The position numbers and the translations under genes are program-made. From Zygnema cylindricum (taxonomy: Eukaryota > Streptophyta > Zygnematophyceae > Zygnematales > Zygnemataceae): a stretch of 64,000 nt of DNA. Location: positions 41,001 through 105,000 of the forward strand of contig JBBHKE010001855.1 of the NCBI GenBank assembly GCA_037447655.1, in the 5' to 3' direction. Positions 1 to 64,000 of this stretch are shown in pieces (the first letter of the stretch is position 1; the number at the start of each line of letters is the position of its first letter). Under the pieces are notes generated by a model, which worked only from the letters and a program-made list of their open reading frames with translations, was not told the origin of the DNA and ran no database searches.

Positions 1-410
1 TATCTCAACATAAAGTACAGCGGGTGTTGTACTTTCTATGTATAATAATTAGAGTCATTTATTTTGATTTGTTTAGAGTAGCTATTAGGAGGTTTTCAGG
101 TATTAGACAAAAAATTTGAAAGTCCTCTCACCCAGAGGCCATCTGTATAAATATGTTGTCTTTGAACAGCCATAACTTAATGTTCAGTTGAGCAAATTCA
201 GTGATTCTTTTTGCACCGAACTCAGGGGATTCGGTGATTCTTTTTGCAGCGAACTCAGGGGAGTCCAAGCTACACAAGGGTGTAGTCGGTCAGAATTTTT
301 GCGTGCTAGGGTGGCACTTATACATTGCCAAAGTCAAAAGTGATAATATTATCCTACAGGCTTCATATAAGCTGGACATTCTGTGTACCAATGGAGGTCA
401 CAGAGTTACA
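1..410 (+). repeat. 5' LTR of copia A1 (3' part only)
   Basis: This stretch aligns with the last part of the 3' LTR (about 5590-5960). Shared segments include the GTGATTCTTTTTGC block and the tract before the gag start. It ends in CA at 410, directly before the primer-binding site. The gag ATG (391) lies inside the LTR. Confidence 0.88.
146..153 (+). promoter_or_regulatory. TATA box of the A1 5' LTR
   Basis: TATAAATA lies about 260 bp before the LTR end and is the likely core promoter. The 3' LTR has TAAAAATA at the matching place. Confidence 0.55.
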
Positions 411-423
411 GGTTATGGGCCTA
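411..423 (+). other. Primer-binding site of copia A1 (internal initiator tRNA-Met type)
   Basis: GGTTATGGGCCTA directly follows the LTR. It matches, with one mismatch, GGTTATGGGCCCA, the complement of the anticodon arm of eukaryotic initiator tRNA-Met. Drosophila copia uses this kind of site. The site lies inside the gag reading frame and encodes V-M-G-L/P. Confidence 0.75.
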
Positions 424-1586
424 CCCTCCAAGGTGCCCATTTTCAATAGAACAAGGTTTATTTATTAGGAAACCATGATGAGGGGTGCATTGTTTGAAAA
501 ACGGCTATGGAGCATTGTGAGTGGACGTGTGCGTCGACCATCCACTAGATTGGGAGTGCCGCCAGGGTTTGGAGGATCTCGATACACAAGAGAATCTGTG
601 GGGGCAGAGGGGGTAGAGGATGTGGGGAGAGCATCGCGTCAGACATAGGGAAGGAGAAGGGGAAAGAGAAAATCACAGCGATGGCTAGTGGATCGACTCT
701 TTTAGCAAATGTGCAGAAAACTGAGGCAAATGATACTGAAATCTGGAATTTCAACAATACCGTGGCAAATAATTTTATTCTCGGGCGTCTAACTCAGGAA
801 ATTCCTAAGCCTCATCTTCATGTGGATAGGGCATACGAGTTGTGGGAAGCTCTTGTCAACATTTACAAACATTTACAAGAGTGATACGTTTCAGCAGCAG
901 AAGCTGGCAGATCAGAAGCTACAGGTGTATGTATACAAAAGGGGAAAAATGTTAGGTTTATGTAATGACTTGGTTGGGTTATTCATGGAGTTAGAGAGTG
1001 TAGGGAAAAAGGAGAGTGAAAAAGAGAAGGTGAATACTTTGTTAATGAAACTCCCGTATGATTATGAGAACATTGTTAACAGGGTTTAGGATTTGCCAGA
1101 TCATCTTTCGATCTTGAACTCCGTTGTGGGGATGATTTAGGTTCGGGAAAGCACAATTGAGATTCGTATAGGAGGAAAGAGTGTTCAAGCATTGGCTGCT
1201 GGTACTAGCTGGGGGGATAAGGATTCGAAGAAACCTTATGGGAACTTTGGTGGAGGAGGAAAAGGAAACCATGACGGATCTGGACTAAGGACTCCGAAAG
1301 GGCTTTCTCATTTTTGTAAGAAGCCGAGACACTACATGGCGGAGTACACTAAGTTGACGGAGTTGAGATTAAAGGAGGAACCGATTGGAAAACCGGTCGC
1401 AAGGAAAAAAAAGGCATTTGTGGCAGCACAAGTCATGGAAGAGGATGTCGATGATGATGATGGAGAACTTCTCCTCAACGAGGAGTTGAAGGTGAAAGAT
1501 GAGCCGGAGATTCCAAGGAGGCAAAAGCGTGCTTTCGGTGGAGTGAAAGAAGCTCTTGAAAAAGGATGGATCATTGATTCAGGAGC

Positions 1587-1589
<3 letters not shown>

Positions 1590-1668
<79 letters not shown>
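1590..1668 (+). repeat. Microsatellite (TA)33(TG)6 inside the A1 protease
   Basis: About 33 AT dinucleotides (1591-1656) are followed by six GT units (1657-1668). The tract sits directly after the codons for D-S-G-A-S. At this place the related copies encode M-H-M-C (ATG-CAT-ATG-TGT), a likely seed for slippage. The flanking protease codons remain in one frame. Confidence 0.95.
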
Positions 1669-4600
1669 AGAGAAAAACCATTGTTTACCAAAATGAGAAA
1701 GATCCCTACTGTAGAGATAGACTATGGGGATGGGAGAATAGTGACCAATAATTCAGTGGGATTAGTGGATCTAAGAGTCTTAGTTGATGGTAAGACATCT
1801 ATAGTCACTTTCTATGATGTTCTTTTACTTCCAGAGTTGAACAAGAATCTTATCTCTACGTCGGTCTTAGATGATAAGGGTTTTAAGACTAGTACTAGGA
1901 AAGGAGTCTTTGTTGCTAGCTATGAGAATGAAGTGTACTTCACAGCTGAAAAGGGTAGCCAATGAATGTTTAGGCTGATTTTGAGTAATGGAAAGACATA
2001 AGTTTACTATGCTGGTGTAAGTGATTTGATGATATGGCATAAAACATTGGGACATGTGCATCTAGATAGATTAAAGAAAATGAAGAAGATGGGTGTAGTT
2101 CAAGGAATACATTTTGGTGATAGTGAGACTTTGGATGATTGTAGTGGGTGTGCTCAAAGAAAGGCCCACAGATTGCCTTTTCCGAAAGCCGCAACATATA
2201 AGGGTGAAAAGGTCTTGGATTTAGTTCATACTGACATATGGGGACCGGCCAAAGTGCCATAAGTTGGAGGGAAAAATTATATGCTTACTATTACTGATGA
2301 TGATTGGTCTAGATACTCTAGAGTCTATTTCTTGAAAAACAAATCTGAGGCTTCGACTTATTTTAAGGAGTATAAAGCATGGAGTGAAAAGCTTCATGAG
2401 ACACCTATAAAGAGAGTAAAGAGTGAAAATGGGGGAGAATTCACTACTAATGAATTTGAGGATTACTTCAAAGAGGAAGGGGTTCAACACCAAAAGACTG
2501 TCCCAAAGAACCCAAAACAAAATGGTGTAGTCGAGAGACTTAATCGGACATTAAGTGATAGTGCTCGTAGTATGTTGATAGATAAAAAGATAAAGAAAAG
2601 TTTTTGGGCAAAGGCTATGAATTGTGCTAACTATCTCAAAAATAGAGTGCTTACCTCGGCCATAAAAGGCCAAACACTTAATGAAAGATGGACCAGGAGA
2701 AAACCTAATATTTCACACTTAAAGGTGTTTGGAAGTCAAGTGTTTAGTATAAACATAGAAAAATCTAATTCGAAGTTAGATGCTAGATGAAAGTCGGGAT
2801 ACTTTCTTGGGTATGATGAAAATGTAAAGGGGTATAGAGTTTATGATCTCGGAAGAGAAGACATAATTCTAGCAAAACACTTGGTAGCCATGGAAGAAGG
2901 AAAATCCATAGATCCCTTTAAGTACACTAAACCGGTCAAAATTAGAATTCAATCAGAAAATGAGTTAGATTCAAATTCTTCTAACCGAACTCCCGTTCAG
3001 CATGACCTTGCAGAGGAAGAGAAAAATCTGACAGAGAGTGATCCTCTCTTAGAGACACTACTTCCTATTCAAACCGAAGATAGACAGGAAATAGATGATG
3101 AACGTCCGGAGATGGACTCCACGGATAGGGGAGAAGATGAAGTCGTTCCGAGAAATCTGAGATTGCCCTCCATCCCAGCATCAAAATTTGAAAGAGGAAA
3201 GAGAAGTAACAAGAGACTTCAAGAGAGGCAAGTGAACAAAAAGGTAACTAAGATGTCACATTTTAGCGAAACCCCAAACTTACTCAGAGGACACTCATTA
3301 AGTAGTAGATGGGTGACACTCATTAATGTTGAGATGGCTTCCATTATGGAAGCAAACACATGGGAGATGGTGGATTGTCCTCCGGATATAAAGCCGATAG
3401 GATGTAAGTGGGTATTTAAGTTGAAACTCAACCCGGATAACATCATTGAGCGATATAAAGCCAGATTAGTGGCAAAGGGGTTCACACAGAAGGAGGGAAT
3501 TGATTATGATGAGACCTTCGCTCCGGTTGTTAGATTTCCCTCCGTCCAGATTCTACTTAGTCTAGCAGCAGCGGAAGACATCAAAGTGCACCAGATGGAC
3601 CTCAAAACCGTTTTTTTACACAGGGAAATAGAATAAGAGATCTTCATGCGACAACCGGAAGGATTTGTTTAGAAGGGAGAAGAAAGTAAGGTGTGCAGAT
3701 TGATAAAATCTCTTTATAGACTAAAGCAAGCTCCACGTCAATGGAACAAAAAGTTGGACGAGTTTTTGAAGAGTTTGCGATATATCCAAATCAGTTCGGA
3801 TCATTCCATCTATCTATTTGAGGATGAGGAAGGTATAATTTTCATTGCTATCTATGTGGATTATTTGCTTGTTTTGAGTAAATCAATGGTGAAAATTAAT
3901 AGGCTGAAAAAGGATCTAAAGAGTAGATTTGAAATGAAACACTTGGGAGAGGCAAAGTACATTTTGGGAATTCAGATGGAAAGAGATAGAGAGAAGAAAA
4001 CAATTAGACTAACTCAAAATGAAGCAATAGGGAATATGCTTGAAAAACTTCAGATGGATAAAGCAAAAAGTTGTACGACTCCCATGGACTTAAAGAAGGG
4101 TAATGAGGGGTGCTCAGAAGAGGGAGTCTTGATCTTGGATAATGAGTTAGGACAAGAGGAAAGCAAGTTCATGCAAACTATTCCGTACAGACAGGTTGTC
4201 GGTAGTTTGATCTATTTTATGAACTGTACTCGTCCTGATATTGCAGCAGCTGTGGGAGTATTAAGTAGGAGTCTGAATGATCCTAGGAAGAAAGATTGGG
4301 AAGCGGCCAAAAGGGTCATGCGGTACTTGATAGGAACAAGAGATTTGTGGTTGCATTTGGGAGGGGATAATACTGACATCACCACTTGGAGTGATGCCAG
4401 TTATGGGGATGCTCCGATGAGAAGGTGTACTTCTGGGTATGTGTTGTATGTTGGGAATGGGGCTTGCTGTTGGAGCAGCAAGCAACAAAAGGTGATTGCT
4501 CAGTCCACCATGGAGGCTGAGTATATGGCCTCTTGTTCGGCTGTGAAAGAATTGATGTGGGTGAAATCTTTGCTTCAAGAACTGGGATATATGAAGAGTG

Positions 4601-4848
4601 GAGTGCAAAAGATATTTTGTGACAATCAAGCTGCGATTGCAATTGCAGCAAATCCTAAGCATCACTTTAAAGCAAAGCATATGGATATTCGGATGAGCTT
4701 TGTTAGAGAGAAAGTTGAGAATAAAATAATTAGTTTGAAATATAGACCGGATAGAGAGATGGTAGCAGATATGATGACTAAGCCAGTTCCTTCTCCCAAA
4801 TTAGCTTTTTGTAGGGAGAAGTGTGGACTGAAAGAAAAGATAGACTAG

Positions 4849-4861
4849 AAAATAAGGGGAG
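4849..4861 (+). other. Polypurine tract of copia A1
   Basis: AAAATAAGGGGAG directly precedes the 3' LTR, which begins TGTTGA at 4862. It is the expected plus-strand primer. A nearly identical tract precedes the A4 3' LTR. Confidence 0.8.
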
Positions 4862-5960
4862 TGTTGAAAAATGATATTTTGTATTCTACCTTTTTGTTTA
4901 GTCTTGCAGTTCTCATACTTGTCGTAGTCACTGAGAATTGACAGGCAGCCATGGCTACCTTAGACAGATGAGAAGATATACAGAAGACAAAGCTCCTGCA
5001 AAAGTTTTATTGACACAGCCAAGATTTGATCCTGAAACCTCTTGACATAGGCCGTACGGAATAGGCGTCCGCTTTATCCGTTACGTCTTTGATGATTCGT
5101 TGCATAGAGTACGTTTAATAATTATATAAAATATACATGGCGACATTTTTCCTTTTAGCGACTTACAAAATGAAACGAAACATAGAACGTGTGGTACTGT
5201 ACGAAATGCAGTACCGCACGAAATAAATGAAACAGACATTTGATTTCGACGGACGAAATTGAATGTCGCGATCAACGGCTCGCGAAGCAAGAAGAAAATT
5301 TAAACGGTCAACAAGGAATGTTGACCGTCGAAATTCAACGGTCAACACGGAAATTCGACCAGTGATTCGGCGCGCCGTCAGATCGAACGGCTGAAATTGA
5401 TCACGGTGAAAAGAACGGACGGCACGTGTGAGTGCCGGTATTGCTGGAACGACTATCTGGGAGAAGTTCGGCGAAATGGAAGGAAATGGCACGTGGCATC
5501 ATCCTATAGGATGCCGGAAGAGAAAAGGGACAGAATGCTATTGACCTATTTTTGCCACGTGGCAGACCAGGAATGGTGCCGAATATATCCTTACATAAAG
5601 TACGGCGGCTGCTGTACTTTATATGTACACTAATTAGGATACTTCACGTTGATTCGTTTAGAGTAGCTATTAGGAGTTTTCTAGGACTTAGGCAAAATTT
5701 GAAAAAGTCCTCCCTTTCAGAGGCCATCTGTAAAAATATGTTGTCTTTAACAGCCATAACTTAATGCTCGGGTGAGCAAATTCAGTGATTCTTTTTGCTG
5801 CGGACTCAGGGGAGTCCAGGCTACACATCGGTGTAGTCGGTAAGAGTTTTTGCGTGTCAGGGTGGCACTTATTCATTGCCAAAGTCAAAACTGCAAATAT
5901 TATCCTAGAGGCTTCATATAAGCTGGACATTTTGTGGACCAATGGAGGTCACAAATTTCA
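4862..5960 (+). repeat. 3' LTR of copia A1
   Basis: The LTR is about 1.1 kb, begins TGTTGA after the polypurine tract and ends TTTCA, where the 5' LTR meets the primer-binding site. Its last 20 bp again contain the gag start, ATGGAGGTCACA. On the complementary strand around 5020-5045 is a tRNA-like T-arm, a weaker form of the tRNA-like segments in the other family A LTRs. Confidence 0.85.
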
Positions 5961-6049
5961 ATGGCTGCCTAAAGCTCACTAGAGAAGCTAGGGGGTGAAT
6001 TAGGTAGATTTACCCAAATATACTTGACGGACCAAGGAATTGATTTTGG

Positions 6050-6780
6050 TACCTACCGTCCGTAAAGTCAACCGTAGTCGGTAGCTTTGTCTGTTTAGTC
6101 TAGGACTAGTGCTAAGGTATATTGGGTTTGATATGTATTTAAACATGTACACGTAGGTTTTTCCATTTAACTAGATTACGATTTATAGGGCATATAAACA
6201 GTTGTACTATTAGTAACGGACGAAAAAAATAGTACGGACATATGTTTCGACGGTCCGTATTAAATATTGATATCAATCAGACGGCCGTGATTAGCGTCGG
6301 CTTCGCGGAAAGGAAAATTTGGCGATTTGCGGACTCCGCCACTCCAGATGACACGTGGCAATATCATACGGGTTTACGAAATCTAAGGAACTGGAGACAA
6401 CAAATCCGGATATGACAAATCTTGCATTATGGCAACGTCGTACACTATCCGTACAGAAAGAACTCAGGCATCTGTACTTTATTGTACGGTACAGTCTTCC
6501 GATTGGTGTGTACCTCATTACTAGGGGGTTTTGAGAGGGGTTTAGGACTTAGAATATTTTGGGTAGGTATTCGCCTCTTCCAGAGAGCATCTTGCATAAA
6601 AGGCAAACTTTGGCCAGCCATAACTATTAACTCAATTGACCAATTTCAGTGATTCTTTTTGCTACGGACTCATGGTAGGCCACGCTACACAAGAATGTAG
6701 TCGGTTAGAGTGTTTTCCTCCGAAGGTGGCTGCATTTCTAAAGGAAATTCAAAGTGGGGAATGTTATTTAAAACTCATAT
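6050..6780 (+). repeat. Diverged copia LTR remnant (family A related)
   Basis: This stretch carries family A LTR blocks in the same order as 5100-5890: the ACGGCCGTGATTAG region, TGACACGTGGC, CAGCCATAACT, the GTGATTCTTTTTGCTACGG block and TGTAGTCGGTTAGAG. It has no internal region, so it is a solo or truncated LTR. Its ends are approximate. Confidence 0.65.
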
Positions 6781-7111
6781 TCTAACTTTGCATTCTACGG
6801 TGGAACTGAGCACACAAAAATTTTTATTTAACAAGGGTGAAGCTGTAATGGAGTTCTGTTTGTCGAGGGGTCAATCATTTAGGTTTATATAAACTTGGAG
6901 TCGGCACTACAGTGGGCCATTTTACGGATTTTTCAACTTTAAGTGATATGGCATTAAAGCCTTGAGACCCTTGCAAACTAAAATTTGTATAAAAAGTATA
7001 TGGTGCAAGCGGACATAAAGAAATAACAGTGTGTTTTTTTTCATCGTCAGAACCTTTCGAATAATTCAGAAACTTGCGAATCTATTTTTTTATTTGTGGA
7101 GCGGTGCTACT
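6781..7111. other. Short spacer, nothing recognised
   Basis: About 330 bp between the LTR remnant and the gypsy 5' LTR. It has no convincing open frame, RNA gene or repeat. Confidence 0.5.
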
Positions 7112-8289
7112 TGTCAAGCTCGCGTGCATTCTAGGCACATTTATACTCGTAGGATTTTCGGGGCCTAATTCCACCATGTACAAACCCCAGCGTACAGGGA
7201 AGGGGAGGACAACCAACCGAATCAGATCATCGTATTTTAACCTAAGAGCACAACGCACTTTGGTAAACCTCAAACGGAGGTCTAACGGCGGAGCTAGTCC
7301 GTTGCAACGGTGGAGGCTCCATGACATGGCATTTGTCCTATGCAGCTATAGCGGAGGGGTACATTTTAGAAAGTCACGTAACCTTTGGGATTTTCATGTA
7401 GATTCTGATGTTAGCCGTCAGTAGGATGTTAGTTCAGGCCCAACAGACGGGCAGAGCATTTATGACGTTGGGTCAAAATAGGCAGTTTCACTTCAATTCA
7501 GGACTTTGTTGCCCATTAGTGTACCATAAAAGCACCTTTGCATGCAAATCCACCCGGAACCAGTCGCCTAACTTTTTGCCTTGAGTTTAGTACAGCATGT
7601 TTTGTATTATGTCACTACGATAACAATTGTTGGCCGCTGATTGGCTTTTGGGATTGCTTTGACTTTGGCACAGGACAAACCTTGGTTGTATAAGGCACTT
7701 GGGGTTGAAGGAGACAAAGCTTCTTGAGTACTATCTCCTAAAAAAAACCCCAGAGAATCCAATCAATCTTTCTCTTGGAAAACTGTTGCATTATATCGTG
7801 GACTCTATTGCCATTTTTGTTTTGGATTGTCTTTTGTGGAAATCATAGCTCGGGTGGGTGGTTGGCATTATCCTCTCTTTTGGCGGTTTAGACTTTCGCT
7901 ATTTGAAACTGAGAAGAGTTTGGTCGGATCCATAGGGCGAAACCGAGGGGTGAGGGAGAATCATATCTGTCTTCGGGGCAATTGGGAGAGGTTTCATCTT
8001 TTGAGATTTGTCATCGTTGCACTCCGGGGTATGTGAGCTTGCTTCACCATTTTCATTGATTTCTATCTTTATTTTTATACTCTAGGGCAAGGTGATAGTG
8101 TTTAATATGAAAGAGCAGATTTTTATTGTTTATATATTTTTCCGCGGGAGGTATTTCCGCACTGTTGTGGTCGTCCATAGATCTTGTCTGGAGTTCTTGT
8201 CGGCCGGATTTGACGACCCGCAATCCCTTTTCTATTTTTTGGAGAGTGCTCAAGGGTGTAGCATTTAGTTGGCTTCAAGTGGATTAGCA
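7112..8289 (+). repeat. 5' LTR of the gypsy element
   Basis: It aligns nearly end to end with 28274-29460. Both copies start TGTCAAGCTCG and end GGAT(T/C)A(G/A)CA. A TATAAGG core-promoter candidate is at 7689-7695, matching 28859-28865 in the 3' copy. I could not recognise a primer-binding site after 8289. Confidence 0.8.
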
Positions 8290-8386
8290 CAGTACTGAAA
8301 AAGCCACATGCCCCCTTTGGTTAAAGAGGATAGGTGCTTAGGGTGGGGTACTTTCATAAAGGGATTTAGCTCCTCTATTGCGGTCA

Positions 8387-11153
8387 GTTATGGGAGGAGA
8401 AGAGGTTCAGGTTAGGGATCTTTCAGGTGTCAGTCCGGAAGAGCAGGAAAGGCAAGAAGCAGTGGCACAAGAGGAAGAGTCACAGGTGCCCGAGGAAGTA
8501 GTCACGTTGGCCTCAACATTAAACATAGAGCAGTTTTTTAAGGGAATGATGCGTGAGGATGTTACAGCTGAGACTCCTCCGAAACAGCCAGTGAGGCAAC
8601 CCTCTCCTCCACCTCCGCCTTTCTTTTCTCCCAAGAACTTTCCTACGTTGTCCGAGGCTGTTAGGGTTTGGGCCGCGGAGAAGATTGAGAGACCGACGTT
8701 ATCTCCTAAATCACGTAGGAAGGGTTTGGCCCATAAGGAAGCGGTCCGTGGTCACCCTCTCGAGGTAGGGCGATATACAAGATCTAAGGTTGCGATGGCT
8801 GAGATGTACATGGATCCTAAAATTTTGGCATATCCTAACTAACCAGGTCGCAAGGAAATCTTAGCCTTCACAATCTCCATGAGTTTAAGGTTTAGAAGAA
8901 GTGGGTGCAGCGAGATGCCAGAATAGACGGAGCCAATATCATACGCCCAGTGGGAGGTGTAGTGGAAATACTGAGCACTTGGTCCGAGAGCGACTCTTCA
9001 ACCTGAGTCCGAAGCAACAGGGGATGCCATCAACTTCACACCAACAGCCCATTCAATCTTAGGACACTTCAACCAATAAACCGTTTAGGGGCAGGGCGAC
9101 TTCTCAGGCCTGGGTGGGGAAGGAACAAGGAAGCGGAGGTTACTTGACCCCAAAAGAGTGCACCGGCTCGACCATCGAGACAGCAAAGGCAGGTTTGCTC
9201 TCCGACCTAAAGAGGAGTCGTTCTCCCCTTCCGCCTCAGTCTCTCCGAGCTCTTTGCCTCCATCAACACCGGTTGTTCAACCATCCGAAAGGTTGTGGCG
9301 TTCGAGACCCACAGACCCCGAGGTACCGCGTTTGGGGATTGTGGATCTCTTTGGTGTGGTGAGCAGCACACAGAAACTGGTTGATATCATGCGCTCGCAG
9401 AATAAGGCTACGGCGGAGGCCGGACCCGTCACTATAGACAAAGAGGCTCTTGAGAGGAAAGGAAGAAGGCACTGGAGCACGAATTGCTCCTCATTCGAGA
9501 GGCTAGACAGAGATCAGAGGGACCCTTAGTCGAAAAAGTAGCTCCTCCTCGTAGGACAAGTTCCTATGCTGGGGGACAACCTCAAGGTCAGGCAACTCCT
9601 CCTGTTACGCAAGCTCCAAGGACTTCATTGGGACCTAGACCAGAACCTCCTCTTCAGCGGGAAGGGGAGGAAACAAAAGGGCATAACGGAGAGGGGTTGG
9701 GTGTAGATCTACTAGGTAACTTGGCAACCGCTTCCACTGTGAGTCTTACCTTTGTCTTAGTGGTGGGATTTTCCACTTTGGAGGTCGTGGTGCAACTACA
9801 ACCGGACCGGAGACTACAAATTTCCCTTAGACTGTCCACTCCTCCACCATCACCACCTCACGCCTCCTCTCTTTCACCATCCCTTTCTCCCGATACAGCA
9901 TTCCGTGGGTCACCAGACTCGCCTGTTTTACCCTACAAATACGTCCCCGCCTACTCACCTCCTCTCAGGCGCTCCCCATCTTCTGGCTCACGAACTCCTC
10001 CTCCCGAGACCTCTAGAAGGCGGCCTAGGAGACAGACACCTTTCCCTCAAAGCCCCCAGTCATCTCCATCTTCGCCACCATCGATTTCCCAAGGACCTTT
10101 CAACAGACCTCGTCTCCAAATCCCATTGTTGGAGACAACTCTCACGGAGGAACAAGCATCTCCTCGATATAGAGGAGTAGACACTCAGACCTTTTCTTCA
10201 ATAGCAAGACCTTTCTCAATAGGGAAGGGAACCAATGCTGTTGATACCGCCCTTCCTATTGGAGGAGGGACTGGTTCGGATCTCGAGATTTCAAATTCCG
10301 GGGAAATCTCACTGGCTCAGTTTGTCAGCCCCACCAAACAGGCATCACCATGGTTCACCAGTCTTATTGAGGAAGAAAGGAGAATCGGGGACATCCGGAT
10401 CTTCACAAAAGACAACTCGGCAATTGGTTTTAATGATTATGAGCTGTTGTGGAAATCTTTCACGCATTTCGAAATTGACAAATGCAGGGGAGGGGCCATC
10501 CAAGGAGATTTCGAGGCAACTCTTTTTCCTATGATGGTCAACTATCTAGTCGGAGGGGCTTATGCTGACTATAAGGAGAGTCAACCCTTCTTGATGGCTA
10601 CTAGCATCAAAATGTCAGATCCGGTTTTGGACGACGAAACCCTTCAAGCAGCAGTCGCACAGCAGCCGCAGCAGTTACTGTCACCTCCACTTTCACTATG
10701 GACATGAAACTACAAGCCCAAGGTAGGGCCTATGTCAACCATCTACAGGCCGTACAAGCTGCCGAGGAAGGCACCCGGATGGTTGCCAACCCAACTCCTT
10801 GCACCACTCTTCTCGACGCAGGGAGACTCCTTTATATAGAAAGGAACGAAACTGCTATCAAGAAGTTCACGAAATTCCAATGTTTGAAAAATGAAACTCC
10901 GCAGACGTTGTTCAACCGCCTCTGAAGCATCTGTCATAAAAAACCAAGTTATCTACAATTGATACCCCAACAATGGCCACAAATACTATGTCGCTGTTAG
11001 GAATTCATTCGAGCCAACAGGACAGGCAGCTCTAGACAATTGGAGTGCCAGTCAAGCTATCCACGGCAAAAACCCCACGGCGCAAGAAATTTCATTGGCT
11101 GCCATGAAGTTTTATGATCATTTTGTACAGAACGAGGCGAGGGAAAAGGTTTT
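8387..11153 (+). pseudogene. gypsy gag-region remnant
   Basis: The first part is an acidic, proline-rich segment (8387-8842). A frame-broken stretch rich in Ser and Pro follows (9158-10150). The third part (10270-10707) is better preserved, with an SPWFTSLIEEERRIGDIRIF-type segment. The part from 10698 to 11153, with TKFQCLKNETPQTLFNRL and then FYDHFVQNEAREK, looks like the helical capsid domain of gypsy Gag. Stops occur near 8842, 9529, 10707 and 10925. The frame ends abruptly at 11153, where the copia B LTR begins. No zinc knuckle remains. Assignment to gag rests on position and on the 10.7-11.1 kb part. The long N-terminal extension has no function I can name. Confidence 0.65.
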
Positions 11154-11893
11154 TGTTGTTTTTAGAAAGCTTTAGTCCTCTTTATGCCTCAGCTGTGAGA
11201 GAGAGAGCTGTTCAGGACTTAAGCTATTTTTGGTTGAGTTCGGTTCAGTACTTACCGAAATTAGTGTGACAGTGAAGTTGGGAGTTCACGGTTCATTCAC
11301 ACTTGGGACACGTGTCGTCACTTGGGAGAATGCGTGAATATGTCCTCCGTGGACGTACGGAAATTCGGCAGGACCACTGGACTTCGTGAAGTCAATTCTA
11401 CGGTGCCAAATCCTCTAATCGGACCGCTGACAGCCGCCGCCAACAAATAGTGACGAGGCGTGACTAGATCATTATCACTTTACGTTGTCTGAACTTCGGT
11501 GTAAATATTTGTGATAGAATGTTAGATGTACGGCTGGAATGCCTCCGTACAGCTTAGTGTAGTTTCGGTGTATAAAAGTAGGACTTAGTGAATTTGATTT
11601 TTAGGAACAAATGATATGAAAACTGTACACTCAGTTTTATGTAATTTCATTTCTACATATCTCACAGATTTGTGAGCGGAATTGATTGAAATTTTGTGTG
11701 TGTGTTCCTTTGTATGTAATCTACATTGTGGCAAATTTTCAGGACGTTTGGAGCGTTTTTCTGAAAGTTATAGTCTGTCAAAGTTGCTGTTCAGCCATCG
11801 GTATTTGTGGAAGCTTCCTCTCTTGATTTGTTCTACGATGACTACTGCTGCATCTTCTTCATCTTCAGTACCAACACTTGTCTCAGAACAACA
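11154..11893 (+). repeat. 5' LTR of copia B
   Basis: The LTR begins TGTTGTTTTTAG and by homology to family A ends in ACA at 11893, giving 740 bp. Its first 260 bp recur at 15971-16230. The end cannot be confirmed from the 3' LTR, which is truncated. The gag ATG (11838) lies inside it. Confidence 0.8.
11571..11578 (+). promoter_or_regulatory. TATA box of the copia B LTR
   Basis: TATAAAAG lies about 320 bp before the LTR end. It implies a leader of roughly 240 nt before the gag ATG at 11838. Confidence 0.6.
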
Positions 11894-14800
11894 GGTCACG
11901 GGCCCGCCTTCACGAATTCCGGTCTTTGATGGACGTGAATATCTATATTGGGCAGATTTGGTTAAGTCTTACTTCAAGCAAGTGAAACTTATTGATGTGT
12001 TAAATGGATCATTGGCAGAATCTGATGCCAGTTTTGATCAGAAAAATGACCAGGCTTTGCATTTAGTAAAGCTTATGATATCAAAAGAATTGCATATGAC
12101 ATATATTAATGTTGCAAAGGCATCAGATTTGTGGGATGCATTGAAATCTTCTTATGTTAAAGCTAGTGACCAGCATGAGATTATAACTGCTGGTCAAATC
12201 TATGAGTATAAGTACACAGGTGGTAGCATGGTGGAATACACTAATCGGTTTCGAATGTTACTGTCAGAAAATGCATGTTCTGGGGGGACTTTCTCCCCTT
12301 ATCATCAGGCCATGATTCTCCTAAAGGGGCTTCCTAATGAATATAAAGGAGCCTCAGATGAAATGAAAAAATTGTCTAAACCTCTTTGGAATTTGCAAAC
12401 AGCTATAGAGTTTATCTTGGCAGAAGAGGCTACTCAGACAGTTTTAGGATTTGGAAAACCAGCTGTAGCATTTACGGCTCAGTTTCAGAGGGAAAATAGA
12501 TATCAAGGGAATCAGTTTAATCCTCAGTTTGAGAAATGTGTTTATTGCTATACTGATGGTCACTCCTTCAGAGCTTGTCCTTTGTATATAAAAGCTCTTG
12601 AAACAGGTACCTTTCGGAAAGGATGGAGACACCGCGGACCTCCCATTTCCCAAAAACCTCCGAATAAAATTGTTGCATTTTCAGCGGAGGATACGGAATT
12701 GGAGAAGAAAAAGACCGAGGAAACGACACCTGATGTGATCAGTTTTCCAAAAACTGATGACAAAGAGTTCTTTGCTCTCGCCAAACTCGACATGATGGAA
12801 GGAGAAAAGGACCTCGGATGGATAATGGATTCCGGCAGCTCTTCACACATGTGTTGGAACAAGTCTTGGTTTAAGGAAATGTCTTCTATTCCTTTACGTC
12901 AGATCTTTTATGCTTGTGGCTATGCTGTTGAATCAAATGCCAAAGGAAACATAGATCTCGATTGTGTGATAGATGGAAAGGTTGTTAAGAGAACTTTGTA
13001 TGATGTCTTGTATGTTCCAAAGTTCAAGAAAAATCTGTTTTCTACGTCAGTAGCTGAAAGCAAAGGCTTTGAGGTTCTCCAGAAAAATGGCAAGAAAATA
13101 GTGAGCAAGAATGGAAGAGTAGCTCTAGTAGGAACTAGAGGCCCAAACTTTTTGTACCGCATGGACCTGGCTAATAAAATTGATTTTGCGTACTCCAGTG
13201 TCCTATGTGATAATGTTTTGTGGCATAAAAGGCTTGGTCATGTGCACCATGAGAGACTTACTAAGATGATAAACCATAATATGATAGAGGGAGTCAAGCT
13301 TGGTCAAAAAGAGTCCCATGTTTGTGATGGTTGTGCTCTCGGAAAGCTTCACAAGCTTCCTCTACCACAAGTTTTTGATCATCGAGCCACAGATCTCCTT
13401 GGTATTATTCACTCTGATGTCTTCGGCCCTTCCAAAGTTCCCTCTCTTGGTAGCAGCCGCTTCTTTGTCACCTTTACAGACGATTACTCCCGATATAGTC
13501 GCCTATACTTCATGAAGGAGAAGGGAGAAGTCTTCACTCACTTTAAGCACTACAAAATCTGGGCGGAGAAACTTCACGGCAAATCTATTCTTGCTTTGCG
13601 AACGGATAATGGTGGAGAGTATGTATCTCATGCATTTGCTGATTTTTTGAAAGAGAATGGCATCTCTCGTGAATTTACTGCTCCGTACACACCGGAACAA
13701 AATGGTGTTGCCGAGAGACTTAATCGGACTTTGACTGAATGTGCTCGATCTATGATGGCCGATAAAGGTGTGGATCCAAAGTTTTGGGGGGAAGCTTTTC
13801 ATTGTGCTTCTTATATCAGAAATAGAGTGGAAACCCGGGCTGTTAGGGGTAAGACACCTTATGAAGTTTGGACAGGCAAAAAGCCAAATGTTAGTCATTT
13901 TAGAGTTTTTGGTAGCAAATGTTTTATCTTGGATAATCTTCCTAATTGGAAGCTTAGTCCAAAATCTGTACCTGGCGTCTTTTTAGGCTATGATGATGAA
14001 TCTGCAGGTTATAGAGTGTATAATCCTCAGAGAGGATGTCTTCAAACAGCCAGGAATATTCAGATTAAAGAAGAAAGTCAATCTGTTGATGTTTTTAGCA
14101 TGGATGCAGCTGAAAGGAAAGAGAAAATACAAGAGTATATCATTCTTGAGCAGGTACCTTTTACTCCATCCTCTTCTACTTCTTCTACCTCTCTCCCAAA
14201 TGCCTCTAGGCCGTCTAATACTCCTTCTGTCGATGCTCCTCCGAATACACGCCTTGTGCGGCAATCTAAGGAACCAACCGTTCCCGCGTCAGATTTTCCG
14301 GGGGGAAGAAGGCAAAGTAGCCGCCTTCGAGGCGACCGAGTTGAGAGTGCTTTTTCTACAAGCACAGGGGAGCCGCTTACTATTCATGAAGCTTTTTCCG
14401 TTCCTGAAAAGGATCATTGGATCTCGGCTGCAAATGAAGAGATAAAGTCAATTATGGAAGCCCAAACTTGGGAACTTGTGGAGCTCCCACCGAACAGGAA
14501 AGCTATCGGTTGTAAGTGGGTCTTCAAATTAAAATTGAATCCTGATAATACAATTGAGAGATATAAAGCTAGACTGGTTGCTAAGGGATTTAGCCAAAAG
14601 GAGGGAATTGACTATGAAGAGACCTTCTCTCCTGTGGTTCGCTTTCCTACTGTTAGAGTTTTGCTATCTCTTGCCGCAATAGAAGATATGGAATTGCATC
14701 AGATGGATGTTAAGACAGCTTTCTTGCATGGTGATTTGGAGGAAGTAATTTATATGAAGCAGCCAGAGATGTATGCAGAAAAAGGGAAAGAAAATCTGGT

Positions 14801-15947
14801 CTGTAAACTGTTGAAGTCCCTTTATGGTCTGAAACAGGCTCCGAGGCAATGGAACCTGAAATTAGATGAGTTTTTAACCAATCTAGGCTTTACCAGGATC
14901 AGTTCAGATCACTCAGTCTATGTAATGCAAGGTGATGATGGAGTGATTTATGTGGCAGTTTATGTAGATGATTTGCTACTAATTAGCAAATCCATCAATG
15001 AGATTAATAAAATAAAATCAGCTTTGAATTCCCGGTTTGAAATGAAAGACTTGGGTGAGGCTAAGTATATTCTAGGAATTCAAGTAGAAAGAGACAGGAA
15101 ACAGAAAATTATTTATTTAACTCAAAAGGAAGCAATCAAGAACATGTTAGAAAAGTTTGGCATGTCGGACGCAAAGGGGAGTGCCACTCCTATGGAATTC
15201 AGGCAGAAATTGGAAGGCACGGAAACGGATGGTGGTGTTTTGGTTGATGGTTTCTTAGATTCAGGGGAGGCAGATTCTATGTCCTCCATTCCTTACAGGC
15301 AGATTGTCGGAAGCCTCATTTATTTCATGAATTGTACTCGTCCCGACATCGCAGCAGCGGTTGGAGCCTTAAGCCGAAGCCTTCAGAATCCAAGGAAATC
15401 AGACTATGAGGCAGCAAAGAGAGTTCTTCGTTATCTTGCAGGAACTCAAAATCTTAGACTCTCTCTCGGTGGAGAGGAAGTCAAAATTCATACATGGAGC
15501 GATGCGAGCTACGGAGATATGCCGAGCCGACGCTCCACCACCGGATACATTTTGAAGATCGGAAGTGGAACTTGCTGCTGGAGCAGCAAACTTCAGAAGG
15601 TAACGGCTCAGTCTACCATGGAGGCTGAGTACATGGCTGCTAGCTCGGCAGTTAAAGAGTTACTTTGGGTAAAGTCTCTTCTCCAAGAGCTTCTCTTTAT
15701 GCAATCTGGACCACAGATAGTGTGGTGTGATAATCAGGCAGCAATCGCTATTGCATCTAATCCCAGTCATCACTTTAAGAGTAAGCACATTGATATCAAG
15801 CTACACTTTGTAAGAGAAAAGGTGATGGGAAAAGTCTTGAAGTTGAGTTATTTACCGAATGAGCAAATGGTGGCTGATATGATGACGAAACCCTTACCTG
15901 CTCCCAAATTGAAGTTTTGTAGAGAGGCATGTGGACTGAGTGACTAG
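11838..15947 (+). CDS. Copia B gag-pol polyprotein, intact
   Basis: An uninterrupted frame gives 1369 residues from the ATG at 11838. The frame is open upstream to 11682, but this start matches the family A gag start and precedes the conserved V-x-G-P-P-S motif. Order: Gag helical domain (about 30-210); zinc knuckle CVYCYTDGHSFRAC from residue 234 (C-X2-C-X4-H-X4-C); aspartic protease DSGSS at D331; HHCC finger (WHKRLGHVHH...CDGC, about 455-505); integrase triad D527, D590, E626 (62 and 35 residue spacings); RT (about 875-1120) with YVDD at 1042-1045; RNase H (about 1218-1350) with D1222 and the STMEAEYMA motif. All visible catalytic residues are kept and the length is usual for Ty1/copia. 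It would form virus-like particles, reverse-transcribe and integrate element copies. Whether it is expressed is unknown. Confidence 0.95.
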   Translation: MTTAASSSSSVPTLVSEQQVTGPPSRIPVFDGREYLYWADLVKSYFKQVKLIDVLNGSLAESDASFDQKNDQALHLVKLMISKELHMTYINVAKASDLWDALKSSYVKASDQHEIITAGQIYEYKYTGGSMVEYTNRFRMLLSENACSGGTFSPYHQAMILLKGLPNEYKGASDEMKKLSKPLWNLQTAIEFILAEEATQTVLGFGKPAVAFTAQFQRENRYQGNQFNPQFEKCVYCYTDGHSFRACPLYIKALETGTFRKGWRHRGPPISQKPPNKIVAFSAEDTELEKKKTEETTPDVISFPKTDDKEFFALAKLDMMEGEKDLGWIMDSGSSSHMCWNKSWFKEMSSIPLRQIFYACGYAVESNAKGNIDLDCVIDGKVVKRTLYDVLYVPKFKKNLFSTSVAESKGFEVLQKNGKKIVSKNGRVALVGTRGPNFLYRMDLANKIDFAYSSVLCDNVLWHKRLGHVHHERLTKMINHNMIEGVKLGQKESHVCDGCALGKLHKLPLPQVFDHRATDLLGIIHSDVFGPSKVPSLGSSRFFVTFTDDYSRYSRLYFMKEKGEVFTHFKHYKIWAEKLHGKSILALRTDNGGEYVSHAFADFLKENGISREFTAPYTPEQNGVAERLNRTLTECARSMMADKGVDPKFWGEAFHCASYIRNRVETRAVRGKTPYEVWTGKKPNVSHFRVFGSKCFILDNLPNWKLSPKSVPGVFLGYDDESAGYRVYNPQRGCLQTARNIQIKEESQSVDVFSMDAAERKEKIQEYIILEQVPFTPSSSTSSTSLPNASRPSNTPSVDAPPNTRLVRQSKEPTVPASDFPGGRRQSSRLRGDRVESAFSTSTGEPLTIHEAFSVPEKDHWISAANEEIKSIMEAQTWELVELPPNRKAIGCKWVFKLKLNPDNTIERYKARLVAKGFSQKEGIDYEETFSPVVRFPTVRVLLSLAAIEDMELHQMDVKTAFLHGDLEEVIYMKQPEMYAEKGKENLVCKLLKSLYGLKQAPRQWNLKLDEFLTNLGFTRISSDHSVYVMQGDDGVIYVAVYVDDLLLISKSINEINKIKSALNSRFEMKDLGEAKYILGIQVERDRKQKIIYLTQKEAIKNMLEKFGMSDAKGSATPMEFRQKLEGTETDGGVLVDGFLDSGEADSMSSIPYRQIVGSLIYFMNCTRPDIAAAVGALSRSLQNPRKSDYEAAKRVLRYLAGTQNLRLSLGGEEVKIHTWSDASYGDMPSRRSTTGYILKIGSGTCCWSSKLQKVTAQSTMEAEYMAASSAVKELLWVKSLLQELLFMQSGPQIVWCDNQAAIAIASNPSHHFKSKHIDIKLHFVREKVMGKVLKLSYLPNEQMVADMMTKPLPAPKLKFCREACGLSD
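11894..11906 (+). other. Presumed primer-binding site of copia B
   Basis: GGTCACGGGCCCG stands where family A has GGTTATGGGCCCA, with the same flanking protein context (Q-V-x-G-P-P-S). It has three mismatches to the initiator tRNA-Met anticodon arm. No other plausible site is seen after the LTR. Confidence 0.45.
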
Positions 15948-15954
15948 CAGAGTC

Positions 15955-15970
15955 TAAAGCTTTAGGGGAG
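15955..15970 (+). other. Polypurine tract of copia B
   Basis: A purine-rich run ending TTTAGGGGAG directly precedes the 3' LTR start TGTTG at 15971. It is partly interrupted by pyrimidines. Confidence 0.6.
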
Positions 15971-16230
15971 TGTTGTTTTTAGAAAGCTTTAGTCCTCTTT
16001 ATGCCTCAGCTGTGAGAGAGAGAGCTGTTCAGGACTTAAGCTATTTTTGGTTGAGTTCGGTTCAGTACTTACCGAAATTAGTGTGACAGTGAAGTTGGGA
16101 GTTCACGGTTCATTCACACTTGGGACACGTGTCGTCACTTGGGAGAATGCGTGAATATGTCCTCCGTGGACGTACGGAAATTCGGCAGGACCACTGGACT
16201 TCGTGAAGTCAATTCTACGGTGCCAAATCC
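15971..16230 (+). repeat. 3' LTR of copia B, truncated
   Basis: These 260 bp match 11154-11413 without a visible difference. After TGCCAAATCC the sequence changes to family A protease DNA on the other strand. The remaining 480 bp or so of the LTR and any target-site duplication are lost. Confidence 0.92.
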
Positions 16231-17446
16231 TTCTTATCTTAGTGAACAGGTGCCTATCCTTACACATGTGCATGGAGGCACCTGAATCTATGATCCAGCC
16301 TGCTTCACCTTTCAATCCACCGTAAGCACATTTCTGCCTTCGTGGAATTTCGACCTCGTTTTTCGCCTCCAATTCCTCATCCAAAAGGAGCACATCGTCC
16401 TCATCCTCGGATTCCACCTCATATACCTGTGTCACAAGGGCCTTTTTCTTTCCTCTCGAGGTACCACCGGTCTGCCCGTCCTTTAGCCGAAGCTCGGTTA
16501 GCTTAGTGCACTCTGCCATATAGTTCCCCGGTTTCTTACAAAAATGACATAAACCTTTGTGAGCCCTTTGTCCGAACTCGTCGGCCTGATTTTTCTGCTC
16601 CCTTCCCCCATAGTTTCCGACCAGTTTCCGAGAATCCTTGTTCCTCCTATCGGTCAAAGTTGCCAAGGCTCGGCCACTCTTTCCTCCCTTTTTGATCTCA
16701 ATCGTATTCTTCCGAACGAGAATCATCCCTACCACTGAGTTCCATATCCACCTTGAGTCCGGCAAGTCCTACACGCGATTGACTATGTTCTCGAACTCAT
16801 CGGGGAACTTCATCAGTAAATAGTTAACCTTTTCTTTTTCACTAAAATCTTTTCCCGCACTCTCCAGCTCCATGAAGAGTGTAGCAAGCTCATTGCAAAA
16901 ATCCAACATTTTCCCCCCTTTGTATACAAATTCCTTTACTTTCTGATCAGCCAACTGTTGTTGCTGAATCGTACCACTTCGGTACATCTCTATAAGAGCC
17001 ATCCACAGATCGGATGCCCTTTCTACATGCAAATGAGGACATGCAAGTCCTTGAGTAAGATGGTGAAGGATGAAGTGCTTTGCTGCCATATTGTTGAAAT
17101 CCCAGGTTTGAGTATCATTCTCCTTGTTCCTCGGAATAGGTGACATGAATGTTGAACTGGTTGCTATTGGTGTGGTCGTCTCCTTCTCCGCTCCATTGTC
17201 CACCACCTCTCCTTCCTTTATCTCCTCCGTTGAAGATGGACCTGCTTTCTTTGTGAATCTGCTTCCTTCAAACCCTGGAGGAATTTTGAGACTTGATGGA
17301 CGCCCCAATCTTCCACTCACTATCCCCCATAACATTTTTTCGCTTAGAGCTCCTATCATCATACTTTCCCAGTATATGAAGCCAGTTCCATTAAATATTG
17401 GTACCTTAGAGGGTGGGCCCATAACCCAAAACTCTGAGACCTCCAT
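16231..17446 (-). pseudogene. copia A2 gag and protease fragment
   Basis: Read on the minus strand from the ATG at 17446, inside the LTR. The N-terminus MEVSEFWVMGPPSKVP spans the LTR end and the primer-binding site. The Gag domain follows (FILHHLTQGLACPHLHVERA, then NYLLMKFPDEFENIVNRV near 16770), then a zinc knuckle CHFCKKPGNYMAEC with intact C-X2-C-X4-N-X4-C spacing but Asn for His. The protease motif WIIDSGASMHMC is intact near 16290. Stops near 16766 separate two long frames. Everything after protease is gone. It is the best reference here for what the A1 protease looked like before the microsatellite grew. Confidence 0.9.
17414..17426 (-). other. Primer-binding site of copia A2
   Basis: On the minus strand GGTTATGGGCCCA directly follows the LTR. 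It is a perfect match to the 13-nt complement of the initiator tRNA-Met anticodon arm and encodes V-M-G-P in gag. Confidence 0.78.
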
Positions 17447-18473
17447 AAGTCCTCATAGGGGACAGCTTCCAAGAAGCCTCTAGGATAACCCTGACCCCTT
17501 TGTGTTTCATCAAGAACAACTGCCACCCTGACAGACAAAAACTCTGACTAACGTCAACCCTGTGAAGGCAAGACTCCCTTGAATCGATAGCAAAAATAAT
17601 CTCTGAATTTGCTCCCCTGAGCAATAAGTTATGGAGGGTCAAAGTTGGCCATTTGTACAGAAGCTCTTTGGGAGAGAGGGTCCTATCTCCTAATTTTTCT
17701 AAGTCCTTTCGCTTTCACAGACTCTATCTACTGATGTACGGAGCCAATTAGATTACTCCTTGTCGGTATACTTTCTGTACGGACATTGTACGACATGGCG
17801 TAAAAGTCGACACGTGGTATCTCCGGATTGACTCCCTTAATCCTCGGAGATGTCGCGATCCAATGTCATTCCGCCACGTGTCATCCGATGTGGCGATGAT
17901 CAAAAACCGCCAAAATTATCTTCCGCTATCTCGGCGTTGAATTTCGACCGTCCGACTAAATTTACAATTAATCCTAGTCGTAATAAATACATGTCCGGTG
18001 TTCGTTTCGTAAAGAAATAAATGCGCGGTATTTGTTTCTTATACGTACCCTAATCCGTACTTTTACATTACTATATCTATGTCTCCCGTAAAACTATTTC
18101 AGTTAAATGAACTATCCTACGTATTAGTGTTTAATTAATTATCAATCCCTATAATACGTAACACTATCTCTAGACTTAACGGTTAGAGCTACCACCTACC
18201 GGCTGATTACCGGCCGGCAAGTTCCAGGATCAAATCTTGGATGCGGCACATATATTTTAGTAAATATATTCTAAATTATTAATAAACTAATATTTATATC
18301 CCGTAAACCTCTGGATAGCCTAGGTAGCCATGGCTCTAGCTTCCTCTCCAATTTCTCAGTGACTACGACAAGTTTGAGAGTTGGAGAGAGAAGTTAGAGG
18401 TAGACTGCCTCAACTTCTTTCTATATTTCTATTCAGACCTAGAAAATACTTTAAAAGACCATTAATTTCTACA
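17427..18473 (-). repeat. 5' LTR of copia A2
   Basis: The LTR is 1047 bp; on the minus strand it starts TGTAGAAATTAATG. The last two bases read TG where the other family A LTRs end in CA. It aligns with 20985-21996 and is the left partner in the duplication described for 17427-24729. Confidence 0.85.
18172..18250 (+). other. tRNA-like segment in the A2 LTR, antisense to the element
   Basis: A D-arm/A-box-like GGTTAGAGCT (18181) and a T-arm-like CCAGGATCAAATCTTGG (about 18224-18240) have roughly tRNA spacing. No full cloverleaf or acceptor stem is evident, so this is not called a tRNA gene. The same feature recurs at 21702, 47125 and 52508. Confidence 0.4.
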
Positions 18474-18489
18474 ACGATGACCTCACGGG

Positions 18490-19638
18490 TTGCGATATGG
18501 AGCCTCCAAAGGCTCATCATGCTCGAACATTTCTGTCTGGAGCCTGGAACATCGGAGTAGGGGACAGTCGCAGGAAACTCCGCTCTACCACATCCTCACA
18601 GAGAAAGGACAAACAGCTGATGGAACCAAAAGACCACAGCCGCAAGCCACAGGCCCTTTATCCTTCAAACCGCGAGCTATCTTTCAAAATAGTGACATTA
18701 GGCTGGGCCCAAAACTGACCCATCCGCCTCCTCCGGCTCTAAAGAAACTTCTTTATGGTTTAGAGGATTACAAGAAACCACAGCCGGAAAAGGATGCTTT
18801 GACCGCTGAAATAGATAAAGAATCGTTCAACCGATACTTGGCTGAAAAACCACTAACAGATCCACCAATTACACCTTCAACTAGGAATTCTGACGCAGAG
18901 AGTGAGGAAGAAGGGGGTAAGAAAAAGGAGAAATCGGAAGACGAGAACTCACCCATTTCATCGCCAAAAGCTCACCCTCCTTCCTCTCAACCGGCAGTTA
19001 TGCTAGTACGACATCTGATTCCCTACGCCCTGACTCATGTCACAACGCTAGCTTCCTTCTACAATTTGCCCGGAGAAATCCTCATCCAGGCACTGGGGGA
19101 AGAGATTCACACCAGGAGGGAAAGGGTCGCGTTGGCAGAACTACCCAAGACAGTCTTCATGTTGGCGAAAACGAAAACGTCTATGGCGGATACAGATTAT
19201 AAGGCCCCGTCGGTGGCTCTTATTCTTAACACAACAGGTAATTTTAAACTTAATGGATACGGCAGGTATCAAGATGTAGTGGTGGTTACCGGAGCCCTCC
19301 CTAATCTTATAACAATATCAGCGTTATAGCAAATGCCCAAGGAATTCAGGCAAAAAATCAGTCTAAGTGACATATGCCTGAGTACGGTCAGCAGTGGGAG
19401 CCAACCAGTATATGGCATCATTAAAGTAATGGAAATCGAATTTGCGGATGACACAAGCCAACACGTACAAATTCAGCTCCCTTTCCTCGTGGTGGAAGGA
19501 AAGAAATTTGAAATTATGTTGGGTATGGCTACGTGGACAAGGTTGAACATGGAGTTGAATATATGGAAGGAACAATTTACATTTCCACACCCGGAGGATC
19601 CGAAGAGCACCAAAGTGGTGGTTCCTTTGGATTTATGA
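18490..19638 (+). pseudogene. gypsy protease region, copy 1
   Basis: The frame 18490-19329 holds a proline-rich and then acidic/lysine-rich linker (SEEEGGKKKEKSEDE). It ends in a retropepsin core (GRYQDVVVVTGALPNLI near 19260-19310), a TAG stop at 19327, and the second half of the protease (PVYGIIKVMEIEF...LPFLVVEGKKFEIMLG, 19333-19638). Retropepsins of this group have D-T-G/S-G-A at the active site. Here the aspartate position reads Val (GTT), a one-base change from GAT. The linker may be the C-terminal end of Gag. Copy 2 has the same Val, so the change came before the duplication. Confidence 0.75.
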
Positions 19639-19917
19639 AACTGGGGGAAAACAACTTTTCCGGTGTCTAGATGCTATCTTGTGTACTCTGCATCAACGCC
19701 TTCGGAGCTGTTCGAAGACTCCACCGTTATCGCTGATTCCATCTAGCAATTCCCAATATCCAAGCGGTGGGAAATAAAGTGTCAAAACAGATTGGTACAA
19801 GCCACACTTCGATGGGAAGTGGACAAGAGCTTTGCCGCCATATCACCCAAGAAAACAAAGTTCATCCAGTCAGAACTTCCAACAGTTCTTAACAAAGGGT
19901 AGGACTTCAACTGAAAA

Positions 19918-20925
19918 GTGATGTCACTAGAGATCCCGCCCTCAAGACTAAGAATTCTATCGTTATTCTTGTGCATTAGTTCCAACTTGGAAGCCGTCCT
20001 AATAGTTGGATACCAAGTAGAAACATACTCAGCAGTCGAGATTGACTCAGACGCCCGTGTAGTCAATGAGTATCGAATGCAACAGCTGCACCAACTTTAC
20101 CCACAGCAACTCTCGGTGTTTGCCATGTCTAACTCTCACCGCACGCTTCCCCAGAATGTGTACAACATCATGGATTCACATTTGGAGAAGCTTGGAATGG
20201 TAGATCTAGTGGTCGCTAGATGGCCTTGCCAGGGGTATTCGTTAGCGGGACAAGGCAAAGGACACCAGAATGTCAGTAGCATAACATTTTTTCAGATGAC
20301 TCGAGTGATACCAGGGTTACAAGAACGCTAGGACACACCTGTGGGGTGCGTTTTGGAAAATGTTCACCCCACATATGATAAAAGGAAACAAGTGGTCAAA
20401 TTAGAACGAAGTGACCAAGGATCTGGGAACTCCAATAGTGTTTGATACAGCTCAGATCGGATTAAGAGCCCACAGAGTTCGGGTTTATTGGACCAACTTC
20501 GTTCCTCTTCCCATCCTCCACCAGCTGTTGAAAACAAAGGTTCCGGATCCAAACATCACATTTTAACGGATTCTCAGACCAGGGCGAATGGCTATCCTGT
20601 GACCACAGCCGACCGAGCACCCTTTTTCTGTTGCAATAAATCCGGAAATACAGGGAAGGCCCTACAAACCTGGTATCTTTCCATAACAGCCATGCTTATC
20701 GGAAAGGTGTACCAGGGATGATCTTTCACAGTACGCCCGCTACGTGAAAACACTAAGTATTAAGGAACGCGAACGAACAATGGGATTTTGACCGGCAACC
20801 ACAACAGCACCAAGGGTCTCAGCCTCAAATAGGTGCAGTTTAATTTGGAAACGTATGGATTTGAATGCAATTTCATGGGTATTGCAACAATTTGAGGCAT
20901 TCTCCAGCCTCTTGTCTCCAAAATC
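19918..20925 (+). pseudogene. C5-cytosine DNA methyltransferase domain in gypsy pol, copy 1
   Basis: The domain would methylate cytosine in DNA using S-adenosylmethionine. Motifs occur in canonical order. Motif I is a degenerate ILSLFLCISSNLEAV (about 19951), its Gly-rich loop lost. Motif II is YSAVEIDSDARVV. Motif IV is DLVVARWPCQGYSLAG with the catalytic Cys codon at 20227-20229. A GKGHQN...FFQMTRVIPGLQ helix follows, then motif VI CVLENV (20347-20364) and motif VIII GLRAHRVRVYWTNF (20459-20500). C-terminal elements are KERERTMGF near 20760 and a motif X-like RCSLI...MDLNAISWVLQ near 20840-20890. Stops at 20329 (TAG), 20563 and 20605 and a frameshift near 20405 kill it. The span of about 330 residues is a whole catalytic domain. 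It lies between protease and RT, so it was part of the element's polyprotein. The subfamily (DNMT1/CMT-like or DNMT3/DRM-like) is not settled. Confidence 0.85.
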
Positions 20926-20984
20926 ATAGACAAAATACCTTGAAGCTCCACAGTTGTTGGCCATGCAAGCGACTCTAAAGCTTG

Positions 20985-21996
20985 AGGGGAGGATAACCCT
21001 ACCCTTTGTGTTTCAGCAAAAACAACTGCCACCCTGACAGATAAAAACTCTGACCAACTTCACCTTGTGAAGGTAAGACTCCCTTGAGTCGATAGCAAAA
21101 AAAATCTCTGAATTTGCTCCCCTGAGTAGTAAATTAGGGAGGGTCAAAGTTGACATTTTGTATAGAAGCTCTCTGGGAGAGAGGGTCGTATCTCCTAATT
21201 TTTCTAAGTTCTATCTCTCTCACAGACTCTATCTATTGATGTACGGAGCCAATCAGATTACTCCTCCGTACACAAAAGTACAACTGTCAGTGTACTTTCT
21301 GTACGGAAATTGTACGACATGGCCTAAATGTCGACACGTGGTATCTCCGAATTGGCTCCCTTAATCCTCGGAGATGCCGCGATCCAATGTCATTCCGCCA
21401 CGTGTCATCTGATATGGCGATGATCAAAAACCGCAGAAATTCTCTTCCGCGATCTCGACGTTGAATTTCGGCCGTCCGACTAAATTTACATTTAATCGTA
21501 GCCGTAATAAATTCATGCCCGGTATTCGTTTCGTAAAGAAATAAATGCGCGGTATTCGTTTCTTATACGTACCGTAATCCGTGCTTTTACATTACTGGAT
21601 CTATGTCTCACGTAAAACTATTTACGTTAAATGAACTATGCTACGTATTAGTAATTAATTAATTATCAATCCCTATAATACGTAACACTATCTCTAGACT
21701 TAACGGTTAGAGCTACCACCTACCGGCTGATTACCAGCCGACAAGTTCCAGGATCAAATCTTGGAGGCGGCACATATATTTTAGTAAATATATTCTAAAT
21801 TATAAATAAACTAATATTTATATCCCGTAAACCTCTGGATAGCCTAGGTAGCCATGGCTCTAGCTCCCTCTCCAATTTCTCAGTGATTGCGACAAGTTTG
21901 AGAGTTGGAGAGAGAAGTTAGAGGTAGACTGCCTCGGCTTCTTTCTATATTTCTATTCAGACCTAGAAAAGACTTTAAAAGACCATTAATTTCTAC
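20985..21996 (-). repeat. Recombinant family A LTR between the duplicated segments
   Basis: It starts after the shared junction GCTTGAGGGGAGGATAACCC and ends TTAATTTCTACA, like the A2 LTR. It lacks the U5 end that carries the gag start. A tRNA-like segment lies at 21702-21775. Confidence 0.85.
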
Positions 21997-22012
21997 AATG
22001 ATGACCTCACGG

Positions 22013-23167
22013 GTTGCGATATGGAGCCTCCAAAGGCTCATCATGCTCGAACATTTCTGTCTGGAGCCTGAGAACGTCAGGGAGGTAGGGGGGACAGTCG
22101 CAGGCAACTCCGCTCTACCACATCCTCACAGAGAAAGGACAAACAGCTGATGGAACCAAAGGACCACAGCCGCAAGCCACAAGCCCTTTATCCTTCAAAC
22201 CGCGAGCTATCTTTCAAAATAGTGACATTAGGCTGGGCCCAAATCTGACCCATCCGCCTCCTCCGGCTCTAAGAAACTTCCTTATGCTTTAGAGGATTAC
22301 AAGAAACCACAGCCGGAAAAGGATGCTTCGACCGCTGAAATAGATAAAGAATGGTTCGACCGATACTTGGCTAAAAAACCACTAACAGATCCACTAATTA
22401 CACCTTCAACAAGGAATTTTGACGCAGAGAGTGAGGAAAAAGGGGGTAAGAAAAAGGAGAAATCGGAAGACGAGGACTCACCCATTTCATCTCCCAAAGC
22501 TCACCCTCCTTCCTCTCAACCAGTAGTTATGCTAGTACGGCATCTGATTCCCTACGCCCTGACTCACGTCACAACGCTAACTTCCTTCTACAATTTGCCC
22601 GGAGAAATCCTCATCCAGGCACTGGGGGAAGAGATTCACACCAGGAGGGAAAGGGTCGCGTTGGCAGAACTACCCAAGACAGTCTTCATGTTGGCGAAAA
22701 CAAAAACGACTATGGCGGATACAGATTATAAGACCCTGTCGGTGGCTCTTATTCTTAACAAGACAGGTAATTTTAAACTTAATAAATACGGCAGGTATCA
22801 AGATGTAGTGGTGGTTACCGGAGCTCTCCCTAACCTTATAACAATATCAGCATTATAGCAAATGCCCAAGGAATTCAGGCAAAAAATCAGTCTAAGTGAC
22901 ATATGCCTGAGTACGGTCAGCAGTGGGAGCCAACCAGTATATGGCATCATTAAAGTAATGGAAATCGAATTTGCGGATGACACAAGCCAACACGTACAAA
23001 TTCAGCTCCCTTTCCTCGTGGTGGAAGGAAAGAAATTTGAAATTATGTTGGGTATGGCTACGTGGACAAGGTTGAACATGGAGTTGAATATATGGAAGGA
23101 ACAATTTACATTTCCACACCCGGAGGATCCCAAGAGCACCAAAGTGGTGGTTCCTTTGGATTTATGA
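22013..23167 (+). pseudogene. gypsy protease region, copy 2
   Basis: Duplicate of 18490-19638. The 101-residue second half (22862-23167) is identical in translation to copy 1. The first half carries a small indel near 22070-22090 and several substitutions. The active-site Val for Asp and the TAG after ITISAL are shared with copy 1. Confidence 0.78.
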
Positions 23168-23440
23168 AACTGGGGGAAAACAACTTTTCCGGTGTCTAGA
23201 TGCTATCTTGTGTACTCTGCATCAACGCCTTCGGAGCTGTTCGAAGACTCCACCGTTATCGCTGATTCCATCTAGCAATTCCCAATATCCAAGCGGTGGG
23301 AAATAAAGTGTCAAAACAGATTGGTACCACTTCGACGGGAAGTGGACAAGAGCTTTGCCGCTATACCACCCAAGAAAACAAAGTTCATCTGGTCAGAACT
23401 TCCAACAGTTCCTAACAAAGGGTAGGACTTCAGCTGACAA

Positions 23441-24448
23441 GTGATGTCACTGGAGATCCCGCCCTCAAGACTAAGAATTCTATCGTTATTCTTGTGCATT
23501 AGTTCCAACTTGGAAGCCGTCCTAATAGTTGGATACCAAGTAGAAACATACTCAGCAGTCGAGATTGACTCAGACGCCCGTGTAGTCAATGACTATCGAC
23601 TGCAACAGCTGCACCAACTTTACCCACAGCAACTCTCGGTGTTTGCCATGTCTAACTCTCACCGCACGCTTCCCCACAATGTGTACAACATCATGGATTC
23701 ACATTTGGAGAAGCTTGGAATGGTAGATCTAGTGGTCGCTAGATGGCCTTGCCAGGGGTATTCGTTAGCGGGACAGGGCAAAGGACACCAGAATGTCGGT
23801 AGCATAACATTTTTTCAGATGACTCGAGTGATACCAGGGTTACAAGAACGCTAGGACACACCTGTGGGGTGCGTTTTGGAAAATGTTCACCCCACATATG
23901 ATAAAAGGAAACAAGTGGTCAAATTAGAACGAAGTGACCAAGGATCTGGGAACTCCAATAGTGTTTGATACAGCTCAGATCGGATTAAGAGCCCACAGAG
24001 TTCGGGTTTATTGGACCAACTTCGTTCCTCTTCCCATCCTCCACCAGCTGTTGAAAACAAAGGTTCCGGATCCAAACATCACATTTTAACGGATTCTCAG
24101 ACCAGGGCGAATGGCTATCCTGTGACCACAGCCGACCGAGCACCCTTTTTCTGTTGCAATAAATCCGGAAATACAGGGAAGGCCCTACAAACCTGGTATC
24201 TTTCCATAACAGCCATGCTTATCGGAAAGGTGTACCAGGGATGATCTTTAACAGTACGCCCGCTACGTGAAAACACTAAGTATTAAGGAACGCGAACGAA
24301 CAATGGGATTTTGACCGGCAACCACAACAGCACCAAGGGTCTCAGCCTCAAATAGGTGCAGTTTAATTTGGAAACGTATGGATTTGAATGCAATTTCATG
24401 GGTATTGCAACAATTTGAGGCATTCTCCAGCCTCTTGTCTCCAAAATC
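23441..24448 (+). pseudogene. C5-cytosine DNA methyltransferase domain in gypsy pol, copy 2
   Basis: Duplicate of 19918-20925 with the same motif order: a degenerate motif I, YSAVEIDSDARVV, WPCQGYSLAG with the catalytic Cys codon at 23750-23752, CVLENV, AHRVRVYWTNF and KERERTMGF. It differs by only a few residues (for example VNDYRLQQ for VNEYRMQQ). It shares the TAG after LQER, the later stops and the frameshift, so the domain was already dead when duplicated. This copy is the one directly upstream of the RT segment. Confidence 0.85.
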
Positions 24449-24507
24449 ATAGACAAAATACCTTGAAGCTCCACAGTTGTTGGCCATGCAAGCGACTCTA
24501 AAGCTTG

Positions 24508-24729
24508 AGGGGAGGATAACCCTACCCTTTGTGTTTCAGCAAAAACAACTGCCACCCTGACAGATAAAAACTCTGACCAACTTCACCTTGTGAAGGTAAG
24601 ACTCCCTTGAGTCGATAGCAAAAAAAATCTCTGAATTTGCTCCCCTGAGTAGTAAGTTAGGGAGGGTCAAAGTTGACATTTTGTACAGAAGCTCTCTAGG
24701 AGAGAGGGTCGTATCTCCTAATTTTTCTA
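24508..24729 (-). repeat. Family A LTR fragment at the right edge of the duplication
   Basis: About 220 bp match 20985-21206 and then stop. A CTTGAGGGG motif occurs on both sides of the fragment (about 24501 and 24732). It may be a target or microhomology repeat left when the fragment was inserted. Confidence 0.8.
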
Positions 24730-27700
24730 AACTTGAGGGGGGGAGAGAGACAAGAAGGGGAAAATTCACCAAATTACATTTACATAACACACTGAACCTA
24801 GGAGTTTCCTCAATGGGGGGGAGCAGAGGCTCAAAATAGAGCAGCTTGGGGGAAGTTGTCAACAGCAGCGCTTTAGCAACCGAGCAAGGGAAAGATCCAT
24901 AGGTAGAGCTTAAATTCGACATCTCCCTTAGGGGTCGTCCACAGGAAGCATTGGCGGCATTGGAACTTGGAAAGATGGACTGGACTCTAGGGGAACAGCT
25001 AGACCCACATCAAAAGGCCCAGCTCTCCAAGCTGTTAGAGGAGAACGGGCAAGTGTTTTTTTGGATTGACATAGATGTAGGGATATATAATGGGACCGTT
25101 TTTCAGATTGACCTGACCTACGAGATAGCAACTATTTGGCTGAAACAGTACCCTCTCAACTTCAAGGAGTAGGAGTTCATCACCGCGAACGTGCAGACTT
25201 TGGTGGACGCAGGGTAGGTGCAAGAAAGTACAGGGCTACAAGGGTTTGCCTCTCCAACTGTGCTCCCACCAAAGAAAGACTCCTCCGCAAAAACTATAGA
25301 TTTTCGAATGTGTGGGGAAAACCGAATGTTGAACGTGGCAACTGTCTCCGACAGTTATCGAATGCCCACCCGGAAGAGATCTTCGACTCTCTTGCTGGGG
25401 CCACCATTTATTCTACGTTGGATATGAAGAATGGATTCCATTTGATTGCTATGGAGCCGAAGCACCGAAAGAGGAACGCTTTTTGGGTAGGATCTTATTT
25501 GTATGAATAGCTATACATGTCTTTTGGCCTCAAAAATGCACCTGCCAAATTCCAACAAGCCATGGACGAGGCCCTCCAGGGAATCGATTGCCCACGGTGT
25601 TACATTGACGATGTGATCATTTTCTCCTAGACCTTCGAGGAACACTTAGAGCATATACAGATTGTTATCTTGGCTCTCTAAGCACCGCGCTTCAAGTGTC
25701 ACCAAGGGGAAGGGCATTTTTTGTGTGCAGAAAATCATTTATCAGGGTCATGAGGTGACTCTTGGGACAATGGATCACCACATGGTTAAGGTGGCAGCTC
25801 TTGACGCCCTTCCTCCTCTGCATGACATTTCTGCTCTTCGCACTTTCCTGGGCCTAGCCAACTATTACAGGAGGTTTATTCCCGAATTTAGTAGCCACGC
25901 CTAGCCACTGAATTAATTACTGCGAAAAGATCAAGAGTGGCGGTGGGCGGAAGAACAGCAGACTGCTTTCCAATTCCTGAAATATTCCTTCAAGCAACAT
26001 CTTGTGCTCCGAATGCCCAATCACTAGCGGCTTTTCCTCCTTTGTACTGATTGGAGCAGGTTCGGATTAAGAGCAATTTTGGCTCAATTAGACGATGCAC
26101 GGGTTGAGTACGTAGTGGCCTACGCAAGCCGGAGTAGTAACAGAGCCGAGGGGAATTACGGCAGTTACTATAGGGAATTACTCGCCGCAGTGTGGGTTAT
26201 CTAGCATTTTAGGCCTTACCTCTATGGAGTACACTTCACCCTTATTTTTGATCACTAACCCCTCAAATGGATAATGGAGAACACTAAGTTGACCAGCAAG
26301 CTAGCCAAATGGGTTCTCATCTTGCAGGAATATGATTTCAGCATCATCCACCGAGCCACGAAGATCCATGGGAATGTAGACGGACTCAACATGAATCCAG
26401 ACCCTTCAACCAGAGACTCTACTGGGGGTTGGCACGATGAGGACCCTAAACTCAGCCTGGGACTTATCCGGGCTTCCTTTGCCTTTATTTAGCTGCCTCG
26501 AGCTAAAGGGGAACTGTTAACTTTTGTTGCAGACATGGAGGAGCAGGCCCCCATTGGAGCCGGCCGCAAGGATATTAGGAATTTACCCCGATTCACTTTA
26601 GTCCATCCAAAAACGTTCCCATCTTCCCCACCTGGCAGAAATTCACTTGTCCGTGTTTAGACCCAAATAGCGGTGTATGAATGGGATCGAGGCATTCTTC
26701 TCAAGAAATGGGTCGATGGGACAAGGAAAATGGTTCCTCCTCCGGTAGAGCGTGAAACCCTCATTGTTCGTCTTCACCAGCAATGCGAGCACTTCAGACA
26801 AAAACGGACCACCTCCCTGGTCACAGGGTCGTACTGGTGGAATGGGTTTCGGGCTCAGGTAAATCGTGTGGTGCAGACGTGCCATTCTTGTGACCGGGTG
26901 AATGCGGCTTTGGACAAAAAAGGTGGAACGGAACTTCACTCCCTCCCCATCCGACGGATGTATTACAGATGGTCACTTGATCTGCTGGGACCACTTCCAA
27001 CCAACCGGAGGGGAAACCGTTTTGTCTTGGTAATGATTGAACACTTCTCCAAATGGATCGAATTGGTGGTTCCCCTCGGAAGGAGCCCAAAGCAATCGCG
27101 TACGCCTTCTTGCAGAGAGTGATGTCTCAATTTCGAGCACCGGCCGAAATTCTCACTGATCACGGGTCTTATTTTGCCTGCGAATTTTTTAACCTTTTGT
27201 AGAAGTGCCTCATTGACCACCGGTTGACCAGCCGAGACCACCCACAAGACGACGGCTTGGCCGAAAGGTGCGTACAGACAGTGAAACGGTCACTACAGAA
27301 ATATGCAGTTGAAGAGGATTTGGGGGAATGAACAAACGGGTGCCTTTGATTGCCATGGCATACAGTTTCAGTAAGTAGGCCTCCCTCCATTCACATAGCC
27401 CTTACTTCATTCTCTTTGGCTGACATCCCATCATACTTGGAGCTGCATCAGCTCAGGCGGTTATACTTTCGGAGATTGACAATCGGAGGACTATGGAGAA
27501 ACTGATTGCCGACAAGGCCAAGGTATTTCACCTGGAAATACCTTTGGCTATGGGCAATTTACAGGGTGCTCAGCTCCGAGATCAACTTTGGTATTCCCAA
27601 CACAAGAGCGACAACTATATCCCTCGTCAACGACAATTCATGCCTGCGATTTTGTGTATCGCATGCAACAAAAGAATGACACTTTGGACATTTCGGCCAG

Positions 27701-28028
27701 ACAAGTGATTATGAAAGTAGTGGAGGTCTTTAACAAAGGGGTTCTGACCATGGAAGGGAAAGATAGCCGCAAAATTAAAGAGAATCAGATCAATGTGGCT
27801 TCTTGCCATCTAAAAGGGCTAAAGGACAAACCCACTTTCCACCTCACTTACTTTACAAATCCACTCCCATGTTCCTCTGCCTGCAATGTGTCCTCTTCAC
27901 CCTGCCTCATGTTGGTGTGTGAACACTGTCACCAAGGGTGGCCTGACTTCTACCTGCTGCTGCACTTGGGAGCGTCTCACTCAACCCGCAAATCCGTGGT
28001 ACTGTGGGGACGCGAATTTGGCGGCTAA
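24730..28028 (+). pseudogene. gypsy pol remnant: RT, RNase H, integrase, PHD-like tail
   Basis: Many short frames together give a Ty3/gypsy pol. RT begins near 25080 (SPTVLPPKKDSS, then IYSTLDMKNGFHLIAMEPKH and YMSFGLKNAPAKFQQAMDEA) and has YIDD at 25601-25612. RNase H lies at about 26035-26330 (CTDWSRFGLRAILAQ, YYRELLAAVW, IMENTKLTSKLAKW). Integrase has an H2C2 finger near 26770-26905 (LHQQCEHF...CHSCDRV) and the triad D (26979), D (27158) and E (27263). A GVLTMEGKDSRKIKENQ segment near 27740 is the usual linker after integrase. At least a dozen stops, mostly TAG or TAA at positions expected to be Trp or Gln, and several frameshifts disable it. The methyltransferase segment lies directly upstream, apart from a small LTR fragment. 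Confidence 0.9.
27860..28010 (+). pseudogene. PHD-finger-like segment at the end of gypsy pol
   Basis: After the integrase C-terminal linker the sequence reads PCSSACNVSSSPCLMLVCEHCHQGW. One frame over it continues with a TCCCTWERLTQPANPWYCGD-type segment. The MLVCEHCHQGW core, preceding Cys residues and a following Trp-Tyr-Cys match the C4HC3 layout of PHD fingers. One frameshift and a lost final Cys are needed to explain the present state. PHD fingers bind histone H3 tails. At this position many gypsy elements carry a chromodomain. The call is by pattern and position only. Confidence 0.6.
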
Positions 28029-28071
28029 TTTGTCTTATCCACTTAGTTACGCGGGACTAAGTCGGGTGGGG

Positions 28072-28273
28072 ATTTGGGGGGGTACGGGGTACTTTTATTT
28101 TTCACTTGCTCCCTCATTATTACCCATGCATATCCTTGGAGAGAAGGGACAGAGAAGGGCATGGTCACGCATCCGCGGACGCATCAGCATTTGGGGGTGG
28201 ATCGCTGGTATCTCATGCACACCTCCTCGGACATCTCACCTAAATCTCACAGTTCCCATGCACGCTCGACAAC
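28072..28273 (+). repeat. Direct repeat flanking the gypsy 3' LTR, left copy
   Basis: About 200 bp, starting with a G-run (ATTTGGGGGGGTACGGG), recur at 29464-29665. The G-run could be a polypurine tract. If so, the true LTR start would lie near 28083 and the 5' LTR would be truncated. Confidence 0.8.
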
Positions 28274-29460
28274 TGTCAAGCTCGTGTGCTTTCTAGGCAC
28301 ATATCTACGCCTAGAATTTTCGTCGCCTCATTCCAACATGTACGGACCCCAGCGTACGGGGAAGGGGAGAACAAGCAAGTGGATCAAATCCTTGTATTTT
28401 CACCTAAGAGCACAACGCACTTAAGTTCACCTCAACCGGAGTTCCAACAGCGGAGTTAGTCCGTTGCAAAGATGGCGGCTCCATGACATGGCATCTATTC
28501 TATATAGCTCTAACGGAGGGGTATATTTTGGTAAATCACGTAACCTTTAGGATTGTCATGTAGATTCTGCTGTTAGCCGTCAATAGGATGTTAGTTCAGG
28601 CCCAACAGACTAGCAGAGCATTTATGACGTTGGGTCAAAGTTAAGCGGTTTCGCGTGAATTTAGGGCTTTGTTGCCCATTAGTGTACCATAAAAGGACCT
28701 TTGGCTGCAAATCTAGCCGGAACCAGTCGCCTAAGTTTTTGCCTTGAGTGTAATACAACCTGTTTTGTCTTATGTCAGTACGATAACAATTGTTGGTTGT
28801 TGATTGGCTTCTGGGATTGCTTTGACTTTGGCACCTGCAGTAGGACAAACCTTGGTTTTATAAGGCACTTGGGGCCAAAGTAGACAGGGCTTTTTCAGTA
28901 CTGTCTCTTGAGAAAACCCCAAGAGAATCGAATCAATCTTTTTGTTGGAGAATTGTTGCATTGTATCGTGGACTCTATTGCCTTCTTTGTTTTGGATTGT
29001 CTTTTGTGGAAATCGTAGCTCGGTTGGGTGGTTAGCACTAACCTCTTTTTGGGCGGTTCGGACTTTCACTATTTGAAACTGAGAAGAGTCTGGTCGGATC
29101 CGTACCGCGAAACCGAGGGGTGAGGGAGAATCATATCTGTGTTCGGGGCAATTGGGATAGGCTTCATCTTCAAAGTTTTGTCATTGTTGCACTTCGGGGT
29201 ATGTTAGCTTGCCTCGCTATTTTCATTGATTTCTATCTTTATTTCTATTCTCTGGGGCAAGGTGATATTCTTTAATCTGAAAGATCCAATTTTTATTGTT
29301 TTTCTATATTTTTGCACGTAGGTATTTGCGCACTGTTGTGTTCGTCCTTGGTTCTTGTCCAGAGTTCTTGTGGGTCGGATTTGACGACCCGCATTCCCTT
29401 TTCTATTCTTTGGAGAGTGCTCAGGGGTGTAGCATTTAGTGGGCTTCCGGTGGATCAACA
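28274..29460 (+). repeat. 3' LTR of the gypsy element
   Basis: It aligns with 7112-8289 (TGTCAAGCTCG...ATCAACA), length about 1.19 kb, with many substitutions. A TATAAGG candidate is at 28859-28865. Confidence 0.8.
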
Positions 29461-29463
29461 CAA

Positions 29464-29665
29464 ATTTGGGGGGGTACGGGGCTCTTTTCTTTTTCACTTG
29501 CTCCCTCATTATTACCCAATCATATCATTAGGGGTGAAGGGAAAGAGAAGGGCATGGTCACGACTCCGGGGACGCATCAGCATATGGGGGTGGATCGCAG
29601 GTCTCTCGTGCACACCTCCTCGGACATCTCACCTAAACCTCACGGTTCACAGCCACGCTCGACAT
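29464..29665 (+). repeat. Direct repeat flanking the gypsy 3' LTR, right copy
   Basis: Matches 28072-28273 and stops at CACGCTCGACA, where unrelated DNA begins. It is either the start of a second truncated LTR or a tandem copy of the element's end. Confidence 0.78.
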
Positions 29666-30297
29666 ACTTTAATTTGAAACACATCAACGATGTGTTTTAA
29701 GATAAATTTTGAAGATGGTGTGGCCATGGGTCGAAAAGCACAAGTCGACAACTTGTGGTACATTTTGAGTTCGATACGCAAATTGTACTTCACATTTTTG
29801 CAAATAATTCGTACGGATGTAACTTTAGCAGCACGGAGCTAAGTTTTTTAGTCAACTTACAGAAAAAATCCTTTACTTAGCCACATGAGGCCGTAGCCTA
29901 AGCTAAAAGCCGACATGTGCTCGCAAAGTGGGGCGCACGTAAAGTGAGGAACTGTTTGCGCGCAGCGATTTCATTTACATGTGGCTGCCGCAATTTTGTT
30001 ACCGTAAACCTTGGCTGACCATGTGAATTGCTGATTTTTTTATGACTGTCGACGTTCACAAGAGCGGCAAAATCTTACCGGTTGATACAATATTTCGCTA
30101 GTCAAAGATGTTCAACGGATTGACCTATCCAATCTAAACTCGAGGGTGCTTAACTTGTACTAAAATGCGTACTTAATATGTAAAATGTACAATCTTTGAC
30201 TACCTGATGTAGGTCACCTTGTGTAACCAAAATGCTCTTTGCGATGATCAATTCCCTAAGTTTTTATAAAGAAGCTTTTGTCGAGAAACTGTCGTTA
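29666..30297. other. Intergenic DNA with a short palindrome
   Basis: No gene is seen. AAACACATC-AAC-GATGTGTTT at about 29677-29697 forms a short hairpin. A related palindrome with related flanking sequence lies in inverted orientation near 56166-56188. Confidence 0.5.
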
Positions 30298-30797
30298 CAT
30301 CGCGAATCGTAATTAGAGTAAATTACTCTAATTCGGTCACTTGAAATTTCGACTCTATCACATGAAATAGAGTAAATGATTCTAATTTTTTCATTATTCT
30401 ATTTAAGGTAAACTTTTATTAGCGTTTTCAATTATAATTTAGGTTTATTTTAAATGGTGTGGAGTACGGACGACCTCCGACAGTGCAAAATTGTACTTTT
30501 TTAAGTAAAAAAGTACAAATAATGATTTAATACAGGCCGTTATCATGTAACTGCATTTTAACAAACCGCGTAGTGCAAAAGTCATAGTGACGATAAACTG
30601 TACGTTTTTCCAAATTCTGTGCAAATACCTTATTTACAGTAGAGGATATTAGCGTGCCAAATTATAGTACTTTAATAAATTAGAGTAAACTTCACAGTTG
30701 AAACAGCTCTATCACATAAATTAGCGTTCATTACTCTAATTTATTTTTTAAGTTTTTGTACTCTACTTTTTTCATTCTCTAATTACGATTCGCGGTG
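30298..30797. mobile_element. MITE copy 1 (about 500 bp, TA target duplication)
   Basis: Terminal inverted repeats of about 25 bp (left CATCGCGAATCGTAATTAG, right ending ACGATTCGCGGTG) are flanked by TA on both sides. Internally there are repeated ATTAGAGTAA/TTACTCTAAT units. It has no coding capacity. A second copy of the same length is at 44306-44807. TA duplications suggest mobilisation by a Tc1/mariner-type transposase. Confidence 0.88.
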
Positions 30798-31043
30798 TAG
30801 TGTGCTTATGGCGCGCGCCGTTTCGCTTACTATTCTGCTCCACATAATTACTGTACGTTACCGAGGACTTGCCCTAAATCTCGTTGTCGCGTAGCTTTAA
30901 CAACTCGATATGAACCTCTTCCCAAGTAGAAAATCATTATTTCGAAAGTACAGTACTACGACTTTTATGGTATCGTACGATTAAGTACGCTTCACATACG
31001 CTTCCCGCAGCAGTGCAGCATTCTGGCACAATCGTTATCGAGG

Positions 31044-31325
31044 ATGGAGTCTCCAGAACGTCCCGAGGAGCCCTCGCCGGACGATTGCTGCGGGGAGGGT
31101 TGCGATCCCTGTGTGTGGGACTCGTATTACCTCAAACTCGAAGCCTACGAGCGACATCTGGCAGCTAATGCTTCTCTTCACCAAGGAGAAGAGGATTTCA
31201 AGGCGTCTGCGTCTTCTAAGGAGCTGATTGCTGGTGATAACAGCCACGAACAGGAGCCACAAGAAGAGCTTCGTCCTGTTCCTGCTGAGATGGTTCCAGA
31301 AGTTAGGGCAGACGTAAAACGGTGA
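31044..31325 (+). CDS. Small oxidoreductase-like domain protein (OXLD1/UPF0651-like)
   Basis: An intronless frame of 93 residues. Residues 11-32 contain DDCCGEGCDPCVWDSYYLKL, the Cys-rich core of the Oxidored-like family (DCCG-x-GC-x-x-CVWD-x-Y). Eukaryotic members are small, often mitochondrial, proteins of poorly known function, so no reaction is assigned. The rest is acidic and looks disordered. The ATG at 31044 (context GAGGATGG) is the first in frame and leaves a short N-terminus with no evident targeting peptide. The 3' end faces the next gene: the two are convergent with about 1.4 kb between stop codons. A MITE ends about 250 bp upstream. An upstream 5' exon cannot be excluded. Confidence 0.75.
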   Translation: MESPERPEEPSPDDCCGEGCDPCVWDSYYLKLEAYERHLAANASLHQGEEDFKASASSKELIAGDNSHEQEPQEELRPVPAEMVPEVRADVKR

Positions 31326-32731
31326 CGTTCTCAAAGACTCTCTGCTGCAACTGCAGTGACAGTGAGAATTAGGGTTACTTGTACGGTTACGGTTCATGAT
31401 GTTTGCAGTTGTTAGTTCGAATTCTAGTTCCATTAAAAGAATTTCCGGCTTAAAATCGTACTTTTACCATGCGTATGGGCATTCTCGGCAGAAACTCTGT
31501 AGTTGTGAATATGGTGGTGTAAATGGACTACTTTTGCCACGGGTTTTTTTTTTATGCAATAGGTATAGGTGTAGATGGTTTCACGTCGATCTAGTAAGGA
31601 TGGGGGTTCAAGACAGGTTTTTTGAAAGTCGGTCAACCCAGTTGTTTCCATTCCAAGTACTGTGCTCAAAGCAGTACAGAATGACAACTATTTGTTTGAT
31701 TGAAAGTGGAAAGTAAACAATAAATACCAGCAAGATCTAGTTTGTCCAAATCGATGATTATTGTAGGTGTCTCTGAATATTTGTTCCTTAATTGTCTCAA
31801 ATAATTACAGAGTAAGCTTCCTAATTGCTCATTATGACTGTTAAATTTGTCCCGGTCAGATATTGCAGTGGGAACCCTAACTACCATTAGTGAAGACTTG
31901 ACTGGCCAGCCCACAGTGGTTTTCTTTCAGAAGTGGTGTCCTATCTGAACATAGAAGTCTGAAGAAGGTCGTGGTTAGTTTTGGGTGAATGGTACCTGAG
32001 AGTACAATGGGGTATAGAACTGCCAAAGTAGTTGGGTCTAAGAAGTTCAAACAGGGGCCAAAACTCAGAAGGGAAATGCCGAATACATAGTAGGATGTAG
32101 CTCTTTAATATCAACGAAGTTGAAGATTTTACACAGAACTCAACAAACCAACACCTTTTGATCTTCAATAGATGCTGGAATACCCGCATAGTGATATGCA
32201 GAGATTTTTTTTTCCCTGCCAAAACTGATTCTTTTGTTGGAGTAAAACATACCAGATTACTCTGCACTACTTTCTCTTTACAACTTCCTATAAATGGCAG
32301 AAATTGTAAGACAGGAAAATTTACATGAAATCTTAAAAAAAAAAACCAAATCTAGACTGCACCAATCCAACAGAGCACCAAACGAACCTCTGACAACATA
32401 TATTCATTCTCTCCTGACAAAAGATTAGGCTGACTTTTGTTTCTAAGAATGTGTGAGGCTGAACGACACGACTGAAACACACATCATTTGTTTATGTACC
32501 AAAAATAGCTCAAATACCAGTAGAGCAGATCAGAACTTAGTGTCTGCAAACCGAAAAGGAAACAAGGGAAATGCGTGAAAGGGCATCAAATATATTTTAA
32601 AAAATAAAGAGATGTGGTGTCGATGAGGCACCAAAGACGATAACAAAGAATGAGAGAGCACTTTGCCAAAATTTTACGACATTCCAGCTTGTCTGGAAAC
32701 AATTGGAGCCTTTTTTGTGTCATTCATTCTA
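31326..32731. other. Region between convergent genes (3' UTRs and spacer)
   Basis: This stretch of 1.4 kb lies between the stop codons of the two convergent genes. No coding frame of note is present. It most likely holds both 3' UTRs. No clear polyadenylation signals were assigned. Confidence 0.5.
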
Positions 32732-35700
32732 CTAAAATTGTTTGTGCTTCACACTAAAAAACTCCTCACGTCTAACCCATAAAATCCCGACCCCAAATCC
32801 GGTAAGCAAAATAGAAGGGTACCACCACCATTCCGTAGTTGGCTCCTGAAAAATACCAACACAACAAAGGTGACAAGTCCGACTAATTAATCACCAATTC
32901 CTCATTCAAATTCATGGAAAGCCTAGCAAAGCACTATTGCATGTGCAACTTTAACATAATCAAACAGTTATTTGCGTTAGAAGAGCCCATCAATTATGAT
33001 AACAATACCCCTGCTGCTGATGATGCCCCTGCTTCTTTAACCCAACAAGACAGCAACTAGGATTGGAAGGATCAGCGCCCTACTAAATGACATTGTCATC
33101 TATTCAGAAACCATGCTATAATATTCCCGGAAGAGAAAAATACCAACCACGACCTCCCAATGACGCAACTCTCCCTCCCCCTCCCTCACCCACCGAGTGT
33201 GCAAAGGGCACTCCAAATGAACTTAAAAGACATAGCATAGCTGACAAGACACAGCTGACCTGTATGTGATGTGTGCAGCATGAGAGACGCCGAAGCCGGC
33301 ATTTGCCAACAATGCACCACATGTGTACCTCTACATGTGCTATGGAGTAGGCAGCCATGTGTACAAGCTCAACTCAAATGTGCCAAACAAATTGGACACG
33401 CTATTTCCTGTCTCCACATACATGAGCGTTTTATACGCGTACAGTACGAGGGATCAAGATATAGCTTTTCCAACAGTTTTGGAACTGTGTCTACGACAAA
33501 GGTAGTGGAAGGCAGTGGCAAACATACTTGACTTCAAAACCCTATGCTTCATGACCGCACAAAAACACGTAAGCCTACATCATCTCAAAGGCACTCAAAA
33601 CAAGAAAAGCAAAAGAACAGGATTACACATTGGGGAACATTTACACTCACTCTAAAGCAAGAGATCGTTGTTCGAATATTTTGCGCAGAGGTCTTTGCGG
33701 TTTCGTAGAGGAGGGTGGCATCGTGATGAGCTGAACGCACATAGTAAAGAGCATGACTGAACTGGAGAAGGGAGAGGGCATTGCAAGACTTTTGTAATTT
33801 ATGCTTCACAAGATTCCACCGCTGTTTATAAACAGTTCGTGCAGTCCCCTTCATTATAGCAACATCCTCTCCTCCATAACCCTGCACGCTTCAAAAAAGC
33901 ACGCTTCAGAAAGCTTTCATTGACTTTACCGAAGCATTACACAAAGAGCTCGACTAACAACTTTGAACAGGTCTCTTGATGACTTTCCAAACTGTTTGAC
34001 AGCGAGCATTTCATGGTTCATTCCTGATCATATTTTGTGCGCTTTTTGGTTGTTCACAAGGATATGTTACATTAACACCCAAAAGCTCTTCAATTCAGGA
34101 CCTGATAAGTGCATGCTCGAATTGTGATAAGCTAAGCCAATATTTAGTGTGCAAGCAGAAGTCATAAGCATCTTACGCATCCTTACCCATGAGATAAAAT
34201 AATAAGTACAAGTAATTGGACACAGCGTCTCAATGGGCGCATAGTTACTTGTAGGCTAAAGTACAGTAATGGAATTTGTTGAAAAAAGGAAAAGATGCCC
34301 AGAAATGCAAATTTGCTTCAGCGAAGGAATATCTGCAGAGACTTTTCGCAAACTAGGCCCAGAGCGGCCATTCCTAGAGCTTTACCCAAGTAGATAGTTA
34401 ATTGACTATAAGAAAGGCCATCTTACCTTGATTGCATGCAGTGTGTGCAAGACATCTGAGATAGTGTCGTTGAGAAGTGTGAGGATAACATTCCTCACAG
34501 CTGCGTCTTTTTGGGAGAAAGAGATTTCCAGCTGTTGCGAGAATGGTCCAAAAGGGGTGGACCCAACAGACCAGCGGTAGTCCTCCACTGAGCGATTGTG
34601 AAAGGAGCTCCACGATGCATACCTTTGAAATTTGGTGAAGGGAACTCAATATAGAAGGTTTTTACAAACAATCGAACCAGCAAAAACAACAAAAGCTACA
34701 GCATGCTTTCAGCAAACAAGACCACTATTTTCTGCCTAACACTCGGATCGACTTTGCAAAGGAAGCACAAGTGTTTCACAATTGCAAGCATATGCTTGTA
34801 TTGGTGGCTGAAGAATCTTACATTTTCTACAAATGCACCAACATCAACAAAAAAAACAGCCTCAATCACATATCATCTACTTTTGCCCCACACCAAGCGC
34901 AATGAGTAATCAGGTTGAAAGCTTTGAAGACTTCACACCGTTTGTCCTACAATTGCCCCAAAGTAATAATTTGATCACAAACAACAGTATGCCCTGTTTA
35001 AAGCAGATACGTTGGGCTGACTCCCCATCCTGTTTGGAGAAGTGCTGCCAATATTGGACGGCTCACATTGGAGAGGTCAAGATTTATTACTTCCGAATTA
35101 CACCTGCAGATTGAAACATCACAAGGAGCACGGGATGAAGCTGAAGTGAGCTTGGGAAGCACCAATGTTTGCCACCGAAGTGTTTCAGGTTCACAAGTTT
35201 GTAACACTCTTCTCTCCTAATCTTGGTCGAGCATGCAACCACATAGTCTTGGTATTTTCTCAAATTAAATAGGGTGTCACACTCGTAGCTTTCTCAAAAG
35301 TTCGTGTTTTAGACTGCATTTACATTCATCAGATGTTCGAAAAAAACTACATTAAGTCATTTCTTGTCCATGTATCCGACATGTGACATGATTATGTGGA
35401 GGATCACAGATCAATAGCAAGAAGGCAGATGTATCTGAAAGTACCTTCCTTCCTTCCTTCCTTTTTTACTTATGAGCTAAAACTTACATGTCAAGATTTC
35501 TATGAAGAATTTTCAGAGAGGAAGTCAGTTTTACCGTAGGAAAGCCACGGAAGAGCAACCCTCAGGATGGGTGAATGCTTTTTGACTACAGAAAAACTAG
35601 ACAGAAGGTCAAAAAAACAGCAGCAATACATGAACGCCGTTCGTTTGATCTGCTTTGCATAGAAATTATTCATGCCGTTGCCGAGAGCTTATGAATTTGT

Positions 35701-38700
35701 CCTCCCTAACAATCTCTTAAAGCTTTGCTGGAAATTACAAGTGTCTAGCAAGTGCTCACTGGTATTTTACAGGTGCTTCTCGTGATTTCGTCCGGACAGC
35801 GATTACCATATCATCATAAGCCACTGCCTGCATCAGCCAGGCACCGAGGAATTAAGTCAGCCTTACAAACCTTGAATACCATAAGTTCCTCCCCCTCCCT
35901 CCCCTTTCCCCCCTCGCCCTGCCCGAAAAAAAAAACAACATCATTAATCCATTTTCCATTCATCCCTACTGCCATAATTTTCTGTCAATAGCTTGCAGTT
36001 TCAGGCTCATCTGAAGAGAATGGAAGAAACTGCACCTGCTCTGAACGATCCAGGAGTATGTGATCCTCTGTGTCGATGTCAAAAACAAACACTGGGATGA
36101 CACGGCCACTGACTCCAAGTTCTGGGTCAAGGAAGGGTGGATCGTGCACTCCGGCAGATGCTGCAGTTAAAACATAAAGCACTCAGGTTTCAGCTACCTC
36201 TGCATAAATCATAGAAGAACTCAAATTGGATTCTGATAGGGTTTCAAAAATTACCCAGTAAATCAGCCTATGTTTAATAACCAGCATCGAATTTAAAAAA
36301 TGAATGATTTCAATTGGTAAAGTCGGCATGTCAACCTACTCTTGATTTCTGGCCAAAACTCCGCGAGGAGGTGATGGAGCTCCTCCGAGTCGAGATAATG
36401 TTGCACTTCCAATGGGTGCCCAGATTGCAGAACTCGTCCTGCTTCACTCTGCAGTATTTCCAGTTCCCCTCGGCACAAAAGGGGTGAAGAGTCCATAGAG
36501 ACCAGCAAATATCGCTAAAAGGTTACCTTTCATGTCTCTGTGCATATTCTAACTTATGCAAATGCTCTAAGAGATGTTCTTTCCGCCATGTAGTGAATAG
36601 AACAAAGCTACAATTCAGATAACCACGCTAAAATATCAAAAGACATTTTGCATGTGGAAGTCGAGAGAGTTACTCTTCATTAGCAAACTGCAATAGTGTG
36701 TTTGGAGCAATATCCAACAAACCGTCATTGCCTACTATTGACAATTAATGCACAGTGCATATGTGTAAAGCACCCTGTAGACTAAGTAGCGTTTGAACTG
36801 TACAACAATGTATCCGTCCATGATAATGTAATCTGAAGTATAACATAAGTTTCATCCCATCCATGCAAAACCCACAATTCTGTGTTTGTCACTAAGCTTG
36901 ACAAGTCCAGAATTTCCTAATAAACGTGCCATGAGTCCAAGGCCATTATCTTGCTAATTCAGAAGAGAGGCAACCTTACCCGAAGTGACCGTGAGTATGC
37001 AGCAGTGCAAAAAGCACAACGAGGTAGAAAGAGGGTCGAGATCTGAAAGTCAAGCTCTTGCTTTGGCAGCAATAGCCGTTGCGTCTGCAGACAATAATGA
37101 GCCATTCAACAAGGCATTCCACAGAAATAATCAGGCCAACGAACTGAACCTGCAATTAGGAACAATATCAACAACAAGACAGGAACTTCACCAGAAATTT
37201 CCACATGATATCCTTAATCCACAGAGGACGTTCAGAGTGAAAAGTAGCAGATAGCCTGGTGACCAAAACTTCTAGTCGTTTTTTTCTGGTTCTTGTGTAT
37301 GGTCAAAACACCCACCTAAAAAGTGGACATACCAGCAAATAGTTTACACGATTTTTCTGATTTGGGTTTTCTGCTGAAACCGTACAGAATGACGCTATCT
37401 CGTATAAGTGTAAAAAAACGCAGAATAAAACACGTCATTTCAATATAAGCGCAAGGGCATTCGTTCAGTTACTGCGACTGAAGATGTGGGCGGGAGATTA
37501 ACAGTGACGTCCGAGTGCTTACGGTGACATCATCGACAATCAGCCAGCCCACTTCACCAGTTTCAAAGTTTTTCATTGTAATTATTAGAGACCATTTTCC
37601 TCGAAAGTACTTCCAATGAAAGCGGTCAAACAATTCTATCGGCGTCCAGAAATCCATAGATTTTTGGAAACCGGCCATCCAATGGGCTATGAATCAACCC
37701 CTTTCAAAGACTGCAAAGGGACCAGTGTGTCCCCATGCGAAATTAGGGAGTGTCAGGATTCTATAAACAGGAATAAAACAGCTGTCCATATACAGCTGTT
37801 CTTATATGTTAAGTACAGAAGGAGCGTCTCGCCAATTTCTACACTTCTGGCAACATTGAGACTCAGTGCAACCCTCCCCGCTGACATGACCAAAAAAATG
37901 TCTCTTCAAAAGGTTTAAGAGGTACTTACTGCTTCTCTCATGGCTCCTATATTCAAGTCATCTCTGTTTGGACTATCTACCATGGAAGACTTAAAATGTA
38001 CAATCCGCACTTCCGTATTGAGCGCAAAAGGAACGGGGGCGTGATAAATGGACGGTGAGATTAGATACTTTGTAGCACCGGCAACAAGGGACACAAGGTG
38101 TGCAAGAAAGGCCTGCACCAAGCAAGACAAAGTTTACATAAAAGTCAAAAATAGCAAGCCTGTTTGAAAGCTGGGCATCCACACTATAGGCTGAAGGCCA
38201 ACAACCAGCATGTTGAGAAAATATTTCCAAATATCTCATATCCTATTGTGTTACTCCCTTCTGGCTTTACGACCCAGACTCATGCCCGTCCATATACCAG
38301 GCTGTCGGTATTGTCTGTGCCAATGGATACTTCCTTAAATTCAATTTTGGCTTCTCTGTCCTCTCCTCTCAACTACCACTCCTGCCACACAAAAAAAATG
38401 AAGGTGCAGTACCTTGCGAAGCTGCTCACGAGGGAATTGCTGAGCTTGAACGAAGGTGTCGTAGGTGACAAGACCCTCTCCTTCCTCCAGCGGGCCATAG
38501 CTCACAGGACCGGCAGTCAGGTCCACCCAAATATAGCGCTCCTGCATCACTCCACAGCTCACCAATAACATCAATTTTGTCCCTCAATCCAAAACGTGAA
38601 TTCTCCACCATTTTCCATAAATACCCACACACGAAATATGTATGCTGTGATAATAATCCGAGGCATTTTTGATCTCCCCTGACCTAACAGTTGGCAAGGG

Positions 38701-41700
38701 CATTAGCATCGACAACAGTGACAAGCCATATCATACCTACACTCACTTACGTTGGGACACACTAATAACTTAGCACTTAGACAAAAAACGTTTGAGTAAC
38801 CTCACCTTTCCTGCAACAAAAGTGCCATGACAGCTGTGTTCATTACTGTAAGTGTATGAATACACCCCTCCCTGCTGGAGAGGATTTAAAAGATAGATGA
38901 CATAGCTATCCCCTTCACGTGAATAATCTGCCGCTACCACCTTGTCCACCTCGGCCGGTGAAATGGGCAAAGCTCCTCCTTTGGCAACCTCATCGACAGG
39001 TACCTGGAACTCAACATTAGTGTTAGTTCCCAGAGTTAATTTCAATTCAACCATCAGTTTCGACATCATAAAGCCAAAAAAAGCATGTAACAAAAAGAAA
39101 ACAAAATGTAAAAAGGCGTAGCTGTGGAGGACACTGGTTCGAACCCACACGAGGCGACTCATACCCATTATTCCTCACACATAAGAGCTTTACAAAATCA
39201 CACAGAACTCAGAGCCATGAAGTCAAACAGAAACAACCATGAACCTAGCAGGCTAGAAGCCTGTTCTGCATCATCTCCCACTTGCATTTACTTCTGTTCA
39301 ATCCAGTTCATTTCAGTATCATTTAAGGTCAAACAGAAAGTAAAACAGCTCAAAGCTTCATTGAACGCATTAAGCAAAGAATGCACCAAACCAACCCAAC
39401 TAAACGGATACCCTCCTCGAATAGAAAGCAGAAATTGGTAGTCTGTTCCACTTCGAGTCACCCAGGCGAACAAAAACCTACCGTAAATATTCCATGAGAG
39501 TATGGACTATACTACTTTCAGGAGCCAGTTTTTCATTCCTGCTCATAATCTAGTCTGGATCACTATAGAACGTGGAAGTGTAAGTGAAGTGAAAGACACG
39601 ATGTCCACAAGCGACATTTTTTTTTAAGCCATCACGATTATTTTTTAATTCACATAGAAACTCAATTTCCATCCACAATATTTTTTTGACTGTTAACAGT
39701 GAATTGTAAGCATCAAAAATTTCGGCTTAATGGAAGGCTTCTTACTGTGATACAACAAATACCATAAAAAACTAGTAGAGATATTAACACAAATTTGGTG
39801 GCAGTCTTTTTAGTCTTTCACCACAATATTGTATTAACAACAGTGATTGCACAAACAGCCACAAAAAAGTCTACATCGACTATGCCTAAATTAGAATATG
39901 AATAATGATTCTTCATCAATACTGATAATGACCTTAATAACGGGTCACAAGTAGCACAAACGCCATACCCACTGCCTCTCCTGTTTGTAAGCCTTGTAAA
40001 TTGTTTACTCCGATATTCCAAAAGGACGAAGCAGTACTCTTTGGTAGTAAGGTCATATACATGGAAAACAAGTGATGATCAGCAATCTTCTGTAATTTAC
40101 ATTGCTTTTCATCTATTGGCCATTTTCAATTTCATGTCATCCGTGAATCTATCATAAAATCCAATCAGCCGAGAATTCAGTCGTTTACTGTGCAGCAACC
40201 AATGATACAGTGTCCATACATAACACGACAATGGAAAGGTGCCAGTTCATTCAAACTAGTTAATCAAGGCATAGCAATTTTCCAGTACGCCAATTCTATT
40301 ACACGAATAAATGTTTGCTTTTTGAAGATCTTAAAAACTTCACCTCTGATAGAGCCAAAATTGGGGATAAAAATGTTTGAGTGAAAGGAAGAATCTAGCC
40401 TGATAAATGGTGTAGAAGAGCCGAATAAATAAACAGTATTTTTTTTCTGCCAACTTATGTCAACACAATGTGATAACTTCTTTCTATTTTATGATGCAAA
40501 GACTCTGAAGTTTAGTAGCTTGGGTCCTTCTGCCACCACATTCATGCTGTAAAAAAGAAAATAAAAAAATCCAACTTGTGTTGTTTTAGTATACTGGCGC
40601 TATATCTTCAACTAGCATATACAGTGAATATCGATGCCACAACAACATGCCCAAGCAAAATACTGTTTTATCACCTTGATACAAAAGACTAGGTTTCTCT
40701 GTCAATAGAAAGAGATGTGTACAAGTATTGATTAAACCGACAATTGTCTTCCAGATAAGTCATGATACGTTCGATAGATATACATAAGACCTATTGATGT
40801 CATTTTATCATAACCGAAACGTTTCCTTGTCAATAAAAAAGGCCACTGGTTAAAGTAACTACATTAACTATAAGGACCAGCAACTCACCAGTTTTGAATT
40901 CAAAAGAGCTACAAGATACAAAACTAGTGGATGCAGTCACCTTTGTGAATGGCTTGTGAAATTGCTGAGCTGACATCACGGGCCATATCAGCTGTGGCCT
41001 TTGTGACATGGAAGGTCACCTTCCTCTTCATCAACATCTCATGCACCTGCAGCCATAAAATCCATCGATGTAGGAAATTCTGCAAATATTAGATTAAGAA
41101 TATATTTTTTTTCCTCTAAGACTACAATTCTTTCCAGAGGCATGGCTTAAGGACAACAGAAAAAGCCTACTCCAGACCAAAACTCGGTCATGATCAAATC
41201 ACAGAAGGTCACCAAACAGTCAAAGGCCAGAAATGGAAGTGGCCCAAGTGTCCGAAGCACAAGGATTTATACTTGGTAAACACTATGACCCAATGAGGTA
41301 TAAAAATAACTGTAAGACGTTAACTTAGCGTATATGTTTAACGCTCGTTGGTCCTCACTTGACAACTTGAACTAAATTTACGATTGACTGGAAAGGCAAA
41401 CGTTTCTTGGGGTCCACGGCATTGCTTCAAGTAAATTTTAAGCAAGCTGGTAAGCAGATGAGAAGACTCACGCTAAAAGACTGATAAAGTGCTTAAATGA
41501 GATTTTTTAAGCTTTACATGCACAATTTCCAGAGTTTAACAACTGTGTGAATGAGTACACTTAAATCCACATATTCGAAACATGAACTTTCGCTCGCTGA
41601 CAGCAAATTTTGCCGAAAGTCCAATTTTGAACACATAAGGTGGTGAACATTCAGTTTGCTCCACAAATCAATTACTTCAGCTTTTAAAGATATATCAGTC

Positions 41701-43163
41701 CTCGCTCTCCACAAGTTGGCCTAATTGTGTTTGAAACCACAATGGGAAATTTAAATTCCCAACAGAAAGAGTTCCTATCACCCATAGATGCCCGGCTTCA
41801 AACTCGGTCTGGAGAGATCAGTCTTTGATGCAAAGTCTACAAGTGTATCCATGAAAATGTTAAATTTCACCGACATGTTTCATCCTAGGAAGTACACTCT
41901 CTAAAGCGCAGCTGGGGTTTAATGGCCAGTCTTACACTTGCATGACACATTACAAAGTGCTGCCACTTGGGTTGTGTTCTATAAGTTAGGGTACAGAATC
42001 ACGCTAATTACAGGACAGATTTTTATTGGCACATCAACATGTCAACTACATGTGCTAATAGCTCCTCACAAACCAAACACCTACATATCTTTCTGCTTAT
42101 CCATCCAACGTTAAATTCGCCTGCCATGAGACTCTACAAAGCACAGGGCCATTAAGGGGAAACAAATTTTTATGCAAAAGAAAACATTAATACTAGACAC
42201 CATTGCGCCCATGCAACTGTGAACCTTAAAATTTAAACTTCACTTCAATACCTCCTGTCCAACAAACTACAAAACAACTCGTTTTCGTGTTGACTTTTCT
42301 TTCTAGGTCCATGAAAAAACGATTAAGTTATAAAACTGATCAGAAATAGAGAGGGCGCGAGAGTGCAAAGCTGGTTTGTGATGCGAACACACCTCGCTCC
42401 TTATAACATCCACATGCAGATCCGTCTTGAGGATGTCAGAAAACTTTTGCATGTCTGCCTGGGACCCACATGCCAAGTGGCAGCAAACAATGAGGAGAAG
42501 TCAACATGAAGTGCTTTCTGTTGTGCAGACCATGACCATCAATGCTTGTTGTATTTCCCTACAAGACCTCACACGCGAAGCAGAATATATTTTCTTCCAA
42601 AGTTTTAGGAGTCACGTGTCATGTGATTTTGTGCTTGCTTTCATCATCTCGGGAATTTCTGAAACAGAAGAAGAACAGACAAAACCACACCAAGATCCTA
42701 TGAAACAAGCATTGTCGCAAAATTGCTCAATTTTCAGAAAAAATGCCACTGATCAACAGCACAAGGAGGACAAAAGGAAGAAATGACGGAATAGGTCTTC
42801 AGAATCTATAAAGTCATCAAAGAAATGTGCTCTCACCTCGTTCACATTGATGTCAGAGTTGCCGTGTCCATCAAATCCTACAAGCTTGATCTGTATGGAA
42901 ACTATGGTTTCTAATTCTTTTAAAGCTTTGAACTTCGCTTCCACCCCTACGTCCTCTGCATGTGACCACCGCTTTTTCTCCTTTTCTGAGAGATCAACAA
43001 AAGGATCCTTGCTGGCTAAAGGATCTGACTCTGGTTGAAAAAGTGCAACGCTTGAAGAGCGTTTTACTCCTTCCGAAAGCACAGGAAACACGAAGCATGC
43101 AAAGCAAATGGAAAGTAAAAAGCCATATGCTCGTGGCTGGCTCATCAATTTAAAAACCATCAT
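32732..43163 (-). CDS. Spliced gene for a secretory-pathway membrane protein (Arabidopsis At5g58100/At3g28720-like)
   Basis: My model has 17 exons with GT-AG borders and 765 codons: 43163-42837, 42458-42393, 41046-40941, 40529-40504, 39511-39482, 39003-38806, 38541-38413, 38112-37926, 37686-37523, 37084-36980, 36514-36340, 36160-36036, 35560-35535, 35103-35011, 34622-34427, 33881-33651, 32845-32732. All phases agree. The 26-nt exons at 40504 and 35535 are tentative, the first with a weak donor. A signal peptide (FLLSICFACFVFPVLS, residues 14-30) opens the protein. A single membrane span (YPSILLTGFGVGILWV) lies near the C-terminus with a short basic tail, so this is a type I membrane protein. 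Conserved-looking blocks are ERYIWVDLTAGPVSYGPLEE, GRVIPVFVFDIDTEDHILLD, WGVSPT and YRWSVGSTPFGPFS. From memory they resemble a plant family that includes an Arabidopsis gene linked to pollen exine formation. No enzymatic motif is seen, so the molecular role is unknown. Introns run to over 1 kb and seem free of large transposons. Confidence 0.72.
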
Positions 43164-43627
43164 GGCCTTTTAACAAAAATCGGTCAACCTAAGAGTGGCG
43201 AGCAATGAAGGGATCACAGTAGAGACTGCATTAAAGAGACGCTGTTTCGATGCAGCATTTCAAGCTGAATAAAGTCTGACCTAATGGCAAATGCACATAA
43301 GCCGCATCATTCACAAACCATTCCCAATTACGAGTAAAATGTCCTGCGAAACTCGCAAATGCGACGGAATCTCTCCTGTCTTCCCCCTCCATAGATACTA
43401 CAAAAGTTTCAAGTCCACTCCCATCCGTGTGGGTAACACCATTTATTGTGATGTTCTATGTCGTCCCGTAAACGCAGAACACTTTAGCGTACGAGCTAAA
43501 ACAGGAACATGGGGGAGTTTTCATTTCCTTGCAATTTGTACAGAAATACTCCGCAAGAGCGATTTTGGCTTGGCGCAAAAATTTACGTCATCAAGTACAA
43601 ACTTGTACAGAACCTGTACAAATCTAA
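43164..43627. other. Upstream region of the membrane-protein gene
   Basis: About 460 bp between the start codon and the fold-back element. It should hold the promoter and 5' UTR. No clear TATA box was assigned. Confidence 0.4.
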
Positions 43628-44235
43628 GGGTGAACTTCCATTAGAGGAAAAGTTGGGTTGTTTACTGGATACCGTACGATTTCGTACAAATTCGTACCAT
43701 TTATTTTTTTGTCAGACGAAACATGACGAAACATGTCTACTGGATGGCTCCAATATTATAGGCGTAAGTATAGACCGTTGGATTTTCAAGTTTTTTAGAT
43801 TCGCGAAGCAATCGCGCACATCGTCCAGTTTGAAGAGACTCTCCTCGGCGAGGAGAGTTTCTTCAGACTGGTCGCGTACCATTGGTACACTTGAAAAGTA
43901 AAAGAAAAATCCACCACGAGCAGGTAATGAGAATCGAACACGTCGTACATGCCATGTGCCTTTCGCCACGGTGTATGAAGGTCGACCGAAATATCTTCGC
44001 ACGCTCCTTCTGACATCCGCTGACCTTAAAAGTTTGCGGCGCCTTTTTGACATTCCGTTTCGAAATTTTGATTTTTAATTTCAAAATTAAAATCTGGTCG
44101 CAAAATTTTCGTACAAATCATTAACTACCTCCGTCCGTACAAATATTATGTACAGATTTTCAACTTGAAAACTATTTCTAGATTTTAAGAATCTGAAAAT
44201 TAGCCTACGTAGCGCCAATCATAATTGAGAAACGA

Positions 44236-44302
44236 TGTTTACTGGCACGACATAATGGCATAAACGACATAATGGCATAATGGAAGGCCGTGCCAGTAAA
44301 CA
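44236..44302. repeat. Perfect 14-bp inverted repeat (hairpin)
   Basis: TGTTTACTGGCACG (44236-44249) pairs with CGTGCCAGTAAACA (44289-44302). The loop contains short ACGACATAATGGCATA repeats. It sits just left of the MITE. Confidence 0.9.
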
Positions 44303-44305
44303 CTA

Positions 44306-44807
44306 CACCGCGAATCGTAATTAGAGTAAATTACTCTAATTCGGTCGCTCGAAATTTCGACTCTATCACATCAAATAGAGTAAATGATTCTAATTTTTTC
44401 ATTATACTATTTAAGGTAAGGTTTAATTAGCGTTTTTAATTCTAATATATGTTCGTTTTAAATAGTGTGGAGTACGGATGACATCCGTCCGTGCAAAATT
44501 GTACTTTTATAAATAAAAAAAGTACAAATAATGATTTAATACAAGCCATTATCATGTAACTGCGTTTTAACAATCCGCGTAGTGCAAACTTCATAGTGAC
44601 GATAAACTGTACGTTTTGCAAGATTCTGTACGAATACCTTATTTACACCAGAGGATATTAACTTGCCAAATTAGAGTACACCGCATAAATTAGAGTAAAT
44701 TCCTTTCTGAAACAGTTCTATCACATAAATTAGAGTAAATTACTCTAATTATTTTTTTCTCTTTTTTAACTCTATTTTTTTCATTACTCTAATTACGATG
44801 CGCGGTG
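44306..44807. mobile_element. MITE copy 2, inserted in the fold-back element
   Basis: 502 bp with the same terminal repeats as copy 1 (CACCGCGAATCGTAATTAG...ACGATGCGCGGTG) and TA on each side (44304-44305 and 44808-44809). The internal sequence aligns with 30298-30797 in the same orientation. Confidence 0.88.
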
Positions 44808-44827
44808 TAGAAATACACGTATCCGCA

Positions 44828-44894
44828 TGTTTACTGGGACTGCCTAATAGAGAACAGGCTTAAGGGTATAATTCCATTAGGCGGTCCCAGTAAA
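44828..44894. repeat. Inverted repeat (hairpin) right of the MITE
   Basis: TTTACTGGGACTGCCTAAT pairs with ATTAGGCGGTCCCAGTAAA with one mismatch. It shares the TTTACTGG core with the hairpin at 44236. Confidence 0.88.
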
Positions 44895-46357
44895 TGTACC
44901 GAAATTTCTACTGGCAGCGTTTACTAGAAGACTATTCCATTTTGTCGGGCCAGTAACAAACCTTCCTCAATTATAATTGGCGCCACGTAGGTTAGAGTCC
45001 AGATTTGAAAATTTTAAAGAAAATCTTCAAACGGAAAGTCAAAATGAAATACCCATACGACCGGAGGTAGTTAATGATTCGTACGTAAAGTTTGCGGCCA
45101 TATTTTTTATTTTGAAAACGGAAATCAAAATTTCAAAACGGAATGGCAAAAAGATGCGGCAAACTTTGAAAGTCGCGGCAAACTTTGAATGTCGGTGGAT
45201 GTCAGACGGAGCGTGCCAAAATATTTTCGGCTCACCTGCTTCCAGCGTGGCAGGCGGCACATGGGCCCTACGACGTAGGCACATGGCCTATACGACGTGA
45301 AGACTTCTGATCGCCTGTTCAAAACAAATATTTTTTTTCTTTTTCACGTGTACCAATGGTACACGTTTAGTATCGTACAACTCTCCTCGCGAGGAGAGTA
45401 TCGTCACACTGGATTATGTTCGCGATTGCTTCGCGGATCTGAAAAAGTAGAATATCCAACGGCCAGGAATTACCCCTACATCATTCGAGCTTCCTGACAG
45501 CTTTCCAGTAACGATATTTTGTCTGACAAGAAAAAAAAAGGTACAGCGTGGTACGAATATGTACGATATTGTACGCCGTCCAGTAACGAACCACACTATT
45601 CGTCTAATGGAATTCTACCCTAATACGGTAAGTAATACTGGACTATGGTACACACAGGTAGAGTACACGGTGGATCCCTATTAATAGTGTTGGATATCGA
45701 GGACCTTTTGCCAATATTCGATATATATCGAGTTTCAGGTACGTGATAATCGACATATCGCTTCGATATATCGAAAATCAAAATATCTCGATGCATTGCC
45801 AATATATCGTATTGCCAATATATCGTATCGCCGATATATATGGAGGCATTAAAAAAAATGAAAATTTTCACAGGTCTCTAAAGTCACGTGCCTTCGAACA
45901 ATGTGACCGTAAAATATTTGCCGAAAAAAAAACGGTTTTTTCCTGAAAGTCACCAGAGTGAAGGATATCCCTTAGGTACATTGACGCGGTACACTTGTGA
46001 AGTACACGTACGTAATACGCAAGTACGGATTTCTATACGAAAATGGCCGATTTTCAAATCTTTGACGATTTTGGAGACTTGGGTTAACTTACAAGGAACC
46101 ACTCAAATCAAAACACTTATGTAAAAAGTTGTTTACAAACGATACGCGATGTAACCGAGGCCTCTATAATACATCAATTTTGTTGTCCGTACTATTACAT
46201 GGACCTCCTAGTGTAACCATACTATAGTTCAAAAGTAGGCGTCTTTATGGTAGGCCTTTGGTAGGCGCACAAAACTTGGCAAAAAACTTGCGCAGAGTAT
46301 GCATACCGTATGTGTGTGCGTTTTGCACACTATTGTACGAACGTACGAATCTGACTT

Positions 46358-47403
46358 TGCAATTCTGTGTCCTCCATTGGACTACAGAATACAGGAAGCC
46401 TCAAGATAGTTATTAGCTAACCCACTTTCAATGGAAACCACTGCAACCCAAGCAGACAAGCACACAATCTGACTGCACCCTTGTGCAGCCTAGACTCCCT
46501 TGAGTCCGTAGAAAAAGAAATCTCTGAAAACACCCAACCAGGCGATAAGTGAAAGGGGGGCAAAGATGCCAATTTATACAAACTCTCAAAGAGAGAGAGG
46601 ACTATCTTCCTGATTTTTCCTAAGTCCTAGTTTTTCCTAGTTCCTCTTACAGCCCCTATCTACTGCATGTACGAACTAATCAGAACACTGTACAGCACCA
46701 CAAAGTACTACTGCCGATGTACTTTCTGTACGGCCTCTGTACGACAAGGCCATTAGGTGGACGCGTGTCCATTTTCCACTCGTCCGTACGTTCCTCGGAA
46801 TTCCTGCAACCAAATGTCGTCTCTCCACGTGGCGCCAGGTCATGCCACGTCACTAAATGCCAAAGTTACCATTCCGCGATTTCGGCGATGATGTGCGCCG
46901 TCAGATTTGACGCGAAATGTAATCTCAGCCGTAATAAATACTTGCGCGATATTTGTTTCGATGTCGAAACAAAATGCGTGATATGCGTTTCAAATTAGTA
47001 TAGTACTTCGTACTTTATCAAACTGTATCTATGCACGCTGTTAACATTTTCAGTTAAATGATTTATGTATAGTACAATAGTCTAAATACTAATCAAACCC
47101 TATATCTCCCAACGGACTTTTACGACACACTGGTTAGAGGTAACGGCTACGACGCTCTTTGCTGGTCGGGGGTTCGAGTCCTGCTGGACTCAACCTTTTG
47201 TTGAGAGTGACTTAAGTCACTCTTTATTCCTTCCCATGGAGCTGAGGCAGCCATGGCTCCATCGCTCTCTCTCTCTTTCAGTGACTACAACAAGTATGGG
47301 GGCGAGAGAGAAGAGATGGAGGCAGGTTGCCTATATTTTCTTTGTATGTTTTCCGCTAATTAATTTAGACCTAGAAAATACAATAAAAATAATTATTTCA
47401 GCA
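46358..47403 (-). repeat. 3' LTR of copia A4
   Basis: 1046 bp. On the minus strand it begins TGCTGAAATAATT after the polypurine tract and ends GAATTGCA. A TATA-like TATAAATT (minus strand) lies near 46570. Confidence 0.85.
47125..47200 (+). other. tRNA-like segment in the A4 3' LTR
   Basis: TGGTTAGAGG (47131, D-arm/A-box-like) and GGTTCGAGTC (47171, B-box) are about 40 bp apart. A TTTT run follows at 47195. It is antisense to the element. No clean acceptor stem closes it. Confidence 0.45.
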
Positions 47404-47418
47404 CTCCCCTTATTTTCT
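47404..47418 (-). other. Polypurine tract of copia A4
   Basis: On the minus strand GAAAATAAGGGGAG directly precedes the LTR start TGCTG. It is almost identical to the tract of A1. Confidence 0.75.
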
Positions 47419-50400
47419 AGTCTAATTTTAACTTTTCTTTTAATCCACACTTTTCTCTGCAATATTTTACCTTTGGAGAGGGCACAGGTTTGGTCATCAT
47501 GTTAGCCACGATTTCAACATCATATCTATATACAAGATTCACTATTTTATTTTCCACTTTTTCTCTTACAAAACTTAATCTTATGTCCATATGTTTAGCC
47601 TTAAAATGATGTTTTGGATTGGTTCCAATTGCTATGGCCGCTTGATTATCACAAAACACTTCATGCACTCCCTCCTTCATATACCCCGGTTCTTGCAGCA
47701 AGGACTTGACCCACATTAACTCTTTCACAGCAGAACAAGAGGCCATGTACTCAGCCTCCATTGTGGACTGAGCAACCACCTTTTGTTGCTTACTGCTCTT
47801 ACACCAAGCACCTTCCCCAACATACATCACATACCCAGAAGTGCATCATCTCATAGGTACGTCCCCATAACTAAAGTCACTCCAAGTAGTGATGTCAGTG
47901 TGCTCCCCTCCCAAATGCAAGCATAACTCTCTAGTTCCTACCAGATATCTCATGACTCTCTTGGATGAGTCCCAGTCTCTCTTCCTAGGATCATTAAGAC
48001 TCATACTGAGTACTCCGTCTGCTGCGGCTATGTCCGACCTAGTACAATTCATAAAATAGATTAAACTTCCTACGACCTGTCTATAAGGGATAGACTTCAT
48101 AAACTCTCTCTCATCTGGACTCATCTGATCATCTAAGATCATCACTCCTCCTTCTACACTCCCATCAGTTACTTTTTTCAAGTCTATGGGAGTGGTACAA
48201 CTGTTAGCATTTTCCATCAGGAATTTCTCAAGCATATTACCTATTGCTTCTTTTTGAGTAAGTCTGATAATCTTCTTCCCCCTATCTCTCTACATTTGAA
48301 TACCCAAAATATATCTTGTTTCCCCTAAATCCTTCATATAAAATCTGCTTCTAATATCTTTCTTTAACTTATTGATCTTTTCTAAAGATTTACTCAACAC
48401 AACAAAATCATCTACATAAATCGCAATAAAAATGACGCCATTCTCATCTTCAAACATATAGATAGAATGGTCAGAGCTGATACGGATATATCCCTGACCG
48501 GTAAGAAACTCATCTAGTTTCTTATTCCACTGTCGCAGAGCTGCTTCAGTCCATATAAAGACTTTATGAGCCTGCAGACTTTGCTCTTTTTTCCTTCTTC
48601 AACAAACCCCTCGCGTTGTCTCATGAAAATTTCTTCCTCTAACTCACCATTTAGATAAGCGGTCTTAATGTCCATCTGGTGGATTTCCATTTCTTCCGCT
48701 GCAGCAAGACTGAGGAGAATCCTTACTGATAGGAACCGAACAACTGGAGCAAAAGTCTCCTCATAGTCAATCCCCTCCTTTTGGGTGAACCACTTTGCTA
48801 CCAATCGAGCCTTATATCTCTCAATGGTATTATCTGGGTTCAGTTTTAGTTTAAATACCCATTTACACCTAATAAGTTTTCTGTCTGGAGGACAATCCGC
48901 TAGTTCCCAAGTATTTGCTTCCATGATAGAAGCCATCTCATCATTTATGGCTCTAATCCATCTTTCTTTCTCTGGACTATTTACTGCCTCTGAGTAAGAC
49001 TGAGGCTCATCAGTGTGAGATAGCTTATTTACCTTATGAGCGGCTTGTTTTTCCTGTAATCTTTTGTTGCTCCTCCTTCCTCCCTCAAACTCCGAAGCTG
49101 GAATGGATGAGAGTCTTGGATTTCTTCTCACTGTCTCATCGGCTCCCCTGTCCATGGAAACCGGTTCTTGTCTCGCTTCTTCTATCTCCTCGAAATTCAT
49201 AGGAGTATGTGAGGTTTCCGGTGAGTCTCATGTATCTTGGATCTCCCCTGAATCTGTAATCACGGTTTCACTCATGTCCCTTTCAAGAACGACCGAGTTC
49301 TCCTCACTTTCGGACTCAAATCTGATTCTTATCTTTTTTGTATATTTGAAGGGGTCAAATGACTTTCCTTCATCCATGACAACTAAGTGTTTAACTAGAC
49401 TGATATCTTTCTTTGCTAAGTCATATACTCTATATCCTTTAACATCCTCATCATATCCCACAAAGTATCCAGGTTTTCCCTTTGCATCTAGTTTCCAGTT
49501 TTTCCTATCCGTGTCAAGACTGTAAACTTGGCTACCGAATACTTAAAGGTGTGAGATATCTGGTTTCCTTCCAACCCATCTCTCATAAAATGTCACTCAC
49601 TTTACAGTTGAGGTAAGGACTTTATTTCTAATGTAGTTGGCACAGTTCATTGCTTCTGCCCAAAATCTCTTTCCTATTTTCTTGTCTGCCAACATACTGC
49701 GCACACTATCTCCTAGTGTTCGATTCAACCTCTCAGCTACCCCATTTTGTTCCGGATTATATGGTACAGTTTTCTGGTGCTGCACTCCCTCATCTCTCAG
49801 ATATTCCTCAAACTCGTTAGAGGTATATTCCCCCCTATTATCACTCTTTATCCTCTTAATGGGGGTTTCATGCAACTTCTCACTCCAAGCTTTATATTCT
49901 TTGAAGTAAGTTGATGCTTCAAACTTTGTTTTTAGAAAGTAGACTCTAGAGTATCTAGACCTGTTATCGGTTATTTTCATCATAAACCTCTTTCCTCCAA
50001 CCGAAGGTACTTTTTCCGGACCCCAAATATCTGTGTGGACCAAATCTAACACTTTCTCACCCTTATATGTGGCGGCTTTGGGAAAGGGAAGTCTGTGATC
50101 CTTACCTTGAGCACAACAACTAGAATCATCCATCATTTCATTATCCCCAAAATGAATGCCTTCTACTACCCCAAGCTTTTTCATGTCCCTCAACCTATCA
50201 AAATGCACATGCCCCAACCGCTTATGCCAAATCATCAACTTTGGAACACCAACATTGTAAGCATTCTTCTTTTCATTACTCAGGTTATGCCTAAACATTC
50301 CTTGGCTACCCTTATCTGCCGTGAAGTAAACTTCATCCCCATACTTAGCTATAAAGACTCTCTTTCTAGTGAAGGTATCAAACTTTTTTTCATCTAGCAC

Positions 50401-51764
50401 AAATGTAGAGACAAGATTTTTACTCAACTGAGGAATGTAGAGTACATTTGAGAATGTAAGTATACAAGTTTTACCCTCCACTAAGACTTTCAGATCTACT
50501 TATCCCAGTAGATCTGTAGTAACCACTCTTCCATCCCCATACTCTATCTCTACAATAGGGATCTTTCTTAGCTTAGTGAAGAGTTCTTTATCGCGACACA
50601 TATGCATGGATGCACCTGAGTCGATGATCCATCCTTCCTATGGAGCTTCCCGAATTGCTCCAAGGGCACACTTCTGTCTCCGAGGGATCTCGTTCTCCTC
50701 CACACTCTCGTCAAGAAGAAGATCCCCATCCTCCTCTGAGGACTCATCCTCGGTTTCTCAGTCACTTTTGTAACCACAAGCGCCTTTATCTTCCCTCCAG
50801 AAGAACCCCCTCCATGATTCTCTTGGAGCCTCAGCTCCGACAGCTTGACACAATCTGGGATGAAGTGTCCAAGCTTTTTGCAAAAATGACAAATACCCTT
50901 TGGGGACCTCGGTCCCCCAGAATGATCTCTTTCCCCTCTGTAAGGTTTCTTCGGGTCTTTCCCCCATCGGTTCCCTCCTGCTGCTAGAGCTTTAATGCTC
51001 TTCCCTCCTCTCCTAATCTCCATTGTGTTTTCCTGCACAAGTATCATCCTGACCACTGTGTTCCATTTCCATGAACTATCAGGAAATTCCTATACTCGGT
51101 ACACTATGTTCTCAAACTCATTTGGTAACTTCATGATGAGTGTGTTAACTTTCATTTTCATTGTACCTATCCACCCGACACTTTCCATCTCCATATACAA
51201 ACAAGAAATATCATCATAGTAATCTAACATCTTTCCTCCTTTGTAAGTGTAACTCACTAGCTTTTGCACAGCCAACTAGAGCTCCTGAATAGTTCCAGCT
51301 CTATAAATCTCCACTAAACTCACCCACAACTCCTCGGCCTTGTAAATGTGAAGATGAAGGGTGGCCAACGCTTAAGTAAGGTGCCTCAGAATGAAGTTCT
51401 TGGCATCCATTTTTACATCATCCCAAATTTGAGTATCGTTCTCCGCGGTCTTCACGGTCGCCCCTCCCGATACTGTGGCAATAGGAGTGAGGGGTGTCTC
51501 GTTCCTTTTCCCCATTTCGGACACACTATTGTCCCCATCATCTGCCTCCTCCGCTGAGGCAGCCGTTGCTGTAGGAAACCTTACTCCTCCAAATCTTGGT
51601 GGAGTTCCCGAAGGTGGACGTTTCACCTGTCCACTGACGATACCCCAGTATCGTTTATCGCACAAAGCTCCCATCATCATGGCTTCCTAATAGATGAACC
51701 CAGATCCATTGAAGGTGGGCACCCTAGAGGGTGGGCCCATAACCTGCAATTATGTGTCCTCCAT
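47417..51764 (-). pseudogene. copia A4 gag-pol polyprotein remnant
   Basis: Read on the minus strand from the ATG at 51764 inside the 5' LTR. The fourth codon after it is now TAA. The Gag pieces are 51680-51372 and 51275-51090. The zinc knuckle CHFCKKLGHFIPDC (about 50875) keeps perfect C-X2-C-X4-H-X4-C spacing. The protease region lies near 50600. The integrase frame is 50481-49597, with WHKRLGHVHFDRL, an HTDIWGP Asp, SDNRGE and QNGVAERLNRT, so all three catalytic residues are present. RT lies in 49200-48300, with IYVDDFV near 48420. RNase H is at 47830-47417 (STMEAEYMA, CDNQAAIAIGTNPKHHF, MTKPVPSPK). At least eight stops or frameshifts break it. It is better preserved than A1 in integrase and Gag. 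Confidence 0.92.
51732..51744 (-). other. Primer-binding site of copia A4
   Basis: On the minus strand GGTTATGGGCCCA directly follows the LTR end TTGCA. It is a perfect match to the initiator tRNA-Met anticodon-arm complement and encodes V-M-G-P of Gag. Confidence 0.8.
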
Positions 51765-52786
51765 TGGACTACAGAATACAGGAAGCCTCTAGATAGTTAT
51801 TAGCTAACCCACTTTCAATGGAAACCACTGCTACCCAAGCAAACAAGCACACAATTTGACTGCACCCCTGTGCAGCGTGGACTCCCTTGAGTCCGTAGAA
51901 AAAGAAATCTTTGAAAACGACCAACCAATCGATAAGTTATAAGGGGCAAAGATGCGAATTTATACAAACTTTCAAAGAGAGAGAGGACTATCTTCATGAT
52001 TTTTCCTAAGTCCTAGTTTTTCCTAGTTCCTCTCACAGCGCCTATCTACTGCATGTACGAACCAATCATAACACTGTATTGTACCTCAAAGTACTATTGC
52101 CGATATACTTTTTGTACGGCCTTTCTCGAGAAGGCCATTAGGTGGATGCGTGTCCATTTTCCACTCGTCCCTACGTTCCTCGGAATTCCTGCGACCAAAT
52201 GTCGTCTCTCCACGTGGCGCCATGTCATGCCATGTCACCAAATGCCAAAGTTATCATTGCGGGATTTCGGCGATGACGTGCGCCGTCAGATTTGACGCGA
52301 AATGTAATCTCAGCCGTAATAAATACTTGCGCGATATTTGTTTCGACATCGAAACAAAATGCGCTATATGCGTTTCAAATTAGTATAATACTTCGTACTT
52401 TATCAAACAATATCTATGCACGCTGTAAACATTTTCAGTTAAATGATTTCTGTATAGTACAATAGTTTAAATACTAATCAAACCCTATATTCCCAACGGA
52501 TTTCTACTGCAGACTGGTTAGAGCTAACGACAACGCCGCGCTCTACTGGTCGGGGGTTCGAGTCCTGCCGGACTCAACCTTTTGTTGAGAGTGACTTAAG
52601 TAACTCTTTAGACTTTCCCATGGAGTTGAGGCAGCCATGGCTCTATCGCTCTCTCTCTCTTTCAGTGACTACAATAAGTATGGGGGCGAGAGAGAAGAGA
52701 TGGAGGCAGGCTGCCTATATTTTCTTTGTTTGTTTTCCACTAATTAATTTTGACCTAGAAAATACAATAAAACTAATTAATTAATA
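51745..52786 (-). repeat. 5' LTR of copia A4
   Basis: Aligns with 46358-47403 over nearly its whole length. A tRNA-like segment is at 52508-52582 (GGTTAGAGCTAAC, then GGGTTCGAGTCCTG, then CCTTTT). The outer end reads TTAATTAATAGATG instead of TATTTCAGCA, so the last few bases are lost or changed. Confidence 0.85.
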
Positions 52787-53526
52787 GATGTATCATAAAA
52801 GTAAGGCGCACGCCGGCGGACAAATTTTTTGAGGGAACTGACACGGCCTAGAATGACATTCCGCGGGGAAAAAAACCCGAAAAAAAAAGCACAGACGTAA
52901 GTCCTATCGTAAATTATGTTATGGGCTGTTCATGTGATCTTTTTATATCGCTACTTTGATCAGCGATCGCCCGATCATCCAAATTTGACGGTTTAAATAA
53001 ATAATGCTTTAGAACTCACGGAAAAATAAAAGTTTGTCCGAATGTTTTTCAAAATTTAGACATGACGATTAATTCTCTATCGATCGATGTGCAACTCAAC
53101 CCTGTTCTTATTGTTTTTCATTTTGCGACTAATACAATATGGGTCTTATGGCCATACTGTAAATTTTGTGTGCAATAGGTATATTGTATGGGCGTACTTT
53201 CACCTACTTTTGAACTATAAACCATACCCCGAATTAGTAATTATATGAATTACAGAATTAGTCTTTTTTTGTCGGTTACATTTTGCGACGTTTACCTTTT
53301 AAGTCATGGAACGAAAATCACGTCGTACGTGGCGTAACAGACAATTTGTCTTTTTTCGCTAAAATAACATATTATATAAAAATATTAAAATTTTAAATTT
53401 AATCAAATACTATATATCGCGATGGTTTATGTTGGTCTAGATACGATATATCGATGATTCTGCTTTATCGATATTCGATATATCAAATATCAAAATTATC
53501 GCGATATGGATTTACTTGATACCCTA

Positions 53527-53960
53527 CACTAGCTATTAGAGTAAACTAATAAATAGCGTAAAAAAAAATAGTGTTCGTAACGCTAATTACGGAAAAAAAA
53601 AACATATAACTAATTAATCACTAACTCTGATTTCGGTTATTTTGAATAATTATATCCTGTCGTATTGATGTCTACATCAATATATGCATTCGTACAAAAT
53701 CTGACAAATCGTACGCCAAAATTTGAATGTTTGAGTTTGCGTCTCCTTTCCCCAATGCACATTCACATGCGTGCGCAATTACATTAAATGGCTTTTTATA
53801 CATTTTTATTTAAAAAAAGACATTTTGGTACAGTAAAACCGTGGATACGGTGGTGTACTTCCGTTTTTAACGTTAATTAAATAAATAACCCTAAAAGGCG
53901 TAAAGGAAAAAATATAATTATTGATTGTATTTCATAAACTTTAATAGCGATTGGCGGTGT
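53527..53960. mobile_element. Possible degenerate third MITE
   Basis: The left end CACTAGCTATTAGAGTAAAC and right end GCGATTGGCGGTG, each next to TA, resemble the ends of the MITE family at 30298 and 44306. The interior does not align well by eye. Confidence 0.3.
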
Positions 53961-54264
53961 ACTCAACCGTATTGTAGTGTCTTCGATGGACCACTGTATG
54001 CCTTTACACAAATATCGCCATCGCTGACCCTCCAACGTTTTTAGTCTTGTTGTGTATCTTTTTATTGCGAAAAATCTGATAGACTACACATCGTTTATAT
54101 TTATCTTTGAGGAGGGTTCATAAAATTCAGTATATAAGGGGATTATATTTGACATTGAGGGGGCTGATAAATTACAGTATATTGTCCCCGATAATTATTG
54201 TCAATGTAATCCAATATATTCAACCAATAATCAATAACAGTTGATAACCAATATATATCGTAGG

Positions 54265-54315
54265 GGCAAAAGGGGGGGGCGTATCACAATCGCGCCGGGG
54301 GGGAAAGGGGGATGA
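54265..54315 (+). repeat. G-rich tract
   Basis: Four runs of four or more G (GGGG, GGGGGGGG, GGGGGGGG, GGGGG) lie within about 50 bp. The spacing could allow a G-quadruplex on the plus strand. Confidence 0.6.
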
Positions 54316-55209
54316 GAGGATGGTTTGAACAAAAAAAAAGGGTACAAAAATACCAACACTGCATATATAAAAATACATATGAAAAACAAAAACGATATAT
54401 ATCAATTATCCGTGAGCAAAAAAAAACACATACCAACTAAGGTAAAAGGCTACAAAAGGCGTAAACAACATTATTTTGTAGGGATTAACCACAACACTTA
54501 TTATTTGTATGCACTATAACTCCCCACGGTTGTCACGGTTAAAATCTCTAATTATAAAAAGTGTCTTTTGACCCGAAATCATAGTTTAGTGTAAATAAAA
54601 TTGTTGATTTAAGTGGTCTAAATAATGCCCGAGGGAAAACATAATTCAGTAAAGTAAATTTCGATAATAACTAACACTAATAACAATCGTCATTGTATTA
54701 TAGTGTTGCCTCCACATTGTGTCAAAAAACATTATGTCACAATTAATACATCTCTCGAGAATATGTTGTATAATTTCGCAACTTTAGCTTTCATGAACCT
54801 CAAGGCTACTACCACGCATGTACAAGATCCACTTCGCCCCCTCGCATTCCAATTGTTCACCTCACACAAAGGGGCGCCCTCCCCAATTACGAAAACAACA
54901 CGAAACTTTCAGCAAAAAACACCATTTATTAAAAGGAGGCATATAAATATCATTCTCACTGTTTTTCCTTTTAATCTGAAAGTTGTTAAGCATGTTTTTT
55001 TTAAACCCAAAATAATTATATTGTGATCAATGTCACCATTTTTGTCATTCCTTTATCTGCAGTTTGTATTATCTTAACTACCCATTTTTTTTACATTTGC
55101 CCGTTTTATCTCTCCGTGGTCCCTCGATGTTTCTCCGCTCAACGGTTTTTTCGCTTTTGCACACATCATTTCTCCGCTCGAAATAGCCGTTTTACCACTA
55201 CTTATATTG

Positions 55210-55213
<4 letters not shown>

Positions 55214-55253
<40 letters not shown>
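55214..55253 (+). repeat. (TC)20 microsatellite
   Basis: Uninterrupted TC dinucleotides over 40 bp in intergenic DNA. Confidence 0.95.
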
Positions 55254-55256
<3 letters not shown>

Positions 55257-56165
55257 ATTGCGATAATTATACTAATGTTAATAATACTAAATTTAAAACG
55301 ATAAATATTATAATATTAATAATAATAACAAAAATCGCAATCATACTACAAATTAGAATAACTGTATAAATAAAATTTAAATAAAATCGGTAAATAGAGA
55401 AAATTACATTAAGAATAAGAGACTCACTTCAATTTTAAGAGACAAGGCACCTGAATAATTTTAGGGATGCAAGATACAAGACTGTTAATAGAGCTACATA
55501 AGACTCGTTGGATTAAACTAAAATAATGTAACTCGATCGCCCTTCAACACCATAAGATTCAACCTTTATACGACAAAGCGTAGCGGTGAATGGTTGTCGT
55601 AGATTGAGAGACTCAACTCCCCACCACCTAATGTTCCTTTAATATGTCAATGTGACTTTGAGTGTGAACTTGTTTTAGACTTTGGGTCAACGTCCATTTT
55701 TTTTTGTTATTTTTCAATAACGTAGTTTTTAGTGCTCTTGTAGTTCGATTTTCATTTTCTTTTTTTGTTTTTAGCTTTCAAATTTGTATACTTATAATTG
55801 TTTAGCTATTATAATATTTGTTATTGCGTTTGGGTTTTGCATTTGTTAAAGATGTACAAAATTTTCCATGTTAATCATGAATTTAAATTTTACGGTTTTA
55901 CCATATTGTAGGGGTTAAGAAAATAAAAAATAGCGCTTGAGCTCAAAAGCCAAAATAGACTAACTCTACGGCCCTATGTCGCTAAGTAAGGGTTTTTTAT
56001 TTCGTTTTCTTACAAACTTAGTGGCGTACTACTGAAATTACAACTATACGAAAAAAATGCAAAAATGTAAAATATAATTTACGTCATATTCGAACATATA
56101 ATGTATAACAAGCTTTCGTCTTTTGATTTTTTGACCCCCTATCACGTCATCTTCGAACTTTTTTT

Positions 56166-56188
56166 AAAACACATCGATGATGTGTTTT
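56166..56188. repeat. Short palindrome AAAACACATC-GAT-GATGTGTTTT
   Basis: Perfect 10-bp arms with a 3-bp spacer. A similar palindrome lies at 29677-29697. The flanks are also related when one is inverted. Confidence 0.8.
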
Positions 56189-58352
56189 AAATAGAGTAAG
56201 GGTACTTTCGTATGTAAGCAAAACTTTAGTATTGTAACTCTGATTTTAGCGAAGATTCTCCGTACTACTTTTATAGCATTTTTATGTAAATGAATGAAGT
56301 CGTTACTTTAGATTGTGACGGATATACACGTGGGTGTAATTTGTGAAGGATGTAGACGACTACAAATCTCGCGACAATTGATGATGTCTACAAAATAGGG
56401 ACGGTTGTAGACGTCTAACTACTTTTGACGTCTAACTACATATTCTACAATTTCCGTCATGGTTTCCCAAATTTGTTTTAAGTTTTTTTCTCACTTTACT
56501 TGCCATCAAAATACCCCCAAACATAATACAAAAAAAATCGTTCTTAAAGATACCCTTTTGCACAACGGCGTCCGTTGGTCGAGACCCCCTCCACGACCCT
56601 TGTACGAAAAAAAACGCAAGGAAAAAAGTCACGCACAGGCCAGAAACGTGCAGTAGGTTTTTTTTTCTGATACTACGGGCACAAAAATTGTTAAAAACTT
56701 TCGACACGTGCGACAACATCTGCCTATTCGCTCACCCCGCATAACTTGATTTAAAATCACCTCGCGAGGTGGTATTATATAAAGTTTGAAGAAGAGGTGA
56801 AAGGACGCGAAAGTGGGTCGAAATACGCTAGACGACAAATTGCATCACGCTTGACGACAAACTCCAGTACATGTTAAGTTTCAAGGTAACGCAACTTGTA
56901 CGGCGGTACTTTTAATTTTATGGCAGGGTTGTGGATTTTCTCGTTTTTTCTAAGTTATGGAGGAAAACGACAGAAAAAAACTGTAACTCTATCACATGCG
57001 GAAGTACCGTAACTCCGCTTTCAAACTTAGAAAATTATTTTCGCACGTGTCAAAATTTTCAAAAGTTTTTGACGACGAGAAAAAGTACACGGTTGTTTAT
57101 TTTCGTCCGCTTGCATCTTTTACCCTTTTTCTTTTCTTGGGCTCTCAAGGTTGCAGTGCTATTTCACGGAAAGATTAAAATTTTATAAACGAGCCAATAT
57201 AGCTTACTCCTCTTCAGGTTGCCAACCTTGCATCTCCTTCACTCCAAACTTCACTTATTCGCGACATTAGTGGATGCAGGCATAATTTTGAGGGCGACCG
57301 CACGTGCAAGAATCAAGTCACGTAGGGAAGCATAAAAAAAACGCTCCCATATTTTTTTTTCTTTATTTTGTCGCGGCCACAGGAATTATATCTGCATTCA
57401 TGGCGACAAGACATGAGAGGTAAACGCAAAAGCATCTTTTTCAGCCATGTCTAGAAGGATTTACGTATGCGATGTCATGCAAAGACATGCGACGTTCCAA
57501 AATGTTTTAAAAATTAAAATGTCTTGCGACATTCCAATTAAAAAAAAATACGGTGCGTCAAGACAGATTGTAGACGTTGACAGTTGTAACGGGCATTGTC
57601 GATGTTGACATTTGTCACACTCTTAACTAACAACTTCGTTGTTTCACATTGGGACACTTGGAAAAGGTGTCCGAAGAATCTTTGCTAGAATATAAAGTAA
57701 GTTAGCTAAGTTACAGTGACATGTGGCCGTACCTTGAGACAAAGTAAACAAGTGAAGAATCTAAATCTAACTAGAATAATGGTAGTATATAATGTATTTT
57801 AATTAATGCTAATAAAGGTGGGAAGTGTGGTGTACACCCTCTATCCCTAGTAGTCTAAAGGTTTCATTTGCCACTTATATCTTCTTTTCTCCGTGCACAC
57901 TTGTCCAAATTTAAATTGGAGACCGCCAATCGGAAGGTGCGAATCTTGCACGGTCAGCCCATAAGGCTGGCGTACAAAAATGAAGCCTTGTCGTTGGACT
58001 TCATCCATGGTGGTTCAAGACTTCAGGCCCATTGATAACAGTTGTTCAAAATGTCAAAATGTAGGAAAGCAATTGTCACCAGTCGTTGATCCGACCAACG
58101 GAGTTGAGCAACGACGAATGCAAAATCTGCTCTTTGAAAAAGATCCATCGAAACTTCCTATCTTTCCACGCGAAGCACTCAACGGCTCTATTTGACATTT
58201 AGGAGCCCAAAAATGTTTTTTCGATGGTACGGTGGGCGGGAGGAGGTAGTATCAATGGCATGGATTAGAACATCATTGGTCGAATCACATTTCAAACTCA
58301 AATTTGCCGACAATACTTTTTGGGCGGCATCATCCGTCGTCACTTGCTCCAG

Positions 58353-58379
58353 TACAGTACAGTACTATACTGTACTGTA
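58353..58379. repeat. Perfect 12-bp inverted repeat upstream of importin-alpha
   Basis: TACAGTACAGTA-CTA-TACTGTACTGTA, about 660 bp before the importin-alpha start codon. It could form a hairpin. No T-run follows, and a role is unknown. Confidence 0.85.
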
Positions 58380-59041
58380 GCTGTTTCAATACCCGATATA
58401 ACGCTAAGTTTCCGAATAGCATGGATACGAGAGATAAAACTTACGTATAAAGAAATGTTGCATTCTCATATAGTGTGACCAACAAGGAATAAGAATACTT
58501 GAGCATTTAAAAAATACACAAAATTTGTAGGCCACGTACGGATTTCAATTTTTTTTGAGCGATTACAAAGGTTGGGCAAGGCATCGATATAGTGCTGTTG
58601 TCAATTCTATTGACGATGCAGTAGGGCACAGACCACAGGGTAGCTAGCAAAGATCTTCTGGAGGCTGCTGGCATGACGTCTCTCCTTAGATTGAAGACGC
58701 ATGGTAAATCGGACGGTTGAGCGTCTATCGTGGTGTGTCCGTTCTGGTAGTGTCATTGAACCGTTAGATTACGGGCATGAGATTTGGTATAAAATCCGAC
58801 GGCTATCCCTATGGTCTATGCGCCCTCTCCTTTGTTGTAGAGAGTCGTTCAAGGGCCATCGCACATCAATCTATTTTCATTGTTCCGAGTTGGTAGATTT
58901 CACTTCTCCATCTCAGTTGCCTTCCATTGCCCTGAGCTCGAAGTTATCTGTCAGACTACTGTGCAAAGGCTTTTTCAATTTACTGCTCGAAGGCGGTAGT
59001 AGGTTCCTTTTTCCACTTTGGTGAAGTACTATCATTACAGT

Positions 59042-62000
59042 ATGTCTCTCCGTCCCAACTCCCGAGCGGAAGCTCGCAAGAAAACGTACAAAGTAGCCGT
59101 GGATTCGGAGGAAGCTCGAAGGAAGCGTGAAGATAACATGGTGGAGATTCGTAAGAGTAAGCGGGAGGAGAGTCTCCTGAAGAAGCGTCGGGAGGGCATG
59201 CAGACTGCATTGGACACTCCAAAGACACAGGCAGCAACTGTTGAGAAAAAGGTCCGTACTCTCCTTGAATATCCTTAAATGCCTCGATGTCAAAATGTTC
59301 TTGCAGCTCTTTTTACGATTTTTGTTCTTGCCACTGACCTTGTTCTGTTTGTATGTCGATCTTCAGCTGGAAAGTCTCCCTGTGATGGTGAATGGTGTCT
59401 ATTCGGAAGAGCCGCAATTGCAGCTTGACGCAACTACTCAGTTTCGGAAACTGCTCTCTATCGGTAAGCTAAGCAATGGTTTTTTTTTCTGCTGATTGTC
59501 TGCGAGGGTTTCTAACTGCAGTCTTTCTTTGTATCAAGTCTAAGTCTTTGTCTTTATCTTTGCATAAGTTTAATTCTGATCCGTATCCCTGTACAATTGC
59601 AGAACGAAGTCCCCCGATTGAGGAGGTTATTAAAGCTGGAGTTGTGCCACGTTTTGTGCAATTTCTGCAGAAATATGATTTTCCTCAGCTGCAGGTTTGT
59701 CATGTCCTAACTTGAATGTTTAGCAACCAGCGCAGTCTTTCTTTCTGTTTATCTTTTGAAGTCCTGTCATTGTTACTTAAATATCCTATCGTTTGTTATG
59801 TTTGCAGTTTGAAGCTGCTTGGGCCCTTACAAACATAGCGTCTGGTACATCTGATCACACCCGAGTTGTGATTGAGCACGGGGCTGTACCTATCTTTGTG
59901 CAGCTTCTCCAGTCGCCGAGTGATGATGTCAGAGAACAGGTGAATTTGATATATTTGTAAAGTGTTTATCCTGTCTGTATAGTCTGTATTCTCTGAGCAT
60001 GCTTGGTATCTCACGGGTTAGTGCTCATAGTGAGTGTTGAAGCTTGTGTTGCTTCTTGAGCTGTGATGTACTTGTTTTGATATGTCATATGGGTTAGCTG
60101 TTATGGTTTTTGTTGACGTTTGTGATGTGTTGTCATCTTCAGTCCTTATTATTATTGTCTGCCCAATTCCGTCTAGCCTCTGTGGTCCGAGGTCACTTCT
60201 GTGGTTGTGACTTCATCTGTTTTCTAACATTTTTCGTTCGGTAGCCCTGTGTGGTTTATGGTAATGCTTTTTGTTGTCTGGTGCTGTCTTCATGATTATG
60301 GTTTGTCTAAGCCTTACCTAACATTCTACCATGTCATCTTTATCATCTGTATCATCCACCATGGTTCCAGCATTCTTGATGACAATGGTTTCTCCCGTCA
60401 AATCATAGTGGTTTGGTAAGGTTGTAGATATGCCTAGAAAACTCTGGATTCTTATCTGTAGCTGTTGCAGTCGTAACTTCTGGGGATGCATTACATGGTT
60501 TCTCCAAATTCTAGGAATGCCCAAGGGATTGTTACTTCAACAGCAAGGCATTGCATCTTTAACTTCTGTTTTTTCCGCAACCATTTTTTTCTCTGTAGGC
60601 TGTGTGGGCACTTGGAAACATCGCGGGCGACTCTCCGAAGTGCAGAGACCTTGTGCTCAGCCACGGTGCTTTGTTGCCTCTTCTTGCTCAGCTGAATGAG
60701 CAATCAAAGCTCTCTATGCTGCGGAATGCTACATGGACCTTGTCCAATTTTTGCCGTGGGAAGCCTCAGCCACCATTTGAGCAGGTGCGTTTTATGCTGA
60801 TTTGTTTTTCTTTTTGTAACTGTTTGTATTTTGCTATCTAACGGCTATTTGATCTGATTACTGTCGTTTATGGTAGTTTTATAGAGTACTGATTGTGTGG
60901 AAGCATTCAAATGGTTCTGTTTCTGTGCTTTAGCTGCCCAGTGAAAGGGAATTCTGAGATTTGCCTGCTGCTCTTTGTTGCTCTTCCAGTCCAAACCTGC
61001 TTTGCCTGCCCTGGAGAGGCTCATACATTCAAGGGATGAAGAGGTGTTAACGGATGCCTGCTGGGCCCTTTCCTATCTTTCTGATGGCACCAATGACAAG
61101 ATTCAAGCAGTCATTGAGGCGAATGTTTGTCGAAGACTTGTGGAACTTCTCTTGTGAGTTTCATCTGCTTGTTTAGCTGCTTTTTTTTGCTTTGGTTCAT
61201 CTTCGGATTGTTTTCCATGTCTTCATTTCTTACCTTTTTTTTAACTCTTCTTATTTTGGTTGATTGCAGACACCCATCAGCATCTGTGCTTATACCTGCT
61301 TTGCGGACAGTTGGTAACATTGTTACTGGAGATGATGTTCAAACACAGGTGTGTGGTGTGTTATTAAATGATTTATGCTCTTTTTTTTGGGTACAAATGT
61401 TGCTGCTTTTTCTATGTTGACTGATTTGTTTAAATGCCTGGTGTTGACCTTGCAGATAATCATCAATAACCAGGCTCTTCCTTGCCTTCTTGGCCTTCTG
61501 AGGAACAATCACAAAAAAAGTATCAAGAAAGAAGCTTGTTGGACAATATCAAATATCACTGCTGGAAACAAGGACCAAATTCATGTAACACCTAAAACCT
61601 TTATTTGCATCCATAGCTGCTGCTTTTACTGGGGTCGATGTCTTCTGTTGTCCAATTTTGTGCTTCACCTCTTTTTTTTATTTATTTTTGACTTTTTCCT
61701 GACAACAGTTAATTTTGCGCTTTGATGCAGGCTGTCATCGATGCAAATATAATTCCACCGCTTGTGGATTTGCTTGCCAATGCAGAGTTTGACATCAAGA
61801 AAGAAGCTGCCTGGGCGATATCTAATGCAACATCTGGCGGGACTCATGATCAAATTAAGTACGTTCTGATTTAAGCTTTTTGTATGTTGTGATTGTGGGG
61901 TTGACTCTCTGTTGTTAAACCAGGCAAAAAATTGTGATTAAATCTGTGGCTTTGAGCTTGAGTTCTATGCTGATTGCTGAAAGTAATTATCTGTGTATGT

Positions 62001-62397
62001 GTATGCCTACAGGTATTTGGTTCAACAGGGATGTATCAAGCCATTGTGTGACCTGCTGAACACTTCCGACGCAAGAATTGTTACTGTGGCTTTGGAGGGT
62101 CTTGAAAACATTCTCAAAGTTGGGGAAACAGAAAAAGACATGGGTCACACCGGTGGAGTGAACCTTTATGTGCAATATATTGATCAAGCTGGCGGTCTTG
62201 ATAAGATTGAGCTATTACAGACCCATCAAAATAATGACATCTATGAGAAGGCTGTAAAGATGTTGGAAACCTACTTTGGTTTGGAGGAGGAAGAAGACCA
62301 GCCTCTTGCCCCTCAGGTTGATGCGAATCAGCAGGCATATTCATTTGGAGAAACTGGTCAGATGGTGCCGCCTACTGGGGGTTTCAACTTTGCGTAA
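59042..62397 (+). CDS. Importin subunit alpha (karyopherin alpha)
   Basis: The nuclear import adaptor that binds basic nuclear localisation signals and, through its N-terminus, importin beta. Ten exons with GT-AG borders give 533 residues: 59042-59251, 59367-59463, 59603-59694, 59808-59939, 60599-60784, 60990-61153, 61270-61348, 61456-61584, 61731-61858, 62013-62397. The ATG at 59042 gives [17 protein letters not shown], the usual start of the importin-beta-binding domain; its Lys/Arg clusters fill residues 5-60. Armadillo repeats follow with the Trp-x3-Asn pairs that bind localisation signals: W138/N142 ([11 protein letters not shown]), W180/N184 ([11 protein letters not shown]), then ATWTLSN, ACWTISN and [18 protein letters not shown] lacks the Asn, as is common in the central repeats. 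The end is acidic (GLEEEEDQ) and closes with GGFNFA. Length and layout are normal for plant importin-alpha and no lesion is seen. Which plant paralogue it matches is not determined. Confidence 0.97.
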
Positions 62398-64000
62398 ATA
62401 GTAGGTTCCATTACCCTGTCCGAATCACCTTTAGTTTATCCATGTTGTTGGTAAAATAATGGGCTTTGGCTGGTGCCTTTTTACTGTGCTTGTTGGAGTC
62501 TTCTTTTTTCATTAACGTCTTAGGGTAGAATCTGCTGTTTGTATATTATCAAGTCTCGATGTTCTACAATCTGATGAGGCATTTTTTTTTTCTTTCGCAG
62601 TGTCAAGCTGCCAGAATTTTTGGTGGTTTTCTGGAAGGATCGCTTCACCTGTGGAACTAGTGCTTGGGATCTTGCGCAATGCTGCAGTTTGTGACCTAAC
62701 ATGGCACCTAACTGACTTTTGTCTGGTGGAGATTTTGTTCTCCGAGGCACTGACTGGTACCAAGAACCAGGGGTTGAAGGTCTCATGTCGCTCCAGGTTA
62801 ATCCGTTGAAGATTTAACAGCTGTTGGACCAACATGACTTCTGCCAACATGTGGCACAATTTCTGACTGAATATGTACCTGAGCGGAGTTCTTGATTCCA
62901 CTATCTGAACTGAAAGCTTGCATCCGCCAGTCTCTCTCCTGACTTTCCGCTTCTGATGCTTGACCTGTCATAGCAGGTAAAGCACTGACTTGAATGCCAC
63001 TGCAGTCCTTGAGCCTGTCTGGCTTCAGTCAACTCGTGTAGCTCTTAGCTGCACTGTCTATGTTCTTTGACGGAACTAGACAAATTAATGCCACTGCACT
63101 CAGTCAGTTGGCACTATTGACATTGCTGTCACCACTCCTTGGCGGTTGGTGTCAGACACCCATCACTCTGCATAACTATTTGATTCATCTTTGACAACTG
63201 GAAGTATTTGCTCATGCTGATTGCGAGCTGATATTTGAGAACGGGATTTTTGAAGCTGTTGGTGTTCCTTGAATACCAAGTACTTAAGACAACTTTGTGC
63301 TATGGTTCGTCGACATTAGTAATGTTTTCAAGACTTCTGAACTTACTAAGAAGGAATATCACTAATATGTTTGGAAAGTTGGAAAGAGACCAGAAGTCTA
63401 CTCTCAAGGCTGAGGTCATTTAGAGAAAGGATTATGAACAATGTATTCTTGACATTTGGTAGAAGTGGGGGAGTTTGGGGCTAATTGATTGGGAAGGTCT
63501 CATACAATGTTATCGCTTATATTTGAGTGGTGCCCTTTTTTGGGTTGTTAAGCGCAATTTTTTGCACTTAAAGACTTCAATGTCAGTACGATAACTGTTG
63601 TAAGAGTAAATTGTTTTGGATGCCCGACCTTCTGACCTGAGTAACGTAAAACTGAATGTTTCTTGATTTTTTTTTTTGAACATGTGATAATGTGTATGGA
63701 TGTGGTTTTATGCATATTTTGTAGTGTTTAATTTATTTTGTAACCGCAAATGAAGTATTATCTTGTAAGTGAACTGTTGTTCTAGGAGTAAGTGAGTGTC
63801 AAAGATTCTATTTGTCTTTTGGAGTGAAAGTTGCAAGTGGAAGATGCTCATGGAGAAATGTGACTTAAGTATCTTTAGGATCAGACATGATGACAATATG
63901 GGTTGGATAATTGATGTGCTTAAATGAACAAGTCTATTTGTTGATGCTCTGTATGTTTCAAAGTTGTCTTATGCGAAATTAATCATAATAATTGTAGATT
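62398..64000. other. Downstream of importin-alpha: 3' UTR and intergenic DNA
   Basis: No further gene is recognised in these 1.6 kb. The first several hundred bases should include the importin-alpha 3' UTR. Frames present are short and without recognisable domains. Confidence 0.5.

What the first reader, a model, noticed from the sequence alone, without database searches (positions are those of the whole stretch)
18474..28028. A Ty3/gypsy retrotransposon that carried its own C5-cytosine DNA methyltransferase and a PHD-like finger
Between protease and RT the element has a whole methyltransferase domain with WPCQG (motif IV), LENV (VI), AHRVRVYW (VIII) and ERERTMGF in order. After integrase it has an MLVCEHCHQGW finger core. 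Known (as I recall): captured methyltransferases have been reported in some retrotransposons of dinoflagellates and of the charophyte Klebsormidium. Inference: this lineage could have methylated its own or host DNA and read histone marks, helping it hide or target insertion. The PHD partner is the less described part.
Basis: partly seen in the sequence, partly recalled or inferred. Interest (0 to 1): 0.92.

Follow-up and report, generated by a model that had tools for sequence, protein, structure and literature searches.

The report
Retrotransposon carrying DNA methyltransferase and PHD finger
A jumping gene, dead in this stretch but intact elsewhere in the same genome, carries its own DNA-methylating enzyme and a histone-reading type of finger, and its split end repeats suggest that it inserts from a circular copy; the type was first described in one alga, and here relatives turn up in several green algae and a liverwort.

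Summary
The window copy is a dead Ty3/gypsy-type element at 7112-29664, flanked by TACT repeats (reader: 18474-28028). Its protease-methyltransferase part is duplicated in tandem and frameshifted, its PHD is broken, and a young copia element sits in gag. Open relatives in the same genome carry a DNMT3-type methyltransferase between protease and RT, and a PHD finger after integrase, both under purifying selection. Closest known: KnitGypsy-Dnmt3 of Klebsormidium (de Mendoza 2018), same domain and same A-coding-B-A-B repeat layout. New here: (1) the PHD partner, absent from that paper's main text; (2) a wide family (110 of 120 listed relatives found by integrase+PHD have both domains); (3) a rooted RT tree with all sampled carriers on one side and one move of the methyltransferase from before RT to after RNase H; (4) TG..CA ends with 4-bp target duplications in 5 of 6 elements with both ends located, a conserved internal CA-NN-TG junction (241 exact copies; spacer 2 bp in all 100 listed) and variable A|B joints. 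I infer that the integrase opens a two-LTR circle at that junction. Self-methylation and histone targeting remain inferred. Host unnamed.

The parts
7112..29664 (+). whole element including nested insertions and a tandem duplication; 4-bp target duplication TACT at 7108-7111 and 29665-29668
7112..8291 (+). repeat A1 (left terminal repeat, begins TG)
   Evidence: 86% identical to A2 at 28274-29462
9622..11148 (+). gag remnant (4 stops)
   Evidence: tblastn with the relative's gag ORF P0003, 50% identity
11154..16231 (+). nested Ty1/copia element (foreign to the finding); LTRs 11154-11414 and 15971-16231, 100% identical
17429..18475 (-). piece of another repeat; first part of the tandem unit
   Evidence: matches L021 in reverse
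18916..19743 (+). protease region, copy 1
   Evidence: 79% identity to P0004 over 276 residues; P0004 matches Asp_protease_2 at E 2e-4, 22.3 bits against a cut-off of 24.3
19747..20989 (+). DNMT3-type methyltransferase, copy 1, split over frames 1 and 2 with stops
20990..24512 (+). tandem duplicate of 17482-20989 (protease 22445-23272, methyltransferase 23276-24512)
   Evidence: 95.8% identity
24729..28011 (+). RT, RNase H, integrase and PHD tail, frameshifted
27909..28028 (+). broken PHD-like finger (MLVCEHCHQGW core; second half in another frame)
28029..28071 (+). stretch between the pol stop and B1 that ends in a G-rich, polypurine-tract-like run
   Evidence: sequence; G runs at the same place in most of the 20 relatives printed
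28072..28271 (+). repeat B1, ends CA
   Evidence: 89% identical to B2
28272..28273 (+). 2-bp spacer (AC) of the internal CA-NN-TG junction
   Evidence: 241 exact copies of the related junction core in the genome (the window's own core differs slightly)
28274..29463 (+). repeat A2, begins TG
29464..29664 (+). repeat B2 (right terminal repeat, ends CA)

Best explanation
The window holds a dead member of a family of Ty3/gypsy-type retrotransposons that long ago took a DNMT3-type methyltransferase into pol and keeps a PHD finger behind the integrase. SHOWN in relatives: one polyprotein gag-PR-MTase-RT-RH-INT-PHD (or gag apart), the added domains under purifying selection; termini A-coding-B-A-B; TG..CA outer ends; 4-bp target duplications; a constant internal B-CA-NN-TG-A junction; variable A|B joints. 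INFERRED: reverse transcription makes a linear DNA with terminal repeats [B-NN-A], because a polypurine-like tract lies just before B1 and the A1 end is followed by unique sequence; its ends are joined to a two-LTR circle (hence the variable A|B joints); the integrase cuts the other, palindrome-like CA-NN-TG junction of one repeat, drops the 2 bp and inserts the opened circle, which gives exactly A-coding-B-A-B with a 4-bp duplication. INFERRED with less certainty: the PHD, of the kind closest to readers of H3 tails unmodified at K4, tethers the integrase complex to chromatin of that state; the methyltransferase acts on the element's own DNA, circle or fresh insertion, in cis, so that new copies are quiet at once and harm the host less.
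Against: C1374: the outer ends as I paired them, 16.5 kb apart, carry no matching duplication, and in 2 of 5 further elements A1 was not found in the 1.2-kb stretch fetched. 10 of 30 junction loci show no downstream B copy. Joints were compared only in the 9 copies that fit two search patterns, and mutation after insertion can add to their variety. No CpG deficit special to MTase-bearing elements: o/e 0.60-0.92 against 0.53 (copia), 0.62 and 1.21 (other Ty3). Motif IV reads ECQ instead of PCQ in 68 of 143 MTases, so activity is uncertain there. In de Mendoza 2018 the Klebsormidium MTase gave no methylation in yeast, which the authors call inconclusive. I did not identify a primer-binding site. 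Nothing here measures circles, methylation or histone binding.
Confidence: 0.6

Rival explanations
1. The split repeats are templated as proposed for DIRS/PAT elements: the RNA runs through A2 into B2, and internal B1-A2 serves as splint that restores the ends and closes the circle. The circle is the same, but the A|B joint is inherited and the B2|A1 joint is the new one.
For: Same repeat order as DIRS elements, as stated for KnitGypsy-Dnmt3 (legend); the internal B|A junction is constant.
Against: A|B joints differ between related copies, which templating does not predict; a polypurine-like tract abuts B1, as a U3 start would; the integrase is of the DDE type and duplications are 4 bp, not a tyrosine recombinase.
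Confidence: 0.2
2. The methyltransferase does not act on the element but on host DNA or RNA (change of the host methylome, or defence of the cell against viruses), and is kept for that.
For: Morozov et al. (PMC6338049, two of four parts read) speculate on antiviral use of transposon methylases; many copies in this genome.
Against: The domain sits inside pol and is constrained among replicating copies; no evidence here for effects on other DNA.
Confidence: 0.15
3. Methyltransferase and PHD are passengers without activity, kept as structural parts of the polyprotein.
For: The motif IV proline is often replaced; the finger departs from C4HC3 in part of the family, for example P0002, and P0005 gave no PHD match.
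Against: Motif IV Cys, ENx and HRxR found together in 120 of 143 (pattern match); purifying selection; 110 of 120 listed relatives keep both domains.
Confidence: 0.12
4. Independent captures of DNMT3 by the two architectures (before RT; between RNase H and integrase) rather than one capture and one move.
For: The MTase tree was rooted only on one distant DNMT3A fragment, so it cannot test single origin; no cellular algal DNMT3 was found for the tree; P0060 is incongruent between trees and P0042 unresolved in the MTase tree.
Against: RT tree: all sampled carriers on one side of the root branch, 100/99, and the RNase H-MTase-INT type on one branch, 100/99, inside the other; MTase and RT trees otherwise split alike.
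Confidence: 0.2

Closest known systems
KnitGypsy-Dnmt3 of Klebsormidium nitens (de Mendoza et al. 2018, PMC5890265; seen: parts 1 and 2 of the text, sections 9 and 10, and passages)
   Same: DNMT3-type methyltransferase in the pol ORF of an LTR Gypsy element; purifying selection; repeats laid out like a DIRS element (legend of Fig. 4c); the Klebsormidium record KFL_009030040 groups with the 'before RT' rows
   Different: PHD not mentioned in its main text (0 occurrences; figures and supplements not seen); described there as acquired in the K. nitens lineage, while here Klebsormidium and named chlorophytes (RT and MTase trees) and Marchantia (MTase tree) fall in one group; ends, target duplications, junction and joints are new here
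SymbioDIRS-Dnmt3 and SymbioLINE-Dnmt of Symbiodinium (same paper)
   Same: C5-methyltransferase captured by a retrotransposon; de novo CG methylation shown in yeast for the DIRS type
   Different: tyrosine-recombinase or LINE elements of dinoflagellates; 'PHD' has 0 occurrences in the main text
Chromoviruses (Ty3/gypsy with C-terminal chromodomain)
   Same: a chromatin-reader domain behind the integrase, thought to steer integration
   Different: reader is a PHD finger, plus an enzyme of the kind that writes DNA methylation; one relative (P0037) has PHD and chromodomain
Ectocarpus Gypsy elements with chromodomain or Tudor domain (PMC12477816, passages)
   Same: C-terminal chromatin readers in algal Gypsy elements
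   Different: 'PHD' has 0 occurrences in its main text, and the methyltransferase it mentions sits in a Sola1 DNA transposon
PHD fingers in other transposons: Ginger1-9_HM, a DNA transposon with Gypsy-like integrase (PMC2836005, passages), and CR1-like LINEs (title in a reference list)
   Same: PHD finger in a mobile element, in Ginger1 also C-terminal to a Gypsy-like integrase
   Different: no reverse transcriptase (Ginger1) or no integrase (LINE); no methyltransferase reported in what I saw
PAT-like DIRS elements (split direct repeats; recalled)
   Same: A-coding-B-A-B repeats, presumed circular intermediate
   Different: here a DDE integrase with TG..CA ends and 4-bp target duplication instead of a tyrosine recombinase

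Membership tests
Ty3/gypsy-type retroelements (by pol) | RT closest to Ty3; order PR-RT-RNase H-DDE integrase | tested here: met
   Ty3 RT is the best PDB match, 1e-74; RVT_1, RT_RNaseH, Integrase_H2C2, rve in order, protease weak
Conventional LTR retrotransposon termini | one simple direct repeat at each end | tested here: not met
   A-coding-B-A-B instead
KnitGypsy-Dnmt3 kind | DNMT3-type methyltransferase inside the pol ORF of a Gypsy element | tested here: met
KnitGypsy-Dnmt3 kind | DIRS-like repeat order (legend of Fig. 4c) | tested here: met
   C1344 and the window copy; B-A-B in 20 of 30 junction loci, 15 seen whole
KnitGypsy-Dnmt3 kind | groups with the Klebsormidium record in RT and MTase trees | tested here: met
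   P0034 lies among the 'before RT' rows; it stands, weakly supported, beside the other type
DIRS/PAT | tyrosine recombinase | tested here: not met
   no such Pfam hit in 3 pol ORFs; rve integrase instead
DNMT3 methyltransferases | catalytic domain of DNMT3 type without the rearranged motif order of DRM | tested here: met
   motifs IV, VI, VIII, then the ERE..MGF region in order; best PDB and fold matches DNMT3A/B. DRM2 matches only in one part
DNMT3 methyltransferases | methylates cytosine in DNA | not testable with these tools
   no assay; motif IV ECQ in 68 of 143
PHD fingers | C4HC3 zinc ligands | tested here: met
   P0001 E 1.5e-9; 128 of 135 fingers, two of the 135 from this genome. Broken in the window copy; P0002 departs from the pattern
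PHD fingers that read H3K4me0 | acidic residue before the first Cys and no aromatic cage | tested here: inconclusive
   best matches PHF12, Lid, BAZ2B, WSTF, PHF21A; acidic residue within 3 before the first Cys in 88 of 128; the cage was not counted; the reading of these proteins as K4me0 readers is recalled
Chromoviruses | chromodomain | tested here: not met
   no chromodomain hit in 3 pol ORFs

The most novel reading that the evidence does not exclude
A retrotransposon lineage with a DDE integrase that does not insert the ends of its linear cDNA but a two-LTR circle, a form that is a dead end for retroviruses (recalled), which its integrase opens at a conserved palindrome-like CA-NN-TG site inside the repeat; the same lineage carries a writer of DNA methylation and a histone-reading type of finger on its integrase, from one capture that is either older than the split of the listed green hosts or was spread between them, with one later move of the methyltransferase within pol.
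Probability: 0.5. Interest if true: 0.87.

Novelty: new variant of a known kind. Interest (0 to 1): 0.74.

Why it matters
It turns a one-alga curiosity into a large family in which a selfish element carries both a likely writer of DNA methylation and a likely reader of histone tails, so that 'why would a transposon methylate DNA' can be tested by comparing relatives with and without each domain. The split repeats with canonical integrase ends make a circular integration substrate for a DDE-integrase retroelement directly testable.

Tried and rejected
Host identity: not settled. Rfam SSU, PsaA/B (86, 89, 91, 93, 95, 97, 101, 103) and LHC (132, 133) searches did not complete; RuBisCO large subunit was answered with no match, so the plastid contigs, if the host has a plastid, are probably not in the assembly. 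The importin-alpha exon at 61987-62397 matches PDB importins but names no host. Rfam on the window: no match. Leads to a green host, none decisive: every organism that I saw named among the relatives is green, and C/T differences between A1 and A2 of the window are commonest at CHG (0.181) and CG (0.124) against CHH (0.067), which suggests plant-like CG+CHG methylation of the dead copy.

Self-methylation scar: CpG o/e shows no deficit special to these elements; rejected as evidence. Viral source of the methyltransferase: no relative in IMG/VR by pattern and tblastn (25 stretches matched a pattern, none confirmed); viral fold matches (best E 5e-13) are weaker than DNMT3. Cellular DNMT3 outgroups: one search returned 18 proteins, none of them named as a cellular DNMT3, so the origin of the domain could not be rooted. 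P0060: its MTase (a 166-residue match) sits with the other architecture while its RT does not; left unexplained. Selection test used only copies without stops: of L001-L016 (15 distinct places, as L006 and L012 are one), 5 methyltransferase copies of one family and 3 of the other; pairs with pS of 0.02 or less were dropped, and pS is saturated (about 0.8-0.9) in the wider pairs, so pN/pS there overstates dN/dS.

Considered and dropped: a chance motif match; the methyltransferase as a later insertion (same frame as RT in open copies); DNMT1/CMT type (no such chain among the 57).

Literature: (10 searches); in their listings I found no paper on a PHD finger joined with a methyltransferase in an LTR element, and one search had 0 hits. 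The library lacks most subscription journals. Seen: PMC5890265 parts 1 and 2, sections 9 and 10 and passages; PMC6338049 two of four parts and passages; passages only of PMC12344493 (which says that DNMT3 members sit in LTR Copia and DIRS elements), PMC12477816, PMC2836005, PMC5408684, PMC3350952 and PMC8226300; the rest as search listings. Recalled, from no call: DIRS/PAT replication models, the H3K4me0 reading of these PHD proteins, the fate of retroviral two-LTR circles, that the motif IV proline is nearly invariant, that 4onj is a DRM, and that Chrzof1 means Chromochloris.


Full report
WHAT IS IN THE WINDOW. The window lies in a 352.8-Mb assembly, contig C1392. The reported motifs are all there; the methyltransferase ones occur twice. 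Self-comparison shows why: 17482-20990 is repeated at 20990-24513 with 95.8% identity, so protease and methyltransferase are present in tandem, the methyltransferase split over two frames in each. The element is larger than reported. A 1.2-kb repeat (A) lies at 7112-8291 and again at 28274-29463, 86% alike; a 0.2-kb repeat (B) lies at 28072-28271 and 29464-29664; TACT stands just outside both ends. Order: A1, gag (9622-11148), a nested young copia element (11154-16231, LTRs identical), a piece of another repeat, protease, methyltransferase, the duplicate unit, RT, RNase H, integrase, PHD tail, a G-rich run, B1, 2 bp, A2, B2. With 14% divergence between the A repeats the insertion is old, and its frames are broken.

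OPEN RELATIVES. A PF00145 search of the whole genome scored 123 of 782 candidates, all 123 at E of 1e-3 or better, some in open frames of up to 2395 aa; the window copy is not among the places listed. Eight were fetched and three pol ORFs scanned. P0001 (contig C1344) is a single open frame of 2395 aa: zinc knuckle and protease (weak, 0.009 and 0.012, under the cut-offs), DNA_methylase (2e-11), RT, RNase H, integrase, PHD (1.5e-9). P0002 (C544) and the C1374 copy have gag apart and pol ORFs of 1525 and 1520 aa with DNA_methylase (2e-11, 8e-13) and PHD hits under the cut-off (2.4e-4, 4.4e-3). The window copy is 79-83% identical in nucleotides over pol to the C1374 and C544 copies.

THE PHD. The finger of P0001 matches PHF12 (6e-17), Lid, BAZ2B, WSTF and PHF21A in the PDB. 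Of 135 fingers (two of them from this genome) 128 have all eight zinc ligands in order; P0002 is among the 7 that do not. Fingers of several of these proteins are known (recalled) to prefer H3 tails unmethylated at K4.

SELECTION. Among copies without stops, pN/pS is 0.13-0.28 for the methyltransferase (14 pairs printed, 12 distinct, as L006 and L012 are the same place), 0.06-0.10 for RT (6 pairs), 0.07-0.11 for integrase (5 pairs; 0.70 in a sixth pair with very few differences), 0.11-0.17 for the PHD tail (9 pairs; 0.29 in a tenth, near-identical pair). In the wider pairs pS is saturated, so these are upper values. Both added domains are constrained, somewhat less than RT and integrase.

HOW WIDE. 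A search with the methyltransferase region of P0002 gave 38 proteins, including three Marchantia records and Klebsormidium KFL_009030040. Of the 27 with an integrase match, 22 have a PHD match, 23 by the profile; the Klebsormidium record is partial and ends before that point. A search with integrase plus PHD of P0001, which does not select for the methyltransferase, gave 261 proteins; of the 120 listed, 110 have methyltransferase and PHD, 8 PHD without methyltransferase, 2 methyltransferase without PHD.

TWO ARCHITECTURES. In 16 of the 153 proteins at hand (2 of them from this genome) the methyltransferase lies before RT; in 112 between RNase H and integrase. RT and methyltransferase trees both separate the two groups, except that P0060 changes sides and P0042 is unresolved in the methyltransferase tree. 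With three other Ty3 elements as outgroup (two from this genome, one yeast Ty3) all 36 sampled family members (29 carriers, 7 without methyltransferase) lie on one side (100/99), and the 'after RNase H' type, with 6 of the 7 that lack the domain, is one branch (100/99) inside the 'before RT' type. So the simplest reading is one capture, one move, and some losses. Caveats: all members came from searches with this family, the outgroup is small, the 'before RT' rows are poorly resolved, and no cellular algal DNMT3 was available, so a second capture is not excluded; nor is spread between hosts.

ENDS AND REPEATS. The C1344 element has A (931 bp, 100% identical copies), coding, B (243 bp), A, B; outer ends TG..CA; target duplication TTGG; the internal junction reads ..CACGACA-GC-TGTCATG... 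A search for that junction with 0-8 bp of free spacer found 241 exact places (reversed control: 4), and all 100 listed have exactly 2 bp. Of 30 such loci, 20 show B again downstream (15 in full, all 15 ending in CA; 5 cut off by the end of the stretch), 10 do not, and 21 have integrase/PHD coding upstream. The spacer is GC in 17 of 30 loci, GT or AC in 12 and CG in 1; GT and AC are the C-to-T products of GC on either strand, here in CHG context. Four-bp duplications TTGG, GACA, GTGG, CCAT and TACT flank 5 elements; C1374 as paired shows none; in two more the left end was not found. A G run stands just before B1 in most of the copies printed. The A2|B2 joint varies: 5 forms in 6 copies of one subfamily, 3 in 3 of another, these 9 being the copies that fit two search patterns.

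MECHANISM. With the G-rich tract before B1, and transcription that starts and ends in A (assumed), ordinary retroviral-type replication gives linear [B-A]-coding-[B-A]. Integrated copies are not that. They are what results if the two ends are joined (making the A|B joint, new and imprecise each time) and the circle is opened at one of the two B|A junctions (constant, because copied from RNA). The integrase would cut after CA on both strands, lose 2 bp, and insert with a 4-bp duplication. I know of no described case for a DDE-integrase retroelement, but one search was the only literature search on this point. The DIRS-like layout itself was noted for KnitGypsy-Dnmt3 in a figure legend. The PHD at the integrase C-terminus, where chromoviruses have a chromodomain, most simply steers integration. 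The methyltransferase travels in the same polyprotein and most simply acts on the element's own DNA. Neither was measured; the yeast test of the Klebsormidium domain was negative and called inconclusive, and CpG content gives no support. The dead window copy shows C/T differences most often at CHG and CG sites, as expected if the host methylates it in plant fashion.

KNOWN AND NEW. By methyltransferase type, place in pol, repeat layout and trees this is the same kind as KnitGypsy-Dnmt3. PHD fingers are known from other transposons, such as Ginger1 DNA transposons with a Gypsy-like integrase. New variant: the PHD partner of the methyltransferase, the spread over green algae and a liverwort, one RT group with a move of the methyltransferase, and the ends, target duplications, junction and joints.

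Noticed in passing
window 11154-16231: Young Ty1/copia element (LTRs of 261 bp, identical; open 1421-aa ORF) inserted in the gag of the old element.
   Followed up: partly
window 61987-62397 (+): Last exon of an importin-alpha-like host gene (Arm_3 E 6.6e-22).
   Followed up: partly
P0037 (2306 aa): A relative with PHD and chromodomain together behind the integrase, plus the methyltransferase.
   Followed up: no
143 methyltransferase domains of the family: Motif IV reads ECQ instead of PCQ in 68 of 143, in both architectures; the catalytic Cys stays.
   Followed up: partly
P0007, P0015, P0020 (Marchantia): ORFs with a gag-like and protease-like part and methyltransferase but no RT match in the same record; could be degraded elements, a two-ORF layout, or a domesticated gene (P0007: a cluster of 18 member sequences).
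   Followed up: no
G000:C961:71386-71685: RT_RNaseH_2 match inside an open frame of 5743 aa, very long for a Ty3 element; possibly a nested or fused pair.
   Followed up: no
P0044 and P0047 (Haematococcus): Best PHD match lies at the N-terminal side, before RT, unlike the other relatives at hand.
   Followed up: no
internal junction, 30 loci L027-L056: Spacer GC is replaced by GT or AC in 12 of 30, C-to-T changes within CAGCTG, a CHG site; fits plant-like CHG methylation in the host.
   Followed up: partly
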